64,000 bases of DNA from Sulfurovum sp. 16-42-52 (GTDB taxonomy: Bacteria; Campylobacterota; Campylobacteria; Campylobacterales; Sulfurovaceae). Location: contig NCHB01000007.1 of assembly GCA_002281755.1 (NCBI GenBank), positions 1 to 64,000 of the forward strand, written 5' to 3'. The position numbers and the translations under genes are program-made. How positions within the stretch are numbered: position 1 is the stretch's first letter; every line of letters starts with the position of its first letter. The notes beneath the pieces were generated by a model that was not told where the DNA came from, did no database searches, and saw only the letters and a list, made by a program, of their open reading frames with translations. Shown here piece after piece: positions 1 through 64,000 of this stretch.

Positions 1-4
1 CTTT

Positions 5-40
5 CTAGCAACTCGCTAGCCGTCCATGTGTTGTTGGACG
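5..40 (-). other. Two short hairpins at the 5' end of a leftward transcript
   Basis: Immediately downstream of the strong minus-strand promoter at 44-72 the presumed transcript would fold into two small stems: 21-26 pairs with 35-40 (8-nt loop) and 5-9 pairs with 15-19 (5-nt loop). The product encoded further left lies outside the window. A stable-RNA leader (rRNA or tRNA operon) is a guess from promoter strength; no boxA or RNA gene body is visible. Confidence 0.4.
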
Positions 41-43
41 CGT

Positions 44-72
44 ATTATAGCACCGAACTTCTCCCTTGTCAA
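44..72 (-). promoter_or_regulatory. Perfect-consensus sigma70 promoter, minus strand
   Basis: Read on the minus strand, TTGACA (67-72) and TATAAT (44-49) are both exact consensus and separated by exactly 17 nt. It points out of the left edge of the window, so the driven gene is not visible. Such a complete match is rare in Campylobacterota, where the -35 is usually poorly conserved, and suggests a very highly expressed transcript. Confidence 0.75.
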
Positions 73-253
73 GGGTTTTTGCGAATTTGTGCGGAATTTA
101 CGCTTTTTTGTGAGTTGCTTACATTATATAGGTAAAAAATTACTTAAAGTTTTCTTCTATAATACAATTTCGCAATATTTGTGTATGGTCAAATATTCTA
201 TGAAGAAATAAAAGAGAGTATGATTTTATATATGATTGAAAAAGAAAGGAGGT
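73..253. other. AT-rich intergenic region without a supported gene
   Basis: This stretch between the leftward promoter and the aclA terminator is AT-rich. A forward TATAAT at 158-163 has no good -35. A strong RBS-like AAAGGAGGT near 246 has no sensible ORF behind it. Nothing else is recognised. Confidence 0.5.
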
Positions 254-283
254 AAAAAAAGCGTAACCAAAATGGTTACGCTT
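254..283 (-). terminator. Intrinsic terminator of the aclBA operon
   Basis: A perfect 10-bp stem (259-268 with 274-283, 5-nt loop) is followed on the minus strand by a run of seven T residues (260 down to 254). It lies 14 nt beyond the aclA stop codon, in the right orientation to end the aclB-aclA transcript. Confidence 0.85.
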
Positions 284-296
284 AACGTGGTGCAGA

Positions 297-2099
297 TTAA
301 ATTTTTTCTGCTACTTGGACATCATAAAGAATATCATTCATGGGGTGTCTGTACATAGGCATTGCAAGACGTTTTTCATCTAGTACATGACCAATGAATC
401 CAATCGTTCGACCCAATATAAAGAATGAATTAAGGGTACCTGATTCGATAAATTCATTTATCTCCTCTTCTGAATAGCCTAGTGCTCTCCACATATCCAC
501 CATTAAGATACCGATGGTTCCGTCAACGTTAAGAATGAGATTCTCTTTTTTCGATGTTGTCAGTTGTTCAACAGTCAATGCATAGTCAAGCAAAGGCGTT
601 GCCGGGAAATATTCACGAGCGAATTTTTTAAGACCTTCAACACGCAAGTCCGGGTTTTTAAGCGACTTTATTCTATGACCGATTCCTGGAATAGGCACAC
701 CTTCATTTTTCATATAGTTCAAGAATGCTTTAGGATCCATACCGTTGTCATCTGCATGTTTGAAATATTTAGCAGCACCATCAATAGCACCACCAAATCT
801 TGGACCGATTGTCAAAAGACCCGTAACAAGTGATTCAACGACCGACTTGCCCGCTCTTGCCGTTACTTTTGCATTGTGTGCACCAGAGACTGCAGGACCA
901 TGGTCAGCAACTGTTTTGATAACTGTTTCAATAAACTGTGTAGCCCATAGAGGATACTGTTTTTTGAACCACAAAAGTGATACAACATCACCAATACCTT
1001 TACCTGTATCTGGGGTTGCTAGAGAAGAGATAGGGAAGCCTGCATACGTAGCTTCATCACCTCTATCATCAGAAATCGTACAGATAAATTCTTTTGATTT
1101 TCTAACAGCTGGTACAACATTCATCTCTGGCTCAGCAACTGGAGAAATATTGAGCGATTCATACACTTCTTTTATTTTTGCCGGAAGGTCATTGAATGTT
1201 GCAGGAACATGAATGCCTGCATCACTCATCGCTTTGTTTTTTGATTCAGCTGTTTCACGCTCAGCATTTGCAGATGCACCTGCATGACCAAACTGAACGC
1301 CTGAGTCATAATACTTCGCTATTGTACCGATACACCATGCGATGATTGGCTTTTTAATCTTACCTGATTTAACTGCATCAATCACTTTGTATTCTTCTGT
1401 ACCACCCACTTCACCCAAAAGAATCATATATTTTACTTCTGGGTTTTCTTCCATTCTAAGAAGGTTGTCAATAAAAACTGAACCAACAAATCTATCACCA
1501 CCGATGGCAACACCTTCTGCGATACCATCAGCATTGATAGCAATAATATTGGAAAGTTCATTGAAAAGACCACCTGATCTTGTGACAAGACCACATGAAC
1601 CTGCTCTATGCAATTTAGAATTGATAATGTTTTCAATCGTACCACCAACGTTCGCAATCTTAAATGCACCAGGAACAATGCCCCCGACAGTAGCAGGTCC
1701 GATGACAATCACACCTGCATCACGCGCAGCTTGGTTCATTTTACGTGCAAGTCTTTCAGGGATACCTTCAGCTGTAATCATGATAGAAGCGAATCCGCCG
1801 ATTTGCAATGCTTCCATGGTTACATCATACGCTGTTCTAAAGGATGCAAAGTTCAAGAGAACATCGGCTTGTGGCTGTGCTGCTTTTGCTTCTGCGGTAT
1901 TTTTATAAAGGGGAATCATGATTTCATCACCACCCCAAAAGAATTTCTCAAATTTGTTTCCGCTTGTAGGAGCTACAATACCCGCTACTGACGGTTTTTC
2001 TCTTTTAATTGTGTAGTCATAGTCTAACATTCTTTGGATTGCTGTTGTGTTGTTGTTCCAAAAAATAGCCTGTGTATTTCTCGTAAATAATTGTGCCAT
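297..2099 (-). CDS. aclA: ATP-citrate lyase, large (alpha) subunit
   Basis: Key enzyme of the reductive TCA cycle: with AclB it cleaves citrate to acetyl-CoA and oxaloacetate using ATP and CoA, in the cytoplasm. The 600-residue length is usual for bacterial AclA. The N-terminal half is succinyl-CoA-synthetase-alpha-like (CoA-binding fold), with the phospho-histidine in the GHAGASANAE motif (about His272). The C-terminal third is citrate-synthase-like, with the GIGHR motif near residue 475. The start has an RBS and lies 9 nt after aclB, so the two are cotranscribed and end at the terminator at 254-283. The pair marks autotrophic carbon fixation by the rTCA cycle. Confidence 0.96.
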   Translation of the reverse strand: MAQLFTRNTQAIFWNNNTTAIQRMLDYDYTIKREKPSVAGIVAPTSGNKFEKFFWGGDEIMIPLYKNTAEAKAAQPQADVLLNFASFRTAYDVTMEALQIGGFASIMITAEGIPERLARKMNQAARDAGVIVIGPATVGGIVPGAFKIANVGGTIENIINSKLHRAGSCGLVTRSGGLFNELSNIIAINADGIAEGVAIGGDRFVGSVFIDNLLRMEENPEVKYMILLGEVGGTEEYKVIDAVKSGKIKKPIIAWCIGTIAKYYDSGVQFGHAGASANAERETAESKNKAMSDAGIHVPATFNDLPAKIKEVYESLNISPVAEPEMNVVPAVRKSKEFICTISDDRGDEATYAGFPISSLATPDTGKGIGDVVSLLWFKKQYPLWATQFIETVIKTVADHGPAVSGAHNAKVTARAGKSVVESLVTGLLTIGPRFGGAIDGAAKYFKHADDNGMDPKAFLNYMKNEGVPIPGIGHRIKSLKNPDLRVEGLKKFAREYFPATPLLDYALTVEQLTTSKKENLILNVDGTIGILMVDMWRALGYSEEEINEFIESGTLNSFFILGRTIGFIGHVLDEKRLAMPMYRHPMNDILYDVQVAEKI

Positions 2100-2108
2100 C
2101 TTCTCTCC

Positions 2109-3446
2109 TTATGCCTCTACTGCCATTCTAACGATATCAGTTACATGTGTCTCTGGTCCGTATACATCTATCCAAAGACCAAGTCTATCTGCTGCTTCTT
2201 TAATGTCTTTAAGACCTTTTTCGTAGTTTGGTCCGCCACGTCTAACATAAATTTTGATGCCTACATTTTTCATTTTGTCTGCATACGCTTCAAATGCCTG
2301 AATAATACCTGTAAAGGTTTTGGCAACATCTGTAAAGTTCGCGATTGCTCCACCGATAATCAGAATCTTCTCTCTGCCTTGCGCATCTTTTTCTCTTGTC
2401 ATCAAATCAAGCAGTGTTTCTGCATAGAATTTTGTCTCCCCTGTTGTCGGTCCGCCTGAATACTCACCATAGTTCGCAAGATCATCAATACCGGCAAGAT
2501 CGGCAATCGTATCGGCATACACAACTGATGCACCACCACCAGCAACCATTGTCCAGATACGTGCTTCAGGTTTAAGAAGTGTGAGTTTAAGTGAAGCACC
2601 TGTTTTTGAATCTGCTTCCTCAATAGCGAGTACTTCTGGAGACTTTTCTTCCATACCAAATGCAGTCGGGTACTCAACATCGCCCCATGCATCCACCATC
2701 ATAAATCCGGCAGTGTCATCGAGTTTTGCAACCATATCAAGAAGTTCGATTTTGTTGCCTTGCATCACAAAGGGGTTGATTTCAAGGTAGGCGAAGTTTA
2801 ATTCTCTGTATGCTTTAAAGAAACCGATTGCAAATTCAGCAAACGCAGCTTTGTCTTTTTCGGCTACATCTGCAGGAACATTGGCTCTAATCTTAGCCGC
2901 TATCTCTTCTTCGGTGTCGGTAATCTTGAATGCAACTTCTGTTACTTTCTCTTCCCACCCCTCTTCTACTTCCATACCACCCTCAGCAGACATATAGAGT
3001 ACATCATCATCACCCACAACAGTTGCTGAAATGTAGTACTCTTCTTCTTGTGCATGCGGTGTAAAGGGCTCGACGATAAAATGCGTCAACATATCTACAG
3101 AAGGCTCACCCGTTGGCGTATCACCATCAAAGGAAAAGTAAACGGATTGTTTTGTGCTTGACTTTTCGTCAATCCAGCTTGTTGCTTTTGCCAACGAAAC
3201 ATCACCCGGTTTAGCATCTTTGAACAATACCAAATTGTTTTTACCTCTTTTTCCAAAAAGCATATCCGGTTTTGCAACCAGTGTTTTTTGATTGAGCCAT
3301 GTGTGTGTTTTGGCAGCTTCTGAAAGTTCTGATCCGTTTTGAACCATTACCGTTTCATATGCATATGTGAAGTCCGGGAAATATTTACCCCAGTGCTTTG
3401 CCAGAATTGACTTTGCGTCATACTCTCTAATCGCCTTTTGAGCCAT
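2109..3446 (-). CDS. aclB: ATP-citrate lyase, small (beta) subunit
   Basis: Partner of AclA. The family is succinyl-CoA-synthetase-beta-like: an N-terminal ATP-grasp region followed by a ligase/CoA domain, here with the glycine-rich VAGGGASVVYAD stretch near residue 305 and GEYSGGPT near residue 330. At 445 residues it is somewhat longer than the roughly 400-residue chlorobial subunit, as expected in Campylobacterota. The start ATG follows an AGGAG RBS with 6-nt spacing. It is first in the two-gene acl operon; the 127-nt upstream gap must hold the promoter but no consensus -35/-10 pair stands out. Confidence 0.95.
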   Translation of the reverse strand: MAQKAIREYDAKSILAKHWGKYFPDFTYAYETVMVQNGSELSEAAKTHTWLNQKTLVAKPDMLFGKRGKNNLVLFKDAKPGDVSLAKATSWIDEKSSTKQSVYFSFDGDTPTGEPSVDMLTHFIVEPFTPHAQEEEYYISATVVGDDDVLYMSAEGGMEVEEGWEEKVTEVAFKITDTEEEIAAKIRANVPADVAEKDKAAFAEFAIGFFKAYRELNFAYLEINPFVMQGNKIELLDMVAKLDDTAGFMMVDAWGDVEYPTAFGMEEKSPEVLAIEEADSKTGASLKLTLLKPEARIWTMVAGGGASVVYADTIADLAGIDDLANYGEYSGGPTTGETKFYAETLLDLMTREKDAQGREKILIIGGAIANFTDVAKTFTGIIQAFEAYADKMKNVGIKIYVRRGGPNYEKGLKDIKEAADRLGLWIDVYGPETHVTDIVRMAVEA

Positions 3447-3573
3447 TGAGTTCTCCTTTAATTTAGTTCATATTAGTTTAGCATGTGTAAGATTTGACTT
3501 TCGTTTATCTAATGCAAACGATAAGTCTAAAATAAGTATTGTGTATTTTAGAAACAATGTGTAAGATATTTTC

Positions 3574-4662
3574 TTATGGGTTTGTGCAAGGAAGCATTTG
3601 ATAATACTTCAACTGGTAATAGTACCGTCCTTTACTGCCTTCATAGCAGTTTTTACCTTCTAGTTTTAATTTTTCTGCCATCAAATAAGGGGCATAGAGA
3701 CGGTGTGCAAAATGTTTTTTGGGATTAGGTGTAACATAATACAACAGTTGATGAAAGACAATCGCGCCTACCGTTACAGTTAAAAAGAAAAGTACCACAT
3801 AAAAACCGCGTTGATACAGTTTTTGAAACTCAGGCAAACGCACTCTGATGCTATGATTATACACATCGAGCATCACAATCACAGCAATCATCACATAGGG
3901 TGCAAAATCGGCAATAGCCACACGCTGTCTAATAGAAAGCAATAATGAAAATGCCAAAGCCGTAAAAGAGATATACCACAAGAGTGTCTGTTTGCCTCTT
4001 AGCAGGGTACGGTACATCGCATAGACAAAATACAAAAACAACAAAGGAGAAAAAATCGTGGCATAAAGCCCGAATATTTCAGCAAAATGCCCTGCAGGGC
4101 GACCGCCGATTTCGATTCCTTTGGAAAAATAGACAAATGCAACAAAAAACAAGAAAGAAGAAAAGACAAGTTTTTTGTCTTGATACATCACACCATACAA
4201 AAATAGTGCAATAAAAAAGACCATAGAACTTTCATGAACAAAAAAGAGAAGCAGCATAATAAACAAAAGAGGAACAAAATACCCTTTTTCATAGAGTATG
4301 ACAAACAAAAGCACAAGCGGTAAGACAACAATAGCCGCATTTGCCAATACACTTGCGGTGAGTATGCCCGGTAAGAACATGAAGATAAAGGTAGCCAGAT
4401 AGGTATCATTGTTCTTATGAAAAGAATGTTTGCTAAGAATATAAAAAAGTCCTATGGTCAAAAAACCGAACAAAAGATAAAAGAGTCTTAAGCCTAAAAA
4501 TCCAGGAACAAAGTGCTGTCCCCAACGCATCAGCGTACTGACTACGTCTTGTGAGGTATAGAGTAACTTTGCCTCATGGGGGCTAATGGGCGTAGTGGCT
4601 GCCAGGTAAAAAACAGCTATACTATAAAAAAAAAGTGCGACGATAAAATACTGTTTTTTCAT
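3574..4662 (-). CDS. Polytopic membrane protein, possibly a GT-C-type glycosyltransferase
   Basis: The protein has roughly ten hydrophobic segments over 362 residues. An N-terminal TM helix is followed by a periplasmic loop with SPHEAKLLYTSQD, which resembles the acidic first-loop motif of ArnT/PMT-like (GT-C) transferases, but the Asp is replaced by His. The C-terminal 70 residues form a soluble tail. It is last in the mqnE-PRT-trpG run, 8 nt after trpG. Substrate and activity cannot be assigned; the GT-C link is an inference from topology and the weak motif. Confidence 0.6.
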   Translation of the reverse strand: MKKQYFIVALFFYSIAVFYLAATTPISPHEAKLLYTSQDVVSTLMRWGQHFVPGFLGLRLFYLLFGFLTIGLFYILSKHSFHKNNDTYLATFIFMFLPGILTASVLANAAIVVLPLVLLFVILYEKGYFVPLLFIMLLLFFVHESSMVFFIALFLYGVMYQDKKLVFSSFLFFVAFVYFSKGIEIGGRPAGHFAEIFGLYATIFSPLLFLYFVYAMYRTLLRGKQTLLWYISFTALAFSLLLSIRQRVAIADFAPYVMIAVIVMLDVYNHSIRVRLPEFQKLYQRGFYVVLFFLTVTVGAIVFHQLLYYVTPNPKKHFAHRLYAPYLMAEKLKLEGKNCYEGSKGRYYYQLKYYQMLPCTNP

Positions 4663-4670
4663 ACAAAGCG

Positions 4671-5240
4671 TTAGAGTTTGAGAAAATTGTCTAACATCTC
4701 ATGTCCGTATTCACTCATAATGGACTCAGGATGAAACTGCACACCGTAGATAGGTTTGTCTTTTATCTGAAGTGACATAATCTCACCATCATCCTTGCTA
4801 TGGGATGTTGCGATAATACACGCCGGCAGGGTCTCTTTTTTGACGATAAGCGAATGATACCGTGTAGCCCTAAACTCATGTGGCAAGGTATTGAAAATCG
4901 GTGTCGGTGCATCAACAACGATTTGTGAAGTTTTGCCATGCATCATATGTTTGGCTCTGACCACATCCCCACCAAATGCCTGAGCAATACTCTGATGCCC
5001 CAAACAGATGCCAAAAATAGGCGTGGTGTCTGCAAAAGTTTTGATGACATCTAGTGTGACACCGGCATCATCAGGTGTAGCAGGTCCAGGAGAGAGGATG
5101 ATTTTTTCAGGCTTCAATGCTTTGATCTCATCAATCGTTAATTCATCATTGCGTATGATTTTCAGATCCGCACCTAATTCTCTGCAATACTGAACAATAT
5201 TGTAGGTGAAGCTGTCGTAGTTGTCAATCATCAAAATCAT
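4671..5240 (-). CDS. trpG: Anthranilate/aminodeoxychorismate synthase glutamine amidotransferase subunit
   Basis: Class I glutamine amidotransferase supplying ammonia to a chorismate-using synthase. Visible motifs are DNYDSFTYN at the N terminus, LSPGPATPDDAG, the nucleophile Cys in GICLGHQS (near residue 79), and the His-Glu pair in GVQFHPESI near the C terminus. Its 189 residues match a stand-alone TrpG/PabA. The likely partner, a TrpE-like component I, is about 47 kb away at 51778. Sequence alone does not separate TrpG from PabA and the subunit may serve both pathways. It is cotranscribed with mqnE and the phosphoribosyltransferase (2-nt gap). Confidence 0.9.
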   Translation of the reverse strand: MILMIDNYDSFTYNIVQYCRELGADLKIIRNDELTIDEIKALKPEKIILSPGPATPDDAGVTLDVIKTFADTTPIFGICLGHQSIAQAFGGDVVRAKHMMHGKTSQIVVDAPTPIFNTLPHEFRATRYHSLIVKKETLPACIIATSHSKDDGEIMSLQIKDKPIYGVQFHPESIMSEYGHEMLDNFLKL

Positions 5241-5242
5241 AG

Positions 5243-5695
5243 TTATATCTTCCTCTTCATATCTTCAGTCCAAAAAAATGCAATCCACTTCTGCGCTTCC
5301 TGTACCGACCAATCTGGAGCTATTTTAGCACCTTTCTTATAAAAAAGCGAAGCTGTTTTAAATGTGATATCGGGATAGGTTTTGCCCAATACATTCAGAA
5401 CTTCAGCCACTGTATCCCCGCTGTCTACAATGTCATCTACAATCAGTACACTTTTTTCGCTTCGCAACTGCGGCACATTGAAGACTGTCACACTTGCAAG
5501 CTTTGAGCTCTCTTCATACCCTATGGTATTGATACTATAGACTTCTCTGATGTCATAATACTCTCCAAGAAACTGTGCCAAAGAGAGTCCACCTCTAGCG
5601 ATAGCGATGATGCAGTCAAACTGCCAGTCTATCTTTTGTGCAAGCGCTTTTGCATCAGCTAAAAAATCTTCATAGCTATAATACTGCTTATCCAT
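5243..5695 (-). CDS. Purine-type phosphoribosyltransferase family protein
   Basis: A type I phosphoribosyltransferase with the PRPP-binding motif VLIVDDIVDSGDT (near residue 82) and an N-terminal IAIARGGLSLAQ loop. Length (150 residues) and layout resemble xanthine-guanine or hypoxanthine phosphoribosyltransferases, which salvage free bases to nucleotides. The ATG abuts the mqnE stop codon (TAAATG), so translation is probably coupled. Futalosine-pathway nucleosidase action releases adenine, so base salvage next to mqnE makes metabolic sense, but the base preference here is not visible. Confidence 0.8.
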   Translation of the reverse strand: MDKQYYSYEDFLADAKALAQKIDWQFDCIIAIARGGLSLAQFLGEYYDIREVYSINTIGYEESSKLASVTVFNVPQLRSEKSVLIVDDIVDSGDTVAEVLNVLGKTYPDITFKTASLFYKKGAKIAPDWSVQEAQKWIAFFWTEDMKRKI

Positions 5696-6757
5696 TTAGT
5701 AAACTTTGAGCTCGTTATAGAGACTGTCTCTTTCTATGGGCTGGAAACCAGCATTTTTAATCAGCGACACAAAATCATCAAGCACCATACCCTGACTGCT
5801 TTTTGCACCCGCAGCCGATTGGATGGACTCTTTCTCTATGGTGCCGTCAAGGTCGTCACAGCCAAACTCTTGGGCAATCAGTGCCAAGTTAATCGATGCA
5901 GTGACCCAATAGGCTTTGATATGAGGGATATTATCAAGCAAGATGCGTGAAATCGCATAGGTTTTCAGTATCTCCTGCCCTGAAGGGTAGTCTTTTACTT
6001 TCAGAAAGTTGTTTTCTCTTTGATACACCAGCGGTATAAAGGCGTTAAATCCGCCTGTTTTGTCTTGCAAGTGGCGAAGGCGCAACATATGGTCGATACG
6101 GTGCGCTCTGGTTTCAACATGTCCAAAAAGCATCGTCGCGTTGCTCTGACGACCCCGTTCATGCCATTTTTGGTGAATATCAAGCCACTGATCAGAGGTA
6201 ACCTTGCCTTTGCACAGATACTCTCGCACGCCCTCGTCAAAAATCTCCGCACCACCACCTGGCATGGAGTCTACACCATTTTCTATCATGAGATCTAACA
6301 CCTCATCATAAGAGATGCCGTATTGGCGTGTCAAAAAGTCTATCTCAGCCGCTGTCATGGCTTTGATGTGAAGATGAGGGTATTGTGCTTTAATTTTTCT
6401 AAATGCACCCATGTACCACTCGACACCATCATGGGGATTGTGCGCTGAGACGATGTGTATCTCTTTAGCACCGAGCTGTGCTGAATGGCTGACGATGTCC
6501 AGTATCTGTTCATGGCTCATGGTGTATTGGTTGGGATTTTTTCTACTGGCACTATAAGCGCAAAACTTACAAATATCGGCACAGACATTGGTAGGATTGA
6601 GGTGACGATTGATGTTAAAATAGCTTTTATTGCCATACCTCTCTTTACGAATCGTATCAGCAAGCTCACCCAGCACATAGAGGTCTAAGTCATACAGCGC
6701 TTCGCCCTCTTTTTGGGTGAGTCTTTGTTTGTTTTTCACCTTTTGTATCAAATCCAT
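5696..6757 (-). CDS. mqnE: Aminofutalosine synthase (radical SAM)
   Basis: Radical SAM enzyme of the futalosine menaquinone pathway, joining the chorismate-derived enolpyruvyl-benzoate and SAM to give aminofutalosine. The CxxxCxxC cluster motif is in NVCADICKFCAYS (near residue 58). MqnE-type signatures follow: MPGGGAEIF, QSNATMLFGHVETRAHR, DKTGGFNAFIPL and DLDGTIEKE. These distinguish it from the related MqnC. The length of 353 is normal. It heads a four-gene minus-strand operon; a TATAAT -10 lies at 6786-6791. Confidence 0.93.
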   Translation of the reverse strand: MDLIQKVKNKQRLTQKEGEALYDLDLYVLGELADTIRKERYGNKSYFNINRHLNPTNVCADICKFCAYSASRKNPNQYTMSHEQILDIVSHSAQLGAKEIHIVSAHNPHDGVEWYMGAFRKIKAQYPHLHIKAMTAAEIDFLTRQYGISYDEVLDLMIENGVDSMPGGGAEIFDEGVREYLCKGKVTSDQWLDIHQKWHERGRQSNATMLFGHVETRAHRIDHMLRLRHLQDKTGGFNAFIPLVYQRENNFLKVKDYPSGQEILKTYAISRILLDNIPHIKAYWVTASINLALIAQEFGCDDLDGTIEKESIQSAAGAKSSQGMVLDDFVSLIKNAGFQPIERDSLYNELKVY

Positions 6758-6785
6758 TTGAGTCTATCCATAGTTGTTTTTGGGT

Positions 6786-6791
6786 ATTATA
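6786..6791 (-). promoter_or_regulatory. -10 element of the mqnE operon promoter
   Basis: An exact TATAAT on the minus strand lies 29 nt upstream of the mqnE start. The -35 position (about 6809-6814) falls inside the left arm of the 6805-6871 hairpin and does not match TTGACA, which is common for Campylobacterota sigma70 promoters. Confidence 0.55.
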
Positions 6792-6804
6792 GCACTAAAA
6801 CATT

Positions 6805-6871
6805 AGGGCACCTCCAATAATAGGTGATGCTCACAACAGTTCCAACTTTTGCCTATTGTTGGAGGTGCCCT
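6805..6871 (+). repeat. 20-bp inverted repeat in the glnD leader
   Basis: Arms 6805-6824 and 6852-6871 are complementary over 20 bp with a single position that becomes a G-U pair in the glnD-sense RNA; the loop is 27 nt. The right arm ends 3 nt before the AGGAG ribosome-binding site of glnD (6874-6878). The left arm overlaps the expected -35 of the divergent mqnE promoter. There is no U-run of terminator length, so a leader structure or operator is more likely than a terminator. Confidence 0.7.
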
Positions 6872-6884
6872 TTAGGAGTATGGC

Positions 6885-9371
6885 GTGGATGATGTCAAGA
6901 TACAAATAGAAGCATTACTGTATGAAAATGCACCCCATACTCAGATAGCCAAAGTGCTCAAACAAGATATAAAAAACTACTTTGAAACACTGGGTGAGAC
7001 CTTTGCCACATCAGGCGGTAAAGATTTTTTGGTCAAACACACCAAAAAAATAGACGACATCCTCAAAACCGTTTATAAAATTGCCCAGAGAGAGATGTTT
7101 CAAAGCTATTCGCCGATGAAAAATGCCATTCCTCTCTCTTTGGTGGCACTGGGCAGTTACGGGCGGGAGCAGCTGTGCGTGCATTCAGATATCGACCTCA
7201 TGATAGTCTATAAAGAAATCCCTGGCTACAATCTGCAAGCGATGATAGAAAAAATGCTCTATCTGCTGTGGGATATAGGTCTGAAGCTTGGACACAGAGT
7301 CCATACGGTTGAAGAACTCATGGCAGTCTCCAAGACCGACATCACCATCAAAACAGCACTCATCGAATCGCGTTTCATAGAAGGATCCAACTTCGTGTGG
7401 ACGGAAACGCAAAATGTCATCAACAAGATACGCCATGATGATATTCAAGGATTTATCCAAAGCAAGCTGGACGAGCAAAACCTTAAACACAAAAAATTCC
7501 CTCTTACGATGGAGCCCAATCTCAAGGACGGTGTAGGCGGTTTTCGTGATGCAAATCTGGTGTTTTGGATAGGCAAAATACTTTTTAATGTGAATAACAT
7601 CAAAAATATACCCTCCCATATCATAGAAGATCAGGAGTATCGTGAGTTTCGTATCGCGTTGGAGTTTTTGTTCCGTGTGCGCTCTGCTTTGCATCTTGTT
7701 ACAGGCAAAAAAGAAGACAAACTCAGACTCGACCTCATCCCAGATATCTCGCTACTCCTTGGCTACAAAGAAGGCGCAAGAGGTCAGATGCTTTGTGCCA
7801 AAAAAGTCACTGAAAGCCTTAAAATAATTAGACTCTACAGTCGGATTTGGGTTTCTCTTTTAACACAGGGCTACGCTGTTGGGGTGCAAGAGAAACATTT
7901 TATGTATCCCAAGGAGGAAGAAGTCACTTTTCATGCGCTGCTTAAACAACTGGTAGCGCATGCACAAAAACCTTTTTATATCCATCCCTCTTTTCTGCAA
8001 GCGCTTACTGTTGCCCCAAAGCCACAACGCCTAAGTGGTGAACTCTATAAAACCATCAAAGAGATCTTCTACCAGCCCTACTCCTACGCGATTTTCAATG
8101 CACTCTCGGATGCAAGACTGCTGGGATACACCATCCCTGCCATGAAAAAAATCATCGATCTGCCCCAGTTTGACGGGTATCACCAGTACGCTGTCGATAT
8201 ACACTCCATACGCTGTGTGTATTACCTAGAACATATAGAGGATTCTTTCATCAAAGGACTATATGATGCCTTGAGTGTTGATGAAAAGGCTATGCTCAAA
8301 ATCGTTACCTTTTTGCATGATGCCGGCAAAGGACGCAGAAGCGACCATCACTTTGTCAGTAGCTCTTTATTTAAAATCTTTGCCCAAAAGATAAAGATGA
8401 AAAAAGAGTTAATGTCCTATGGGGAAACACTGATACTCTACCATACGCTCATGAGTAAAACGGCTCAGCGTGAAGATCTTTACAATGAAAAAAATATTGT
8501 GCAGTTCGCTTCACATTTTCCAACGAAAAAACTGCTTGATCTGATCTATATTCTCACCTATGCTGACATGAGCGGTGTAGGTGAAGGCATTTATAACGCC
8601 TTCACCGCCAAACTCATCAAAACACTCTATGATGAGTCTATAGAAATCTTAGATCAGACCGAGTTGCTCGATGAAGCTGCTAAGCGCTTTAAAAAAGAAG
8701 AGACTCTCAAGAAAAACAGTGCATTTACCGCACTTACAAATGCACAACAAAAGAAAATACTGCAAATTCCTTCAGACTTGCTTTTTTTACGTTACACCAC
8801 TCCCAGTATCGTTGAGCTTGCAAAAAAAGCATTTCAAACTAAAACATACCATTTTGAGATACACAATGAAGGGTATTTGACCATCGAAGTCATCCGCGCC
8901 AAATCTTTTAATGTCTCTTATCTTTTGAGTAAACTCTCAACCCTTGAAGTGGTCAATATGGACATCTGTAAACTCTTTGATGAACTGAAATACTTTAAAA
9001 TAGAGTTTTCAGACACACTGGGTGTTGAAGATATACATAGAGTAGAGCAAATACTACACGATTCCTTTGATGACAACAAAAAAAGCACATTAAGCATCCC
9101 GGAGATAAAAGAGGAAGAACTGCACATCGACTGTGAGTATTCCAAGTCTTATGCATTGATGCAACTGCAATGCAAAAACCAAAAAGGACTGCTTGCCTAT
9201 ATGATGAACATCTTTGATGCAATGGGTATAGACATCGCTACAGCGAAGATACACACCCTTAAAAACCGTGCCAAAGATATGTTTCTCATTGAAAAGAATG
9301 GAAACTTTTGCCATAATACACAAGAAGTAATCGAAAAACTAACTAAAGGTACAGTATGTGTGGAATCGTAG
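6885..9371 (+). CDS. glnD: GlnD-type PII uridylyltransferase/uridylyl-removing enzyme
   Basis: Bifunctional nitrogen-status sensor that would uridylylate and de-uridylylate PII in response to glutamine. Order of domains: nucleotidyltransferase with GSYGREQL followed by SDIDLMIVY (near residues 85-105), helical linker, HD hydrolase with HDAGKGRRSDH near residue 480, and two C-terminal ACT regions, the last near residues 745-825. Length (828) is near the usual 850-950. Translation starts at GTG 6885, preceded by AGGAG at 6-nt spacing. The 3' end overlaps glmS by 16 nt. No glnB is in the window. Confidence 0.9.
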   Translation: MDDVKIQIEALLYENAPHTQIAKVLKQDIKNYFETLGETFATSGGKDFLVKHTKKIDDILKTVYKIAQREMFQSYSPMKNAIPLSLVALGSYGREQLCVHSDIDLMIVYKEIPGYNLQAMIEKMLYLLWDIGLKLGHRVHTVEELMAVSKTDITIKTALIESRFIEGSNFVWTETQNVINKIRHDDIQGFIQSKLDEQNLKHKKFPLTMEPNLKDGVGGFRDANLVFWIGKILFNVNNIKNIPSHIIEDQEYREFRIALEFLFRVRSALHLVTGKKEDKLRLDLIPDISLLLGYKEGARGQMLCAKKVTESLKIIRLYSRIWVSLLTQGYAVGVQEKHFMYPKEEEVTFHALLKQLVAHAQKPFYIHPSFLQALTVAPKPQRLSGELYKTIKEIFYQPYSYAIFNALSDARLLGYTIPAMKKIIDLPQFDGYHQYAVDIHSIRCVYYLEHIEDSFIKGLYDALSVDEKAMLKIVTFLHDAGKGRRSDHHFVSSSLFKIFAQKIKMKKELMSYGETLILYHTLMSKTAQREDLYNEKNIVQFASHFPTKKLLDLIYILTYADMSGVGEGIYNAFTAKLIKTLYDESIEILDQTELLDEAAKRFKKEETLKKNSAFTALTNAQQKKILQIPSDLLFLRYTTPSIVELAKKAFQTKTYHFEIHNEGYLTIEVIRAKSFNVSYLLSKLSTLEVVNMDICKLFDELKYFKIEFSDTLGVEDIHRVEQILHDSFDDNKKSTLSIPEIKEEELHIDCEYSKSYALMQLQCKNQKGLLAYMMNIFDAMGIDIATAKIHTLKNRAKDMFLIEKNGNFCHNTQEVIEKLTKGTVCVES

Positions 9372-11164
9372 GCTATTTGGGTCTCAATGAAAAAAAAGAA
9401 ATTCTCTTGGATGGTCTGCAAGAACTTGAATACCGAGGCTATGACTCAGCCGGCATCGCGGTCATCGAAGGCAAAAAACTCCACAACTTCAAAGCCATCG
9501 GCAAACTTGAAAACCTCAGAGAAAAAACCAAAACCTACCACTCAGAAGGCTTTGGCATCTCCATCGGACACACACGCTGGGCGACACACGGTAAACCCAC
9601 TGAACTCAACGCCCATCCGCACTTGGGTGCATACTCGTATGTGGTACATAACGGCATCATCGAAAACTATCAGGAGCTCAAACATGAGTTGCAAGCTGAT
9701 GGCGTGACATTTTTGAGTCAGACCGACACGGAAACCATCGTGCATCTTTTTGAGAAAAACCACAAAACAACACCTGACGCTTTTTTGGCATTTGAGAAAA
9801 CCATCCAAAGGCTGGAAGGCGCGTATGCCACACTGCTCATCACCGAAGCAGCCCCCGATACCATCTTTTTTGCCAAACAAGGCTCACCGATGCTGATTGG
9901 TTTTAGTAAAGAGGATGTCTATTTTGCATCATCGGATACCCCTATTATAGGCAAAGCAGACGAAGTGTATTACCTCGAAGACGGCGAGTACGGGTATGCG
10001 AAAGCAGGAGAAGTCAAACTCTTTAATGCTGGGGGTGAAAAAAGCTTCACCAAACAAGCACTCACGAGTGACAAAATCTCAGCACAAAAAGATGGCTACC
10101 GCTTCTTTATGGAAAAAGAGATTTATGAGCAAAGCCGTGTGATGAGCGAGACGATGATAGGTCGCGTGCGTGATGAGAGTATCTACTTTGAAGAGTTGGG
10201 TGAAGATTTTTTTGACGGTATCACTTCGATTAAAATCTGTGCCTGCGGTACGAGTTACCACTCTGCACTTTGTGCTGCATACCTGTTTGAACGCTTGGCA
10301 AAAGTGCGCTGTGATGTGGAGATAGCTTCTGAGTTCAGGTACAAAGAGCCCTTACTGCTTAAAGACACACTCTTTGTCACCATCTCACAAAGCGGCGAAA
10401 CGGCTGATACACTCGAAGCACTCAAAATGGCAAAAAGAGCAGGACTCAAAAGCCTCAGTATATGTAATGTAGACAACTCTTCCATCGTGCGCCAAAGCGA
10501 TGCAGCCATCCTCACTAGAGCCGGCATCGAAAAAGGGGTTGCAAGCACCAAAGCTTTTGCGACACAAACCATGGTACTTTGGATGTTGGCGGTGTATCTG
10601 GGTCAAACAAGAAAAACACTCTCCTCTGTTTTAGCCAAAACAGAGATAGATGCCATGCTACACACCCCAAAAGCACTTATCGTAGGTGATGAGCTTCATG
10701 CCAAACTGCACCGACTCTCCAAGCGTTACTTACACGGGCACGGATTTTTCTTCATTGGCAGAGATATCTTCTATCCTTTGGCGCTTGAAGGCGCACTCAA
10801 ACTCAAAGAGATAAGCTACCTACACGCAGAAGGCTACCCCGCAGGTGAGATGAAACACGGGCCTATCGCGTTGGCTGACAGTGAGCTTTTTACCGTTGCG
10901 CTCATGCCACGCACCATGCACTACGACAAGATAAAATCCAATGTAGAAGAACTCAGTGCAAGAGATGCCACCATCTTAGCCATCTCACCTGAACCCTTCG
11001 CTCTAGCAGATGACTTCATCCAAACGCAGTACGCTACCCATCCGATGTTGGAGTTTTTTGAGATGATGGTCGTCACGCAGCTATTTGCCCTTGAAATCTC
11101 CGTAAGACTGGGTAATGATGTCGATATGCCTAGAAACTTGGCTAAGTCTGTGACGGTGGAGTGA
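9356..11164 (+). CDS. glmS: Glutamine--fructose-6-phosphate aminotransferase (isomerizing)
   Basis: Makes glucosamine-6-phosphate from fructose-6-phosphate and glutamine, the first step toward UDP-GlcNAc for peptidoglycan and LPS. The N terminus MCGIVGYLGL exposes the nucleophile Cys2 of the class II amidotransferase domain. Two SIS isomerase domains follow, with CGTSYHSA and SQSGETADT near residues 295-345. The C-terminal NLAKSVTVE carries the active-site Lys. Full length at 602 residues. The start overlaps the end of glnD by 16 nt, so the two are coupled: a nitrogen sensor with a glutamine-consuming enzyme. Confidence 0.96.
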   Translation: MCGIVGYLGLNEKKEILLDGLQELEYRGYDSAGIAVIEGKKLHNFKAIGKLENLREKTKTYHSEGFGISIGHTRWATHGKPTELNAHPHLGAYSYVVHNGIIENYQELKHELQADGVTFLSQTDTETIVHLFEKNHKTTPDAFLAFEKTIQRLEGAYATLLITEAAPDTIFFAKQGSPMLIGFSKEDVYFASSDTPIIGKADEVYYLEDGEYGYAKAGEVKLFNAGGEKSFTKQALTSDKISAQKDGYRFFMEKEIYEQSRVMSETMIGRVRDESIYFEELGEDFFDGITSIKICACGTSYHSALCAAYLFERLAKVRCDVEIASEFRYKEPLLLKDTLFVTISQSGETADTLEALKMAKRAGLKSLSICNVDNSSIVRQSDAAILTRAGIEKGVASTKAFATQTMVLWMLAVYLGQTRKTLSSVLAKTEIDAMLHTPKALIVGDELHAKLHRLSKRYLHGHGFFFIGRDIFYPLALEGALKLKEISYLHAEGYPAGEMKHGPIALADSELFTVALMPRTMHYDKIKSNVEELSARDATILAISPEPFALADDFIQTQYATHPMLEFFEMMVVTQLFALEISVRLGNDVDMPRNLAKSVTVE

Positions 11165-11171
11165 TTGCTAG

Positions 11172-11200
11172 ATATTACAAAATCATTGATTTTGTAATAT
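11172..11200. terminator. 13-bp stem-loop after glmS
   Basis: Arms 11172-11184 and 11188-11200 are perfectly complementary with a 3-nt loop. The stem is AT-rich and starts 7 nt after the glmS stop. It lies between convergent genes, so it may act in both directions, although no long T-run follows on either strand. Confidence 0.55.
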
Positions 11201-11237
11201 TAATTTCACCAATATTGAGTTTTACTTTACTTCTAAT

Positions 11238-12308
11238 TTATATGTTCTCAAGTCTTTTAACTGTTTCTAAAATTTTATCTTTAAACCTATAGATATCCTC
11301 GACATTTTCAATTAAAAAACGTGTTTCTTCCTTGTCAGCTATATGAATACCTATATACTTACTACTCTTAGAATTAAAGTGAAGTCTACAAATCCATTTT
11401 CTATTATTATCATCTAACAATATTCCAAAATAACTTTTAGTATCTCGTGCAAAAATTCTATTAAGTGCAATACTTTCTGCTAAAATGGATTTAACAATAA
11501 AAAAACCTTCTAGTTCTTCATTGCTTGTTTCTATTCCATTATCGTCTTCAACTTGCTTATCTATAGGGTTTATAATATCTACCGTAGCTTCTTCTGATAA
11601 TCTCGTTTTGATTGAATTTATCCTTTCGTTTACTTGATCATTTACAATTTCCGAGAATGCTTGTTTTATATAACTTCTAAATTCTTCTAAAACATTTTGG
11701 GTAAATCTTTTTTCTGTTAATTTTGAGGCAAAAAGTTTCACCATATCATCACTTGGTTCAGCCGTTTCTTCTTTAAAAAGCAATTTTATACTATTTATAA
11801 ATTTTTTACTTCCTGCCATATCAAGAATACTTTCGATATCTAAACTAAGACTTGAAAATTTTGATAACTGCTTTATATCTCTATCTTTTAAATTCAACAT
11901 ATCTACAATCAAAAATGGAGCATCATCCATAACATTTGGTTTTTCAAGATCTGAATAAAATCTGTACTCTATACCATTGGTTAAAATACCAAACTTACTG
12001 TCTGTAACCGTAAAGTATCTTTCTAATTGTGTTTTATGTCTATCAAGTTTTTCAGTATGAGGTTTTGCTTCAATTAAAATAATTGGATCCCCATCTTTAA
12101 TAATTGCAAAATCTACTTTTTCTCCCTTTTTTTTGCCAATATCAGCTGTAAATTCTGGGACAACGACTGTTGGGTCAAAAACATCATAACCTAATGCACT
12201 TAACATTGGTAAAATAAAAGAATTTTTTGTAGCTTCTTCCGTTGTAACCTTGTCTTTTAAGGCTTCTATCTTCTCGCTTAATACTTTTATTTTACTTTCT
12301 AAATCCAT
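11238..12308 (-). CDS. Type I restriction enzyme R-subunit N-terminal-like (HSDR_N) protein
   Basis: A 356-residue protein whose N-terminal third resembles the HsdR_N nuclease fold: KVDFAIIKDGDPIILIEAKP (near residues 79-98) carries the D...ExK residues of PD-(D/E)xK nucleases. The rest is helical, with no helicase motifs, so it is not a complete HsdR. No hsdM or hsdS is nearby. The gene is visibly more AT-rich than glmS and the thiamine genes and sits with a toxin-antitoxin pair, suggesting acquisition by transfer. It may be a stand-alone defence or DNA-processing protein; its function is unknown. Confidence 0.7.
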   Translation of the reverse strand: MDLESKIKVLSEKIEALKDKVTTEEATKNSFILPMLSALGYDVFDPTVVVPEFTADIGKKKGEKVDFAIIKDGDPIILIEAKPHTEKLDRHKTQLERYFTVTDSKFGILTNGIEYRFYSDLEKPNVMDDAPFLIVDMLNLKDRDIKQLSKFSSLSLDIESILDMAGSKKFINSIKLLFKEETAEPSDDMVKLFASKLTEKRFTQNVLEEFRSYIKQAFSEIVNDQVNERINSIKTRLSEEATVDIINPIDKQVEDDNGIETSNEELEGFFIVKSILAESIALNRIFARDTKSYFGILLDDNNRKWICRLHFNSKSSKYIGIHIADKEETRFLIENVEDIYRFKDKILETVKRLENI

Positions 12309-12392
12309 AAAAATCCCCTATTAATAATCTTTATTTATGTTACAAAATACATACTTCATAACAACTTATTTATATTTATGAAAGCTACGCTG

Positions 12393-12620
12393 TCATCGAT
12401 CGATACCTAACTCATCTTTAAAAAATCGATTCATTTGCTCTTCGTACTCTTCTTGTGTCGTAAAATGACCTTCAGTGATTCTTTTTTCCGCTTCATAAAC
12501 TCTTCGTCGCACCTCTTCAACAATACTCACCACCACACTTTGTGGATAGTTGTTTTCAAAGTCATAGGTGTCATCCTCAATAAACTGTAATTTATGGTCT
12601 TTGACCAAACTATCTATCAT
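12393..12620 (-). CDS. Small acidic hypothetical protein next to HigBA
   Basis: A 75-residue, Glu/Asp-rich protein, predicted mostly helical (VVSIVEEVRRRVYEAEKRITEG) and without membrane segments or cysteines. The ATG follows AAAGGA with about 7-nt spacing, so it is likely translated. Position and size suggest an antitoxin-like or accessory role in the HigBA island, but no family is recognised and no toxin partner lies directly beside it on the 3' side. Confidence 0.55.
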   Translation of the reverse strand: MIDSLVKDHKLQFIEDDTYDFENNYPQSVVVSIVEEVRRRVYEAEKRITEGHFTTQEEYEEQMNRFFKDELGIDR

Positions 12621-12640
12621 CGCTTTATCCTTTAGTGTTC

Positions 12641-12676
12641 ACCGAACTTTATACCGAATTTATTACCGAACTTGTT
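12641..12676 (-). repeat. Three tandem 12-bp repeats behind higA
   Basis: The plus strand shows three direct copies of a 12-mer beginning ACCGAA at 12641, 12653 and 12665. On the minus strand they translate, in frame with HigA and after its TGA stop, as NKFG-NKFG-IKFG followed by GEH and a TAA stop at 12632-12634. They may be a lost C-terminal extension of HigA or a DNA-binding repeat. Confidence 0.55.
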
Positions 12677-12697
12677 TGCAGCTTCTTTGACAGATAC

Positions 12698-13072
12698 TCA
12701 AACGGATGTTTGCTTGGGCTGAACCAAGACTTCCAATGGTAGATGCAAACCTTTTGCGAGATTGTAAATCATAGTCAAGGATAATCCTACTTTACGGTTA
12801 AGCACTTCCGAGACTTTACTTTTGTTACCGATGTAAGGCACAAGGTCTTTTTGCTTAAGGTGCATCTGCTCCATACGCACTTTGATGGCTTCTATGGGGT
12901 CTGGTTCAGCTATAGCCCAAGCTTTCTCTTCGTATTTTTCTATCAGAAGGGCTAACACTTCAAGTTCATCACTCTGTGTTGTACCCATTGCAGGATTTAA
13001 CGCCATCAGCTCATCAACCCTCTCAAGAGCCCTATCGTAGTCCGTTTCATTGTGTATGGGTTTTATGCTCAT
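12698..13072 (-). CDS. higA: HigA-family antitoxin
   Basis: The antitoxin of a type II toxin-antitoxin pair: it would bind and neutralise HigB and repress the operon. The C-terminal half holds an XRE-type helix-turn-helix (KQKDLVPYIGNKSKVSEVLNRKVGLSLTMIYNLAKGL, shown in shorter form as KQKDLVPYIGNKSKVSEVL). The N-terminal half is the helical region typical of the longer HigA antitoxins. The ATG directly follows the higB stop, giving the toxin-first order usual for HigBA. The coding frame stays open past the TGA for 20 more codons. Confidence 0.85.
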   Translation of the reverse strand: MSIKPIHNETDYDRALERVDELMALNPAMGTTQSDELEVLALLIEKYEEKAWAIAEPDPIEAIKVRMEQMHLKQKDLVPYIGNKSKVSEVLNRKVGLSLTMIYNLAKGLHLPLEVLVQPKQTSV

Positions 13073-13366
13073 CTATATCTCCTCTGCATTTATTTTGTCG
13101 TACTGGGCATGTGTGCCTACAAATTTCACTCTGACTATCTTGCGAACATAGTCAATATGAACGATAAGCCTATAATCATTGCCCTTAATGTTAAAAACGA
13201 CCCGATTGTCTTTTAAGAAAGAGGCATTTTCATACACTTTTTTAATGTCATCAGGTGTCTTCCACTCTGCTTTTCTTGCATCCGAATGCCATACCTCTAA
13301 TGGAGTTTTAGCTTGCACATGTTCTTCATAAAATTTTATAAGTGTTCGTTTACTGATGACATTCAT
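13073..13366 (-). CDS. higB: HigB-family mRNA interferase toxin
   Basis: A 97-residue protein of the HigB_toxin family, RelE-like ribosome-dependent mRNA interferases. Recognisable features are the N-terminal MNVISKRTLIKFYEEH, the central VVFNIKGNDYRLIVHIDY, and the C-terminal VKFVGTHAQYDKINAEEI with the conserved GTHAxYD. It is encoded directly before higA with no gap. The pair sits between the conserved glmS and the thiamine genes together with an HSDR_N protein, consistent with a small acquired island. Confidence 0.88.
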   Translation of the reverse strand: MNVISKRTLIKFYEEHVQAKTPLEVWHSDARKAEWKTPDDIKKVYENASFLKDNRVVFNIKGNDYRLIVHIDYVRKIVRVKFVGTHAQYDKINAEEI

Positions 13367-13402
13367 AGAGTGAGTGTAATATTTATTCCCTTAAAAGGAA
13401 CT

Positions 13403-14113
13403 TCATAGGTTTTCTTCAAACCATTGCGCACACAGGGCTTTGTAAATCACTTTATAGGCTTCTAGCTTCTCTTGACTCCAACCTTTAGTGTCAAAATAGT
13501 CTGTTAAAAAAGAGGCTTCGTCTTCAGGGCTTAAATCAAACTCCACACACACAGACGCCAAGTCAAAATAACAGTCATTCAACGCGGCAAATTCCCAGTC
13601 GATGAACTTGAGTGTTTGGTTTAAAAAAATGCAATTTTTGGGATTGAGGTCATTATGGCAGAGTACGGTATTTTTGGGAAAAGAGTCTATAGTTGCAAAA
13701 GCTTCTTGGACTTCAGGAGTAGGTGATTTAAATAGACTTTTCAAGTCCAAACTGTCGATTTTAAGACTTAAAGTGTGTAGCTTTTGTAGCTGTGCAGCAA
13801 AAAGGCTTAAGTCTTCTCTGGTTAATACATAGTGATGTTTGCCTTCCAAATAGTCACACACCATAAACCCTTGAGACAAATCCAAATGTAAAGGTTTGGC
13901 TGCCATGCCATTTTCATAGGCTAAGGTTTGCACTTTGTATTCTAAGGCTCTATCTCGGTCTTGTAGTTTAAATTTGCGTAACAAGTACTTGGTGTCTGCG
14001 ACCATAAAACTGTAGTTTTCATTGGAAAAACCTTGTTTGGGAAGGAGCGTAAACGCTTCTTTTTTTACATCTGCTGCAAACGCGAGTTTAGAGAGATCGA
14101 TGTTGAGCAACAC
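13403..14113 (-). CDS. Choline/aminoglycoside-kinase-fold protein, probable thiamine kinase
   Basis: An APH-fold small-molecule kinase. The catalytic loop is VLCHNDLNPKNCIF (HNDLNPKN) and the metal-binding Asp is in KFIDWEFA. An upstream ATG frame extends deep into the transporter gene; the better start is GTG 14113, preceded by GGAG at 5-nt spacing, giving 236 residues and a 26-nt overlap with pnuT. As the last gene of the TPP-riboswitch operon behind a thiamine transporter, it most likely phosphorylates imported thiamine (YcfN/ThiK-like role). That role is inferred from context; the fold also covers choline and other kinases. Confidence 0.75.
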   Translation of the reverse strand: MLLNIDLSKLAFAADVKKEAFTLLPKQGFSNENYSFMVADTKYLLRKFKLQDRDRALEYKVQTLAYENGMAAKPLHLDLSQGFMVCDYLEGKHHYVLTREDLSLFAAQLQKLHTLSLKIDSLDLKSLFKSPTPEVQEAFATIDSFPKNTVLCHNDLNPKNCIFLNQTLKFIDWEFAALNDCYFDLASVCVEFDLSPEDEASFLTDYFDTKGWSQEKLEAYKVIYKALCAQWFEENL

Positions 14114-14696
14114 TGCTTCTCCATGAAACATACGCATACACCGCCAAGATAACATAGAGTACAAAAAGCACGATGGTGGCAAGGTATCCTGACTTCCAGT
14201 ACAGTACAATCGCTACAGAGTCTACGACTATCCAATAGAGCCAGTTTTCAAGTATTTTTTTGGCTAACATCCAAGTGGCTATGACAGAGAAAACCATCAC
14301 AAAAGTGTCAAGATACGCGAAGTTCGCACCCAAATACCTGTCTGAAATATAGCCACCCGTGAGACTTAAAACAAGCCCTGCTAAAATGATTTTGCCATGC
14401 AAATAAACGCTCCAACTGCTTATGGGCAACTCTTCTTTTTTGGTGCCACCTCGCCATAAATAGAAGCCATAAAAAGCCATGCCCATGTAGTAAAAATTGA
14501 GTATTGCCGAAGAGAGCAAAGCATCATGCCAAAAAAGAATAGTGTAGATCAGTGTACCAAAAAATGCAAAAAACCATGTCCAAAGTGACTCTTTTGCTGC
14601 CAGTAAGATATAGGCGATGCCAAAACCAACGGCTAAAAGCTCCCAATAAGACATGGCAGCAAAAGCATCCATGATGCCCTCAAGCAAGAGTGTCAT
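14088..14696 (-). CDS. pnuT: PnuC-family vitamin transporter, probable thiamine transporter PnuT
   Basis: About seven TM helices in 202 residues, with the family's WLYWIVVDSVAIVLYWKSGY stretch near residue 155. PnuC proteins import nicotinamide riboside, while the PnuT subgroup carries thiamine; the TPP riboswitch upstream and the kinase and thiamine-binding genes beside it favour thiamine. Uptake would be facilitated diffusion trapped by phosphorylation. A second ATG at 14672 has a better-placed GAGG motif and is an alternative start (194 residues). Inner membrane. Confidence 0.82.
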   Translation of the reverse strand: MTLLLEGIMDAFAAMSYWELLAVGFGIAYILLAAKESLWTWFFAFFGTLIYTILFWHDALLSSAILNFYYMGMAFYGFYLWRGGTKKEELPISSWSVYLHGKIILAGLVLSLTGGYISDRYLGANFAYLDTFVMVFSVIATWMLAKKILENWLYWIVVDSVAIVLYWKSGYLATIVLFVLYVILAVYAYVSWRSSVAQHRSL

Positions 14697-14697
14697 G

Positions 14698-14955
14698 CTA
14701 AAAGATGCCTTCTCTGTTGTTGCCTATAAATTTAAGCACCATCACAGAGTGAGGAAGATTTGTGAAAACAGAAAACATCTCCTCATCCAACAACGCCATA
14801 ATGGTTTTATATTCCCCATGAAGTTGGGTACTGAGTTCATTGCAGATGACCTTCACGGAAGGTTCTGTTTTGAGTCTCTCTATAAACGCGCTAATTTCTG
14901 CTTCGTATCCCTCTATGGCGAGTGGGTACATACTGATATCGACTGAGATTTCCAT
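14698..14955 (-). CDS. YkoF/MTH1187-like thiamine-binding protein
   Basis: An 85-residue ferredoxin-like single-domain protein. The N terminus MEISVDISMYPLAIEGYEAEISAFI and the NELSTQLHGEY segment match the pattern of the thiamine/HMP-binding YkoF-related family. It lies 10 nt behind the TonB receptor gene and 1 nt before pnuT in the thiamine salvage operon. No signal peptide is present, so it acts in the cytoplasm, perhaps buffering imported thiamine or its pyrimidine. Family assignment is by pattern recognition, not a search. Confidence 0.7.
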   Translation of the reverse strand: MEISVDISMYPLAIEGYEAEISAFIERLKTEPSVKVICNELSTQLHGEYKTIMALLDEEMFSVFTNLPHSVMVLKFIGNNREGIF

Positions 14956-14965
14956 CGTTTATCCT

Positions 14966-17035
14966 TTAAAAATCATAACTAAGTGTGACACCGGCAGTGA
15001 GTGGTGTACCTTTTTGGGTATAGACTTCAGACTCATAACCATTTGCCGGGTTGTTTCCAAAGTAAAAACCTCTTACTTCATACTCTGTATCTGTTAAGTT
15101 TCTGCCCCACAGTATCACCGTAAAATCCCCATGCAGGTACTCAAGACTGCTGTTAAGCAAGGCATAAGGATCTGATTTGCTGTCGTGGGTATCGGAGAAA
15201 TAATAACTTCCCATACCGATCACATTGGTTCTAAATCTCCAGTTTTCGATAAAGTCATAATCAAACCCTACATTGTACTGATAGGCTGGAGATTGTGCAG
15301 GTGCTCTACCTGTCATCTCAGGCGTGTATTCATCAAACTCTGCATGAAGAAGTCCCAGTTTAGTATAAAGATGCAGCGTCTCAAGCGGATAATAATCAAG
15401 CTCAGACTCAAGTCCATAATAGCTTCCTTTGGCTGCGTTGTCGAAATAAGAAGTAAAACTTTTTTCTAACTCTAGATATGGCTTAACCTGCTGGTCTTGT
15501 CTTTTGCCATAAAAGAGGTTAAAACGGTTGATAAGCGTATTGTCAAAATAGTTTGAATTGACACCGACATCAAGATTCCACAGTGTTTCGGTTTGATAAA
15601 CCCTATCTGCCACAGGTACTTCATTGCCTGCATTCACGCCACCGGGTTTATAGCCTTTGGAGAGTGTGGTGTAGTACAGCACATTGCTTTGTGCCTCATA
15701 GCTAAGTCCGATTTTACCGCCAAACAAATTTTCATCTGTATTTTGCTTAAAAGCATTAGAGTCATCATACTCCACTTCCCAGCTTTCCGCTCTCACTCCC
15801 AGTGTAAATACCAACTTATCGGTTAAATCACTGTCTGTTTGTGCGTAAATAGCTTTAGAGATGGTGTTGTAATCATGTGTGAATAGATTATAGATACTAG
15901 GGTCAACATAATCCAGCGTATTTTGTGTCAGATTTTCGCTGTAGTCTTTGTAATACGCGCCCACAGTCCATGCTGTAGTTCCATCAAGTAGCTTTCCTGC
16001 TTCATCTGAAACTAAACGTATATCAAAATCGGTTTGTTTTTTGTCTCTTGCGTACGAATCAAAGCCCTGATACGGATACAAAGAAGCATCAAACTCACCC
16101 ACATAAGACCAATCTTCATCATAACTGTAAAGTGAATCAGTTACAGAGTGACTGATGGCTGTCACCAAATGCATCGACTCGTTAACCTGATAGGTTGATT
16201 TGACTGAAAAGGCATCGGTGAGCTGTGTGTCGCGTCCAGGCATATCGGAGTGAGAGTCCCAAGAGTTGTCCAGCGTAAAAGCATCATAGCCATTGTCTAT
16301 ATCGGCATGCAAAAGGTTAAAATCAATCGTATGGTTATCGCTTACGAGCCACTTGAGCGCACCTTTAACACTGAGTTCATCGATGCCGTTAGTGTCTTCT
16401 CTCCCCAAGTAGCTGTTATCCATATACCCGTCACTGCTATTTTTATAGACCGATACACGCCCCAACAAAGTATCTTCAATGATCGTTCCACCCACGGCTG
16501 CACCAAATGCTTTGGTGTTATAGTTTCCTACAGTTATTTCAGCATGTCCAGAAGCTTCAGAAGTTGGTTGATTGCTCTGTGCGATGACCATACCCGCCAA
16601 TGCATTGGCTCCAAATGTTGTGCCCTGCGGCCCTCTAAGTACTTCTATCTGCTTCACATCAAACAACGTCATACCAAGGGGACTTTGAGACAAATCAATG
16701 CCATCGAGTATCACACCCACCGAAGGATTCATGGTCGTTCCAAACTGGCTTCGTTCACCGATACCTCTAATTTGGATATATTTCGCTTTTGATGCGCCTG
16801 CGGTGAAATTGACATTGGGTGCAGATTGCAAGGCTTCGATAAAAGATTGTGTCGCTTTGTCATAGATCTCATCTTCGCCTATGACGGTGACACTATTGGT
16901 TGTTTTTGAAAGATTTTGCTCTCTAAAATCAGCCCCTACGACGATAGGATCAAGATTGACCTCTTGTGCAAAACTTATGGTGTTTAACAGTGCATATGCT
17001 GCGATGATCGAGCCGGTTAAAATGTTGGATTTCAT
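14966..17035 (-). CDS. TonB-dependent outer-membrane receptor, probably for thiamine
   Basis: A signal peptide ending near TISFAQ is followed by a plug domain (SVTVIGEDEIYD..., IRGIGER, VEVLRGPQGT-like QIEVLRGPQGTTFGANALAG near residue 130) and a 22-strand-type barrel ending in the aromatic YDF. The 689-residue length is usual. It is the first gene downstream of the TPP riboswitch at 17122-17193 and is followed by thiamine-binding, transport and kinase genes, which together indicate thiamine or a thiamine precursor as substrate. Energy comes from TonB-ExbBD, which are not encoded here. Confidence 0.88.
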   Translation of the reverse strand: MKSNILTGSIIAAYALLNTISFAQEVNLDPIVVGADFREQNLSKTTNSVTVIGEDEIYDKATQSFIEALQSAPNVNFTAGASKAKYIQIRGIGERSQFGTTMNPSVGVILDGIDLSQSPLGMTLFDVKQIEVLRGPQGTTFGANALAGMVIAQSNQPTSEASGHAEITVGNYNTKAFGAAVGGTIIEDTLLGRVSVYKNSSDGYMDNSYLGREDTNGIDELSVKGALKWLVSDNHTIDFNLLHADIDNGYDAFTLDNSWDSHSDMPGRDTQLTDAFSVKSTYQVNESMHLVTAISHSVTDSLYSYDEDWSYVGEFDASLYPYQGFDSYARDKKQTDFDIRLVSDEAGKLLDGTTAWTVGAYYKDYSENLTQNTLDYVDPSIYNLFTHDYNTISKAIYAQTDSDLTDKLVFTLGVRAESWEVEYDDSNAFKQNTDENLFGGKIGLSYEAQSNVLYYTTLSKGYKPGGVNAGNEVPVADRVYQTETLWNLDVGVNSNYFDNTLINRFNLFYGKRQDQQVKPYLELEKSFTSYFDNAAKGSYYGLESELDYYPLETLHLYTKLGLLHAEFDEYTPEMTGRAPAQSPAYQYNVGFDYDFIENWRFRTNVIGMGSYYFSDTHDSKSDPYALLNSSLEYLHGDFTVILWGRNLTDTEYEVRGFYFGNNPANGYESEVYTQKGTPLTAGVTLSYDF

Positions 17036-17121
17036 GATATTTCCCTTTTAATGGTGATGAATGCAGGAAAAAAAGAAGTAGATAAAAAGTGATAAAAAGT
17101 TATCGTTGTTTATATACAAGC

Positions 17122-17193
17122 CTCTTCCCTACGCTGGCATTATCCAGTTCAAGTTCGACGGGTTTTCTCAGCCTAAGCAGGCACCCCGAGAGA
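17122..17193 (-). ncRNA. TPP riboswitch upstream of the thiamine salvage operon
   Basis: On the minus strand the aptamer shows all conserved blocks in order: GGGGTGCC, a short P3 (GCCT...AGGC), GCTGAGA, ACCCG, GAACTTGAACTGG and ATAATGCCAGCGTAGGGA. It lies 87 nt upstream of the TonB receptor start. Binding of thiamine pyrophosphate would switch off receptor, transporter and kinase synthesis. It also separates this operon from thiG, which ends at 17259. Confidence 0.95.
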
Positions 17194-17258
17194 TTGATAT
17201 GTACTTATACAAAAAATAGCCTATTGTTATCCTTAAAATAGGTACAGGCTCTTTCTTG

Positions 17259-18071
17259 TTATGTAAACTGATGCCAAAATGGTGTACCGACAGTCGGCGT
17301 TGAGGGTGAAGCAAACTCGCGCTTTTGCATCACGCCTGCTTCATACCCCATCCGACCTGCTTCCACTGCCATTCTAAACGCATCTGCCATTTTTACTGGA
17401 TCCTGTGCCAAGGCAATGGCTGAGTTCAGCAATACCCCATCATACCCAAGCTCCATGGCTTGGATGGCATGCGAAGGTTTTCCGATGCCTGCATCGATGA
17501 TGAGTTTAAGCTCAGGAAACTGTTTTCTGATGGCTGTCAGATTATCCGGATTCATCAACCCTTTGCCTGAACCAATCATCGAACCCCATGGCATAATGAT
17601 CTTACATCCTACATCTGCCAAACGCTTGGCAACTACCAGATCATCTGTCGTATAAGGAAAGACTTCAAAGCCTTCTTTTATGAGCACTTCTGCGGCTTTA
17701 ACCGTCTCAAACGGGTCAGGTTGCAGGTTGTACTGATCACCTATGACTTCGAGTTTTATCCAGTTCGTACCGAACACTTCTCTCGCCATTTGTGCCGTGG
17801 TGATGGCTTCTTTAGCAGAGTGCGAGCCTGCTGTGTTGGGCAGTACTTCGATGTTTAACGACTTGATGATGTTCCAAAACGCATTGCCTCCGCCATCACC
17901 TGCTGCTTGACGTCTCAGAGCCACCGTGACGATTTGCGCGCCCGATATTTTGATGGCATCTTCCATATTGGCAGGGCTTGGGTACAAGGCTGAGCCGATG
18001 AGCAAGCGACTATTCAGGGTTTTACCCCCTATTTGCCATGATTGATTTTTGGTTTCTAAAGCTTGCATCAT
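17259..18071 (-). CDS. thiG: Thiazole synthase
   Basis: Condenses DXP, dehydroglycine and ThiS-thiocarboxylate sulfur to the thiazole phosphate of thiamine. A TIM-barrel protein of 270 residues; recognisable are [13 protein letters not shown], the Lys-containing NWIKLEVIG (DXP Schiff base), [26 protein letters not shown] with the C-terminal phosphate loop. It starts 1 nt after thiS. With thiO upstream it can use glycine oxidation rather than tyrosine cleavage as imine source. Last gene of the thiC-thiO-thiS-thiG set. Confidence 0.95.
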
Positions 18072-18072
18072 T

Positions 18073-18276
18073 TCATCCTCCTTGAACGGGAGAGAGGATT
18101 TCTAACCTGTCATTGGCTTGTATAAATGTTGACTCATACGCATTTATGGCAACAAACGTACCGTTTAGCGCGAGTGCAAACCCCTCTGTTTTATACTCTA
18201 ATGCGCCAATCGCCTCTTTGACACTGAGCCCTTCAGGAATCATTTTTCTTTCCCCATTTACAATAATCTCTATCAT
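18073..18276 (-). CDS. thiS: Sulfur carrier protein ThiS
   Basis: A 67-residue ubiquitin-fold protein ending in the obligatory Gly-Gly (SPVQGG), which is adenylated and thiocarboxylated to deliver sulfur to ThiG. The N terminus [16 protein letters not shown] is typical. It is tightly packed between thiO and thiG (1-nt gaps). The adenylating enzyme ThiF is not in this window. Confidence 0.92.
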
Positions 18277-18277
18277 C

Positions 18278-19354
18278 CTAAATCCTTGTTTCTTCTAATG
18301 CACGTCCCATCCACTGCGGCGGATGTGCTTCCAAAAACCCTTTAGCCAATGCCTCTTCTACCACGGCAGGCGCCAAAAGGTACCCGTGTCTGTAAAGCCC
18401 ATTGATGCGTGTCAGTTTTTCACTCTGCTCTATGATAGGCAGATTGTCTTTCATGGAAGGCCTGCAATTGGTCACCATATTGACAATGCGTGCCTCTGCA
18501 AATCCTGAGTGCATGCTATAGACAGCTGAAAGCAGTTCCAAACTTGAACGTACAGACATCGGACTTTTATCTTCACTTTCGATCTCGGTGGCACCGATAA
18601 TGTATCTGTTATTGGGTCTGGGTACGATGTAAATCTTATAGCGTGGATGCAGCATCCTTGTAGGTCTGCTTATCTTCACTTCAGGTGCATCCAGCCAAAA
18701 CACTTCACCTCTAACACCTCTGAGATTTTCTACCTGTGTCTGTGCACCCAAACCCCGTGCATCAAATACCCAGTCAAAGTGCTCCTTTTTCTCTTCATAA
18801 GAGATGCTTCCCTCTTCCACAACATCCACTCTTGTCTGCTGATGCCACATCACATCAGAGTGCTCCAGCAGATAATCGCTTGAAGCCTTCATAAAACGCT
18901 GTGCGTCCACCTGCCCTTCTTGGGGAATAAAAAATGCTTTACTGTGTTGTTCCAGATCTGGTTCAAGCGCCACAATGCCGGCTTTGTCTAAGAGTTCTAT
19001 TTGGGATGCTTCTTTGACTTTTGATTGCAGTGTAGCAATAAAATGCTCCAACTCCCCATAATCCTGAGGATGTGCGGTAATGATGCTTCCTTTTTGCTGA
19101 TAGGCATCCGAAATACCGATCTGATCCAACAGATCAGGCCACAGTTTTATAGAACGCTTGCCATGCTCAAAAATGCTCGACTCCGCACTCTCCAGCTCTG
19201 CAAAGACTGCCAGCATCCCTGCAGCCGTCATGCCTGCGGCTTTATCGCCATAGGCAACATCTTCATCAAACAGTGTCAGCGTATGCCCCAGCCGCAAGAG
19301 ATTTAAAGCCAAAACCCTTCCGACCAGACCCGCACCTGCTATACCTATGTGCAT
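18278..19354 (-). CDS. thiO: Glycine oxidase (FAD-dependent)
   Basis: A DAO-family flavoprotein with the N-terminal dinucleotide-binding motif GIAGAGLVGRVLA and, toward the C terminus, NCRPSMKDNLPIIE and NGLYRHGYLLAPAV. In thiamine synthesis it oxidises glycine to the iminoacetate used by ThiG, consuming O2. Length 358 is usual. Its position directly before thiS and thiG supports thiO over other amino-acid oxidases. Many Campylobacterota use the O2-independent ThiH; an oxidase here suits a microaerophilic or aerobic lifestyle. Confidence 0.9.
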   Translation of the reverse strand: MHIGIAGAGLVGRVLALNLLRLGHTLTLFDEDVAYGDKAAGMTAAGMLAVFAELESAESSIFEHGKRSIKLWPDLLDQIGISDAYQQKGSIITAHPQDYGELEHFIATLQSKVKEASQIELLDKAGIVALEPDLEQHSKAFFIPQEGQVDAQRFMKASSDYLLEHSDVMWHQQTRVDVVEEGSISYEEKKEHFDWVFDARGLGAQTQVENLRGVRGEVFWLDAPEVKISRPTRMLHPRYKIYIVPRPNNRYIIGATEIESEDKSPMSVRSSLELLSAVYSMHSGFAEARIVNMVTNCRPSMKDNLPIIEQSEKLTRINGLYRHGYLLAPAVVEEALAKGFLEAHPPQWMGRALEETRI

Positions 19355-19379
19355 TGTATTTCCTTATTTTGTATTAATC

Positions 19380-19453
19380 ACGCGAAGCGTGCCTGTTGTG
19401 GCGAACGCCCTTGAAAGCGAAGCGATTCGAGAGCCACAACGCTTTTTTGCTTC
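19380..19453. repeat. Complex stem-loop between thiC and thiO
   Basis: A short GC-rich hairpin (CACGCGAAGCGTG, 19380-19392) is followed by a larger one whose arms GTTGTGGC (about 19394-19403) and GCCACAAC (about 19434-19441) flank a loop that itself can pair. On the plus strand six T residues follow, giving terminator form against the direction of the thi genes. It may be an operon-internal processing or stabilising element, or a small repeat; other copies cannot be seen in this window. Confidence 0.45.
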
Positions 19454-19529
19454 GTTTTTTCTAAAAAAATGAAGAGAGTAACACCGCTACAGTCAAGCCA
19501 AGAGTAAGCCCGACCAAGTAAACATAATC

Positions 19530-21419
<1,890 letters not shown>

Positions 21420-21539
21420 TTATCCCTTTAAATTTTTTGTCAATTTATTGGGAAGAGGAGTAAATAGTGAAAATATAAAACGATAAAATACCCCAAAATC
21501 GGGCACCCTACACGTTATACAAATACTGTAGATACAATT

Positions 21540-21644
21540 CTCTTCCTTACGCTGGTATTACCCAGTTCAAGTTCAGCGGGACAAGCACACATGTGCTATC
21601 TCAGCTTCTACTTTGCTTTCGCAAAACAGTAGCGCCCCGAGAGG
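21540..21644 (-). ncRNA. TPP riboswitch upstream of thiC, with extra hairpin
   Basis: Minus-strand aptamer blocks are GGGGCGC, an elongated P3/P3a arm (CTACT...AGTAG), GCTGAGA, CCCGCTGAACTTGAACTGG and GTAATACCAGCGTAAGGA. Between GCTGAGA and the CCC strand of P2 is an additional self-complementary AGCACATGTGTGCT, absent from the other copy at 17122. Some conserved positions differ (GGTAATACC instead of GGATAATGCC) but pairing is retained. It would regulate thiC and possibly thiO-S-G. Confidence 0.9.
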
Positions 21645-21715
21645 TTGACAACGAAATATAATCTAATAAAGCTAAATCTATTCTTAAAGCAAAAGAAAAT
21701 TGAAACAGGAAAAAA

Positions 21716-21973
21716 TTATTCTTCCGTCTTCATGTCCATCAGTTCAGCCAAAAGCTCTTCTATCTCTTCTGCTTCAAGCTCATCACGCCCGAGTTCTTCG
21801 ATGATAGCAAAACACTCGGTACGCATCTCACGCATCTCTTCGAGGTCTTCTTTTTGCTCTTTTGAAGCTGTTTTTGCCTTGTCTATGGCTTCAAACAGTT
21901 CATCAATGGCAGCTTCAAGGTCTGGAATAATTTCAATTTCTAAAAGGTTTTTGAGTTTTTCTGCATTTGTCAT
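21716..21973 (-). CDS. Small acidic coiled-coil protein, uncharacterised
   Basis: An 85-residue, strongly acidic, almost fully helical protein with heptad-like spacing (EEMREMRTECFAIIEELGRDELEAEEIEELLAEL) and one cysteine; no membrane segment. The start chosen is ATG 21973, preceded by AAGGA at 7 nt; a longer upstream frame is not supported by composition. It is convergent-free and stands alone between the thiC riboswitch and a divergent DUF3144 gene. No family is recognised with certainty; it looks like a Campylobacterota-restricted small protein. Confidence 0.65.
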   Translation of the reverse strand: MTNAEKLKNLLEIEIIPDLEAAIDELFEAIDKAKTASKEQKEDLEEMREMRTECFAIIEELGRDELEAEEIEELLAELMDMKTEE

Positions 21974-22087
21974 CAGTTTTTCCTTCATTTTTTTGACTGT
22001 ATTGTATCTAAAAATAAAGGTTGATGGCTCATCGTGCAGTGGCTTACAGAAAAATAGTGTAAAATGCGAAAAAATCAAGGATACACG

Positions 22088-22414
22088 ATGCCAGATACAC
22101 CTAAAACACCTATAGATGCACACTTCTACAAGCGTGCTGATGCCATCATCGCGCTTGCAAACAGCCACATAAGTGAACAAACACCCCCGGCCGATGCGAC
22201 CAACTCGCTGATGTTTGCCTCTTCACGCTTCAACGCATGGATTGCCGCAATGGGATTTAAAAATGCACAAGAGATGCAAGCTTCAAAAGAGGAAATCATC
22301 TCCTTTTTTACAACACAGTACACCCATATGCTTGAAGAAAACTTCAATAATTATGTTGAAAATTTTGATTTTTTCATCGCAAAAGCCAAAGAAGCTGTAG
22401 AAAAAAAAGGTTAA
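22088..22414 (+). CDS. DUF3144-family protein
   Basis: A 108-residue cytoplasmic protein. The segment FYKRADAIIALANSH followed by LMFASSRFNAWIAA matches the conserved core of DUF3144 (residues about 13-62). The C-terminal half (MLEENFNNYVENFDFFIAKAKEA) is helical and extends the family core. ATG 22088 is preceded by AAGGA at 6 nt, so it is preferred over the in-frame ATG at 22064. Function is unknown. It stands as a monocistronic gene with a terminator at 22435-22462. Confidence 0.75.
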   Translation: MPDTPKTPIDAHFYKRADAIIALANSHISEQTPPADATNSLMFASSRFNAWIAAMGFKNAQEMQASKEEIISFFTTQYTHMLEENFNNYVENFDFFIAKAKEAVEKKG

Positions 22415-22434
22415 AAGAGTAAAAAAAGAGGGAC

Positions 22435-22462
22435 TTCAGCGAAACAAAACCGTTTCGCTGAA
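22435..22462. terminator. Bidirectional stem-loop between DUF3144 gene and mrp
   Basis: Arms 22435-22445 and 22452-22462 form a perfect 11-bp stem with a 6-nt loop between two convergent genes. On the minus strand a T-rich stretch follows after a few bases (22421-22430), so it fits termination of mrp and possibly of the DUF3144 gene. Confidence 0.7.
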
Positions 22463-22481
22463 AATAAAACAAAGCAAAAGC

Positions 22482-23669
22482 TTAGTGGCAACCACAGCCT
22501 GTGCCGCAGCTTTCGCCTTCGGTTTTGGCTGGAGCTGGTTTTGCAGCCGCTGCGCTTGTACTACATGCACTTACACCCGGAGGGGTTGTAGGCTGTACCG
22601 CTGAGTTATCGGCTCTGCCTTCTGCGTTTACTTTATCGATGAACACAAGAAGGTTTCTTGCTGCTTCCTGATAACGTTTTGCCGTCTCAGAGTCTGGTTT
22701 ATGGTAAGTTACAGGCATACCTGTATCGCCACCGATACGAATCGCTGGCTCTATCGGGATGCGTGCAACCACTTCAGTGTCATACTCTTTTGCGACTGCT
22801 TCAGTAGTACCCATGCCAAAGATGTCTGACTCTGTGTCACAAGTAGGACAGATAAAACCTGACATATTTTCGATGATACCCGCTGTTGGGATATGCAATT
22901 TTTGGAACATGCTGAGTGATCGTCTTGAATCATCGAGTGAAACTTCTTGTGGTGTTGTAACTGTGATACCCGCTGTGACAGGTACAGACTGAGCCAAAGT
23001 AAGTTGTGCATCACCCGTTCCTGGAGGCATATCAATCACCAAAACATCGAGATCTGACCATAAAATATCTCTTAAAAACTGCTCGATGGCTTTCATAATC
23101 ATCGAACCTCTCCACAGAAGCGCTGCACCCTCTTCCATAATCGATCCCATAGACATAATCTCTACGCCATACGCTTTTAATGGTTGGAGTTTGTTACCTT
23201 GTATCTCTGGTTTGATACCGTCTACACCCATCATACGAGGGATGTTCGGCCCATAGATATCGGCATCCAAAAGACCTACTTTTTTACCCTGCATCGCCAT
23301 AGCGACTGCAAGGTTTACCGATGTCGTTGATTTACCAACGCCACCTTTACCTGAACTGACCATCACAAAACTTTTCACGTGTGGTGCGATGTTTTTACCG
23401 CTTACGGAGTTGGAGACTTGTTTTGGAGGTGTCGGGGCTACGATATTGATACCCACATGTTCAAAACCAAGTTTGTTCATCTGTGCTGTTGCTTCGGTGT
23501 TGATTTGTGATTTAACCTCATCGGCTGAAGAGGTAATATCTATCGTGAGTGTAATATTTTTCTCATCAATAATCTGAATATCTTTTACAAAACCAAATGT
23601 TACGATATCTTTCGTAAATCCGGGGTAGGTAACATTTTTCAATGCTTCCAATACATTTTCTTCTGTCAT
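22482..23669 (-). CDS. mrp: Mrp/ApbC-family Fe-S cluster carrier ATPase
   Basis: A P-loop NTPase that carries and delivers Fe-S clusters to apoproteins. An N-terminal MIP18-like domain (residues 1-80) precedes the deviant Walker A SSGKGGVGKSTTSVN near residue 105 and the cluster-binding CPTC pair in SGFICPTCDTES near residue 275. The C terminus adds a Pro/Ala-rich tail ending in a Cys-rich GESCGTGCGCH, an extra potential metal site. Length 395. Divergent from ispDF across a 175-nt promoter region. Confidence 0.92.
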   Translation of the reverse strand: MTEENVLEALKNVTYPGFTKDIVTFGFVKDIQIIDEKNITLTIDITSSADEVKSQINTEATAQMNKLGFEHVGINIVAPTPPKQVSNSVSGKNIAPHVKSFVMVSSGKGGVGKSTTSVNLAVAMAMQGKKVGLLDADIYGPNIPRMMGVDGIKPEIQGNKLQPLKAYGVEIMSMGSIMEEGAALLWRGSMIMKAIEQFLRDILWSDLDVLVIDMPPGTGDAQLTLAQSVPVTAGITVTTPQEVSLDDSRRSLSMFQKLHIPTAGIIENMSGFICPTCDTESDIFGMGTTEAVAKEYDTEVVARIPIEPAIRIGGDTGMPVTYHKPDSETAKRYQEAARNLLVFIDKVNAEGRADNSAVQPTTPPGVSACSTSAAAAKPAPAKTEGESCGTGCGCH

Positions 23670-23800
23670 AGGGTACTCCTTCGTGTATAAACTTTAAGGA
23701 GTTATACCGATACAATCTTAAATTAGATTGAAATTTTTGCCCTCTCATTAAAATAGGAGTCATTTACTCTTAATTAAAGAATTACTAAAGCCAAATCTTG

Positions 23801-23806
23801 TATAAT
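23801..23806 (+). promoter_or_regulatory. -10 element of the ispDF operon
   Basis: TATAAT at 23801-23806 is preceded by TTG directly and lies 39 nt upstream of the ispDF start codon. No good -35 is seen at the expected distance, as often in this phylum. Confidence 0.55.
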
Positions 23807-23844
23807 CCGTTACAATTTGATACACAAAAATTAGAGGAATAGTC

Positions 23845-24966
23845 TTGTCTCGTACCACTTTGATTCTTTTGGGAGCCGGCAGTTCAAGCAGATTTGATTG
23901 TGCTGTAAAAAAACAGTGGCTCTACACGGATGATATACCTTTATGGTTACATGTTGCAGAGCACTTTGAAGCAGCTGCAGACTTTGATAAGATTATTATT
24001 GTATCCACGGCAGATGAGATACGTCTGATGAAACACTTTGCGTCCTACTCCTATATAGAAGGTGGTGATACAAGGCAAGCATCTCTTCGCAATGCACTTG
24101 AAGCCGTAAATACAGAGTATGTACTTGTTTCAGATATTGCCAGATGCTGCGTGCCTTTAGAGATGATAACGCGTATTCTTGCGGCTAAAGAAGCAGCTTC
24201 CTGCATTGTACCTACCCTACCTGTTACCGATACACTCTACCTTGAGGGCTCAGCCATAAACAGAGAAAAAGTACGTATCATCCAAACCCCACAGCTTTCA
24301 GTCACACAGATACTCAAAAAAGCGCTTCAAACCCAAACCCTTTTTACAGATGAGAGTTCAGCCATCGCTGCCTTGCAAGAAACAATCCATTTTGTGGAAG
24401 GCTCACCCGATGCCCACAAGCTTACAACACTGTCTGACTTGAAAAAACTACCTTGCCTTAAGGCACCATGCGCTAAAACAGTGACAGGTTTTGGATTGGA
24501 CATCCATCCTTTTGAGTCAGGGAAACCTATGTTTCTGTGTGGTATAGAGATAGATGCCCCATATGGGTTTAAGGCTCACAGTGACGGTGACGTGGCTATC
24601 CATGCCCTCATCGATGCACTTTTGGGCGCAGCGGGTATGGGTGACATCGGGGAACTGTATCCCGACACCGATGCATCGTACAGCGGTATCGACTCCAAAA
24701 AACTGCTCGAAGATACCGTTGCTAAAGTAAGGTCTTACGGGTACGCCATAGGCAATGTGGATCTCTGCATCGTAGCACAAGCACCTAAGCTGATGCCTTA
24801 CAAAGAAGCCATGCGTCAAAAGATGGCTCAGCTGCTTGGCATACGAACCAATTTGGTGAACATCAAAGCCACAACGGCTGAAAAACTTGGTTTTGTGGGG
24901 CGAAAAGAGGGCGTGAGTGTACATGCCGTTGCAAATTTAACTTATTTTGATTGGAAAAAAATATGA
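23845..24966 (+). CDS. ispDF: Bifunctional IspD/IspF isoprenoid biosynthesis enzyme
   Basis: Fusion of 2-C-methyl-D-erythritol 4-phosphate cytidylyltransferase (residues about 1-205, LGAGSSSRF nucleotide loop) and MEcPP synthase (about 212-373, with metal ligands in GLDIHPFESG and AHSDGDVAIHALIDALLGAAGMGDIG). It catalyses two non-consecutive MEP pathway steps. The fusion is typical of Campylobacterota. Start is TTG 23845 after AGAGGA at 6 nt. Its stop overlaps the start of the regulator gene (ATGA), so the following genes are coupled. Confidence 0.95.
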   Translation: MSRTTLILLGAGSSSRFDCAVKKQWLYTDDIPLWLHVAEHFEAAADFDKIIIVSTADEIRLMKHFASYSYIEGGDTRQASLRNALEAVNTEYVLVSDIARCCVPLEMITRILAAKEAASCIVPTLPVTDTLYLEGSAINREKVRIIQTPQLSVTQILKKALQTQTLFTDESSAIAALQETIHFVEGSPDAHKLTTLSDLKKLPCLKAPCAKTVTGFGLDIHPFESGKPMFLCGIEIDAPYGFKAHSDGDVAIHALIDALLGAAGMGDIGELYPDTDASYSGIDSKKLLEDTVAKVRSYGYAIGNVDLCIVAQAPKLMPYKEAMRQKMAQLLGIRTNLVNIKATTAEKLGFVGRKEGVSVHAVANLTYFDWKKI

Positions 24967-25844
24967 AAATAATCATTGTAGAAAATGAACTCTATCTGGC
25001 GCAAAGTATCGCTTCCAAACTAAGCGGAAACGGATATGACACTGAGATATACTCCTCTACAAAAGAAGCGATGAAGAGTCATGGTGATGTCTATCTGCTC
25101 TCAACCAATCTTCCAGGACAAAGTACTGCACCGCTGATTAAAGAGTTTAAAGACAAAATTATCATCCTCATGGTGAACTATATCAATAATGATACAGTGG
25201 GAGAGCCTTTAAAACTTGGGGCAAAAGACTACATCGTTAAACCTTTTATGCTTGAAGATTTGATGCGCAAGATCAAGCACTATAATGAATATCAGACGCT
25301 TAGACAGCAAACATCGCTCTATCAGGAGTATATGCAAAATCTTCTGCATGACATTGAAACAGACTTTGACACTGAGAGTATCACCACCCCGCTTATCATA
25401 GAAACCAATTACCAAAGACTGGTCGATAAAATCGTTTTTGAACATGCCCAACAAAACAATATGCTCATGACATTTATCCCGCTTAGTGACAAAAACTGGA
25501 AAGAGAAGATAGAAAAAAGCAGTTCGAGTGCCGTACTCTACATCACAGAAATTCACGAACTGAAAAAAACCGACAAAGAGCTTCTTCTGGAGCTACTCAA
25601 AACATACAATTTTATCTTGTGTACCACCTCAACCATCGAATCTGAATTTAAAACCATTACACTTAACACAGACTCCAAACTTTATGATCAAAATGAAATC
25701 TTGACGATTGATGATTATGTAAAGTTTATTGTCAATAGTTTTCAATATAAATTCCCCGATACCGAACTCTCTAAAAAATTAGGTATTTCACGAAAAAGTC
25801 TATGGGAAAAACGTAAAAAATACAATTTATTTAAAAAGAAATAA
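24963..25844 (+). CDS. cemR: Atypical orphan response regulator, HP1021/CemR type
   Basis: Receiver domain (residues 1-110), a middle domain resembling a reduced NtrC ATPase without a Walker A motif, and a Fis-like HTH at the C terminus (LSKKLGISRKSLWEKRKKYNLF). Phosphorylation residues are missing: VENE replaces the acidic pair and Ser47 (LLSTNLPG) replaces the acceptor Asp, while the KPF lysine remains. This is the pattern of H. pylori HP1021 and C. jejuni Cj1608 (CemR), which control energy metabolism and, for HP1021, replication start. The ispDF-regulator-sulfurylase-pgpA order is the same as in Campylobacter. Start ATG 24963 overlaps the ispDF stop. Confidence 0.88.
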   Translation: MKIIIVENELYLAQSIASKLSGNGYDTEIYSSTKEAMKSHGDVYLLSTNLPGQSTAPLIKEFKDKIIILMVNYINNDTVGEPLKLGAKDYIVKPFMLEDLMRKIKHYNEYQTLRQQTSLYQEYMQNLLHDIETDFDTESITTPLIIETNYQRLVDKIVFEHAQQNNMLMTFIPLSDKNWKEKIEKSSSSAVLYITEIHELKKTDKELLLELLKTYNFILCTTSTIESEFKTITLNTDSKLYDQNEILTIDDYVKFIVNSFQYKFPDTELSKKLGISRKSLWEKRKKYNLFKKK

Positions 25845-25867
25845 ATCACATACAGTAAGGCTGCGCC

Positions 25868-27049
25868 ATGCAAAAAAACAAATCACTTTTTATCGACACA
25901 GAAGCCCTCTCTACTTTAGCATTGGTTAAAGCAGGGCTCATTGCGCCTGTTACAAAACTCATGAATAAAAAAGAAGCCCAAGAGGTGGACCAGACAAAAT
26001 TCTACAAAGGCGTTCCCTTCCCTTTTGCTTTTATCCTTGCCCCTAAAGGTGAAAGAAACAACAAAGTGCTTAAAAATGCTGAACGCGGTGAGATCCTCGA
26101 TCTGATCTGTGATGAGAAAAAAGTAGGAGAACTCATCGTTGAAGAGACCTTTCCTGTGGACGTTCAACAGCGTCTTATGCATATTTACGGCACCACTGAC
26201 ACCACACATCCCGGAGTCAAAAACACCAGTATGAGGCTGGGCAAGATAGCTGTCAGCGGTGAATACAGCGTAGAGTATCCGCTGATCACTGACAATATGA
26301 AACGCATTAAATCGATGGTTGAAAAAACGGGTGCCACTTCGATCAGCTCCATCATGCTCGCTGCCAATCCTCTCAACCGCGCCCATGAGAGAATGATTCG
26401 TCAAGCGCTGAGTTCAGTTGATCTGCTCATTATTTTTTTACGCAAACCTTTTACCTCAGAAGGGCTACGCTATGACATACGCTACAATGCATTGTCCACT
26501 TTTATTGACAATTTCCTGCCGCAAAATAAAGTTCTGGTTATCCCTTTTGAAAACTCCTACATTTTTGCGGGGTACAATGAACTAATTTTGGATGCACTTT
26601 TAGCAAAAAACTATGGATGCAATCAGCTCATTGTAGGCAGAAACCATGGAGGGTTGGGGCTTTATTATGATCAAAACCGTCTCAACACCGTGTTTGATCA
26701 TTGTAAAAACATAGATATTGATATACAGACCATCGATGAGTTTGTCTACTGTGACACTTGTAAAACCTTGGTCAACGCCCGTACCTGTCCGCATGGTCAG
26801 CATCATCATGTGCATTACCATTCAGCATCCATCATGCAGCTCATGCAAGCAGGACTCATTCCGCCTTCTATCTTGGTGCGTAAAGAAGTCTCTGCCAATA
26901 TTTTGGCCGCACTCTTTCCCGATAGATTTAAAAATCTTCAGGAGATGCACTACGCGCTTATCCCAAGTTCAGGGCTCTTGGAACAGCAAAGCGAAGAGCA
27001 GTTTTATCTCAATCTTGTCTCACTCTATCAAACCTCTTCACTGACTTAA
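25868..27049 (+). CDS. ATP sulfurylase-like protein (Cj1609 type)
   Basis: A 393-residue member of the ATP sulfurylase (Sat) superfamily. LAANPLNRAHERM (near residue 173) corresponds to the RNPxHRAHE nucleotide-binding motif, and IVGRNHGGLGLYYD (near 255) to VGRDHAGPG. Zinc ligands appear in CDTCKTLVNARTCPHG. The Arg and first His of the first motif are replaced, and Asp by Asn in the second, so sulfate activation is uncertain. It is conserved at this position in Campylobacter. It could be a divergent sulfurylase or a nucleotidyltransferase with another substrate. Confidence 0.78.
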   Translation: MQKNKSLFIDTEALSTLALVKAGLIAPVTKLMNKKEAQEVDQTKFYKGVPFPFAFILAPKGERNNKVLKNAERGEILDLICDEKKVGELIVEETFPVDVQQRLMHIYGTTDTTHPGVKNTSMRLGKIAVSGEYSVEYPLITDNMKRIKSMVEKTGATSISSIMLAANPLNRAHERMIRQALSSVDLLIIFLRKPFTSEGLRYDIRYNALSTFIDNFLPQNKVLVIPFENSYIFAGYNELILDALLAKNYGCNQLIVGRNHGGLGLYYDQNRLNTVFDHCKNIDIDIQTIDEFVYCDTCKTLVNARTCPHGQHHHVHYHSASIMQLMQAGLIPPSILVRKEVSANILAALFPDRFKNLQEMHYALIPSSGLLEQQSEEQFYLNLVSLYQTSSLT

Positions 27050-27064
27050 GCCAAGGAATCTTTT

Positions 27065-27556
27065 ATGACACTGCAAAAACTTTTTTTAACCTTTGGTGGT
27101 GCAGGACTCTCTCCCAAAGCCCCTGGTACCGTTGGCACGCTGGCTTCACTTCCTGTAGGTATCCTTGTGCTATATACTCTGGGGATGGAAACACTGTTTA
27201 TGCTCACACTGACCATTACCGTCATCGGTATTTTTGAAATCAACAAGTATGAGAAAACCACAGGTATCCACGACCAGCAGCATATCGTTATCGATGAAGC
27301 AGCGGGTATGTGGCTGAGCCTGATGATAGCCTACTCAACGGCCATCACCCTAGAGTATGCCTATGCTGATATATTGGCTATTGTTTTGAGTTTTGCTACA
27401 TTTCGTCTTTTTGATATCTGGAAACCTTCGACGATTGGATGGATAGACAGGGAACTTAAAGGGGGGCTTGGTGTCATGCTCGATGATGTGCTCGCAGGTA
27501 TAGCTGGAGGACTTCTGAGTGTCTTGCTTCTGATGGGCATAGACAAAGTATTTTAA
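27065..27556 (+). CDS. pgpA: Phosphatidylglycerophosphatase A
   Basis: Inner-membrane phosphatase that dephosphorylates phosphatidylglycerophosphate in PG and cardiolipin synthesis. The 163-residue protein shows the family N terminus (TFGGAGLSPKAPGTVGTLAS), D-E motif HIVIDEAAGMWLSL, and four hydrophobic segments. It is the last gene of the ispDF operon and meets the convergent membrane-protein gene with only 3 nt between stop codons, leaving no room for a separate terminator. Confidence 0.9.
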   Translation: MTLQKLFLTFGGAGLSPKAPGTVGTLASLPVGILVLYTLGMETLFMLTLTITVIGIFEINKYEKTTGIHDQQHIVIDEAAGMWLSLMIAYSTAITLEYAYADILAIVLSFATFRLFDIWKPSTIGWIDRELKGGLGVMLDDVLAGIAGGLLSVLLLMGIDKVF

Positions 27557-27559
27557 ATT

Positions 27560-28207
27560 TCACTTTTTTACTTTTTTTCTCATCTCTTCATTGGAAAAAG
27601 CATCCAAAAACATTCCCAAGACAGAGATGCCCATCAGAAGATAGGCGACGAATCGCGTAAGAGACACGAGTAAAGACTCATACGCCAAAAGTCCCATTGC
27701 ACTGAGCATATAATGAAAATCATGTAAAGCATCCACACCTAAAAAAGATTTGTGTGCGGGGAGCAAAGCGCCTTCATGTGCGGTGGAGAGGTACCATGCA
27801 GAGTATAAAAGTGAAACCCCCAGAAAAAAGAGTCCTATCCATGCAGCAAAGCGCTTGCCTTTTTTGTAGTAATAGTAGGCAATAAGACCCGGAAACAGCA
27901 ACTGAAAGAGTGTCCCATTGGCAACCATCACAAACTCCGGGCAAGGCAAAATATAACACACCCCGTGCCCTGCCTCGTGCACGATACCTAAAGTCTGAGA
28001 AATGACAAAAAAATAGAGTGTAAATATCTGATACACCGCCGTGCCATCCTGCATAGAATGGGGTGCCCAAGGTGCATAGCGGGGGAAAAGAAGTAAAAAA
28101 ACGACAAAAAGAAGCACCAATACTTTTTTCACAAACGGTGTCATCCCTGCGTGATTCTCTTGTGGTGCATCGTGGTGAAAATGGCTAAAAGGATTGATTT
28201 TAGGCAT
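27560..28207 (-). CDS. Membrane protein with HEAGH zinc-protease-like motif
   Basis: A 215-residue integral membrane protein with about five TM helices. LGIVHEAGHGVCYIL (near residue 90) gives an HExxH-type motif inside a hydrophobic segment, as in intramembrane M50 metalloproteases; a downstream ANGTLFQLLFPG could supply further contacts, although no NPDG motif is present. The start is taken as ATG 28207, overlapping the GTPase gene stop; GTG 28216 is an alternative. The protein is translated directly after the DUF3482/DUF2868 pair. Protease activity is an inference. Confidence 0.65.
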   Translation of the reverse strand: MPKINPFSHFHHDAPQENHAGMTPFVKKVLVLLFVVFLLLFPRYAPWAPHSMQDGTAVYQIFTLYFFVISQTLGIVHEAGHGVCYILPCPEFVMVANGTLFQLLFPGLIAYYYYKKGKRFAAWIGLFFLGVSLLYSAWYLSTAHEGALLPAHKSFLGVDALHDFHYMLSAMGLLAYESLLVSLTRFVAYLLMGISVLGMFLDAFSNEEMRKKVKK

Positions 28208-29597
28208 CTGCCACACGCTTCAAGATGGTTTGAATCAGTGCAGTATACTGTTCAAGTACATCGCCTTGTACGATTTCTTTCGCGCGAAACAGGGTGTGAT
28301 ATTTTTCTAAAGATTTTTTCATTTCATCCTGAAGCCATTTGGTTTTAAAGGAACTATCCATCACAATATCTACCCTGCTGCGCATCGCATGAGAGTACCC
28401 TATCACTGTGTTTGCATGGTACAGTGCCCGACCAAGCAAGATATAGGGGAGGTTTTTGTTCACCATCGGTCCCATCTCGATGGAACGTCTACCCAGTGTC
28501 TGTCCCAGTACTTTGATTTCTGAGAGTTCATTAAAACCCAAAAAGGCGCTTGCTGCTCCCCCGATGGCACCGATGGCTGCACCCAACAGCAAGGTATGTC
28601 CGACAAATAAAAGGTCAATACCCGCACCTACACTCGCACCTGATGTTGCAGCTGCGACTAAAAGCTCGTTACGTGTCAATCCAAATACCGATGCGGTCTC
28701 TTGAGAAAAGAGATCCATCCCCTCAAAAGCCAAGCGCTGTTGCTCCTTTTTAAGATGATCATGACTCCAAATGTGTTCCACACTCTTCTGGGCTGCCATT
28801 TCCAATGCTCTGAGTCTGTTTTTGTAGCGATGTTCTACTTCTTGTTTTTCCTCTTTGCTTGCTTCTTTACCACGAAGCGGCAACCTTTCTACGCTGCTCA
28901 GTGCTTCATACACCAATCTTGCGATGACTGAGGCAGTCTGTTCAAACAGATGCTCCTGATGTGCTTTAAACAGTGCTATAGAGTGTTTCATAGGCTCCGT
29001 CCACTCCTGCTTCAACTGTGCTATACTCTCTAAAAGTGCCATATGTTCCTCAAAATGTGCCGTCATCGGATTGAAAACACGGACAATCTTAAAGTACTGC
29101 TCCAACGCGCGCTTCCATTCTTGGGTGTAGTCTGACGTATCAATGGGATTGATAAGTGCCATAGAGGGTTGACCGGTGTAACGCAGTATCTCCATCTCTG
29201 CTTCATACTCTTGGCTGTAGGGCTTGGAACCATCTACCACATACACGATACCTGCGCCCGCCATAATGGGCTCAAGCAGTTCTATCTCATCATGAAAAGC
29301 AGAATCATGGCGATGTTGATCGATAAATGCCTGTATGACTTCATGTTTTTTATCGGCCGAGACCGGATGCTGCTGCAGCCATGCGAGTACTTTTGTGGGT
29401 CTTTGAAAACCGGGGGTGTCAAAAAGCTCATATAGCACTTTGCCATCTACACGCAAAGGAAAACTGCGTGTGTTGACGGTGGTTCCAGGAGTATCGGATA
29501 TCTGTACCGTATCATCCAAACAGAGCGCTGAGACTATCGAGCTTTTACCTTTGTTGGGATGCCCCACAACTGCAAATCGAGGGTGAGACGACATCAT
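28200..29597 (-). CDS. DUF3482-type GTPase
   Basis: An N-terminal small GTPase domain has G1 GHPNKGKSS, G2/G3 around DTPGTT and FDTPGFQ, and a central YVVDGSKP. The C-terminal region has a glycine/alanine-rich hydrophobic hairpin (ATSGASVGAGIDLLFVGHTLLLGAAIGAIGG, around residues 325-355) that likely inserts in the membrane. Such proteins (DUF3482) typically occur next to a DUF2868 membrane protein, as here. ATG 29597 overlaps the DUF2868 stop (ATGA), suggesting coupling; an in-frame ATG at 29609 also exists. The cellular role is unknown; membrane remodelling or transport is possible. Confidence 0.8.
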   Translation of the reverse strand: MMSSHPRFAVVGHPNKGKSSIVSALCLDDTVQISDTPGTTVNTRSFPLRVDGKVLYELFDTPGFQRPTKVLAWLQQHPVSADKKHEVIQAFIDQHRHDSAFHDEIELLEPIMAGAGIVYVVDGSKPYSQEYEAEMEILRYTGQPSMALINPIDTSDYTQEWKRALEQYFKIVRVFNPMTAHFEEHMALLESIAQLKQEWTEPMKHSIALFKAHQEHLFEQTASVIARLVYEALSSVERLPLRGKEASKEEKQEVEHRYKNRLRALEMAAQKSVEHIWSHDHLKKEQQRLAFEGMDLFSQETASVFGLTRNELLVAAATSGASVGAGIDLLFVGHTLLLGAAIGAIGGAASAFLGFNELSEIKVLGQTLGRRSIEMGPMVNKNLPYILLGRALYHANTVIGYSHAMRSRVDIVMDSSFKTKWLQDEMKKSLEKYHTLFRAKEIVQGDVLEQYTALIQTILKRVADA

Positions 29598-30967
29598 CGT
29601 TTCAACCATAGCTTATCATGGTGCAACAGAGTGAGTTTTCTATCCCACACATCCAGTTCTTTGGGCGTAGCACGATACTGATTTTCAAGCGTTCCTACAG
29701 GAACTACGATGACTTTGTCTGCTCTACTGGAAAGTTCAGTCAGAAAATCCACGATTTCCATCGTCGGAGGCTCCCAAGCTCTCACAAAACAGAGTACCGC
29801 TGCTTTACTTTTGTCTTGGATTTCACCCTCTTTGGCTAAAGGTAGCTGAGCACCTGCCTCAATGCAACGTGATGCCCTCACACCCACACTCTCACAGAGT
29901 AACAAAAGCTGCTCTTGGGACATGAACCAGCCATATGCCTCATCATATGAAGGATCTAAAGTAAAAACCGTTTTTTCATACTTACCTTCAGCTGTAGACA
30001 AACCTGCTTCAGGCTCTATCGCTTGGCTTGTGATGATAGGCTCATTCATCTGCTTAAGCAGTATCTTTGCCTCTTCAAGACTCAAAACAGCCTCTTTTAG
30101 TGCGACACGCAGTCCGAAAGTTGCCGTCATTAGGAGCAGTAAACGCAAAAAAAGTGCATAAAAAACCGTAGCCAATGCCAAAAACTTCCACCACTCTCCC
30201 AGCAAAGCAGGATGCTGTATCATGGTTTTATCCAAACTGTTTCCCAGTCTAAAATAGTGACTCTGCTTAATCAGCTCAAGTGAGGGTACACCTGAAACAC
30301 ATAGCTCTCTCCAAGGCAAAGAAACAGCATACAAAAAATCATAAAAGGTTTTTGCATCAATCTGCAGTGTGGTACTCCATGAAAAAGCAATGTCTTTAGT
30401 CACCACCGTTGCCACTAGCGCCAACAGCAAACCAAAAGAGAACAATAAAGCAAGCATCTGTGAACGCTTGATCACAATCCAGTTTGCAAGCACAGGGTCA
30501 ATAACTGTCTCTTGTACTTTCTTTTTCGACAATAGAGAGAGAATCTTCTCCATCCAAAAAGCGGGTGAGAGATGTACCAAAACCTCGTTTGAGTGCCTCA
30601 CTCTTAACATCGCAATGAGACTCAGTAGCATGCTAAAAAGAGGTAAAATGATGACCATAGCCATAAAATACAGCACATTCACAGGTTCTTTGCCGCTATA
30701 AGAGAGCAGTCCGACACCTGAAAACAATCCCAAAAAAAAAGATACCAACCCAAGCATAAGGCTTATCTTGTACAAAGTTGAAGTGATGGTTTTGCCCACA
30801 AGCGGTTTTTTAACATGCTTTTTATGCGCTTCCAACCACACTAAAATCTGCTCAAGAGGTCGTGCTTTTAGGTGTGCATGCTGTATGCCAAACGCACGTC
30901 TTGCTTCGTTGGAGGAAGGATACTCCTTGACTACACTTTGAAAATCCAGATACGATTCAAGTGTCAT
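29594..30967 (-). CDS. DUF2868-family membrane protein
   Basis: A 457-residue protein with about five TM helices grouped in the first 290 residues, two near 65-115, one near 170-190 and a pair near 245-280. A cytoplasmic C-terminal domain (residues 320-457) looks like a degenerate nucleotide-binding fold: VCLVR-like AVLCFVRAWEPPTMEIVDFLTELSSRADKVIVVPVGT. The stop codon overlaps the start of the DUF3482 GTPase gene, a gene pair found widely in proteobacteria. Both probably act as one membrane complex; the substrate is unknown. Confidence 0.78.
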   Translation of the reverse strand: MTLESYLDFQSVVKEYPSSNEARRAFGIQHAHLKARPLEQILVWLEAHKKHVKKPLVGKTITSTLYKISLMLGLVSFFLGLFSGVGLLSYSGKEPVNVLYFMAMVIILPLFSMLLSLIAMLRVRHSNEVLVHLSPAFWMEKILSLLSKKKVQETVIDPVLANWIVIKRSQMLALLFSFGLLLALVATVVTKDIAFSWSTTLQIDAKTFYDFLYAVSLPWRELCVSGVPSLELIKQSHYFRLGNSLDKTMIQHPALLGEWWKFLALATVFYALFLRLLLLMTATFGLRVALKEAVLSLEEAKILLKQMNEPIITSQAIEPEAGLSTAEGKYEKTVFTLDPSYDEAYGWFMSQEQLLLLCESVGVRASRCIEAGAQLPLAKEGEIQDKSKAAVLCFVRAWEPPTMEIVDFLTELSSRADKVIVVPVGTLENQYRATPKELDVWDRKLTLLHHDKLWLKR

Positions 30968-30970
30968 ATC

Positions 30971-32236
30971 TTAGATACCCTCTATACTGGATCTTAACTG
31001 TTCTTTATACTCATCCACATCAAACTCCTCGATACGTGCCACACCCTCTTCAAAAGCAGCCTTTGCCACAGCGGAAGCGACCCAAAAAAGCACTTCTTTA
31101 TTAAAAGGAAGCGGGATGATGTGTGATTTACCATAAACAATCTCTTTGTTGCCGTATGCTATTTTCGCGTACTCAGGCACAGGCTCTTTTGCTAGTGTCG
31201 CTAGAGCATGTGCGGCAGCCATTTTCATTCCCTCTGTTATTTTTTTTGCGCGCACATCGAGCGCACCTCTAAAAAGTGCCGGAAATCCCAATACATTGTT
31301 AATCTGATTAGGATAATCTGAACGCCCTGTTGCCATAATCACATCATCTCTTACTTGGGCAACCTCTTCGGGCAGTATTTCAGGCAGCGGATTTGCCAAG
31401 GCAAAGATCACAGGGCTGGGTGCCATCTTGGCTACCATTGCCTTACTGAGTGCACCTGCCTTGGAAAGCCCTAAAAACATATCGGCATCCGTTATGGCAT
31501 CCTCCAAGGTGCGGGCATCGGTCTCTACTGCAAAAGCCTGCTTATAGACATTTAAATCTTGACGCGCCAATGATACAACTCCTTTGGAATCACACATCAC
31601 AATATGCTTGACACCAAAAGCACGGTACATCCTTGCACACGCTATCCCTGCTGCGCCTGCACCGTTGATGACGATTTTTATCTCTTCTGCTTTTTTACCT
31701 GTTAACTCAAGTACATTGATAAGTCCCGCAGTGGTGATGATAGCAGTCCCGTGCTGATCGTCATGAAATACAGGAATATCAAGGGCTTCTTGCAGTAAGC
31801 GTTCTATCTCAAAACACTGTGGCGCTGCGATATCTTCCAGATTGATGCCTCCAAAAGTAGGTGCGATAGCTTTACAGGCAGCGACTATCTCCTCCACACT
31901 ATGCACATCCAGTTCAATATCAAACGCATCCACATGGGCAAATTTTTTAAAGAGTACCGCTTTGCCTTCCATGACAGGCTTCGATGCCAAAGGTCCTATG
32001 TTTCCCAAACCAAGTACGGCTGACCCATCAGAGATAACGGCTACAAGGTTGGAGCGATTGGTATATTCAAAAGAAAGTGCGGGGTTTTGATGGATTTCAA
32101 GACAGGGTATAGCAACCCCTGGCGTATAAGCCAAAGAGAGTTCATACTGCGTGTCACAAGGCTTGGTAAGTTCGATAGCGATTTTACCTTGCTTGTGGTA
32201 AGTCAATACTTCTTCTTTACTTATGTTCAGCATCAT
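30971..32236 (-). CDS. maeB: NAD(P)-dependent malic enzyme
   Basis: Oxidative decarboxylation of malate to pyruvate and CO2. Recognisable motifs are YTPGVAIPCLEI, SDGSAVLGLGNIGPLASKPVMEGK (in part), PVFHDDQHGTAII with the metal-binding residues, the Rossmann INGAGAAGIACARMY and the RGALDVRA segment. At 421 residues it lacks the phosphotransacetylase-like tail of long MaeB. It links rTCA-derived C4 acids to pyruvate. It lies 3 nt before the DUF2868 gene and 55 nt after the 154-residue orphan gene, so it may be cotranscribed with both. Confidence 0.93.
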   Translation of the reverse strand: MMLNISKEEVLTYHKQGKIAIELTKPCDTQYELSLAYTPGVAIPCLEIHQNPALSFEYTNRSNLVAVISDGSAVLGLGNIGPLASKPVMEGKAVLFKKFAHVDAFDIELDVHSVEEIVAACKAIAPTFGGINLEDIAAPQCFEIERLLQEALDIPVFHDDQHGTAIITTAGLINVLELTGKKAEEIKIVINGAGAAGIACARMYRAFGVKHIVMCDSKGVVSLARQDLNVYKQAFAVETDARTLEDAITDADMFLGLSKAGALSKAMVAKMAPSPVIFALANPLPEILPEEVAQVRDDVIMATGRSDYPNQINNVLGFPALFRGALDVRAKKITEGMKMAAAHALATLAKEPVPEYAKIAYGNKEIVYGKSHIIPLPFNKEVLFWVASAVAKAAFEEGVARIEEFDVDEYKEQLRSSIEGI

Positions 32237-32291
32237 TTGCCTTTATATTATAATCATAAGTATACTCAAAGTATGCTAAGCGTACTTCGTA

Positions 32292-32756
32292 TCAGTCTTC
32301 AAAATACTCTTCAACAATCTGAGGAAAAAACTTAATCGTTCTTCTTGCTTTCGCAATCTTGGGCTCAAATACCACTGCTGTACTGGGGAATTTTGTCATG
32401 CATTCTGTATAGATATCTATCTTATCTTCCATATGCTCTTCTAATGCATCCAATACCGACTGCATATTTTCTTTCGTGGTTGCAAACTTCATCAACAACT
32501 CAAACATTCGTTTTCTCGGATGAATCGCCATAGAATCACCAGCTTCCAATGCAATATTTTTGATATCCCATTTTGAGATATAAATACCGCTTACATAAGG
32601 TGCAACCAATTTTGCATACAACGCTTCCGTGTAAGAAGGGTAATCTTTTAAATCAACCGCCTCATCTGCTTCACACGAACCGTCCATACAATTTTCTAAA
32701 GGCGCAACAAAATTTTTTGCGCTCATATTTTCAAATTCTTTTCTAAAATCGTCCAT
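32292..32756 (-). CDS. Orphan protein in the molybdoenzyme operon
   Basis: A 154-residue soluble protein beginning MDDFRKEFENMSAKNF, with a Cys pair in CMDGSCEADEAVD near residue 21 that may bind metal, then a helical domain (DSMAIHPRKRMFELLMKFATT, EHMEDKIDIYTECMTKFPSTA). ATG 32756 follows AAGGAG at 8 nt; the longer upstream frame overlaps the preceding gene. I do not recognise the family. Position at the end of the CISM-oxidoreductase cluster suggests an assembly or quality-control factor. Confidence 0.65.
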   Translation of the reverse strand: MDDFRKEFENMSAKNFVAPLENCMDGSCEADEAVDLKDYPSYTEALYAKLVAPYVSGIYISKWDIKNIALEAGDSMAIHPRKRMFELLMKFATTKENMQSVLDALEEHMEDKIDIYTECMTKFPSTAVVFEPKIAKARRTIKFFPQIVEEYFED

Positions 32757-32761
32757 TTCTT

Positions 32762-33205
32762 TCACTCCTTTTCTCCTATAAGTACGGGTATCATATCCAC
32801 ATCTATTCGTGCGTTGAACCACCTGTTTGCAATGAGCATGATTTTTGCAACAAAAATGATGTGCTCATCCAAAAATTCGGGTTTTTCAAACAAGGCCTGA
32901 GCCTCATCATCCAAACAATAACCATACACTTGACCCTCTACCACTTCAATAAAATCAACACGCCCTTTCCTGCTGGCACAGGCATTGAGTTGTGTACAGT
33001 AAGGCAAGGCTTTGGATGCAAACTCTTTTTCTAACATCATTTGTGTGACTTTTGAACTGCCGACACTTGAGAAAGTAAAATCAACATGTTCATCTTTGAT
33101 ATTAAGGGCAATTGCCGTTGCATTAAGCCCTTGATGTTTCATTATTTTATTAAAATAGCGTCTCATGTAGCCTGTTTGCGCATTGTAACCCAAAATGGTA
33201 CACAA
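32762..33205 (-). CDS. Orphan cytosolic protein in the molybdoenzyme operon
   Basis: A 147-residue soluble protein starting MCTILGYNAQTGYMRRYFNK, with cysteines at residue 2, in LPYCTQLNACAS and in YGYC. No membrane segment or signal peptide. It is separated by 44 nt from the Fe-S protein gene and by 5 nt from the next orphan, so cotranscription is likely. The family is not recognised. Conserved placement beside TorD-like and ferredoxin-type genes would suggest maturation of the molybdenum enzyme, but this is guesswork from context. Confidence 0.62.
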   Translation of the reverse strand: MCTILGYNAQTGYMRRYFNKIMKHQGLNATAIALNIKDEHVDFTFSSVGSSKVTQMMLEKEFASKALPYCTQLNACASRKGRVDFIEVVEGQVYGYCLDDEAQALFEKPEFLDEHIIFVAKIMLIANRWFNARIDVDMIPVLIGEKE

Positions 33206-33249
33206 TCCTGTGTCTGGTTTTATCTCATGTGGCTGGATGATACACCTCC

Positions 33250-34359
33250 CTACTCTTCATTTCGCATTCGTATCGCATTGTTATGCAAAAACATCGCTTC
33301 TTCTTCTTCGGTTGAGCAACGAGGGCATGTCTGCTCACCACCCCTATAGGTAAAACTATTTCCACATTCATTGCAGCGTTTAATGTTAAAGGTAGCGAGT
33401 GTTCTTTGTGATGGTTCAAAAAACTCTTTGATTTCAAATCCGCTTTGCAATTGTATCGCATCAGGCTCACAGGCATCATGACACAAACGACACTTCAGAC
33501 AAAGCATGGCATCAAAATGAATCAGAGAAAACTTTGCATCCGAACTCAAAGCACCGCTGGGACAGATACGGTAACAGATTTGACAGTTTGTACAGGCATC
33601 GGTGACAAATTTTTGGGACACAAAACTCACTTCTTCTTCAGGAAGTATTTCAAATGTTTCGGGCACGCCTGCACGTTTGAGTGCTGTGAATAATATCTTA
33701 CGTTTATCGGGTACACGTTTTTCCCTGATTTTTGCTATAGTCTCTGTATCCAAGCCAAATCGTTTCAGTTCATCGGCATTCACGGCTTCATCAAAAGTTT
33801 TTTTAACCTTGAGTGCTCCCTTGATGGAGGCTGTCTCTAAAAAAGCACGTCTTGAAGCAGTCTCCTCTTCAGTTTCTTCTTGTTCTTTGTCCAACGTTGT
33901 TTTTATGACATAGTTGCTTGAGAGCTGTTTAGAAGAGAAGGAAGAAAGAATGAAGTTGGCTTCTTCAAGCATCGCGTGTATATGCGCAAACAAATCACTT
34001 CCCTCTTCATAAGAACTCAAATCCAACGATATCTCTTCATCGCTTGCCAATGCCAAGGCTATCAAATGCTCCACACTCAACACCGATAAACACGGCACAT
34101 TGAGTTTGGGAGAAATGTACCGTACTTTGGATTCCAAAAAAGTAAAGAAAAACTCTGTGGTTGAAAACCCGGACAAAGAAAAAGCTTCGGTAGGACACAC
34201 CCCCACACAAGCAGCTGCTTCGATACCTGTAGCGTTTGCGAAGGTAGGAAGATTGTCCACTATCTGAATACTTGAGGGGGCTACATCCATGCACTTTGTA
34301 CAGGCTGAAAACTTACTTTTGGCTCTCACACAGAGACTGACATCAAACTCTAATTGCAT
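33250..34359 (-). CDS. Multi-cluster 4Fe-4S protein with C-terminal zinc ribbon
   Basis: A 369-residue soluble protein in three parts. Residues 1-75 hold a degenerate ferredoxin-like Cys set (CVRAKSKFSACTKC, ACVGVCP). Residues about 250-310 are a standard bacterial 2[4Fe-4S] module (CTNCQICYRICPSG, CLKCRLCHDACEPD). The C terminus has a rubredoxin/zinc-ribbon pair (CNECGNSFTYRG, CPRC). Its ATG overlaps the TorD-like stop by one base (TGATG). No Tat or Sec signal, so it is cytoplasmic, probably a NapF-like maturation factor or an electron carrier for the molybdoenzyme. Confidence 0.75.
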   Translation of the reverse strand: MQLEFDVSLCVRAKSKFSACTKCMDVAPSSIQIVDNLPTFANATGIEAAACVGVCPTEAFSLSGFSTTEFFFTFLESKVRYISPKLNVPCLSVLSVEHLIALALASDEEISLDLSSYEEGSDLFAHIHAMLEEANFILSSFSSKQLSSNYVIKTTLDKEQEETEEETASRRAFLETASIKGALKVKKTFDEAVNADELKRFGLDTETIAKIREKRVPDKRKILFTALKRAGVPETFEILPEEEVSFVSQKFVTDACTNCQICYRICPSGALSSDAKFSLIHFDAMLCLKCRLCHDACEPDAIQLQSGFEIKEFFEPSQRTLATFNIKRCNECGNSFTYRGGEQTCPRCSTEEEEAMFLHNNAIRMRNEE

Positions 34360-34994
34360 CAGTGTTCACAATTGCTTTGCAGTGTTTGCGTGATATACTC
34401 AAAATCACTCAATAAAAATTCCAAAGTCAACTCAGCACCATCATGATACAGAGGGGTTCTGGACTCTTTTTTGGCGTTAATTAAAAAGAGTGGTGCCCAT
34501 TCTAAAAGATGCTCTTGCAAAAAAGATTTTTGCACATCAAGCAACTCACAAATACCCTCTTTATCATCCGCATCAAAGGCTCTTTGCTGTGCCATACAAA
34601 GCATATACATAAATTCGAGCTCGACACCAATATGATCAGGACTAACAACCCGTGCTTTATCGAGTTCGACTCTAAATCCATACTCATTATACAAATCAAG
34701 CACAGGATTGTCTCCACCACTCTCGATCATTTGATCATCTCTAGTATAAAAACTTTCATACGGAATCAAATCCAGCAAAAACAGATTGGCAAAATCTACA
34801 TTATACTGCTCGGCTATGAGTGTCTCATTTGTATATTTGCTGCGTTTTTCCCACGTCTGATAGTGTGGAAATAACGACAATAAGGCCTCATTACTTTCAA
34901 TGGTATCCAAAAATGCACTGTCAACCTCAGTCATCATCAGCCTAGAAATCAAGGCATATAAGGTGATTCTATTTTCAATTTCTTCTTTTATCAT
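34359..34994 (-). CDS. TorD/DmsD-family molybdoenzyme chaperone
   Basis: An all-helical, 211-residue cytoplasmic protein. The pattern YESFYTRDD (near residue 80) and the LGVELEFMYMLCMAQQ-like stretch HIGVELEFMYMLCMAQQRA (near residue 120) correspond to the conserved face of TorD-like chaperones, which bind the Tat leader and keep the apoenzyme open for cofactor insertion. It is encoded behind the Tat-exported catalytic subunit, separated from it by a perfect hairpin at 35035-35063 that may lower its expression. Confidence 0.82.
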   Translation of the reverse strand: MIKEEIENRITLYALISRLMMTEVDSAFLDTIESNEALLSLFPHYQTWEKRSKYTNETLIAEQYNVDFANLFLLDLIPYESFYTRDDQMIESGGDNPVLDLYNEYGFRVELDKARVVSPDHIGVELEFMYMLCMAQQRAFDADDKEGICELLDVQKSFLQEHLLEWAPLFLINAKKESRTPLYHDGAELTLEFLLSDFEYITQTLQSNCEH

Positions 34995-35034
34995 GGTGCT
35001 CTTTTAGTGATAGTATCGTTTTGCAGCAGTGTAA

Positions 35035-35063
35035 TAACGCTTCTTTATCTTAAAGAAGCGTTA
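35035..35063 (-). other. 13-bp hairpin between catalytic subunit and chaperone genes
   Basis: Arms 35035-35047 and 35051-35063 form a perfect 13-bp stem with a 3-nt loop, 11 nt after the stop of the large molybdoenzyme gene on the minus strand. No T-run follows in the direction of transcription, so it is more likely an mRNA 3'-end stabiliser or partial attenuator than a full terminator. Confidence 0.65.
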
Positions 35064-35073
35064 AAAGGAGGTG

Positions 35074-38000
35074 TTACCCTTTTATCTCAACAGACCAGGC
35101 ATTTTTAGTCAACGGCCATACCGGTCGTTTAAGCTGCGTTGGTCTTCTGGTTGTATTAGTACTGTCAAGCGGTCTAGCCAGCTCATCTCTCCACGCTTTA
35201 TAAATTTTGAAGTTATTCTCATAGTTGACGTAAATATCACCTATCACTTCATCCTTACCTGCAAGCGTGATCGATACTTTTTGGTGCCATGCATGGTTAC
35301 ATGCAATTGGATCCGGGTGTGCAGGTGCAACAGCATTTTGCCATGAACCGCTCAATCCGTTCCACCAAATATTATCAAGGTCTCTGTTGTATTCTTTAAA
35401 CTGCCATGTATCTTTTCTTGCCATCATTCCAGCAACGATACCCTCTTTTGGCTTGAGCGTACCGATTTTATCATCCATCGTCATTTCATACAATGGTGAG
35501 CCGACACCCATGACACCCAATTTTTTATCAAAACCAGGGATGTCAACTGTATTTTGAAGTTTCCATCTACCTGCGTGGTGTGAACAAGCCAAGGTACCTG
35601 GCAATACCGCCTCAGTCGGTACAGCCATCGCGATAAAATACCCAGACTCAAGTCCACAAACGGTATCTGAAATCGTAACTTTGATACTGTCGCCACGTTT
35701 GATACCCAATCTTTCAGCATCAACAGTCGCTATCCAGATAGGGTTATGGTTTTGTGAAATCTCCATCAAATGTTTAGAGTTCACTGAACGCGTATGGATA
35801 TTATATGACAACCTAAAGATAGGATTCAGGGCAAAATCATTCTCGTTAACCATATGGTCATGGTGTACCTGAGAAACGATGTGTACCATTTTTTGACGTT
35901 GTTCTTTGGTTGTCGGATAGACCGGTATCGCATACTCAGGCCATTTCCAGTCTTTCATCCATGAGGCATAAAACTCCATCTTACGGCTTTGTGAATTAAA
36001 TCCGGCAACTACTTTGTCACCCATTTTGATACCCATTGCTTTTTCGTCGTCCGTACCTAGCACTTTTGCTCTAGCGATACCCTTCTCATCTACCCACATA
36101 GAGGATGGATCAAATTTGATCTCCATCGATTCAATTGCACCATGTTCTTCAACAAGTTCTCTTTCTTGAGGACGATAGATATTTGCTTTTTCCAACCATG
36201 TACCCATATCACGCATCATTTCATAGTTAGGGTATTTGCTCCCTGCATATTTAGGGTTCTTTTTTGCTTCAATACTCAAATGGTGTACATTTTCAAATAC
36301 AGCCTGATACCATTCAGGAATAGTTACCGGTCTGCTTGGGTCTTCTTTACTTGCCCAGTGTTGTCTGACACCAAGGCTTCCATCAGGGTCAACATGGTGT
36401 ACCATGATATTTGCCCAGAACTCAACCTCTTCCCATACTTCACCAAGACCTGCTTTTGTATGCGCTTCAAGTGTTGCACGAGTCGGATTCTCGGCCACCC
36501 ATCCCATTTTCTCCAAAGCCACTCTAAGTGCAGGCTGTCTAAAACTTAGCCATTGTGCCGGCATCGTCGCTTCAGAGTGTTGGTCATGTCTCTCACTCGC
36601 CAAACCAGTAGGCAAGATGTAGTCACAGTACCAGTTTGTCTCCGACCATGTTGGAGAGAGATTTACCGTCATCTCCATCTTACTTTCATTTTTCAGCACA
36701 TCAATCCATCTGAAACCATCCGGGTTAATCCACGCAGGGTTATACATTCTTGGAATATAGAGTGCCAATTTTGTTGGAACATTCACACCTTTTGCATGCC
36801 AGTTTTGTTGCCACTCTTCATCCGCTAAGAGGTGTGGCAAGAGATAACTTGGCTCATTGGTTGAGAGTGGGAAATCCGGTGGCCACAAAAGCTCATTCCA
36901 TGCATCAACTGCGCCCGGTTTTTTTCCAGCTTGCGTTGCCGCATCTCCTTTTGCGTTTACAAAAATTTCATGGAAATAATATTGTCCCACATTTCCAACA
37001 TCACCCGTCATACATCCACGAAGAGCCAAAGCCAAAACACCCGCTCTTACGTTCATCCAACCGCCACGGTTACCGATTGTTCCTGCTCGCCAGAAGTAAG
37101 TAGTGACTTTATCTTCAGCTTCGATGAACATTTCAAAAAGTTTCTCTAGCGACTTAGCGTCTACGCGACACTCTTTGGCTGCAAACTCTAACGTGTACGG
37201 TTTATACATCTCTTGAAGCAAGGCGATGAAATCCTCATAGGTTTCACCGGCAGGTACTTTTGAAATATAGCCTTGAGCAACCATATACTCTAGGTATTCT
37301 TTGTCTTTAAGCAGTACATCCCAGTTCATCCAATCTTTAATCGCCTCATGATTGATATAACTTGTGTGTCGTTTTGGATCTATTTCATTGACTATTCTAT
37401 TAACAAGATAGAGATACAATGCAGCCTCTGTTCCTGGCCAGATCGGAACCCAAAGGTCTGCCATACCGGCTGAGTTTGACATACGCGGATCCATAACTAC
37501 CAGTTTTGCACCTTTTTTTCTTGCATCAGCGATAAATCCTGCATGCTGTTGGAAAAAGTGTCCTGCATCTGCTGCATGAGAAGACTGAAGGAAAATCAAT
37601 TTACTGTTTGCCCAATCCGGACTTGGTCTGTCATCACCAAACCATTGTGACAATCCTTGTCTTGCACCTGAACTACATACGTTTGAGTGAGAGTTGTGTC
37701 CGTCAACACCCATAGAGTAAAGCACTCTGTGCCCAAAACCACTTTCATTAGGGCGCCCCACATGGTACATAATCTCTTTTTTAGAGAGCTCATCTCCACT
37801 TTTGAGCGTATCGTGCATTTTTTTGCCGATAGTCTCCATCGCTTCATCCCAAGTCGTTCTTACCCATTTACCTTCACCACGCTTAGAACCTGGTGCACGT
37901 TTAAGTGGGAAAGGGATACGATCTGGGTCATACATTTGGGACTGTACCGCATACCCTTTTGCACAGTTTCTACCACGGCTTGCCGGGTGAAGCGGATTTC

Positions 38001-38427
38001 CCATATGTTTACGGACTCTAAGGTCTCTTGGATCTTTAGATGCTTTATAGTCACCAATGTCAACCCATGCTGTGATACCGCATGCTGCTTCACAGTTAGA
38101 ACAAACAGCAGGCACTAGCATGTATTCGATAGCTTTAATCCCTGTAGGGTTTTCTGCACTCCATACACCGTTTCTACCTGTTCCGCCTCTTTTCCAATCC
38201 TCTCCGCTGAGCTCACTAAAGCTGTCCCATTCACTAAAAGGCGGGTAAAAAGAAAGCGTTTTAGGTGTTGGCGTAAACTTTGTCTCAGCCACTGCTGGCG
38301 TATCCACTACCGTTTTAAATACACCAGTAGCCAATGATGCACCTGCTACCGTGTAAGCCGTACCTTTAAGGAAACTTCTTCTACCTTCGATAAAATTTTT
38401 ATCTTCTGTATTCATTGATTTTGTCAT
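35074..38427 (-). CDS. Tat-exported molybdopterin oxidoreductase, catalytic subunit (CISM family)
   Basis: A 1117-residue DMSO-reductase-family enzyme. The Tat signal is EGRRSFLKG (Arg16-Arg17). Cysteines 109, 112, 116 and 155 form the proximal [4Fe-4S] site (CSNCEAAC...GRNCAKG). Cys251 in SHSNVCSSGARQG is the candidate molybdenum ligand, then come the MGD-binding domains and the C-terminal MopB domain. With the PsrB-like and NrfD-like genes it forms a periplasmic quinone-linked complex of Psr/Ttr/Sre type. It is much longer than PsrA or PhsA (about 760). Likely substrates are inorganic sulfur compounds (polysulfide, tetrathionate, thiosulfate) but sequence does not decide. Confidence 0.85.
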   Translation of the reverse strand: MTKSMNTEDKNFIEGRRSFLKGTAYTVAGASLATGVFKTVVDTPAVAETKFTPTPKTLSFYPPFSEWDSFSELSGEDWKRGGTGRNGVWSAENPTGIKAIEYMLVPAVCSNCEAACGITAWVDIGDYKASKDPRDLRVRKHMGNPLHPASRGRNCAKGYAVQSQMYDPDRIPFPLKRAPGSKRGEGKWVRTTWDEAMETIGKKMHDTLKSGDELSKKEIMYHVGRPNESGFGHRVLYSMGVDGHNSHSNVCSSGARQGLSQWFGDDRPSPDWANSKLIFLQSSHAADAGHFFQQHAGFIADARKKGAKLVVMDPRMSNSAGMADLWVPIWPGTEAALYLYLVNRIVNEIDPKRHTSYINHEAIKDWMNWDVLLKDKEYLEYMVAQGYISKVPAGETYEDFIALLQEMYKPYTLEFAAKECRVDAKSLEKLFEMFIEAEDKVTTYFWRAGTIGNRGGWMNVRAGVLALALRGCMTGDVGNVGQYYFHEIFVNAKGDAATQAGKKPGAVDAWNELLWPPDFPLSTNEPSYLLPHLLADEEWQQNWHAKGVNVPTKLALYIPRMYNPAWINPDGFRWIDVLKNESKMEMTVNLSPTWSETNWYCDYILPTGLASERHDQHSEATMPAQWLSFRQPALRVALEKMGWVAENPTRATLEAHTKAGLGEVWEEVEFWANIMVHHVDPDGSLGVRQHWASKEDPSRPVTIPEWYQAVFENVHHLSIEAKKNPKYAGSKYPNYEMMRDMGTWLEKANIYRPQERELVEEHGAIESMEIKFDPSSMWVDEKGIARAKVLGTDDEKAMGIKMGDKVVAGFNSQSRKMEFYASWMKDWKWPEYAIPVYPTTKEQRQKMVHIVSQVHHDHMVNENDFALNPIFRLSYNIHTRSVNSKHLMEISQNHNPIWIATVDAERLGIKRGDSIKVTISDTVCGLESGYFIAMAVPTEAVLPGTLACSHHAGRWKLQNTVDIPGFDKKLGVMGVGSPLYEMTMDDKIGTLKPKEGIVAGMMARKDTWQFKEYNRDLDNIWWNGLSGSWQNAVAPAHPDPIACNHAWHQKVSITLAGKDEVIGDIYVNYENNFKIYKAWRDELARPLDSTNTTRRPTQLKRPVWPLTKNAWSVEIKG

Positions 38428-38440
38428 AGATATCTTCTCC

Positions 38441-39391
38441 TTAACTTAATGGTAACATTTGTGGGATTTTAAGCCATACATCTTTAACCAAGAATAGCCC
38501 CACCAATGCTAGTATTGCTGCCAATCGAAGCAGCGTAATGTTATCTGATTTAATCGTACTGAGTCCCAAAAAGAACGGGATAATAAAGCCCAGTGTCATA
38601 CCTGTCCAAAACTCTACATTGTATGCTCCGCCGGCATGTACAAAGGCCAATGTCGCTTCTGCTTCAGAAGACTTGAATGAGAAGAAATACTCACTCATAT
38701 ACATCGCAAACGAAAAGAACACTGCAATCGTCAGAACAAAAGCCAAATCTTTTCTAGCCTCTTTGCTCCAAGAACCAGAGACCAAAATCAGAGCTGCAGA
38801 ACCTGCCATAAATGCTGCCCACAACATCTGCATCACTTCAGTCGGTGCCTGCCATAACTCACGTGCACTTGACTGAGCCATGATGATGGCTGTATAGGTT
38901 GTGACAGGAATGGCTAAAAACACCAAGAATGGCATGATTTTTTCATACACCGCTGAATTATTTCTTGCTAACGCACTCAGCTTACAATTTTTACCGCCAA
39001 GTGTCGGGAATGCATCTGCTACACCGATAAGCAATAAAACAGTCACCAGGCCCAAGAAAAGAGATGCCAACCACGCACCCACCGTGATGGATGAAGTCCA
39101 ATGCGGATGGGTGAAAATATGAATCATTCTATATGGCTGGTGCAAATCGATCAATGTAAACAACAAAAATACATTAAGAGCGATAAATGCAATCACAGGC
39201 ATGATCCATCTTAAATTGGGCATGGATTCTTTTTTATGTCTATAGAGCAAATAAGCTGCCAAAAAGACAACTCCGGTACCGATACTTTTTGCCCACATAT
39301 TGACTGTAATAATGCTACCCCAAACGATACCCTGAATCGGGACGTCAAGTGTTACAATTGCTTGTGTCGCGTGTATTGTATTTTCAACCAT
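38441..39391 (-). CDS. NrfD/PsrC-family membrane quinol subunit
   Basis: A 316-residue protein with eight to ten TM helices; LIDLHQPYRMIHIFTHPHWTSSITVGAWL carries the family's D-x3-P and S-x-T-x-G features near residue 85. It anchors the complex and exchanges electrons with menaquinol. The start used is ATG 39391, 1 nt after the ferredoxin stop and preceded by GGAGG at 8 nt; the longer frame reaching into the ferredoxin gene is not needed. It lies between ferredoxin and catalytic genes, so the order is B-C-A. Confidence 0.87.
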   Translation of the reverse strand: MVENTIHATQAIVTLDVPIQGIVWGSIITVNMWAKSIGTGVVFLAAYLLYRHKKESMPNLRWIMPVIAFIALNVFLLFTLIDLHQPYRMIHIFTHPHWTSSITVGAWLASLFLGLVTVLLLIGVADAFPTLGGKNCKLSALARNNSAVYEKIMPFLVFLAIPVTTYTAIIMAQSSARELWQAPTEVMQMLWAAFMAGSAALILVSGSWSKEARKDLAFVLTIAVFFSFAMYMSEYFFSFKSSEAEATLAFVHAGGAYNVEFWTGMTLGFIIPFFLGLSTIKSDNITLLRLAAILALVGLFLVKDVWLKIPQMLPLS

Positions 39392-39392
39392 C

Positions 39393-40148
39393 TTAGTGTC
39401 CTCCTTCTTTACTGTGTGTTTCCACATTTTCCTGCATCGCTGTAAAGTTGTCATTGTTTAACTTCGCGTGACCTGCAAACGGTGCCAAGAATCTGTCTAA
39501 AATACTGTGATGTTTGTCTCCGACGTGCTCCAAATGCGTGATGTCGTTAAAGAGACTGAACCCTTCTAGTCTTTGATGTGCAAGCGGATTAAGTGTTTGA
39601 TTACCGCCGCCGACATAAAAGTGTGTCGGAGAAGTATGCTTTTCAGGTTTACGAACCTGTACGGCACCTTTGTGTTCCATGATATAACGTGAGATATGGC
39701 TGTTGTCATCTTCGATGTCACCAAAAATATTGGCTTCAACAGGACAAACAACCACACAAGCAGGCATCATGCCACTTTCGATACGGTGTGCACAATACGT
39801 ACATTTGTCTGCTGTGTTTGTTTCAGGATCCATATAGATAGCACCATAAGGACAGGCCATCATACAGCCAGCACACCCGATACAGCGTGAACTATCGATA
39901 TTGACAATCCCATTTTCCAAATAATGCAATGCAGATACCGGACAGATACGCTCACACGGTGCGCTCTCACAGTGGTTACAGCGAAGCGGTGTAAACGATC
40001 TTTTTGTCTCTGGAAATACGCCAAGATCAATGTATTTAACACGCAAACGCCAAGAACTAAGTGGAACTTCATTTTCCACTTTACAAGCAATCTCACAACC
40101 TTTGCAGCCCATACAAAGACTGAGGTCAACTAAGAAACCTAATTTCAT
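39393..40148 (-). CDS. Ferredoxin-type electron-transfer subunit with four 4Fe-4S sites
   Basis: A 251-residue PsrB/DmsB-like subunit. Four Cys groups are visible: CMGCKGCEIACK (near residue 14), CNHCESAPCERICP (57), CIGCAGCMMACP (89) and CTYCAHRIESGMMPACVVVCP (117). It would pass electrons between the NrfD-like subunit and the molybdenum subunit; export probably by hitch-hiking on the Tat leader of the large subunit as it has none itself. First gene of the operon, 26 nt downstream of a perfect Fur/PerR-type palindrome. Confidence 0.9.
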   Translation of the reverse strand: MKLGFLVDLSLCMGCKGCEIACKVENEVPLSSWRLRVKYIDLGVFPETKRSFTPLRCNHCESAPCERICPVSALHYLENGIVNIDSSRCIGCAGCMMACPYGAIYMDPETNTADKCTYCAHRIESGMMPACVVVCPVEANIFGDIEDDNSHISRYIMEHKGAVQVRKPEKHTSPTHFYVGGGNQTLNPLAHQRLEGFSLFNDITHLEHVGDKHHSILDRFLAPFAGHAKLNNDNFTAMQENVETHSKEGGH

Positions 40149-40171
40149 TCTTTCTCCTTAAATTTAGCTAT

Positions 40172-40190
40172 ACTTATAATAATTATAAGT
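40172..40190 (-). promoter_or_regulatory. Perfect Fur/PerR-type operator in the molybdoenzyme operon promoter
   Basis: TTATAATAATTATAA at 40174-40188 is a perfect 7-1-7 palindrome (9-1-9 when flanks are included, 40172-40190). It equals the B. subtilis PerR box and differs from the H. pylori Fur box TAATAATnATTATTA at two symmetric positions. Its TATAAT (minus strand) can also serve as the -10 of the operon, about 34 nt from the ATG, so binding would block the promoter. A fur gene lies in this window at 46938. Confidence 0.65.
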
Positions 40191-40332
40191 GTCCGTTTAT
40201 TATAAAATATAGGACAAACGCGTAATAACAATACTATAAAAATTTGGGTTAGATTTTGGTTATTTATTGAAAAAATGTTACGTTTTTGACACCGTGTCAC
40301 AAATTGGACACACTTCATCAAAATACTTGATA

Positions 40333-41358
40333 TCACTCTTCAATTATAAATGAAAAAACAGAGCCTTTGCCCTCTTCACTGTCGATTTGAAGTTTGCTGT
40401 GATGCATAGACAGTATGGTTTTAATGATAGACAGACCCAATCCCATAGAATTATCCCAATTATGCGTACCTGAACGGTAAAATTTCTTCGTTACTTTTTC
40501 AACATCATAGCTGTTGATTCCCACACCTTTGTCAATGACGGATACACTCCTGCCCGCTATACGGAGTATCACTTCATCTTTGGAGTATTTGAGAGCATTT
40601 TCTATCAGATTTTTCAGCACGATCTCCATGAGTGTCCGATCGGCCTCAACCTTCAACGAATCTCCCTCTATATGTATAACTCTGTTCTTATATTGTTCTT
40701 CGAGTACGAGTTTGACCTCTTGTGCCAGAACAAACATATCGAAGATACTTTTATGCAGTGTTGCTTCACCGCTTTCAAATTTATTCCACAACACCAGACG
40801 GCTTAACAGTGCTTCTATTTTGATACTGTTGTTGTAGATTTTGCCTAAAAATTTATCACGTAACTGTGAGGGGATCTCTTTGTCTTCTTCTAAAGTTTGC
40901 GAGTAGCCCATAATCGAGGCTATGGGGTTGCGAAATTCATGAGCGATTGCGGAGATCATGTCGCCACGCTGTTTATTTTTCAGTTTAAGCTTTGCATTAT
41001 AGCGCTGCTTGATTTGATCTCGTTTTCTGGCACTCTTGATCACCTTGATCAAATTTTGATTGATATCTTCAAACTCTTGGGTAAACAGTTCGATTTCATC
41101 GTCAAATTTTTCAACTTTGTCCAGATTTTCAAGGTATTTATTGATGACTACAAGCTCTTTTTGCATCCGAACTGCACCACGGTAAATGGCATAGATAAAG
41201 ACAGAAAAGCCTATGATCAAAAATGCGATAATCTCTAACGCAACAGTGCCATTTGAGACAAACACAAGCAAAATAAGACTAAAAAAAAGACTCGTTGCAA
41301 CGCTGAGTGTGACCAAACGTGCCATGATATATTCTGTAAAATGCGGACGTTTATACAC
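40333..41358 (-). CDS. Orphan membrane sensor histidine kinase
   Basis: Two TM helices at residues about 12-35 and 38-58 with almost no periplasmic loop, then a coiled linker and the HisKA motif SAIAHEFRNPIAS (phospho-acceptor His near residue 139), N box NLIENALKYSK, and G boxes VIDKGVGI and GLGLSIIKTIL. The tiny sensory loop suggests detection within the membrane or via cytoplasmic input. No response regulator gene is adjacent. It lies 184 nt upstream of the molybdoenzyme operon in the same direction and after the thioredoxin pair (10-nt gap). Confidence 0.88.
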   Translation of the reverse strand: MYKRPHFTEYIMARLVTLSVATSLFFSLILLVFVSNGTVALEIIAFLIIGFSVFIYAIYRGAVRMQKELVVINKYLENLDKVEKFDDEIELFTQEFEDINQNLIKVIKSARKRDQIKQRYNAKLKLKNKQRGDMISAIAHEFRNPIASIMGYSQTLEEDKEIPSQLRDKFLGKIYNNSIKIEALLSRLVLWNKFESGEATLHKSIFDMFVLAQEVKLVLEEQYKNRVIHIEGDSLKVEADRTLMEIVLKNLIENALKYSKDEVILRIAGRSVSVIDKGVGINSYDVEKVTKKFYRSGTHNWDNSMGLGLSIIKTILSMHHSKLQIDSEEGKGSVFSFIIEE

Positions 41359-41368
41359 GGTAAGCTCC

Positions 41369-41803
41369 CTAATTATCGGTTTCTATCTCAACAAGATAGC
41401 TTAAAAAATCTTCTGTTTCAAAATATCCGATAATCGTCTCAATGGTCTCTTTGTTAGCGGTCATAAAATGAAAACTCGGTATCGCCGCGGTAAAGCCTTC
41501 TATCTGCTTGATACTTTCTTTGTCTGACCTTTGCACTTTGAGTAATACATAGTCCTGTAATTTTACTTGCACATCAGGGTTGGAGAGTGCGCCATTTTTC
41601 ATCTTGACACACCACTTGCATTGTGGTTCTTCAACCATAACCATCACATCTTTATGCTCTTTTTTTGCGCGCTCAAATGCTGTAGAAAACGCTGTTTCCC
41701 ACTCAAGTTTATGATAGGCTTGCAGTATTTCTGTCTGTTGCCGCGCGAACCCTTGAGATACGCCCATACACCCTAATGCAACAAACAGTATGATCTTCTT
41801 CAC
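41369..41803 (-). CDS. Periplasmic thioredoxin-fold protein, copy 2 of a tandem pair
   Basis: A signal peptide (MKKIILFVALGCMGVSQGFA) precedes a thioredoxin-like domain with the CxxC motif CKWC (near residue 63) preceded by EEPQ, and a cis-proline region AIPSFHFM. The C-terminal ETEDFLSYL is nearly shared with the neighbouring copy (41812). It belongs to the DUF255/thioredoxin_7-like group. Role may be disulfide reduction in the periplasm. Encoded 8 nt after its paralogue. Confidence 0.8.
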   Translation of the reverse strand: MKKIILFVALGCMGVSQGFARQQTEILQAYHKLEWETAFSTAFERAKKEHKDVMVMVEEPQCKWCVKMKNGALSNPDVQVKLQDYVLLKVQRSDKESIKQIEGFTAAIPSFHFMTANKETIETIIGYFETEDFLSYLVEIETDN

Positions 41804-41811
41804 ACTTGACC

Positions 41812-42201
41812 TTATTTTGTTATGCTTTGGGCATCATTGATATAAGCGATAAAATCTTCAGCATTAAAATAACCTAGCACTTCTTGCAAAACTTCTTTGT
41901 TCTCTTTCATGAAAAATGTTGTCGGTGCACCCTGAATGGCAGGCAAATATTTCGTGGCATCGACATCTTCACTCATCACCTTAACAACTACAAAGGATTC
42001 AAGTCTTTTTTGAACCGCTTCATCGGAAAACGTACGATACTTCATTTTTTTGCACCATCTGCATGTTTGGCTCTCAACAAACACCATCACATTTTTATGC
42101 TCTTTTTGTGCCACTGCAAAAGCAGTTGGGACATCTTTTACCCATTCCAATGAAAAAAGCGCACTGCTCAAGAGCACGATGCTTAGTAGAATTTTATGCA
42201 T
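41812..42201 (-). CDS. Periplasmic thioredoxin-fold protein, copy 1 of a tandem pair
   Basis: A 129-residue protein with an N-terminal signal peptide (MHKILLSIVLLSSALFS), then a thioredoxin-like domain with ESQTCRWCKKMKYRTFSD (CRWC near residue 47) and the cis-Pro GAPTTFFM. YFNAEDFIAY at the end matches the paralogue downstream. The two copies likely arose by tandem duplication and then diverged (the second has a longer region before the domain). It follows dapE by 9 nt and may be read from the same transcript. Confidence 0.8.
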   Translation of the reverse strand: MHKILLSIVLLSSALFSLEWVKDVPTAFAVAQKEHKNVMVFVESQTCRWCKKMKYRTFSDEAVQKRLESFVVVKVMSEDVDATKYLPAIQGAPTTFFMKENKEVLQEVLGYFNAEDFIAYINDAQSITK

Positions 42202-42210
42202 GATATTCCT

Positions 42211-43308
42211 TTAATTAAAATCTTTGATTAGTTGTTTAAATACTTCATACAGGGCTTCAACTTCTTGTATGGATGTGCGTTCATTGGGTGCATGTATCGT
42301 ATCATTAATCACACCAAACTCTACAACATCTATGCCAAAAGCGCCCATATACCTCGCATCACTCGTTCCGCCAGCAGTGGAAAACTTTGCCCTGTTTCCT
42401 GTAATACTGTGTATGCTTGCAGTCAGTTTTTCGACTACCTTTGAGTCTCTTTTTGTGACAAACGGATAGGATCCCTGTGTCAACTCCAGCGTATAATTTA
42501 AACCTTCAAAACACTTGTCTATGTACACTTTAACATCTTCTTGTGTAGTGTTTGTAGAATTGCGTACATTAAACATCAATTTTAATTCACCTGGGCTTAC
42601 ATTGGTGACTTGCATACCTGCTCTGATATCTGTGATGACCATCTTACTCGGTGCGAAGTCATCATCCCCTTCATCTAAGTCTACCCCTGCTATCTTTTCT
42701 AACACAGTGGCAATTTGATGCACAGGATTGATGGCTTTTTCGGGGTAAGCTGCGTGTCCCTGCTTACCGTGAAGTGTCAAGTATCCATTGATGGAACCTC
42801 TTCTTCCGATTTTGATGGCATCACCAAAAACCTTCTCACAGGTCGGTTCTGCGACGATACAATAATCAGGAAGCAGACCAATCGCTTGAAGATGTTCCAG
42901 CATGATAATCGTGCCATATTTACCTTCACCCTCTTCGTCTGAAGTAAGCAAAAGAGAAAGTCTGCCCGTAAAATCTTCTGTATCGTGACACGCCTGTACA
43001 AAAGCTGCCACACCGGACTTCATATCCTGTGCTCCCCTGCCGTAGATATAGCCCTCTTTAATCACCGGTGTAAAAGGATTGGTCTGCCAACCTTGTCCAG
43101 CAGGAACAACATCCACATGTCCTGCAAAACACAGATGAGCTCCCTGCCCAAATGTCTTCGTCAAAAAAAGGTTTTTTACCCCTTCTTTATTGACATAAAT
43201 CGCTTCAAAGCCTTCCAGATACGCTTCGATAAATTTCAAAGACCCCGCATCATCAGGCGTCAGAGATTCACAACTTAACAGTTTTAAAAGCAGATCAACA
43301 ACATTCAT
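42211..43308 (-). CDS. dapE: Succinyl-diaminopimelate desuccinylase
   Basis: M20-family metallopeptidase acting in lysine and meso-DAP synthesis. Metal-binding motifs are visible: CFAGHVDVVPAG (His/Asp), YGRGAQDMKSG, TSDEEGEG and AEPT. The dimerisation (lid) domain follows from about residue 180, and the final His is in DTIHAPNE. ATG 43308 is preferred; GTG 43314, two codons upstream, is an alternative. It follows the esterase gene with a few bases between, in a rhodanese-esterase-dapE run. Confidence 0.93.
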   Translation of the reverse strand: MNVVDLLLKLLSCESLTPDDAGSLKFIEAYLEGFEAIYVNKEGVKNLFLTKTFGQGAHLCFAGHVDVVPAGQGWQTNPFTPVIKEGYIYGRGAQDMKSGVAAFVQACHDTEDFTGRLSLLLTSDEEGEGKYGTIIMLEHLQAIGLLPDYCIVAEPTCEKVFGDAIKIGRRGSINGYLTLHGKQGHAAYPEKAINPVHQIATVLEKIAGVDLDEGDDDFAPSKMVITDIRAGMQVTNVSPGELKLMFNVRNSTNTTQEDVKVYIDKCFEGLNYTLELTQGSYPFVTKRDSKVVEKLTASIHSITGNRAKFSTAGGTSDARYMGAFGIDVVEFGVINDTIHAPNERTSIQEVEALYEVFKQLIKDFN

Positions 43309-43314
43309 ACACAC

Positions 43315-43863
43315 TCATTTGTTTTTAAAATTTTCTATCATTAACAGATAATCATCGAGATTTTCAAAACGGTGATTTCCACCATACTCGACAATAACCC
43401 TGTGTGCATTATAGAGTGATTGTGCTTTGGAGTAATCAAGTACTTCATCTTTGCTTTGTAAAAGCAGCAGATAGTCACCGTTTTGGACAGAAGTGTGTAA
43501 CAGTTTGAGCTGTTCAAGATAAACGAATTTAAATTCAAAGACCTCTTCGTCGCAATAACGCTTTTGCCACCCTGTATAAGCAGCCAAGGTCTGCCATGGT
43601 TGCGTAGAAGGATTGATAAGTACTGCTTTCATACGATATTTTTCTGCAAAATACGTAGCATAAAAACCACCCAAAGAAGACCCTATCAGAAGATCAAAAG
43701 CTGAATTTTTGACTCTCTCCTCAATATAAGCCACAGCATCCAACGGAGCAAAAGGAAGGTCGGGCGCAACAACAGCATCGTTGCCAAAATGGTTTTTAAG
43801 CAGAGCCGATTTATTTCCTTCTCCACAAGAAGCAAAACCGTGAAGATAGAGAATTTTGGACAT
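43315..43863 (-). CDS. YqiA/UPF0227-type alpha/beta-hydrolase esterase
   Basis: A 182-residue single-domain hydrolase. The N terminus ILYLHGFASCGEGNKSALL contains the oxyanion loop; the nucleophile Ser is in LIGSSLGGFYATYFAEK (near residue 64); the catalytic His is in YGGNHRFEN near the C terminus. Small size matches the YqiA/YcfP group of cytosolic esterases. It is flanked tightly by rhodanese (stop next to its ATG) and dapE. Natural substrate unknown. Confidence 0.83.
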   Translation of the reverse strand: MSKILYLHGFASCGEGNKSALLKNHFGNDAVVAPDLPFAPLDAVAYIEERVKNSAFDLLIGSSLGGFYATYFAEKYRMKAVLINPSTQPWQTLAAYTGWQKRYCDEEVFEFKFVYLEQLKLLHTSVQNGDYLLLLQSKDEVLDYSKAQSLYNAHRVIVEYGGNHRFENLDDYLLMIENFKNK

Positions 43864-44217
43864 TTATCGTTCTGTTTCTCCGCGGTAGGTCACAATTCCG
43901 CCGTAATGGTTGATCACATTAGGATGTCCATTTTGCTTAAATACATTTTGTACTTGCCCACTTCTACTTCCTGTACGACAGGTAAAAATCAGCGTTTTAT
44001 CTTTTGAGCTATTTAACAGATCCAATGCCCATTGACTGAATTCCGAAGTCGGTTTAAGCAGATCAACACCTTTGATGTGACCCATCTCATACTCCATCTC
44101 TTCTCGTACGTCCACTAAAATAAAATCGGCTTTTTTGGCTTCACGCTCCTCTAGCAAAACTTCAAGCTCTTGCGAATCAATATATCCCTTGTCTATAAAT
44201 GTTTGTAAACTCATCAT
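43864..44217 (-). CDS. Single-domain rhodanese
   Basis: A 117-residue cytoplasmic sulfurtransferase-like protein with LVDVREEMEYEMGHIKGV (CH2A-like motif) and the six-residue active loop CRTGSR holding the catalytic Cys (near residue 88). A TATAAT at 44250-44255 (minus) and an overlapping Fur/PerR-like box at 44258-44272 form its promoter region. In a sulfur-oxidising organism such proteins handle persulfide sulfur or thiosulfate. First in the rhodanese-esterase-dapE-thioredoxin run. Confidence 0.88.
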   Translation of the reverse strand: MMSLQTFIDKGYIDSQELEVLLEEREAKKADFILVDVREEMEYEMGHIKGVDLLKPTSEFSQWALDLLNSSKDKTLIFTCRTGSRSGQVQNVFKQNGHPNVINHYGGIVTYRGETER

Positions 44218-44249
44218 GATTATCCTGTTGATGTTAAAATTGGTGTATA

Positions 44250-44272
44250 ATTATAGTCAATAATAATTATAA
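44250..44272 (-). promoter_or_regulatory. Rhodanese promoter with Fur/PerR-like box
   Basis: Minus-strand TATAAT at 44250-44255 lies 32 nt upstream of the rhodanese ATG. Directly upstream, 44258-44272 reads CAATAATAATTATAA on the plus strand, matching the TTATAATnATTATAA palindrome at 12 of 14 defined positions and the Fur box TAATAATnATTATTA at 12 of 14. The site would lie in the promoter spacer, a position suitable for repression. Confidence 0.45.
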
Positions 44273-44285
44273 CTTACTTTAACAT

Positions 44286-44645
44286 CTATTTGTTTGCCTG
44301 CATTTTAAGTTGTTCTTCTTTATATTCAGGTGTGCAAAAGATTTGGCAATGACAAATACCATCAGTAGGAATCTCATGCTCGATTGCAGGTTTGCACGGG
44401 CAGACTCTGTCATCCGTACTCTTAAATTTTCCAGGTTTTGACGCATCAGGCTCAACCATAAAACAGGGACAAAATCTTTTGCCAAAAAGCATTTTATGTC
44501 TTGCAAGACCCATGGTCACACCCTCGTTCACATCATCATTGGGACCATACACCCATCCTCTACTTTCACAAACCTTGTCTGTAAACTCTTGTGTTTTAAC
44601 TAACTCGGCTTTAAACTCTTCAGAATTCATATCCAATTGCTGCAT
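44286..44645 (-). CDS. Ferredoxin:thioredoxin reductase catalytic-chain-like protein
   Basis: A 119-residue protein with the cysteine pattern CPC...CPC...CHC of the FTR beta chain, which uses a [4Fe-4S] cluster next to a redox disulfide to reduce thioredoxin from ferredoxin. Here the spacings are CPC-x20-CPC-x13-CHC, longer than the plant X16/X8, and an extra Cys follows (CHCQIFC). No variable-chain gene is nearby, as in other bacteria. It precedes the rhodanese gene and may couple reduced ferredoxin from rTCA metabolism to thiol control. Confidence 0.85.
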   Translation of the reverse strand: MQQLDMNSEEFKAELVKTQEFTDKVCESRGWVYGPNDDVNEGVTMGLARHKMLFGKRFCPCFMVEPDASKPGKFKSTDDRVCPCKPAIEHEIPTDGICHCQIFCTPEYKEEQLKMQANK

Positions 44646-44746
44646 CGTTGTATCCTTTATTTTGACATTTTATAGAGTAGTTTATATCTTAATCTAAATT
44701 AATATATAATAAGTATAGCTATAAATTCAATACCCAAGGCAGATAA

Positions 44747-45037
44747 ATGAACATCGATCATACCGTTTTAGCCAAGCTTGAAAAACTCTCCAATCTCAGG
44801 ATAAGCGACGCAAAAAAAGAAGAAGTCATAGAGCAGCTTTCAGGCATACTGACCTATGTAGATAGCCTGAACGAGCTCGACACCACTGCACTTGATGCCA
44901 GTTTTTCAACACTTGAGGGAGGAACCCCTTTAAGAAAAGACACCCCTAGAGAATCAAACCATATTGCCAAAGACATTTTATCGCATGCACCCCAAAGTCA
45001 GGATGATTTCTTTATCGTTCCTGCAATTATAGAATAA
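44747..45037 (+). CDS. gatC: Asp-tRNA(Asn)/Glu-tRNA(Gln) amidotransferase subunit C
   Basis: The small stabilising subunit of GatCAB, which amidates mischarged Asp-tRNA(Asn) and Glu-tRNA(Gln). Typical features in 96 residues: KLEKLSNLRISDAKKEEVIEQLSGILTYVDSLNELDT and the C-terminal LRKDTPRESN...DDFFIVPAIIE. gatA and gatB are elsewhere. In C. jejuni gatC is directly followed by cvpA and fur; here pilT is placed in between. Confidence 0.93.
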   Translation: MNIDHTVLAKLEKLSNLRISDAKKEEVIEQLSGILTYVDSLNELDTTALDASFSTLEGGTPLRKDTPRESNHIAKDILSHAPQSQDDFFIVPAIIE

Positions 45038-45066
45038 TCGTTTGAAGTCACGATCATTCTTTAAAC

Positions 45067-45113
45067 ATTACCTTAGATAGTGTTGGATAGTTAAGGTAAT
45101 AGTAGGATATAAT
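45067..45113 (+). promoter_or_regulatory. pilT promoter region with inverted repeat
   Basis: A TATAAT -10 lies at 45108-45113, 45 nt upstream of pilT. Just before it, ATTACCTTA (45067-45075) and TAAGGTAAT (45092-45100) form a perfect 9-bp inverted repeat around 16 nt that covers the -35 region. It could be an operator or a weak terminator of gatC. Confidence 0.45.
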
Positions 45114-45157
45114 CAGCTTCAATAATAAAACATTATCTCTCATTCTAAAGGATATAC

Positions 45158-46219
45158 ATGGCCGCTTTTGACATCAAAAAACTACTTCAAAGTGTTGTAA
45201 CGCATGGGGCTTCAGACTTGCACCTTGTGAGTCGTACAGAACCACAAATCAGACTGGACGGAGTGCTTAAACCGGTCAATCTTCCTAAACTCACAGGAAC
45301 CGATATTGAAGAGATGTGCTATTCGCTTATCACTGAAAAACAAAAGCAGCAATTTGAAGAGTACAGCGAGCTGGACTTTGCACTCTTGCTACCAGGAATT
45401 GGGCGATTTAGGGCAAACTATTATCGTACTTTGGGTGAAACAGCTGCTGCGTTTAGGATTATTCCCATTGATGTGCCTTCTTTGGATGATTTGGGTGCGC
45501 CTGAAGTATATAAGAAACTGATCAAAAGAGAAAAAGGGCTTATCTTGGTCACCGGACCAACAGGTTCTGGTAAATCAACCACACTAGCCGCTATGCTTAA
45601 CGAGATCAACCTTCACGAGCAAAAACACATCGTCACCGTTGAAGATCCTGTGGAGTTTATCCATCAGAACAAAAAGTGTGTCTTTTCCCATAGAGGTGTG
45701 GGTGAAGATACCGCATCTTTTGCAAAAGCACTCAAATATGCCATGCGTCAGGATCCGGACATCATCCTCATTGGGGAAATGAGGGACAAAGAAACCATCG
45801 AAGCCGGACTCACCGCTGCTGAGACAGGTCACCTTGTCTTTGGTACACTGCATACCTCTTCTGCGCCGGGAACCATCAACCGTATTATCGACGTATTCTC
45901 CGGGGATGAGCAACCTCAGATCAGAGCCATGATCGCCTCTTCTCTTGTCGCTGTTATCGCTCAAGCGCTTTTACCCAAGCTGGGTGGCGGTCGTGTGGCG
46001 GCTTCAGAGATACTCGTAACAAACCATGCTATCTCCAACCTTATCAGGGAAGACAAAGTACACCAGATCTACTCTCAGATGCAGCTTGGACAAGGCGACA
46101 CAGGGATGCAGACACAAACACAAGCACTCTTAAAATTCCTTAAAGACGGGAAAATCAGTCGTGCCACAGCGATACAGTATGCCAATAGACCTGATGAGAT
46201 AACCAAACAGTCGGTATAA
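45158..46219 (+). CDS. pilT: Type IV pilus retraction ATPase PilT
   Basis: A hexameric secretion-family ATPase driving pilus retraction (twitching, DNA uptake). N-terminal PAS-like region, Walker A GPTGSGKSTT near residue 135, Asp box around VTVEDPVEF, Walker B ILIGEMRD, and the PilT-typical AGLTAAETGHLVFGTLHT. Length 353 is normal. No pilus structural genes are in the window. Most host-associated Campylobacter lack pilT at this site, so it is an insertion in the conserved gatC-cvpA-fur order. Confidence 0.92.
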   Translation: MAAFDIKKLLQSVVTHGASDLHLVSRTEPQIRLDGVLKPVNLPKLTGTDIEEMCYSLITEKQKQQFEEYSELDFALLLPGIGRFRANYYRTLGETAAAFRIIPIDVPSLDDLGAPEVYKKLIKREKGLILVTGPTGSGKSTTLAAMLNEINLHEQKHIVTVEDPVEFIHQNKKCVFSHRGVGEDTASFAKALKYAMRQDPDIILIGEMRDKETIEAGLTAAETGHLVFGTLHTSSAPGTINRIIDVFSGDEQPQIRAMIASSLVAVIAQALLPKLGGGRVAASEILVTNHAISNLIREDKVHQIYSQMQLGQGDTGMQTQTQALLKFLKDGKISRATAIQYANRPDEITKQSV

Positions 46220-46299
46220 CCCTACTCTGTCTATCTCAAATGATTTTTAGATAGATAAAGATACAATACACCGATTTTAGTAATACGCAAGAGGATAAT

Positions 46300-46929
46300 A
46301 TGATGAATTTTTCTATGATGGACTTCAACTATTTTGATGTCACCATTGCAGCCATTGTGCTGATTTTGGGTATCAAAGGGTTTATGCAGGGATTCATCAA
46401 GGAAGTATTTGGTCTTATAGGTCTGGTTGCAGGTGTCTATTTTGCCTCACGCTTATCAGAAGTCGCTGCTTCTTTTATCGATACCACTTTTTTACATCTT
46501 GAAAACCCCACACTGCTCAAACTCATCGGGTTTTTAGCGATTTTAATCCTTATCTGGACCGGTGCGACCATTCTTGGTGCCATTTTTTCAAAACTGACAC
46601 ATGAAAGTGGCTTAGGCTTTATCAACCGTCTCTTTGGCTTCATAGCAGGAGGGGGGAAATACTTTCTCATTTTTGCACTCATCGTCACTGCATTGTCCAA
46701 TGTCACACTCATTAAAGACAATCTAGAAAAATATGTGAATGACTCTGTCCTTTATCCTTACCTGAGAGCAGCAGGCTCTTATCTTATCAATATTGACACC
46801 TCTGCCATAGGGCTTAGCGACGCTGATGCCACAGTAGTGCTGCCCAAAGATACCGCAGCTCAAGCACCCGAAAACAATGCCTCCGCCTCTGAAGCCAATG
46901 CTACGGCGCAAACAGTAACACCTGAGTAA
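46300..46929 (+). CDS. cvpA: CvpA-family membrane protein
   Basis: A 209-residue inner-membrane protein with four TM helices in the first 140 residues and a soluble Ala/Asn/Glu-rich tail. The N terminus YFDVTIAAIVLILGIKGFMQGFIKEVFGLIGLVAGVYFAS matches the CvpA pattern (first helices and GF..G). Proteins of this family are needed for colicin V production in E. coli and for envelope functions elsewhere. It lies 8 nt before fur, as in C. jejuni, and probably shares its transcript. Confidence 0.88.
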   Translation: MMNFSMMDFNYFDVTIAAIVLILGIKGFMQGFIKEVFGLIGLVAGVYFASRLSEVAASFIDTTFLHLENPTLLKLIGFLAILILIWTGATILGAIFSKLTHESGLGFINRLFGFIAGGGKYFLIFALIVTALSNVTLIKDNLEKYVNDSVLYPYLRAAGSYLINIDTSAIGLSDADATVVLPKDTAAQAPENNASASEANATAQTVTPE

Positions 46930-46937
46930 GGATCACC

Positions 46938-47375
46938 ATGATAGCATATCCTCTACTTTTAGAAGAATTTCAACACCTTCTTAAAGACAATGCACTGAAA
47001 TTTACCAAACAACGCGAGCTTGTATTAAAGTTTCTTTATGAAAATGAAGGTCACTACACACCTGAAGACATTTACACCCTTCTCAAGCAGCAATATCCCA
47101 ACATCAACATTGGTATTGCAACTGTCTATCGCACACTTTCATTGCTAGAGACTTCACATATTGCCAGCTCTATCTCTTTTGGTGTACAAGGCAAAAAATA
47201 TGAACTGGGACTCAAAAAACACCATGACCATCTTATCTGCAGCAAATGCGGGAAGATTATAGAATTTTATGACGAAACCATAGAACAAATACAAGAAGAA
47301 GTGGCGAAAAAGTTTAACTTTAAGATGACCGACCATACCATGAAAATCGTCGGACTGTGCGAAAATTGCCAATAA
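46938..47375 (+). CDS. fur: Ferric uptake regulator Fur
   Basis: A 145-residue Fur-family repressor. A winged helix with [11 protein letters not shown] recognition helix precedes the metal region [24 protein letters not shown]; a second CENCQ pair at the C terminus completes the structural zinc site. The spacing and sequence resemble HpFur and CjFur, and the position between cvpA and lysS is that of C. jejuni fur, so Fur rather than PerR is favoured. It is a candidate regulator of the boxes at 40172 and 44258. Confidence 0.9.
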
Positions 47376-47418
47376 TCTAAAACGAACATCACACTATACT
47401 AACAACACAGGAGACCGC

Positions 47419-49068
47419 TTGATATTTGACAATCAATATATCCAGGAACGCATCAAAAAAACAGATAAACTAAGAGAAGAAGGCATCAACCCCTACCCAA
47501 ACACCATAGCAAAAGGAACACCTTCTACACAGTTTCTTAGCGAATGTGCCTACATCATAGAGCAGGACAGTGAAGAGAAAAAAGATGAGAGCAAAAGCTA
47601 CTCACTCACAGGCAGGCTCAAATTTATCCGTATTATGGGAAAAGCTGCGTTTGCCAAAATGGAAGATGCACAAGGCTTAGTGCAGATTTACTACAATAGA
47701 GACGAACTACCTGAGAATTTTTATAATGACATCGCCAAAAAACTGTTTGAAGTCGGTGACATCATCGAAGCGACAGGCTATCCTTTTGTGACGCAAACAG
47801 GAGAGATTACCTTACACTGTAAAGAGATGCGCATCGTCTCAAAGTCCATCTCGCCACTTCCTGAAAAGTTTCACGGACTCCAAGACCATGAGCTTCGTTA
47901 CAGACAACGCTATCTTGATATGATTATGAATCCTGAAGTCAAAGAGACATTTATCGCAAGAAGCAAGATTGTCTCTTTGGTAAGACGATTTTTTGAAGAC
48001 CGCTCATTTTTAGAAGTCGAAACACCGATGATGCACCCGATTCCTGGTGGTGCCAATGCCCGTCCGTTCATTACTCATCATAATGCACTTGATGTAGAAC
48101 GGTATTTGCGAATCGCACCCGAACTGTATCTCAAAAGACTCATCGTGGGCGGTATGGAAGCAGTATTTGAGATCAACCGAAACTTTAGAAATGAAGGAAT
48201 GGATCATACACACAACCCAGAGTTTACGATGATAGAATTTTACTGGGCATACAAAACATACATCGATCTAATGGAAATCACCGAAGCGTTATTTGACTAC
48301 CTTTTTGAAAATCTTGGTTTAGAGCGAACACTCCCCTATGGTGAACATCAAATCAATTTTGCGACACCTTTTGCAAAAATACCGTACATTCAGTCACTCA
48401 CGCAGATCGGTGGCGTACCTGCGGATATTGCCTGCAATAAAGAAAAAGCCTTAGCCTATCTTGCCCAGCACGGTGCCAAAGCAGATGCCAACCTGAGCTT
48501 AGGGTATCTACAGGCTGAACTTTTTGATACCTTTGTGGAAGGCAAACTGATAAACCCTACTTTTATCACCGATTTTCCTATCGACATTTCACCGCTTGCG
48601 CGTAGATCAGATGCCAATCCAGACATCGCAGAACGATTTGAGCTTTTTATGGCAGGCAAAGAGATAGCCAATGGCTTCTCTGAGCTCAATGACCCCATCG
48701 ACCAGTATGAGAGATTTAAAGCGCAAGTGGATGCCAAAGAAGCAACAGGTGACGATGAAGCCATGCACATGGACACAGACTATGTCAAAGCACTCAGCTA
48801 CGGTATGGCACCCACTGCCGGTGAAGGCATCGGCATAGACAGGCTGGTGATGATGCTCACCAACCAACACAGCATCCGTGATGTACTTCTCTTCCCTGCG
48901 ATGAAGCCAGAAAAACCAAGAGAAGAACTGCTGCCCATCGTAGATGCAGAAATGTTGTGCAAAAAATGCGGACACGATATCCTCGAAGAACTCAAACCAG
49001 CCAAAAATGGCAAAGGGATGTTTTGTATGGATGTAGTTGCGTGTAAACAACGAACTGCTAGTAAATAA
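47419..49068 (+). CDS. lysS: Lysyl-tRNA synthetase, class II
   Basis: Charges tRNA(Lys). An OB-fold anticodon-binding domain (residues about 60-165) precedes the class II core: motif 2 [24 protein letters not shown] (in part) and motif 3 [16 protein letters not shown] near residue 470. The C terminus carries an extra Cys pair/zinc-ribbon-like extension (CKKCGHD...[11 protein letters not shown]), which makes the protein 549 residues, longer than the usual 500. Translation begins at TTG 47419 after CAGGAG. Part of the fur-lysS-glyA run. Confidence 0.95.
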
Positions 49069-49115
49069 AAGAAAAATTTAGATATAAATCTAACATTAAA
49101 ACCAAAGGAAATAGT

Positions 49116-50366
49116 ATGTCATATGCCATAGAAACATTTGATCCGGAGATTTTTCAAGCCATTGAAAAAGAGAGAGAAAGACAAACTGACCACCTTGAGA
49201 TGATTGCTTCAGAAAACTTTACTTTACCTGCTGTGATGGAGGCGATGGGGTCTGTTTTTACCAACAAATATGCTGAGGGTTATCCATACAAAAGATACTA
49301 TGGCGGATGTGAGTTTGCCGATGTAGTGGAACAGCTCGCCATCGATAGAGCCTGTGAACTCTTTGGGTGCAGCTACGCAAACGTACAACCTCACTCTGGA
49401 TCTCAGGCAAACGGTGCGGTGTATGCAGCACTGCTTCAAGCCGGAGATAAGATACTGGGTATGGACTTAAGCCACGGTGGACACCTTACACACGGTTCAA
49501 AACCGAGCTTTTCAGGAAAAAACTACTCTTCTTTTACTTATGGTGTAGAGCTTGACGGACGTATCAATTATGATAAAGTGATGGAGATTGCTAAAATCGT
49601 GCAACCTAAAATCATTGTTTGTGGTGCTTCTGCGTATGCGAGAGAGATTGACTTTAAGAAATTTAGAGAGATCGCTGATGCGGTAGGTGCACTTTTGTTT
49701 GCCGACATCGCTCACATCGCTGGTTTGGTCTGCGCAGGTGAACACCCTAGCCCTTTCCCATACGCCGATGTTGTGACGACTACGACACACAAAACACTGG
49801 CAGGCCCACGTGGGGGTATGATACTCACGGACAATGAAGAAATCGCAAAGAAAATCAACTCTGCCATCTTCCCCGGACTTCAAGGCGGGCCTCTGGTACA
49901 TGTCATCGCAGCCAAAGCAGTGGGTTTCAAACACAACCTAAGCCCTGAGTGGAAAGTCTATGCCAAACAAGTCAAAGCCAATGCAAAAGTGCTTGCGGAT
50001 GTTCTCATGAAGCGAGGCTATGATGTGGTCTCTGACGGTACAGATAACCACCTTGTTTTGGTCTCTTTTCTTAATAAAGCGTTCTCAGGCAAAGATGCAG
50101 ATGCAGCACTGGGCGCAGCAGGTATCACGGTAAACAAAAACACCGTTCCGGGTGAGACAAGAAGCCCTTTTGTCACCTCAGGTGTGCGTATCGGTTCTCC
50201 TGCACTGACCAGTCGCGGTATGAAAGAGAATGAGTTTGAAATCATCGCCAATAAAATCGCTGATGTATTGGATAATATCAATGATACAGCACTGCATGCA
50301 AAGATCAAAGCAGAGATGAAAGCTTTGGCGCAAAACTTTATTATGTACCATAAATCCATCTATTAA
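49116..50366 (+). CDS. glyA: Serine hydroxymethyltransferase
   Basis: PLP enzyme interconverting serine and glycine with tetrahydrofolate, the main one-carbon source. The PLP lysine is in [14 protein letters not shown] (near residue 228). Substrate motifs such as [11 protein letters not shown] and [11 protein letters not shown] are intact. Length 416 is normal. The DUF1882 gene follows in the same reading frame immediately after the TAA stop, an unusual junction. Confidence 0.96.
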
Positions 50367-50375
50367 GGGTGTGAC

Positions 50376-50876
50376 ATCAAAGTTTTTGATTTAGACCTTT
50401 TTGACGGGTGTTACTATATAAAAAGACAGGCGATTGTTGAAGAGATAGCTTTTGACAATCGCACCTTTTATGCAAAATTTGAATGTATACACGAGCCACT
50501 CACACCATTACTGGTAAAACAACACCAAGACAGACACTACACTATCGCAGCACCCCTACTCAAAGACAACCATACCAACTATCTTGTCATTGAGTATAAA
50601 GGTGAAGAACATCAACGTTTTTACCATCTTGTCAAACATCTTTTTAAAACCCTTCAGATTAGCAATTACCATATCTATGAGGGTAAAGACAGTGAGCGAC
50701 TTCAGGTTTTCATAGAGGTCAACAATCTTTCTTTAGAAGAAGCTACGGAGCGACTTCAGCCGTTATCTGATGCACTGAAAGAAAAAATGACTGAAAAATG
50801 GAAATGTTTACCTTCTTCTACACTTCCAGAGGCATACAATATCGTGACTTTGCCCTACAATAGACTGAAGGATTAA
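50376..50876 (+). CDS. DUF1882-family protein with an apparent AUC start codon
   Basis: A 166-residue open frame without any ATG, GTG or TTG near its 5' end. It sits where C. jejuni has Cj0403 (DUF1882) and shows DLDLFDGCYYIKRQAIVEE near the N terminus, as expected for the family. An AAGGG Shine-Dalgarno (50365-50369, overlapping the glyA stop) lies 6 nt before ATC at 50376, making ATC the best start and giving (M)KVFDLDLF. The frame is the same as that of glyA, so read-through of the TAA is an alternative. Codon use and family match argue for a real gene; function unknown. Confidence 0.75.
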   Translation: MKVFDLDLFDGCYYIKRQAIVEEIAFDNRTFYAKFECIHEPLTPLLVKQHQDRHYTIAAPLLKDNHTNYLVIEYKGEEHQRFYHLVKHLFKTLQISNYHIYEGKDSERLQVFIEVNNLSLEEATERLQPLSDALKEKMTEKWKCLPSSTLPEAYNIVTLPYNRLKD

Positions 50877-50897
50877 TGATAATATATATAAATATGA

Positions 50898-50903
50898 TAT
50901 AAT
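50898..50903 (+). promoter_or_regulatory. -10 element before the SPOR-domain gene
   Basis: TATAAT at 50898-50903, 34 nt before the start codon of the SPOR gene, in an AT-rich 61-nt gap after the DUF1882 gene. No clear -35. Confidence 0.5.
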
Positions 50904-50937
50904 CATTTGAAAAAAAAGATTCGGAGATTTTCCCCTT

Positions 50938-51771
50938 ATGCATGATCACAATCTTGATGACCTGATTATTGGTACCGTACCCACTGAAAACACAAAAACA
51001 AAAAGTTTTTTAACCATTGTTGCACTATTGATTGTCGTGATGATCGTGGCTATTGTTCTAACTAAAATCCTGCTGAAAACACCCGATAACAATACGCTCG
51101 CTCTTGAAGAAAACATGACTGAAATGATAGCCCCTGAGCTTAAACTTCAAGAAGCCGCTAAAGAACCTGAACCTGCAAAAGAACCTTCTCTTTCTAGCAT
51201 GATAGAGGGCGAAACACCACCCCCTCCTGCCCAGGAAAGTTTAGCCAAGGAAGTAGTACCTGCTCCACAAGATACTTCAGCCCAAGCACAACAGTCACCT
51301 ACCCAAACGAATACATCAGATGTGGTATCCAAAGAGAGTGAAGTAAAAGATGAGGATATCCAAGAAGCTGAAGCAGGTTTAGATGAAGCCGTTGAGATAA
51401 CAGACGAATACACACAAACAGCGCAAGAAAAAAAGAAAACGGTTGAAGAAAAAAAGAGCCAAGAGGTAGTACACACTCCAGTACCTGCTAAAAAAACCGT
51501 TACAAAACCGACAGCACCCAAACCTGTTGCCGTAAAACCAACCTCAACACAAACATACTATATTCAAGTCGGCTCTTTCACGACAGATCCTAGCGCACGT
51601 TTTTTATCTTCGATTCAAAACAGTGGATTTAGCTACACCATTGCAGCCGGAGGCGCAAATGGGGCAAAAAAATTGCTGATAGGGCCTTATCCGGACAGAG
51701 CCTCTGCAGATCGTGCACTTGCGAATGTAAAAGACCGCATCAATAAAAGCGCTTTTGTGACCAAAAAGTAA
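50938..51771 (+). CDS. SPOR-domain cell-division/septal protein
   Basis: A 277-residue bitopic protein (Cj0404 position). A short cytoplasmic N terminus, a TM helix at about residues 24-44, a long periplasmic linker rich in Pro, Glu, Lys and Ala, and a C-terminal SPOR domain (TYYIQVGSFTTDPSARFLSSIQNSGFSY...KKLLIGPYPDRASADRALANVK) from about 202. SPOR domains bind denuded glycan strands at the septum, so a DedD/FtsN-like role is probable. Lies 6 nt before trpE. Confidence 0.88.
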   Translation: MHDHNLDDLIIGTVPTENTKTKSFLTIVALLIVVMIVAIVLTKILLKTPDNNTLALEENMTEMIAPELKLQEAAKEPEPAKEPSLSSMIEGETPPPPAQESLAKEVVPAPQDTSAQAQQSPTQTNTSDVVSKESEVKDEDIQEAEAGLDEAVEITDEYTQTAQEKKKTVEEKKSQEVVHTPVPAKKTVTKPTAPKPVAVKPTSTQTYYIQVGSFTTDPSARFLSSIQNSGFSYTIAAGGANGAKKLLIGPYPDRASADRALANVKDRINKSAFVTKK

Positions 51772-51777
51772 ATAACC

Positions 51778-53184
51778 ATGCATAAAACCATTCTCTTTGA
51801 CCAGCTCACACCCGTTGCTCTCTATGCAAAGATTAAAGAACTATTTGCAGATGAGATTACCATGCTTTTTGAGTCTGTGGTCAATACCAATGAGGGTAAT
51901 TTTTCTTTCATTGCCATAGGTGCACAGGAACGTCTAAGCTACAAAGATGAAACCAGTACCTATACAGATACAAAAGGGGTACAAAAAATCCTCAAAGAAG
52001 ACCCTTTTTCTTTTCTAAAACGCTATTATCAAAACATTGATCAAGCAGCCTATAAAGAGAAATCCGATGCACTTGGTTTTTCATTTGTGGATGGATTTAT
52101 CGGTTTTATAGGGTATGATATGGTCAAGGTATTTGAGCCTGTACTCAAAGAGAGTATGGATCACCTACCCGATCCGCTCAGTACACCTGATTTGGATCTG
52201 ATACGTCCCAAAATCATCATTGCCTATTCTCACAAAAATGCAAAATTGACACTAATTTTAAATGATGCCTCTATGGAAGCTGGTATTGCTTCTATCGAAA
52301 AAATTCTCATAGAACCTTTCATCCCTACTTCGCTTCAAGCAGTAAAGCTTGAGGGTGAAGGCACGTTTAGTATTGAGGAAGAACGTTTTAAGACTTTGGT
52401 TGACGAATCCAAAGAAAGTATCCGCTCGGGTGATATTTTCCAGATTCTTCTTTCAAACCGATACACGCAGCAAGGTAAAATCGATCCGCTTAGTTTTTAC
52501 AGGGTTTTACGCTCAAAAAATCCCTCCCCCTATCTCTTTTTGCTTGACTATGAGGATTTTTCCATATGCGGCTCTTCTCCTGAAGTCATGGTGCGTCTGA
52601 GTGAAGGTGAGATACTGCTCCGCCCCATCGCGGGCACAAGAAAACGCGGTAAAAACCACCACAGAGACCGAGAACTTGAACTTGAAATGCTCTCCGATCC
52701 CAAAGAGCGTGCAGAACACTTAATGCTCATAGACTTGGGGCGCAATGATGTAGGTAGGGTTGCCAAAACAGGCACCGTAGAAGTCACTTCGATGATGCGT
52801 GTTGAAAAGTACTCCCATGTTATGCACATGGTATCAGATGTGGAAGCCGTACTGCAAGAAGACAAAGATATGTTTGATCTGTTTGCTGCTACCTTTACCG
52901 CCGGAACCATGACCGGTGCACCCAAAATAGAAGCCATGAAGCTCATCGCAGCGTATGAAAACCTCAAGCGTGGCTTTTACTCAGGTTCAGTGGGCTATTT
53001 TGCCTTTAATGGAAACATGGACTCCGCCATAGCCATTCGTACTGCACTCATCAAACCAGACAGCATTACACTACAAGCAGGTGCAGGTGTGGTTGCAGAC
53101 TCACAGCCTGAGCTTGAGTACCTTGAAGTCAAAAATAAACTAGGGGCACTCTTGTCTACACTTAAAGAGATGGAAACGCTTTAA
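51778..53184 (+). CDS. trpE: Anthranilate synthase component I-type protein
   Basis: A chorismate-utilising enzyme of 468 residues. The core contains LLRPIAGTRKRG, ERAEHLMLIDLGRNDVGRV, VEKYSHVMHMVSDVE, FTAGTMTGAPKIEAMK and GSVGYFAFNGNMDSAIAIRT. Ala in PIAGT is typical of anthranilate synthase; aminodeoxychorismate synthases usually have Lys there (PIKGT). It would pair with the amidotransferase at 4671. It stands apart from any trp operon, between the SPOR and surface-protein genes, an insertion relative to C. jejuni. A hairpin at 53186-53216 follows. Confidence 0.88.
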   Translation: MHKTILFDQLTPVALYAKIKELFADEITMLFESVVNTNEGNFSFIAIGAQERLSYKDETSTYTDTKGVQKILKEDPFSFLKRYYQNIDQAAYKEKSDALGFSFVDGFIGFIGYDMVKVFEPVLKESMDHLPDPLSTPDLDLIRPKIIIAYSHKNAKLTLILNDASMEAGIASIEKILIEPFIPTSLQAVKLEGEGTFSIEEERFKTLVDESKESIRSGDIFQILLSNRYTQQGKIDPLSFYRVLRSKNPSPYLFLLDYEDFSICGSSPEVMVRLSEGEILLRPIAGTRKRGKNHHRDRELELEMLSDPKERAEHLMLIDLGRNDVGRVAKTGTVEVTSMMRVEKYSHVMHMVSDVEAVLQEDKDMFDLFAATFTAGTMTGAPKIEAMKLIAAYENLKRGFYSGSVGYFAFNGNMDSAIAIRTALIKPDSITLQAGAGVVADSQPELEYLEVKNKLGALLSTLKEMETL

Positions 53185-53185
53185 A

Positions 53186-53216
53186 CTTAAAACAGCCATA
53201 TACATGCTGTTTTAAG
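53186..53216 (+). terminator. Stem-loop after trpE
   Basis: Arms 53186-53196 and 53206-53216 form a perfect 11-bp stem with a 9-nt loop beginning 1 nt after the trpE stop. The T-run after it is weak, but the stem includes the A and T stretches (AAAAC...GTTTT), so it probably ends the transcript before the separately promoted secreted-protein genes. Confidence 0.6.
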
Positions 53217-53243
53217 CTGGATATTTAAAAGACGCCTTCTCTC

Positions 53244-53275
53244 TTGACATACCCCCCCCCATATTTGGCTATACT
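53244..53275 (+). promoter_or_regulatory. Promoter with a C9 tract between -35 and -10
   Basis: A consensus TTGACA (53244-53249) and a near-consensus TATACT (53270-53275) flank a 20-nt spacer containing nine consecutive C residues (53252-53260). The start codon of the secreted Ig-like protein is 31 nt downstream. At C9 the spacer is 3 nt above the 17-nt optimum; slippage to C6-C7 would restore it. This matches promoters controlled by phase variation in other Gram-negative bacteria. Confidence 0.75.
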
Positions 53276-53306
53276 CTAAAATAAAATACATTTTAGAGGA
53301 AAGAAT

Positions 53307-54536
53307 ATGAAAACACATTACACAACAATAGTTATATTTTTTTTAAGTACAACCTTTCTTTTTGCAAATACAGGCACAGAACAAACACACCCGCAAAGCA
53401 GTATCCCTACACCATCTGCAACAGATGTTAAAACTGATATCACTCCTACATTTGTATTTGACAAAGTAGTTCTAAAAGAGTCTATAGGAATAAACACTAT
53501 CCAACTGGGGCAACTTACCCCTAAAAAAAATAAAATCAACGGCACAACAAGTGTTGTAGATAACACCACGCTACTCTTTGTACCTTCAGAGCCTCTGCCA
53601 AAAGGCACTTACGACATCAAAGTAAAACCCATCAAACTACTCAATGAAAAACAATCAAGCCTAAAATCAAAGAGTACAGCACAAAAGATAACAGCATGGC
53701 TTTGTGGTCTTGCGTATGATGACATCAGTGAATGTCCACTGTATGAACTTGTGTTTGATGTGCCTAAAACCACAACAACTAAGCCCATACACTACACTTT
53801 TGAAGTCACACAAGAAGCCACCAAAGTTATCGCGTTACACGCCGACACAACACGCATAGAACTTTCGGAGTACAACACTACCCAACTCCACATCACAGCC
53901 ACCTATGAGGACAACACAAACGAAGATGTCACCCAAAAAGCAACCTATAGTAGCAGTAATGGCTCTGTGGATGTCACTCAAGGAGTTGTTACCAGCAACG
54001 ATGAAGGTTCTGCCATTGTTACAGTAAGCTATGCAGATAAAACTATTCAAGTCACCGTAGAAGTCTATGAGATGATAGAAGGTCACCTCTTACCACATGA
54101 ACCACAAGACCCTGATGCCACACTTCTTGGTGTAGATGCCAATAGCAATGGGGTAAGAGACGAAGTAGAACGCTGGATCTACAAAGAGATGACCACCTAT
54201 CACCATCCAGAGATAGAGAGAGTGATAGCGATGCAAGATGCCAAAGCCTATCAGATGGCTTTGGTGGATCCTGCTAATACAGATGATAAGGTGAATATTG
54301 CCCTAACAAGGGCTGGTGACTGTTGGGATCATTATCGTCATAGTAAAGACTTACCATTTGATGGAGCAGTGGAGAAGTATAGTAATGCGCTAAGAGATGC
54401 ACTATTTAATACAAGAGAACGCTTAAAAACCTATATGGATTATGATGCTACATTAGGAGGCAAGGTATTTACCCTAACTCCAACCTATTTACTCAACACA
54501 AGCTATTGTGATGCAAATATTGATGTATTGCCATAA
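53307..54536 (+). CDS. Secreted Ig-like domain protein
   Basis: A 409-residue exported protein: signal peptide (ending FLFANT), a bacterial-Ig (Big_5-like) region with the FVFDKVVLKESI...LLFVPSEPLPKGTYDIKVKP pattern (about 45-115), then a Big_2-like domain (EATKVIALHADTTRIELSEYNTTQLHITATYEDNT..., about 175-262). The C-terminal part opens with LGVDANSNGVRDEVERWIYKEM, a calcium-loop-like motif, and is helical. Surface or extracellular location is likely. Expression may be phase-variable through the promoter C tract. Cotranscribed with the hydrolase gene (11-nt gap). Function unknown. Confidence 0.72.
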   Translation: MKTHYTTIVIFFLSTTFLFANTGTEQTHPQSSIPTPSATDVKTDITPTFVFDKVVLKESIGINTIQLGQLTPKKNKINGTTSVVDNTTLLFVPSEPLPKGTYDIKVKPIKLLNEKQSSLKSKSTAQKITAWLCGLAYDDISECPLYELVFDVPKTTTTKPIHYTFEVTQEATKVIALHADTTRIELSEYNTTQLHITATYEDNTNEDVTQKATYSSSNGSVDVTQGVVTSNDEGSAIVTVSYADKTIQVTVEVYEMIEGHLLPHEPQDPDATLLGVDANSNGVRDEVERWIYKEMTTYHHPEIERVIAMQDAKAYQMALVDPANTDDKVNIALTRAGDCWDHYRHSKDLPFDGAVEKYSNALRDALFNTRERLKTYMDYDATLGGKVFTLTPTYLLNTSYCDANIDVLP

Positions 54537-54547
54537 GGGAGAGTAGA

Positions 54548-55705
54548 ATGAAAAAGATACTTTTAATGTTAATTGTTGCATCTATTTCTGTTTTTGCGAA
54601 GCCTTGCACGACGGATATCTATTTTGGTAATGGGATATGGAATACGGAAACCCAAGCAAAAGAAAGTATGAGAGAACTTAGATGGTTTATGCAACACACT
54701 GCCATCACCCCACTCTCAATAGAAGATGAAAAAAACCAACTCTATAGTTTTAAGCTCGCCTATAACTACTCAACGGGTGCATTGACTGATTTGATTGAGA
54801 CTTACTGGCAATTAAGAGAGAGTGGTCAAATTAGCGAAGGGTATTTTCAAATCATAGCTGCAACTTTGGTTACAAATAATGGTGCAAGTAGCCATGAAGA
54901 GATTTTGGCACAAATTCGTTATGTTGTTGCCTATGAGAGTGCTAATATTGAGACAATGTATCAACTCTACAATAACGCCAGCTTCAGTCAAAAACACAAT
55001 GTACTACTTGTAGCACACTCTCAAGGAAATCTTTTTGGCAATAAAATGTACACGTTGATGAGTGATGCCCAAAAAAATAAGTTTCGCATGGTTTCAGTCG
55101 CAACACCTGCCGATAGTGTCGCAGGAGGAGGTCCATACGTAACAGCTTCAGGGGATTATGTTATTAATTCAATTCCTAATGTTTTGCCAAGTAATGTAGA
55201 TGGATTTGGTCATACTTTTATAGGGACTTATCTGAATGGTTCTATCAATGCTCCTAGAAAAATAGCACTGTATGTCAAAAGCGCGTATGACAATCTTATT
55301 CAAACTACAAATTGTACAGAGGGAAGTTATTCCTATTATGTTTGGATAGGTTATCAGTGTCCTAGGCGTAGTCCTCAAGAACTGATTATTGATATCTATG
55401 GTCTTCCCGTAGATTCTCCATATCCCTACAATAAACAACTTGTTACATCTGATAGTAGAATACGAATGCCTTATGAGACTATTAATGGCAATGAAGTATG
55501 TACTATATCAGGAAATGATGTATACTCATGGTGGAGTGAATACGACAAAGACGGCTGTTATGCTTACACCCTAGATGATAATCATCCCGCAGGAACACAT
55601 ACTTTTGACTACATAGCAAGCACAACATACTATAACGGTACACTCTGTACAAAATATCAAATGAATTCTGAGATTGCTGATGAGTTAAACAGCATGTTAC
55701 CCTAG
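54548..55705 (+). CDS. Secreted alpha/beta-hydrolase-like protein
   Basis: A 385-residue protein with a signal peptide (cleavage near SVFAKP). The nucleophile elbow is LLVAHSQGN with Ser158; Asp189 (ATPADS) and His222 (GFGHTF) are suitably placed to complete a catalytic triad, suggesting a lipase- or esterase-like enzyme. The C-terminal region (about 250-385) is rich in Tyr and Cys (at least five Cys), likely disulfide-bonded. It is encoded directly behind the Ig-like protein, so both probably act together at the surface. Substrate unknown. Confidence 0.7.
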   Translation: MKKILLMLIVASISVFAKPCTTDIYFGNGIWNTETQAKESMRELRWFMQHTAITPLSIEDEKNQLYSFKLAYNYSTGALTDLIETYWQLRESGQISEGYFQIIAATLVTNNGASSHEEILAQIRYVVAYESANIETMYQLYNNASFSQKHNVLLVAHSQGNLFGNKMYTLMSDAQKNKFRMVSVATPADSVAGGGPYVTASGDYVINSIPNVLPSNVDGFGHTFIGTYLNGSINAPRKIALYVKSAYDNLIQTTNCTEGSYSYYVWIGYQCPRRSPQELIIDIYGLPVDSPYPYNKQLVTSDSRIRMPYETINGNEVCTISGNDVYSWWSEYDKDGCYAYTLDDNHPAGTHTFDYIASTTYYNGTLCTKYQMNSEIADELNSMLP

Positions 55706-55881
55706 TTATTACTTCTACATTCCCAAACTTAATTTAGGAATGATAAGCCCAAGGAAAAGGTTAAATCTTTCACTAGGTGGTATAATAATATCAATTATTT
55801 ACTTTTCACCCAATGGTGTAATAAACGTATATATAAAGTTTAAACCTATGTATACACTCTCGCGTAAAGGATAGACTACTT

Positions 55882-56682
55882 ATGCCCAAACAGCTTTTTG
55901 CCCTCTTTGGAAATCCCGTCTCTCACTCCAAATCTCCTCTTATGCACAACCTTGCCTTTAAAGCATTCAATTACGAGGGATGTTATGGACGATTTTTGCT
56001 TGAAGACGGCGAGAAACTCAAAGAGACATTTTTTGCACTGGGTCTCAAAGGAGCAAACATCACCGTACCGCACAAAGAAGCTGCATACCGTGCCTGTGAC
56101 TTCCTAGACCCTTTTGCGCAAAAAGTGGGGGCAGTCAATACCATCGTGGAGCATGACGGTAAACTGCATGGCTTCAATACGGATGCACCGGGATTTTTGA
56201 AGGCAATCTCAGAATTTGACAACATCAAATCCATCCTTTTTTTGGGTGCAGGCGGTACAGCGCAATCGACTTCAAGCCTTTTAAGAGAAAAGGGGCATGA
56301 AGTAACTCTTCTTAATAGAAGCAAAGAGCGTTTACACCGATATGAAGCAGAAGGATTTGCCACCTATACCTTTGAGGATTTTACGCCTGCAGCCTATGAT
56401 TTGATTGTCAATATGACTTCAGCGGGGCTTGAGGATGACACACTGCCCGCGCCACTGGAACTTCTGGAGCAACTCTTGCCTCAGACTAAAGCCTGTGTTG
56501 ATGTCATCTACGGCAAAGAGACTGCTTTTTTAAAACTCTCAAAACAGTACCAAAAACCCACAAAAGACGGCTCAGACATGTTGCTCTATCAAGGTGTGAT
56601 TGCCTTTGAGCATTTTACCGATGATGCCTACGGCTTTGAAGCGATTAAAACTGCGATGCAAAAGGCATTTATTTTAGCCTAA
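55882..56682 (+). CDS. aroE: Shikimate dehydrogenase
   Basis: NADPH-dependent reduction of 3-dehydroshikimate in aromatic amino acid synthesis. N-terminal substrate motif FGNPVSHSKSPLMHN, catalytic Lys and Asp in NITVPHKEAAYRACD, Rossmann LFLGAGGTAQSTSS, and NMTSAGLEDD later. 266 residues, normal. It marks the right end of the conserved gatC-aroE block (C. jejuni Cj0405). The 176-nt gap upstream is AT-rich and holds a TATAAT at 55781-55786. Confidence 0.95.
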   Translation: MPKQLFALFGNPVSHSKSPLMHNLAFKAFNYEGCYGRFLLEDGEKLKETFFALGLKGANITVPHKEAAYRACDFLDPFAQKVGAVNTIVEHDGKLHGFNTDAPGFLKAISEFDNIKSILFLGAGGTAQSTSSLLREKGHEVTLLNRSKERLHRYEAEGFATYTFEDFTPAAYDLIVNMTSAGLEDDTLPAPLELLEQLLPQTKACVDVIYGKETAFLKLSKQYQKPTKDGSDMLLYQGVIAFEHFTDDAYGFEAIKTAMQKAFILA

Positions 56683-56692
56683 GTCCCGCTAT

Positions 56693-56723
56693 TTGACTTC
56701 AATTAACTTTAGGTCATTACAAT
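56693..56723 (+). promoter_or_regulatory. Promoter of the two-component operon
   Basis: TTGACT (56693-56698) and TACAAT (56718-56723) with a 19-nt spacer, ending 29 nt before the response-regulator start. Both hexamers have one mismatch to consensus; the long spacer makes it a weak promoter that may need activation. Confidence 0.45.
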
Positions 56724-56752
56724 AGACACATACAGACAACACGAGGTGATGC

Positions 56753-57406
56753 ATGATTAATATTTTAATGATTGAAGATGATACCGAATTTGCAGAACTG
56801 CTTTCTGAGTACCTGGCTCAATACGACATCAAAGTGACCAACTATGAAGACCCTTATCTGGGTCTGAGTGCGGGTGTGAAAAAGTATGACCTGCTCATCG
56901 TGGATCTTACACTTCCAGGTATGGATGGACTTGAAGTATGTAAAGAGGTCGTCGAAAAATACAATATCCCTATCATCATCTCTTCAGCTCGTTCAGACAT
57001 TAATGACAAGGTAGAGGGTTTCGCTTTGGGTGCAGACGACTATCTGCCCAAACCCTATGATCCTAAGGAGATGTATGCACGGATTATCTCTTTGCTGAGA
57101 CGCTCTTCCAAATCAACCAATAGCGATATTGCTACACCTCAAAGTGATTTTGAGATTAAGGGAGACACCATCTACTTTAAAGCAGAAGCACTCACGCTTA
57201 CGCCTGCTGAATTTGAAGTCCTCTCTTTATTGGTCAAGCATCAAGGTATCACACAGTCTCGAGAGCAAATCATCAACACCGCACACAATATGAGTATCGA
57301 TTCCCAAGGCAAAAGTCTTGATGTTATCATCTCTAAAATACGTACCAAGATTGGTGATCACAAACGCATCCAAGCCGTAAGAGGCGTTGGCTATAAATTA
57401 GTTTAA
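56753..57406 (+). CDS. OmpR/ArsR-type response regulator
   Basis: A 217-residue DNA-binding response regulator. Receiver with acidic pair in MIEDDTEF, phospho-acceptor Asp in IVDLTLPG (near residue 51), the switch Ser in IISSARS and Lys in LPKPYDP. The C-terminal winged helix includes LTPAEFEVLSLLVKHQG and the VISKIRTKIG recognition helix with VRGVGYKLV at the end. It resembles HP0166 (ArsR) regulators of Campylobacterota. A small ORF and an ArsS-like kinase gene follow. Confidence 0.92.
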   Translation: MINILMIEDDTEFAELLSEYLAQYDIKVTNYEDPYLGLSAGVKKYDLLIVDLTLPGMDGLEVCKEVVEKYNIPIIISSARSDINDKVEGFALGADDYLPKPYDPKEMYARIISLLRRSSKSTNSDIATPQSDFEIKGDTIYFKAEALTLTPAEFEVLSLLVKHQGITQSREQIINTAHNMSIDSQGKSLDVIISKIRTKIGDHKRIQAVRGVGYKLV

Positions 57407-57416
57407 AGGACGCAAA

Positions 57417-57506
57417 ATGAACAAAGTCCATTTCACTACGCTGACACTGGGTCAACTTCAACAGTTGGCTCAGGCGACTAGTCGCCTTAAAGTAAATAGA
57501 TTATGA
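57417..57506 (+). CDS. 29-residue ORF between response regulator and kinase
   Basis: ATG 57417 is preceded by AAAGGA at 57405-57410 with a 6-nt spacer and the frame ends at TGA 57504-57506. The stop overlaps the kinase start (ATGA at 57503), a classic translational-coupling junction. The peptide is basic and Gln/Leu-rich (TLTLGQLQQLAQATSRL), with no TM segment. It may be a leader that controls kinase translation, or a small protein in its own right. Too short for standard gene calling. Confidence 0.6.
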   Translation: MNKVHFTTLTLGQLQQLAQATSRLKVNRL

Positions 57507-58693
57507 TTATCACTTCATTACGCAGTAAAATAAGGGTTGTTTTTTCGATTACTTTATTTTTGCTTGTGGCACTCTTTGCCTTTTCCATCAAGTATGACCG
57601 TGCTATAGCTGAAGAGACCAATGTCGCGCAGGAACAGGCAATCTCGCACTATCTCTACAGCTATTATCTCAAATACGGCAAGATTGATGAAGCCTATCTT
57701 GATGCACAGAATGTCTCTCTTATCACCGACAAAGGGATGGTGGTACAGATAGAGCGTTTTTTTAAAGAAAAAGGTAAACTTAAACGCTACGCCGTGGATA
57801 CCTTTCGTCTCAAGCGGATTATCATCATTAACAATGATCGATTTAAACTCATACTCGAAAACAAAAACAAAGCCAAGTTTCCACTCAAGCGTGCCCTTGT
57901 TTTTGCAGTTGTCTTTTTACTGATTATCTTTTTGTATTGGTGGATTATGAAAAGCTTCAACCCGCTTGCAAAGCTCAAAAGTCAGATACAAACCTTCTCA
58001 CAAGGCAATCTGGACATCGAATGCAAAAGTGATAAAAAAGATGAGATAGCTGAAGTTGCCAATGAGTTTGATCATGCCGTTACCATGATACGCGAGCTTT
58101 TGCATTCAAGACAACTCTTTTTACGCGCCATCATGCATGAACTCAAAACACCCATAGGTAAAGGCAGGCTTGTGAGTGAAATGCTTCACGATGAGAAAAG
58201 TAAAGAGCGTCTGCACAGTATCTTTGAAAGACTCAATCTACTCATAGACGAATTTGCCAAAATAGAGAAAATCACCTCTAAAAATTTTGATCTCACCATC
58301 AAACCCTACAAAATGAGTGATTTACTTGAAGCCAGTATCGACATGCTGATGATAGATCATCCTAAAAACCTCATCAGCACACAGATCATCAAAGACTACA
58401 GCGTCTCTGTTGACTTTGAACTGTTTACACTGGTGATTAAAAATCTGCTCGATAACGGCATCAAATACAGTAGTGACAAACACATCAACGTCATTGTAGA
58501 GAACAACCAACTACAAATCATTAACACAGGGGAAGCACTGAAAGAGCCTTTAGAGCACTATTTTGAACCCTTTCATACGTCTAAAAAAGGCTTAGGTTTG
58601 GGGCTTTATATTGTAAAAAGTATTTTAGATATTCATCATATGAAAGTGGAATACCGCCGCACAGAGACAGAAAATATCTTTACGATACGGTAA
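57503..58693 (+). CDS. ArsS-type sensor histidine kinase
   Basis: A 396-residue kinase. TM1 at about residues 10-28 and TM2 at about 130-150 enclose a 100-residue periplasmic sensor region. HAMP-like segment (FNPLAKLKSQIQTFSQGN), HisKA motif AIMHELKTPIGKGRL with the His near residue 213, N box NLLDNGIKYSS and G box GLGLGLYIVKSIL. MHELKTPIGKG is characteristic of the ArsS family of Campylobacterota, where H. pylori ArsS responds to acid. No RBS of its own is visible; translation seems coupled to the 29-residue ORF. Confidence 0.92.
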   Translation: MIITSLRSKIRVVFSITLFLLVALFAFSIKYDRAIAEETNVAQEQAISHYLYSYYLKYGKIDEAYLDAQNVSLITDKGMVVQIERFFKEKGKLKRYAVDTFRLKRIIIINNDRFKLILENKNKAKFPLKRALVFAVVFLLIIFLYWWIMKSFNPLAKLKSQIQTFSQGNLDIECKSDKKDEIAEVANEFDHAVTMIRELLHSRQLFLRAIMHELKTPIGKGRLVSEMLHDEKSKERLHSIFERLNLLIDEFAKIEKITSKNFDLTIKPYKMSDLLEASIDMLMIDHPKNLISTQIIKDYSVSVDFELFTLVIKNLLDNGIKYSSDKHINVIVENNQLQIINTGEALKEPLEHYFEPFHTSKKGLGLGLYIVKSILDIHHMKVEYRRTETENIFTIR

Positions 58694-58696
58694 GTA

Positions 58697-60040
58697 TTAC
58701 TGCGCGGTCAGTGTATCAGAAATCGTAAAAGCAAGCTCTAGGGCTTGATTGGCATTGAGTCTTGGGTCACACTGTGTGTGGTATCTGCTTGCGAGTCCCT
58801 CAGCAGTGATGGGTGAGGAGGTACTGCCTGTACACTCTGTGACATCATTACCTGTCATCTCCAAGTGTATCCCTGCTGCGATGGTGCCCATCTCTTTATG
58901 GATAGCAAAAAACTGCTCTACTTCAGAGTGAATATTGTCAAAATCTCTTGTTTTGTACCCTGAAGAGCTTTTTTCTACATTGCCATGCATCGGATCACAA
59001 GACCATACGACATTTTTACCTTCATCTCTAACGCGTTTTAACAGTGCAGGAAAATAGGTTCGGATTTTATCTGCACCCATACGTACGATCAGATTGAGCC
59101 TTCCCTCTTCGTTATTGGGGTTAAGCGCTTCGATGAGGGCAATCAACTCATCTTCACCCATACTTGGCCCTACTTTACATCCGATGGGGTTTTGAATCCC
59201 TCTGAAGTATTCGATATGTGCTTCACTTAAGTCCCTGGTTCTATCACCTATCCATAACATATGTGCAGAGCAGTCATACCATTCACCCGTCTCAGAATCT
59301 TCTCTGGTTAACGCCTCTTCATAGTTCAAAAGCAAAGCTTCATGAGAGGTGTAGAGCGTTGTCTGGTGCAGTTGGGGTAAGGTGTCACTGTTAAGTCCGC
59401 AGGCTTCCATAAAGTTCATCGCGTGGTCAATCTTGGTGCTCAGCTCATCATATCTTTTTCCAAGCGGGTTGTCTTTAATAAAATCCAAATTCCACTGGTG
59501 TACTTTTTTCAAATCCGCCAAACCGCCTCTTGAAAAGGCGCGCACGAGATTGAGCGTTGCAGCTGACTGGTTGTAGGCTTTGAGCATATTTTTAGGATTT
59601 GGGACTCTTGCTTCTGCTGTAAATTCCATGTTGTTGATAATATCACCACGATATGACGGTAATGAAACGCCCCCTATCTCTTCAAAATCCGAAGATCGGG
59701 GTTTGGCAAACTGCCCTGCGATACGCCCAACTTTTATCACAGGTTTGCCTGTACTGTACATCAACACCATGTTCATCTGCAACATCAGTTTAAACAAGTT
59801 CTTGATGTTCTTTGCATTAAAATCTGAAAAACTCTCCGCACAGTCACCGCCTTGCAGTAAAAACGCTTCTCCTCTTCCTGCCGCGGCCAATTTCTCTTTG
59901 AGTCTTCTAGCCTCACCTGCAAAGATGAGCGGTGGGTATGTTTTTAACTCGGCTTCTACTTTTTTAAGAAGTTCCTGATCTTCATAGGTTGGTTGCTGCT
60001 TGATAGGAAAATCTCTCCAGCTACTGGGTGTCCAACTCAT
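58697..60040 (-). CDS. aroG: 3-deoxy-7-phosphoheptulonate synthase, class II
   Basis: Plant-type (class II) DAHP synthase, the entry enzyme of the shikimate pathway from PEP and erythrose-4-phosphate. Recognisable: [15 protein letters not shown] at the N terminus, [26 protein letters not shown] and [11 protein letters not shown] with metal-ligating Cys/His residues. Length 447 is usual. It is convergent with the histidine kinase (3-nt gap). A TATAAT on the minus strand at 60068-60073 is its likely -10. Confidence 0.94.
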
Positions 60041-60067
60041 AGTGTGTCCTTAAAAATAAATTGGCTG

Positions 60068-60073
60068 ATTATA
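60068..60073 (-). promoter_or_regulatory. -10 element of aroG
   Basis: Minus-strand TATAAT 28 nt upstream of the DAHP synthase start; the -35 region is not close to consensus. Confidence 0.5.
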
Positions 60074-60103
60074 GCGAAAAAAGATGAAATCAAGCTATGG
60101 AAG

Positions 60104-60136
60104 GTTATTCACAGGGGTGAAAGGATAGTGAATAAC
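60104..60136. repeat. Inverted repeat of DnaA-box-like sequences
   Basis: GTTATTCAC (60104-60112) and GTGAATAAC (60128-60136) are perfect 9-bp inverted arms around a 15-nt loop that contains a third TTCAC core on the opposite strand. TTCAC is the core of DnaA boxes in this phylum. It lies in the 120-nt gap between cmoA and aroG and could simply be a cmoA 3'-end stem-loop. Confidence 0.45.
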
Positions 60137-60160
60137 TTTTAGATATAATGAATATAAGTA

Positions 60161-60868
60161 TTACTTTTTGGTTACAAAGGTGACAAAGTTTGCCCACTGA
60201 AACACAGTATCGACCTGTTTAAATCCTGCATCCAAACACATCTGTATGTTTTCTTTGATGGTAAACGGAATCAAGATATTTTCAAGGGCTTCGCGCTTTT
60301 GAGCGATCTCATAACTGCTATACCCCTGCTCTTTTTTGTAAGCATAATAGATATCGATTAACTCCTTATCGAGCTTCTTGTCTTCAAATACGACTTTTTC
60401 TGAAAAGATAAACACCCCGCCCTCGCTCAAGCCATCATACAATTTTTTGACAAGCTCCAAACGCTGCATCGGGCGGATAAACTGTAAGGTGTAGTTTGCT
60501 ACGATGATGTCTTCATCTGTGTAGGTATAACTCAACATATCAGCCATTTCAAGCTTGATGTCCGCACCAAATGCCTGACATTTTTGAGTCCCTCTGTCCA
60601 CCATCGCTTGTGAGTTGTCTAACCCTTTAAGCTGCATCTTGACATCTATTTGACTGTGTAAATCAAGTAAAAACTTTGCAGTGGATGAGCCCAAATCGAG
60701 TACTTTTTTACCCTCTTGCTGCTCTTTGAGTATCAAAGCGATGACCAGCTTCCTCACCTCATCATAAAAAGGCACCGAACGGCTGACCATATCATCAAAT
60801 ACGCTGGCCACCGCTTCATCAAACTCAAACTTTTTTTCTATGGGTTTTTCAAATATTTTATCTTTCAT
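60161..60868 (-). CDS. cmoA: Carboxy-S-adenosyl-L-methionine synthase
   Basis: SAM-dependent methyltransferase-fold enzyme that makes carboxy-SAM from SAM and prephenate for tRNA wobble uridine cmo5U formation. The N terminus [25 protein letters not shown] is a clear CmoA signature; the SAM loop is [15 protein letters not shown]. 235 residues, normal. cmoB is not in the window. It is monocistronic or cotranscribed with the genes upstream (39-nt gap to the FMN-binding gene). Confidence 0.92.
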
Positions 60869-60907
60869 GCTGTCATTTTAACACAACTTGCATTCTGCCA
60901 AGATGAC

Positions 60908-61429
60908 TTACTTTGCATAGCGCTTCACAAGCACAAGCGCAATACGGGCTGCATCACTGATGGCTCTTGAAGAGAGTGTAGCACCTGAAATAACGGGGAT
61001 ACCTTTAGAAGCGTAGAGATTATCCTCTTGTGTTTTTCCCTGTAATGTCTGCAGCCAGTTTGCACTCGGTTTATACTCCTGTGGCTCTGCAAAATAGACA
61101 ATTTCGGTACTTTTGATGTGGTAATTGGTATCAATTACATACACTATCGCTGCATTTTTTGTACGGATTTTTTTGACGACCAGTACTGCATAGCCCTCTA
61201 TGCTTGTTTTATTTTTGACCGTATAAAACCGAACCAAATCTGAATCCAGCGTGGCATGTGACGCATCTTGAACGGATTTCAACTCTTTGGGTGAGAGACG
61301 AAATTGTTTCTTTTCTATCTGCACACCATGTGAAAATGCGGGAGTAATAAAATCAGCGATATTCACTCCCTCTTTTGCCCATGCAACGACACTCAAGAAC
61401 ATCATTGCTATACAAAGACTTTTTCGCAC
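60908..61429 (-). CDS. Periplasmic FMN-binding domain protein
   Basis: A 173-residue exported protein with a signal peptide (VRKSLCIAMMFLSVVAWA) and a C-terminal FMN-binding domain; ISGATLSSRAI holds the Thr to which FMN may be covalently attached, as in NqrC/RnfG. GTG 61429 follows GAGGAG at 5 nt and is preferred over the longer frame that begins inside the upstream gene. It overlaps no other gene start and follows the diheme peroxidase in a porin-peroxidase-flavoprotein operon, suggesting a periplasmic electron-transfer role. Confidence 0.8.
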   Translation of the reverse strand: MRKSLCIAMMFLSVVAWAKEGVNIADFITPAFSHGVQIEKKQFRLSPKELKSVQDASHATLDSDLVRFYTVKNKTSIEGYAVLVVKKIRTKNAAIVYVIDTNYHIKSTEIVYFAEPQEYKPSANWLQTLQGKTQEDNLYASKGIPVISGATLSSRAISDAARIALVLVKRYAK

Positions 61430-61439
61430 GCCAACTCCT

Positions 61440-62675
61440 CTACTGAATGAGTGATTCATAGCGTTTATCGGTCAAGGTTTTGAGAAATGCTTCTAATGCC
61501 TCTATTTTTCTGTCGTTGAGTACAGGCATGGCTAAATCCGTACGGTTAATGGTGGCATTGACATCAGGTTCACCCCAAGCCTCTTGCGTCTCAGGATTTA
61601 AAGGTCTGTCTCCGCTTCCCATATGGTCATAAAAAGCCAATACGGTTTTAAGATTCATAAATACGCCGTTATGCATATAAGGCGCTGTAATCGCCACATT
61701 TCTGAGTGTCGGCACTTTGATGGCAGCATCTTTAGAGGCATTGACTTCATTGGGATAGGCACCAAATACACCGTGTTCTGTGGCATTTTGCTCTCCTAGT
61801 CCAAGCTGGTATCTAGCTTCTATGGTTTGGCTATTTTTGGGTGTGCCAATATTATGATACTCATAATTGCTAAAGGTCTCTCCAGATACTTCGGATTGTG
61901 TTTTGAGCATATGGCAGGTTTTGCAATTGGTATTGGCATCAGAGAAAAACAAATCCATCCCTAACTGCTCGTCCACCGTCCAAGCACCTTGTGCTAAACA
62001 CTCCGAAGTTCTTCCACCTGCTTCTTTACACGCTACATACCTGTCATACTTGGAATCAAAAGGCGAAAAAAGTTCGGTTTTTTCAAACTTGCCTATGACT
62101 TCACCCATGGCATCATACGCGGCATCCGTATCATCAAAAATACTCTCCGTAAAGAGCGCTTTAAAGGAAGCAACATAGAGTGGGTTTTCCTGAATGCGTG
62201 CTACGACGGAGGCTGCATCTGGCATCATCATCTCATTTGAATCTAAAGGTGGTCTTTTGGACTGCTCTTTGAGTGATGCCGCGCGACCGTCATGAAACTG
62301 ACCGCCTTTTAGACTCTTGACATCAAAGTCTGGTGAAAACTTAGCGTAAGCAGCTGTTGGTGCATTGCGTCCACCTAGTGCACTACCGTCATCACCCACA
62401 GAGAGTGCACCATGTACAAAAATACTCTGGTCTGTACCCTCTTTGGCGAAGCGATTATCGACAAATCCGTGTTCGGGGTTATGGCAGGTAGAACAGGAGG
62501 TTTTACGGGTGAGTGAAAGGTTTGCATCAAAAAAGAGACGCTCACCTAGTTCTTCTTTTGTCAGTGTCACAACACCTGTTGTGCTGTCATCACTGCCTGC
62601 ATCACCGCCACTTCCGCCACCACACCCTACCAGTAGGTATGCAGACATCAAAACACTCACTATCTCTTTTTTCAT
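61440..62675 (-). CDS. Di-heme cytochrome c peroxidase/MauG-family lipoprotein
   Basis: A 411-residue protein with a lipobox (LLVGCGGG, Cys near residue 18) and two heme c motifs, SCSTCH (near residue 62) and CKTCH (near 253). The segments ERLFFDANLS and KVPTLRNVAITAPYMHNGVFMNLKTVLAFYDHMGSG are typical of the CcP/MauG family; the last carries residues of the second domain. It is a bacterial peroxidase or related oxidising enzyme held at a membrane facing the periplasm. It is encoded between an outer-membrane porin and an FMN protein. Confidence 0.88.
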   Translation of the reverse strand: MKKEIVSVLMSAYLLVGCGGGSGGDAGSDDSTTGVVTLTKEELGERLFFDANLSLTRKTSCSTCHNPEHGFVDNRFAKEGTDQSIFVHGALSVGDDGSALGGRNAPTAAYAKFSPDFDVKSLKGGQFHDGRAASLKEQSKRPPLDSNEMMMPDAASVVARIQENPLYVASFKALFTESIFDDTDAAYDAMGEVIGKFEKTELFSPFDSKYDRYVACKEAGGRTSECLAQGAWTVDEQLGMDLFFSDANTNCKTCHMLKTQSEVSGETFSNYEYHNIGTPKNSQTIEARYQLGLGEQNATEHGVFGAYPNEVNASKDAAIKVPTLRNVAITAPYMHNGVFMNLKTVLAFYDHMGSGDRPLNPETQEAWGEPDVNATINRTDLAMPVLNDRKIEALEAFLKTLTDKRYESLIQ

Positions 62676-62684
62676 GTTTTCTCC

Positions 62685-64000
62685 CTAAAAAATAAACCCT
62701 AGAGAAGCGATAAACGCATTCTCATCAGCCAGCGATGCATTTTCTGCATAGTCCCTTATGTTAAAGTCTGCTTTAAAAACAACCTTTGGATCAGGATAAT
62801 AGGCAAGCCCCAAAGTGTATTCATTAAATTTATAATTATCGGGGTTTGATGTTTCATTGTCTGCATCAAGATCTAGTCTTTCTACTTCAGCGACACCATA
62901 GAGGGTGTGTGAGGTTGAGGCATTGTGTAAAAAGTCATACCCGACTGTCAGGTACTCACCATTGACCGTTTTTGAGATTCTGTTGGTGGCTGTGTTGAGA
63001 TTGGTGTAGCCGTCTCCAAAGGAGCCGTAGGCTGCAAGTGCTTGAACATTCCACCCCTCTGCCTTGTAGTTGATATGACCTTCAGCCATAAAAAGTGAAA
63101 AATCTGCAGAAAGCGTGTTGATAGCATCACCTGGTTTGTCTTGCGCCAGTGCAGAAGTTTGACCATAAGCAAGTGAACCTCCCATATCGAATCCACTGAT
63201 ACCCTTGTAAACTACCCTTGCTACGCCCGAATAGTCATCTGTAAACTGTCGTGCACCTTGTCTTCCTTGTTGTACAAACCGTCCTTCTACAAAATCACCC
63301 GCATCAGGAGAGGTTACTACACCCGCATAATACTCCACATCATCGATGTTACCGTGCAACAAAGCCCCATTGGTATGCCAGGTTGAAGGGATGATGAAAG
63401 TTTCCACCAAAGGTCTTTCGGATGTCAAAAAAGCAACGGGCTCATGATTGAGGTTGATATTGCCAAATGGTACCAGTATGTGACCAACACGCAAATTGTA
63501 TTTTTCATCGAGTAAAAAGTCTAGATAAGAAAACTCGACAATGGCGTATTTGTAGTTGTTTTCATTGTCACTTCTAGCCCCACCATCTTCAAACTCAATC
63601 TCTGTGTTCATAACAATCCACTCATTGAATTTAAATCCGATATAGGGCACAAAACGCACCACATTGGTTTCTGCTTTGTTTCTGGTGTCATTATTAACCG
63701 AGCTAGCAAAATTTTTGTAGTCGTTGTACTTCTTAAATTTATATTCGCCATAGCCTCCTATAGAAAGTGCCGTATCGGAGTAGTACACCTTAGAAGCAGC
63801 AAGCCCCAAATCGGAAAAACTCTCATAGGTATCGGCAGTGACCACATCACTCGCCGTTTCCAAAAAGCTTTTCTCTTCCTCTTTGGTTTGAGTAGGTATC
63901 ACGGTCGGTTGTTTGTCATTGGTAGATGTAAGAGCAAGGGTTTGCGTCGGTGTTGTTTTTGCCTGTTTTGTTTTAGTCGGTGTGGATTTTTTTGTCTGCT
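62685..64000 (-). CDS. Outer-membrane porin-like beta-barrel protein (5' end outside window)
   Basis: The frame stays open from the stop at 62685 to the right edge, so the gene is partial; the GTG at 63902 is probably internal. The visible N-terminal part is a Thr/Lys/Gln-rich linker (QTKKSTPTKTKQAKTTPTQT), followed by a region with SIGGYGEYKFKKYND and alternating beta strands of a porin-like barrel (FVPYIGFKFNEWIVMNTEIEFEDGG, LRVGHILVPFG) ending in the aromatic FIF. Such phosphate-selective-porin-like proteins are common in Campylobacterota. It leads a porin-peroxidase-FMN operon. Confidence 0.75.
   Translation of the reverse strand, partial: QTKKSTPTKTKQAKTTPTQTLALTSTNDKQPTVIPTQTKEEEKSFLETASDVVTADTYESFSDLGLAASKVYYSDTALSIGGYGEYKFKKYNDYKNFASSVNNDTRNKAETNVVRFVPYIGFKFNEWIVMNTEIEFEDGGARSDNENNYKYAIVEFSYLDFLLDEKYNLRVGHILVPFGNINLNHEPVAFLTSERPLVETFIIPSTWHTNGALLHGNIDDVEYYAGVVTSPDAGDFVEGRFVQQGRQGARQFTDDYSGVARVVYKGISGFDMGGSLAYGQTSALAQDKPGDAINTLSADFSLFMAEGHINYKAEGWNVQALAAYGSFGDGYTNLNTATNRISKTVNGEYLTVGYDFLHNASTSHTLYGVAEVERLDLDADNETSNPDNYKFNEYTLGLAYYPDPKVVFKADFNIRDYAENASLADENAFIASLGFIF

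Follow-up and report, generated by a model that had tools for sequence, protein, structure and literature searches.

Gene content and layout of the locus

Seven genes were located on the minus strand of the window, the 64,000-nucleotide stretch of contig NCHB01000007.1 that was analysed. They run from position 40148 to position 32292 in the order B, C, A, D, E, O1, O2. The original prediction had described this arrangement as B-C-A followed by a chaperone, an Fe-S protein and two orphans, and all seven genes are indeed open, in that order and on that strand. The individual features are given below.

39393..40148, minus strand: B, electron-transfer subunit with four [4Fe-4S] clusters (251 aa; 16 Cys; best NCBIfam match TtrB NF011569, below its cut-off; 76-95% identity in relatives)
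38441..39391, minus strand: C, NrfD/PsrC-type membrane subunit, predicted to be quinone-reactive (316 aa; PF03916; 8 hydrophobic segments)
35074..38427, minus strand: A, Tat-exported molybdopterin catalytic subunit (1117 aa; PF04879, PF00384, PF01568; Cys251 as Mo ligand; own clade)
34359..34994, minus strand: D, TorD/NarJ-type chaperone (211 aa; PF02613, E 1.1e-18)
33250..34359, minus strand: E, cytoplasmic Fe-S/zinc-ribbon protein, proposed maturation factor (369 aa; alignment A3 with invariant Cys)
32762..33238, minus strand: O1, shikimate-dehydrogenase-like, here reduced to the N-terminal domain (158 aa; start codon apparently ATC; NF001322, E 2.6e-6)
32292..32756, minus strand: O2, all-helical orphan, proposed maturation factor (154 aa; ATG start; alignment A2)

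The gaps between neighbouring genes are 1 bp (B/C), 13 bp (C/A), 79 bp (A/D), -1 bp (D/E), 11 bp (E/O1) and 5 bp (O1/O2). A sensor kinase gene ends 184 bp upstream of B, and a malic enzyme gene lies 55 bp beyond O2. Scans of the locus for promoters and terminators returned matches no better than the chance level.

The coordinates first proposed hold overall, with the exception of three gene starts. Comparison with homologues placed the start of C at 39391, the open reading frame start at 39454 being too early. The start of O2 was assigned to the ATG at 32756 (the GTG at 32822 is too early) and that of O1 to 33238 (the TTG at 33205 is too late). O1 orthologues with a readable start carry ATG, GTG or TTG at one position (“MQPHEIKPDT...”), and the start codon is ATC behind GGAGG both in the window and in L031, a metagenome-assembled genome (MAG) with 95% identity.

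The cluster is kept at 55-98% identity across a large genome set, so chance has no bearing on whether it is real. The closest loci are found in Sulfurovum MAGs (95-98% identity), followed by those of other Sulfurovaceae, Hydrogenimonas and Sulfurimonas, and the seven-gene order is retained in most Sulfurovum loci that have enough flanking sequence.

B has 16 cysteines arranged in four cubane motifs, C scored 88.5 bits against PF03916 (cut-off 25.8), and D scored 68.0 bits against PF02613 (gathering cut-off 22.2), which identifies it as a TorD/NarJ chaperone. Together with A, the locus thus has the subunit make-up of the PsrA/PhsA type, namely a molybdenum catalytic subunit with a Cys ligand, a B subunit with four [4Fe-4S] clusters and an NrfD-type C subunit. 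Among the 18 cysteines of E are those of a zinc ribbon (C329/C332/C345/C348) and of two [4Fe-4S] motifs in the C-terminal part. The N-terminal dicluster is decayed: alignment A3 shows all of it in Hydrogenimonas, whereas Sulfurovum has lost part of it.

The two genes beyond E had been described as encoding unrecognised proteins, a description that does not hold for O1. Full-length O1 orthologues from Hydrogenimonas and Sulfurimonas matched the AroE model NF001319 (E 2.2e-13 and 1.4e-19) at no more than 70.3 bits against a cut-off of 252, and Sulfurovum O1 keeps only the N-terminal domain, the window protein corresponding to the N-terminal half. By these sequence comparisons O1 is homologous to AroE, yet it is not an AroE. 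O2 is predicted to be all-helical (AlphaFold pLDDT 80) and gave no trustworthy match in fold searches with Foldseek (best E 1.3) or VIA-align (Z at most 5.7), a result that does not imply a new fold.

Placement of the catalytic subunit

The A protein carries the Tat motif GRRSFLK, whose RR pair is invariant in a 31-sequence alignment, and ligands for a proximal [4Fe-4S] cluster at C109/C112/C116/C155. Cys251, proposed earlier as a candidate ligand, is invariant and occupies the alignment column of the Mo-binding Cys in TtrA, ArrA, PhsA and PsrA. PF04879 and PF00384 were found above their cut-offs and PF01568 at its cut-off. The predicted excess of about 350 residues was also borne out, A being 1117 aa long and PsrA/PhsA 758-820 aa. 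One added domain was considered as the source of this length and rejected, since the alignment scatters the residues over many insertions: relative to PsrA3/PhsA there are about ten insertions and two blocks of about 60 residues on the C-terminal side (965-1025 and 1057-1117). Most of this layout is already seen in a 963-aa relative from Thermomicrobium.

The AlphaFold model of A (pLDDT 76) was compared with solved structures using VIA-align and matched molybdopterin oxidoreductases at Z 20-24, including the PsrA structure 2vpw (Z 23.6 over 671 residues) and formate dehydrogenases (Z 23-24). The solved sequence closest to A is also 2vpw. The model thus indicates the general molybdopterin-oxidoreductase fold and gives no verdict on family.

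No NCBIfam equivalog reached its own cut-off on A. The scores were 114 bits against the PhsA model (cut-off 694), 65.5 bits against the ArrA model NF041714 (cut-off 1600) and 43.5 bits against the TtrA model NF011567 (cut-off 1750). Two trees were built, the second with PhsA added and long branches removed, and SH-aLRT support was taken from a quick search; warnings of the tree program on long branches apply to the deeper joins. The trees were assembled without SoeA, ArxA and Wolinella PsrA, and the tips representing TtrA and ArrA are TtrA-like and ArrA-like proteins from Campylobacterota genomes, none of which passes the curated cut-off. Most of the TtrA-like proteins scored 887-981 bits against the TtrA model, which had no matches in control genomes. 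A and its Campylobacterota orthologues formed one clade with 100% SH-aLRT support in both trees. TtrA-like, ArrA-like, PhsA, PsrA group III, NapA/Nas and Dms proteins fell in clades separate from A, the TtrA-like and ArrA-like proteins each forming a 100% clade of their own outside it. PsrA2 grouped with NapA, far from A; PMC10045233 places PsrA2 with Aquifex SreA. Judged from these sequences, A appears to form a clade of its own, inside none of TtrA, ArrA, PhsA, PsrA group III, Nap or Dms as far as tested, in line with the original view that it is not clearly TtrA, PsrA or arsenate reductase.

The sister group of the A clade consists of enzymes from Thermomicrobium, Rhodococcus and the haloarchaeon Natrinema, with 100% support for the joint clade. 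The Thermomicrobium enzyme is 42% identical to A over 931 aligned residues and has motifs in common with it, YHVGRP...SHTN(I/V)CS(S/A)G. Unlike A, the three sister enzymes are cytoplasmic, lack a Tat leader and are encoded beside a single gene in which B and C are fused; an Mrp/ApbC-type ATPase gene lies downstream in two of the three loci, and D-E-O1-O2 was not found in them. The Rhodococcus jostii gene adjoins TusA, DsrE and three metallo-beta-lactamase (MBL)-rhodanese fusions, and the Thermomicrobium gene adjoins a CsoR-type repressor. A more distant cluster on pAZKH of Azoarcus sp. KH32C resembles the window in its gene order, B-C-A-TorD, and in encoding a homologue of E over the full length (E 3e-77), but its A protein is only 25-29% identical to window A. 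Its small accessory proteins (DUF309-like, HisF-like and rhodanese-like) gave no match to O1 or O2.

PsrABC of Thermus and Wolinella and PhsABC of Salmonella have in common with the window a Mo-bisPGD catalytic subunit with a Cys ligand, a four-cluster B subunit and a membrane anchor, which is of the NrfD type in Psr. The window enzyme differs from them in the greater length of A, in an identity of 21-23% over aligned columns, in its clade, and in the additional genes E, O1 and O2.

Distribution of the accessory genes

Co-distribution was assessed in 397 Campylobacterota genomes; those listed were all of the window's order, Nautiliales lying outside the coverage. A strong O2 match was defined as E at most 1e-30. 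A was found in 85 genomes, belonging to Sulfurovaceae, Sulfurimonadaceae and Hydrogenimonas-type genomes, and strong O2 in 84. Absence of the orphans beside homologous clusters was checked for and the opposite was seen, with A and O2 together in 82 genomes and neither in 310. Three genomes had A only (G028, G029 and G416, in the last of which A runs to the contig edge) and two had strong O2 only (G230 and G415). Fisher's exact test gave a nominal p of ~1e-78, a value that is inflated by relatedness and carries no ancestry correction. Of the 85 genomes with A, 84 also have E, in one case cut by a contig edge. Profile searches of the loci recovered D in 78, O1 in 62, O2 in 65 and E in nearly all with enough flank; O1 is absent in some lineages. 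The orphans O1 and O2 are conserved partners of the catalytic gene.

The accessory genes were also observed apart from A-B-C. In two Sulfurimonas denitrificans-type genomes (G354 and G345), A-B-C stands alone and D-E-O1-O2 forms a separate operon about 1 Mb away. Only B-C-A was seen in Sulfurovum loci L047, L049, L055 and others, whose cassette may lie elsewhere in the genome. At four loci (L205, L206, L207 and L211), an operon for a periplasmic type II DMSO-reductase-like enzyme has paralogues of D, E and O2 on its flanks. This second system has these paralogues in common with the window cassette, but differs in its catalytic subunit (~960 aa), in a NarH/EbdB-like beta subunit, in the lack of a detected NrfD gene and in the absence of O1.

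A cassette that accompanies molybdoenzymes but is separable from any single one shows the pattern expected of maturation factors, and the paralogues beside a second, different periplasmic molybdoenzyme point the same way. The evidence for such a role of D-E-O1-O2 is one of association. The suggestion made at the outset, that the orphans may be dedicated maturation factors, is well supported by distribution and agrees with their conservation with the cluster.

Proposed function and alternative readings

The genome G024 is taken here to be that of Sulfurovum NBC37-1, as a lead and not as proof. The A, B and C proteins of an S. indicum-like genome, G016, are 81, 89 and 88% identical to their G024 counterparts. 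S. indicum ST-419 is described in PMC10045233 as having four psrA genes, with psrA1B1C1 (“group I”) 81-89% similar to PsrABC of NBC37-1, and the agreement of these values indicates that the same proteins are concerned. The four psrA candidates of G016 have their key Cys at 171, 247, 183 and 195, a set also printed in that source, where it is assigned in another order, and soxB lies ~33 kb from A in G016, which fits the distance implied by the locus tags given there. On this evidence the orthologues of B-C-A are PsrABC in Sulfurovum NBC37-1 and psrA1B1C1 in S. indicum; A, B and C of these genomes are 68-82% identical to the window proteins and the seven-gene order is identical in both.

The description of the locus as an undescribed respiratory system accordingly does not hold for B-C-A, A/B/C having been reported as PsrABC/psrA1B1C1 (PMC10045233). 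A PSR homologue is reported for every sequenced Sulfurimonas (PMC4584964); A is the single-copy gene that fits it in the genome search, and A/B/C in all likelihood correspond to this PSR by sequence. In these sources, the function of psrA1B1C1/PSR is inferred from annotation and transcripts (PMC10045233, PMC4584964), and Psr activity in Epsilonproteobacteria is cited after Yamamoto 2010 (PMC4674564). The available part of PMC10045233 covers A, B and C and does not mention D, E, O1 or O2; no paper discussing the cassette was found in the open-access literature. According to the same paper, none of the four psrA products has a Tat motif and the enzyme is cytoplasmic. Contrary to this, SRRTFLK was seen in the S. 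indicum-like A, and SRRKFLQ in psrA3 and psrA4.

The locus is best read, with a probability of roughly 60%, as a PsrABC-type complex iron-sulfur molybdoenzyme with a dedicated assembly cassette, whose substrate would be zero-valent sulfur or a similar sulfur compound. A would bind Mo-bisPGD and one [4Fe-4S] cluster and mature in the cytoplasm with the aid of D, which would guard the Tat leader and the apo-enzyme. E, with its Fe-S clusters and zinc ribbon, may supply or protect Fe-S/cofactor loading, and O2 and the AroE-like O1 would be accessory factors in a four-gene maturation module. Folded A would then be exported by Tat and sit with B on the periplasmic face of C, which would exchange electrons with menaquinone. 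Zero-valent sulfur in the form of polysulfide or persulfide, or else a sulfur compound close to it, is the most likely substrate. Electrons derived from H2 would probably reduce it, though the reaction may run in either direction.

The link to sulfur draws on the host groups, on the sulfur gene neighbours of the sister clade and on the psrA1B1C1 transcripts, which are high and little regulated. In PMC10045233 they range over 2504-17,874 FPKM and rise 1.2-2.1-fold on S0 relative to nitrate, not significantly, while psrA3B3C3 rises 4-7-fold. A rhodanese-like gene also occurs in the Azoarcus operon. As the A clade holds neither PhsA nor PsrA group III, the “polysulfide” label is borrowed. Polysulfide reduction and sulfur-compound oxidation are both compatible with the sequences, and a quinone-linked zero-valent sulfur enzyme is favoured.

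The oxidative form of this chemistry, a distinctly less probable but serious alternative, would make ABC a periplasmic sulfite or sulfane-sulfur:menaquinone oxidoreductase, Soe-like with the catalytic side outside and electrons passing into the quinone pool. The relatives nearest to A outside the phylum lack a Tat leader and come from mostly aerobic organisms, which accords just as well with an oxidative role. The neighbours of the R. jostii gene form a setting of sulfite or persulfide oxidation, the groups that carry A are known as sulfur oxidisers, and some Sulfurimonas, including DSM 1251, lack SorAB (PMC7952632). Against this, SorAB is present in most Sulfurimonas (PMC7952632), the enzyme is read as reductive in the literature, and the topology differs, the nearest relatives being cytoplasmic. 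The catalytic subunits of SoeABC and bacterial SreA are likewise cytoplasmic and without a Tat leader, whereas window A has one. The tree contains no SoeA reference, and no SoeA structure was found in the PDB when the family profile or the Thermomicrobium enzyme served as query.

It is improbable that the orphans are neighbours kept by clonal inheritance or serve a different pathway, which for the AroE-like O1 might be aromatic amino-acid metabolism. The co-distribution counts do depend on ancestry, O1 is missing in some lineages, and the malic enzyme gene is likewise conserved beside the cluster within Sulfurovum. However, the malic enzyme is a neighbour only in Sulfurovum-type loci, D-E-O1-O2 stays together in G354 and G345 at a distance from A-B-C, and D, E and O2 recur as paralogues at the second molybdoenzyme locus. 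Least probable is that the enzyme reduces tetrathionate or another polythionate: the B-C-A order is known from ttrBCA in the literature, A exceeds 1000 aa as TtrA does and the best match of B is TtrB (E 9.3e-58), but A falls far short of the TtrA cut-off and the Campylobacterota TtrA-like proteins, besides forming their separate clade, are absent from the window's family (Sulfurovaceae) in the genomes searched.

Beyond the reading of the locus as a zero-valent sulfur enzyme with its own assembly genes, a more tentative extension is that D-E-O1-O2 may be an unrecognised Campylobacterota maturation pathway, with two versions for two periplasmic molybdoenzymes and a co-opted AroE-like protein, and that the A clade, together with its cytoplasmic sisters from bacteria and archaea, may be a separate family of sulfur oxidoreductases to which polysulfide has been wrongly assigned as substrate. 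In vents, sulfidic caves and redoxclines Sulfurovum and Sulfurimonas are the dominant groups, and a “psrA” in their genomes is taken as proof of sulfur reduction. A is the psrA found in most Sulfurovum/Sulfurimonas, yet it lies outside the tested PhsA/PsrA branch, so that the sulfur-reduction reading rests on a name. With the cassette, four concrete genes toward an active enzyme are in hand, and the question of its substrate would become testable.

Genes upstream of B and the start codon of O1

Two features lie upstream of B, the gene of the electron-transfer subunit.

41369-42201, minus strand: two tandem thioredoxin-like genes
40333-41358, minus strand: sensor kinase gene without an adjacent regulator gene

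The position of the sensor kinase gene is kept in many Sulfurovum loci. A further feature, at the shikimate-dehydrogenase-like gene O1, emerged from comparison with its orthologues.

33236-33238, minus strand: apparent ATC start codon of O1

The other orthologues with a readable start carry ATG, GTG or TTG at this codon. In the window the ATC is preceded by a Shine-Dalgarno sequence, GGAGG, and ATC was also found at the equivalent codon of O1 in a second, 95% identical metagenome-assembled genome (L031). By sequence, ATC thus appears to be the start codon of O1 in both.

Relatives of the catalytic subunit and of the cassette

Paralogues of TorD, the Fe-S/zinc-ribbon protein E and the all-helical orphan O2, together with an Mrp-like ATPase, accompany a second operon type in Hydrogenimonas and other Campylobacterota. 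The operon encodes an alpha subunit of ~960 residues, a NarH/EbdB-like beta subunit and an exported protein of ~400 residues.

L205, 7180-14673 (also L206, L207 and L211): periplasmic type II DMSO-reductase-like operon
L129, 1323-15534: sulfur island of Rhodococcus jostii pRHL3
L112, 2308-4626, and G000:C21: gene apparently corresponding to psrA2 of PMC10045233

The R. jostii island encodes a cytoplasmic relative of A, the catalytic subunit. Genes for TusA and DsrE_2 lie around it, together with three that encode MBL-rhodanese fusions and with ArsR regulator and DUF202 genes. In Thermomicrobium and in Natrinema (L128 and L130), the gene of the corresponding cytoplasmic relative adjoins branched-chain-amino-acid-type ABC transporter genes. 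The apparent psrA2 product resembles a Nas/Nap-type enzyme and groups with NapA in the tree, and its sulfur-reductase label therefore deserves to be checked.

Variation of A in Campylobacterota

The A gene is interrupted in several records.

Sulfurovum mangrovi record L132, 8001-11344: A (unannotated) and sensor kinase genes, each split by frame breaks

These breaks reflect sequencing error or decay. An internal stop in A was observed in a few Sulfurimonadaceae genomes (G231, G282 and G359). In many Sulfurimonadaceae (L189, L192, L193 and L200), A shows greater divergence over its C-terminal ~150 residues: the alignment breaks near residue 965 and resumes at ~50–57% identity. This sequence divergence is possibly a sign of a different partner or substrate.

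Follow-up and report, generated by a model that had tools for sequence, protein, structure and literature searches.

Phase variation through promoter tracts has been described mainly in host-adapted pathogens, for which immune escape offers the explanation. In Neisseria, the fetA (frpB) promoter features a poly-C tract between the -35 and -10 elements, which ranges from C10 to C14 across gonococcal strains (PMC5320596), and a poly-G tract in the spacer of the porA promoter of Neisseria meningitidis is cited in the same article (van der Ende 1995, cited in PMC5320596). In the fim2, fim3 and fimX promoters of Bordetella pertussis, poly-C is located between the activator site and the -10 element (PMC10172299; PMC1891110). 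In these promoters, several tract lengths were found in one culture and a one-base change led to loss of expression (PMC10172299), and for fimX a single base matters in a short C7/C8 tract (PMC1891110). Sigma-70 promoters of Campylobacter jejuni feature an extended -10 element and a periodic A/T signal with no clear -35 box (PMC3656092). For Sulfurovum, our literature search found no open-access paper combining the genus name with "phase variation".

The window, i.e., the whole 64-kb stretch of Sulfurovum DNA analysed here, contains a predicted promoter with a C9 run between a -35-like hexamer and a -10 element (Table 1). Read from the window sequence, its order is CTC-TTGACA-TA-CCCCCCCCC-ATATTTGGC-TATACT-CTAAAA, with the C9 inside a spacer of 20 nt. 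A G is found two positions before TATACT, as in extended -10 elements, and the ATG of gene 1 at 53307 is preceded by AGAGGAAAG. The locus is located downstream of trpE, which ends at 53184 and is followed by an 11-bp inverted repeat; aroE comes next after gene 2, following a gap of 176 nt. The first-pass annotation had placed both hexamers, the tract and the 20-nt spacer correctly, as confirmed in the sequence, and had described the downstream genes as a surface-protein operon encoding secreted proteins. Both products have apparent signal peptides, which supports their predicted secretion, and the surface label goes beyond this evidence.

Table 1. Features of the C-tract promoter and the two-gene operon in the window.
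Feature	Position	Strand	Remarks
TTGACA, -35-like hexamer	53244..53249	+	Same hexamer in G051 and G019; G088, G087 and G086 differ
C9 homopolymer tract, proposed slippage site	53252..53260	+	C5+ at like position in 15/22 N-terminal homologs
TATACT, -10 element	53270..53275	+	TATACT or close variant in all aligned family promoters
Inverted repeat CTCTAAAA..TTTTAGAG	53274..53298	+	Spans start region and Shine-Dalgarno sequence
Gene 1, secreted 409-aa protein (predicted)	53307..54536	+	Ig-like domains; DxNxNGxRDxVER motif in C-terminal domain
Gene 2, secreted 385-aa lipase/cutinase-like hydrolase (predicted)	54548..55705	+	AHSQG elbow; separated from gene 1 by 11 nt

The predicted structure of the gene 1 product (pLDDT 77) matched best to Ig-like domains of LigA/LigB and of S-layer proteins, and Big_5 is present in 7/12 family members. 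A Pfam match to OpcA (E 0.04) was below the cut-off and was disregarded. For gene 2, the best PDB match was a lipase, followed by cutinases; owing to the low confidence of this model (pLDDT 56), we propose only a lipase/cutinase-like core. In the G051 ortholog of gene 1 (L044), a frameshift occurs near an A7 run about 150 nt into the gene, in the N-terminal part, which represents either an assembly error, a pseudogene or a second slippage site. Moreover, RNA reading through positions 53274-53298, i.e., the longer transcript, gave a fold z of -4.1, and RNA beginning 7 nt after the -10 element showed no structure in the fold test. The hairpin would consequently form only in RNA reading through from upstream and could block translation, the Shine-Dalgarno sequence being covered. 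G086 retains the hairpin, as does G088 with another sequence in the stem.

Homologs were collected by searching 78 Sulfurovum genomes with a profile, and their upstream regions were read. Among the 22 homologs whose match starts at the N-terminus of gene 1, 12 have a run of at least six C (C6+) just upstream of the -10 element, in several promoter backgrounds (15/22 for C5+), compared to 0/518 other upstream regions of the genome to which the window belongs. This association corresponds to a p of about 1e-17, or 3e-6 with rough promoter backgrounds counted once, on a tally of homologs and backgrounds made by hand, with one species as comparison background and with some family members first found via promoter similarity. 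A C5 run is lacking upstream of five N-terminal Ig-like-type homologs and in G087, and stand-alone C-domain paralogs and lipoprotein-type homologs are without the tract. No relative was found on viral contigs, leaving virus-borne copies unsupported. The C tract thus goes with the gene family, forming a length-variable and evolutionarily kept element of the predicted promoters. In a homolog from a Campylobacteraceae MAG (L137), a G7 run directly before TGTATAAT, upstream of position 226, marks a possible tract promoter using the other base.

The family promoters differ in the context of the tract. Class 1 comprises the window (TTGACA-20-TATACT, C9), G051 (TTGACA-20, C9), G019 (TTGACA-20, C6), G088 (TTGCTA-16, C5), a paralog in G087 (TTACTG-16, C5), G086 (weak -35, C7) and G087 (TTGCTA-21, CCC only), and its flanks are more diverged than those of class 2 and class 3. 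In G019 the run is shortened and interrupted and the 20-nt distance is still held; selection may act to keep this distance constant. Like that of the window, the G088 locus follows trpE; G051, G019 and G087 carry locus and trpE on separate contigs, and the class 1 promoter thus seems to travel together with its gene. On the minus strand of L047 (G019), the upstream region up to TTGACATACCCCCC is duplicated before a different gene (1235 and 1982), and the two copies diverge directly after the C-run.

Class 2 promoters share the layout TTGAY-N4-RTYAA, TT, Cn, 13 nt, TATACT. The box (TTGACCCAGATCAA) is palindromic and, by its sequence, FNR/CRP-like, a putative target of a CRP/FNR-family regulator, and was found in 7/7 class 2 promoters and in 4/280 upstream regions of the window's genome; it is absent from the window promoter. 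The tract is C9 in G071, G079 and G066, C8 in G072 and C10 in G015, G090 reads CCCTCCCCC, and a second, broken copy in G066 has T8C6. Across the C8/C9/C9/C9/C10 promoters, the 14-nt box shows 0-2 differences and no other length change occurs between box and -10; over the class, this distance is 23-27 nt. Class 2 proteins have their N-terminal part in common and diverge after the DDVER motif. In the gene 1 homologs L253, L251, L254, L255 and L252, the N-terminal Ig-like part is near-identical, the sequences differ strongly past DDVER and another gene comes next after each, a pattern suggestive of modular diversification. In class 3, G059 (C9) and G043 (C8) have more than 50 identical upstream bases, and further backgrounds are represented by G043b (C5) and G067 (C9). 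As read from one genome per species, tract length differs among near-identical promoters, and it does so between species only.

The explanation we favour, and consider reasonably probable on the basis of these between-species differences, is that the C9 works as a slippage-prone promoter switch leading to phase variation. The C-run would gain or lose bases during replication, which would alter the distance and the helical phase of the extended -10 element relative to an upstream contact, i.e., the TTGACA/T-rich element in the window and the TTGAY-N4-RTYAA box in class 2. Daughter cells could thereby differ in transcription of the two-gene operon. We infer all three steps of within-strain slippage, effect on transcription and biological use. 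Support for slippage comes from the contrast of 12/22 homologs with C6+ to 0/518 control regions, from the ranges C8-C10 in class 2 and C8/C9 in class 3, and from the like layout of the fetA and fim precedents. As a counterpoint, the length differences seen all lie between species. Slippage is slower in tracts of 8-10 bases than in C12-C15. Again in favour of slippage, MutL gave no match in the window's genome, whereas 14/14 control genomes gave one, and the MutS1 model had no match above the cut-off there; its below-cut-off match is a MutS-like gene with an open frame of 1005 aa (G000:C4:1961-4555, L328). This would be consistent with weak mismatch repair, by which slippage would be favoured.

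A promoter profile of the window's genome was derived from 316 predicted -10 sites, which are predictions and not mapped starts. A G two nt before the hexamer occurs at 139/316 predicted sites (extended -10, TGn), and T-frequency peaks lie 5, 15-16 and 26-27 nt upstream, i.e., about every 10-11 nt; these predicted promoters do not generally have a -35 box. TTGACA-like hexamers reach their maximum at a spacer of 20 nt (32 vs. 16.4 +/- 4.9 in the permuted-hexamer control) and show no clear excess at 17 nt (19 vs. 14.2 +/- 4.1). A similar excess is found at 10 nt too, so that T-periodicity itself drives part of the 20-nt peak. In the window promoter, TTGACA also matches the third T-peak of this Campylobacterota-type periodic signal, and the C-run stands where the T-peak at about 15 nt is expected. 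A TTGACA at 20 nt matches the phase of the T-peaks; low expression is therefore not a necessary consequence of C9, and the 20-nt distance may well represent an active state.

That the C-run is rather a fixed-function element, either a regulator contact or a rigid helical-phase spacer whose length drifts without switching, appears unlikely to us. The three class 1 promoters with exactly 20 nt at C9, C9 and C6 would fit such a role, as would the 20-nt maximum of TTGACA-like hexamers; the distance nevertheless varies within the family: G088 and the G087 paralog have 16 nt, class 2 promoters have 23-27 nt between box and -10, and a pure C-run is the most slippage-prone form, which a rigid spacer does not need. 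Even less probable is a spacer switch as in E. coli, with C6 (17 nt) as ON and C9 (20 nt) as nearly OFF state; the first-pass annotation had put forward this logic, with a 17-nt spacer at C6 and low expression predicted at C9. TTGACA and TATACT are indeed near consensus, and a 17-bp spacer in an engineered meningococcal promoter resulted in high FetA expression (PMC4577077). However, the predicted -10 sites with their TGn and T-peaks, a hexamer maximum at 20 instead of 17 nt and family promoters holding 20 nt with C9, C9 and C6 give no support for a 17-nt optimum or a low C9 state. The broader proposal of a promoter-spacer tract of the phase-variation kind keeps its conserved, length-variable tract and its fetA/porA layout, but this spacing logic is not supported. 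Two other candidates were rejected: a MerR-type 20-nt promoter, since the spacer contains no inverted repeat and 16-nt relatives exist, and a sigma-32-like CCCCAT element, whose distance to the -35 is unsuitable by inspection.

Within the 64-kb window, the C9 is the only C/G run of at least 8 (shuffled window: 0.29 matches to C8 per shuffle on average). Across the 1.99 Mb of the genome, three C/G runs of at least 9 occur, the window tract included, vs. about 1.8 expected (a scaled figure from a first-order model), which is near chance by length alone; shorter runs are depleted, with 57 observed vs. 115 expected at length 6, 7 vs. 23 at length 7 and 1 vs. 4.7 at length 8. The second long run lies between convergent genes, immediately behind the stop codon of a BamA-like gene, and the third in a gene-poor stretch, neither being a promoter tract. 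Among 519 gene-upstream regions taken from 1.28 Mb of this genome, C6+ within 130 nt of the start occurs once, in the window promoter, and C5+ in 12. It is thus the position, rather than the run length, that marks the window C9 as unusual. A neutral homopolymer falling in a promoter by chance would agree with the near-expected genome count, but is hardly credible given the family-wide association, with the tract recurring at the same place in homologs of several backgrounds.

A genome-wide regulon of TTGACA-C-TATACT promoters was also rejected, as the search of the same genome matched the window site only, and relaxed matches elsewhere in the genus look random. Likewise, the combination of C-tract and -10 does not stand out as a class across the genus or order: its matches exceed the reversed-pattern control only modestly or lie close to it, which ties the signal to the gene 1 family. 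On L257 (G018) at 949, a C9 between TTGACT and TATAAT with an 18-nt spacer precedes an unrelated small protein and represents a further C-tract promoter candidate within Sulfurovum.

With the slippage switch as preferred reading, we tentatively propose that in this free-living sulfur-oxidising lineage a whole family of diversifying operons for secreted Ig-like and lipase-like proteins could be under the control of poly-C slippage promoters, in two wirings using either a -35-like element or an FNR/CRP-like box. If true, this would be phase variation of secreted proteins outside host immunity, perhaps directed against phages, predators or rival bacteria, and the retention of a C-tract promoter throughout the family in a free-living genus would suggest pressures other than immune escape. 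The family also provides concrete loci which are testable in existing sequencing reads.

Compared to the described systems, the locus resembles fetA in its C-run within a -35-like/-10 spacer, in the gene for a secreted or outer-membrane protein downstream and in a length varying between genomes. The fetA tract is, however, longer (C10-C14 vs. C5-C9 here), its within-strain variation and effect on expression are known, whereas for the Sulfurovum tract both are predicted, and -35 boxes are not general among predicted promoters of the Sulfurovum genome. In porA, a homopolymer in the -35/-10 spacer controls the spacing, and the Sulfurovum run occupies the same position; it differs in the base on the coding strand and in porA belonging to a host-adapted organism, and the expression effect is proven in porA only. 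For class 2, the likeness is rather to the fim promoters: the box lies directly 5' of the C-run, and slippage would shift an activator relative to RNA polymerase. Here, the box is FNR/CRP-like by its sequence only, and the window promoter is without it. The predicted promoters of the window's genome show the same extended -10 and periodic profile as those of C. jejuni, with the difference that in the window promoter the C-run takes the place of the T-peak near 15 nt. The Sulfurovum tract is thus probably of the known slippage kind, as in fetA/porA or fim.
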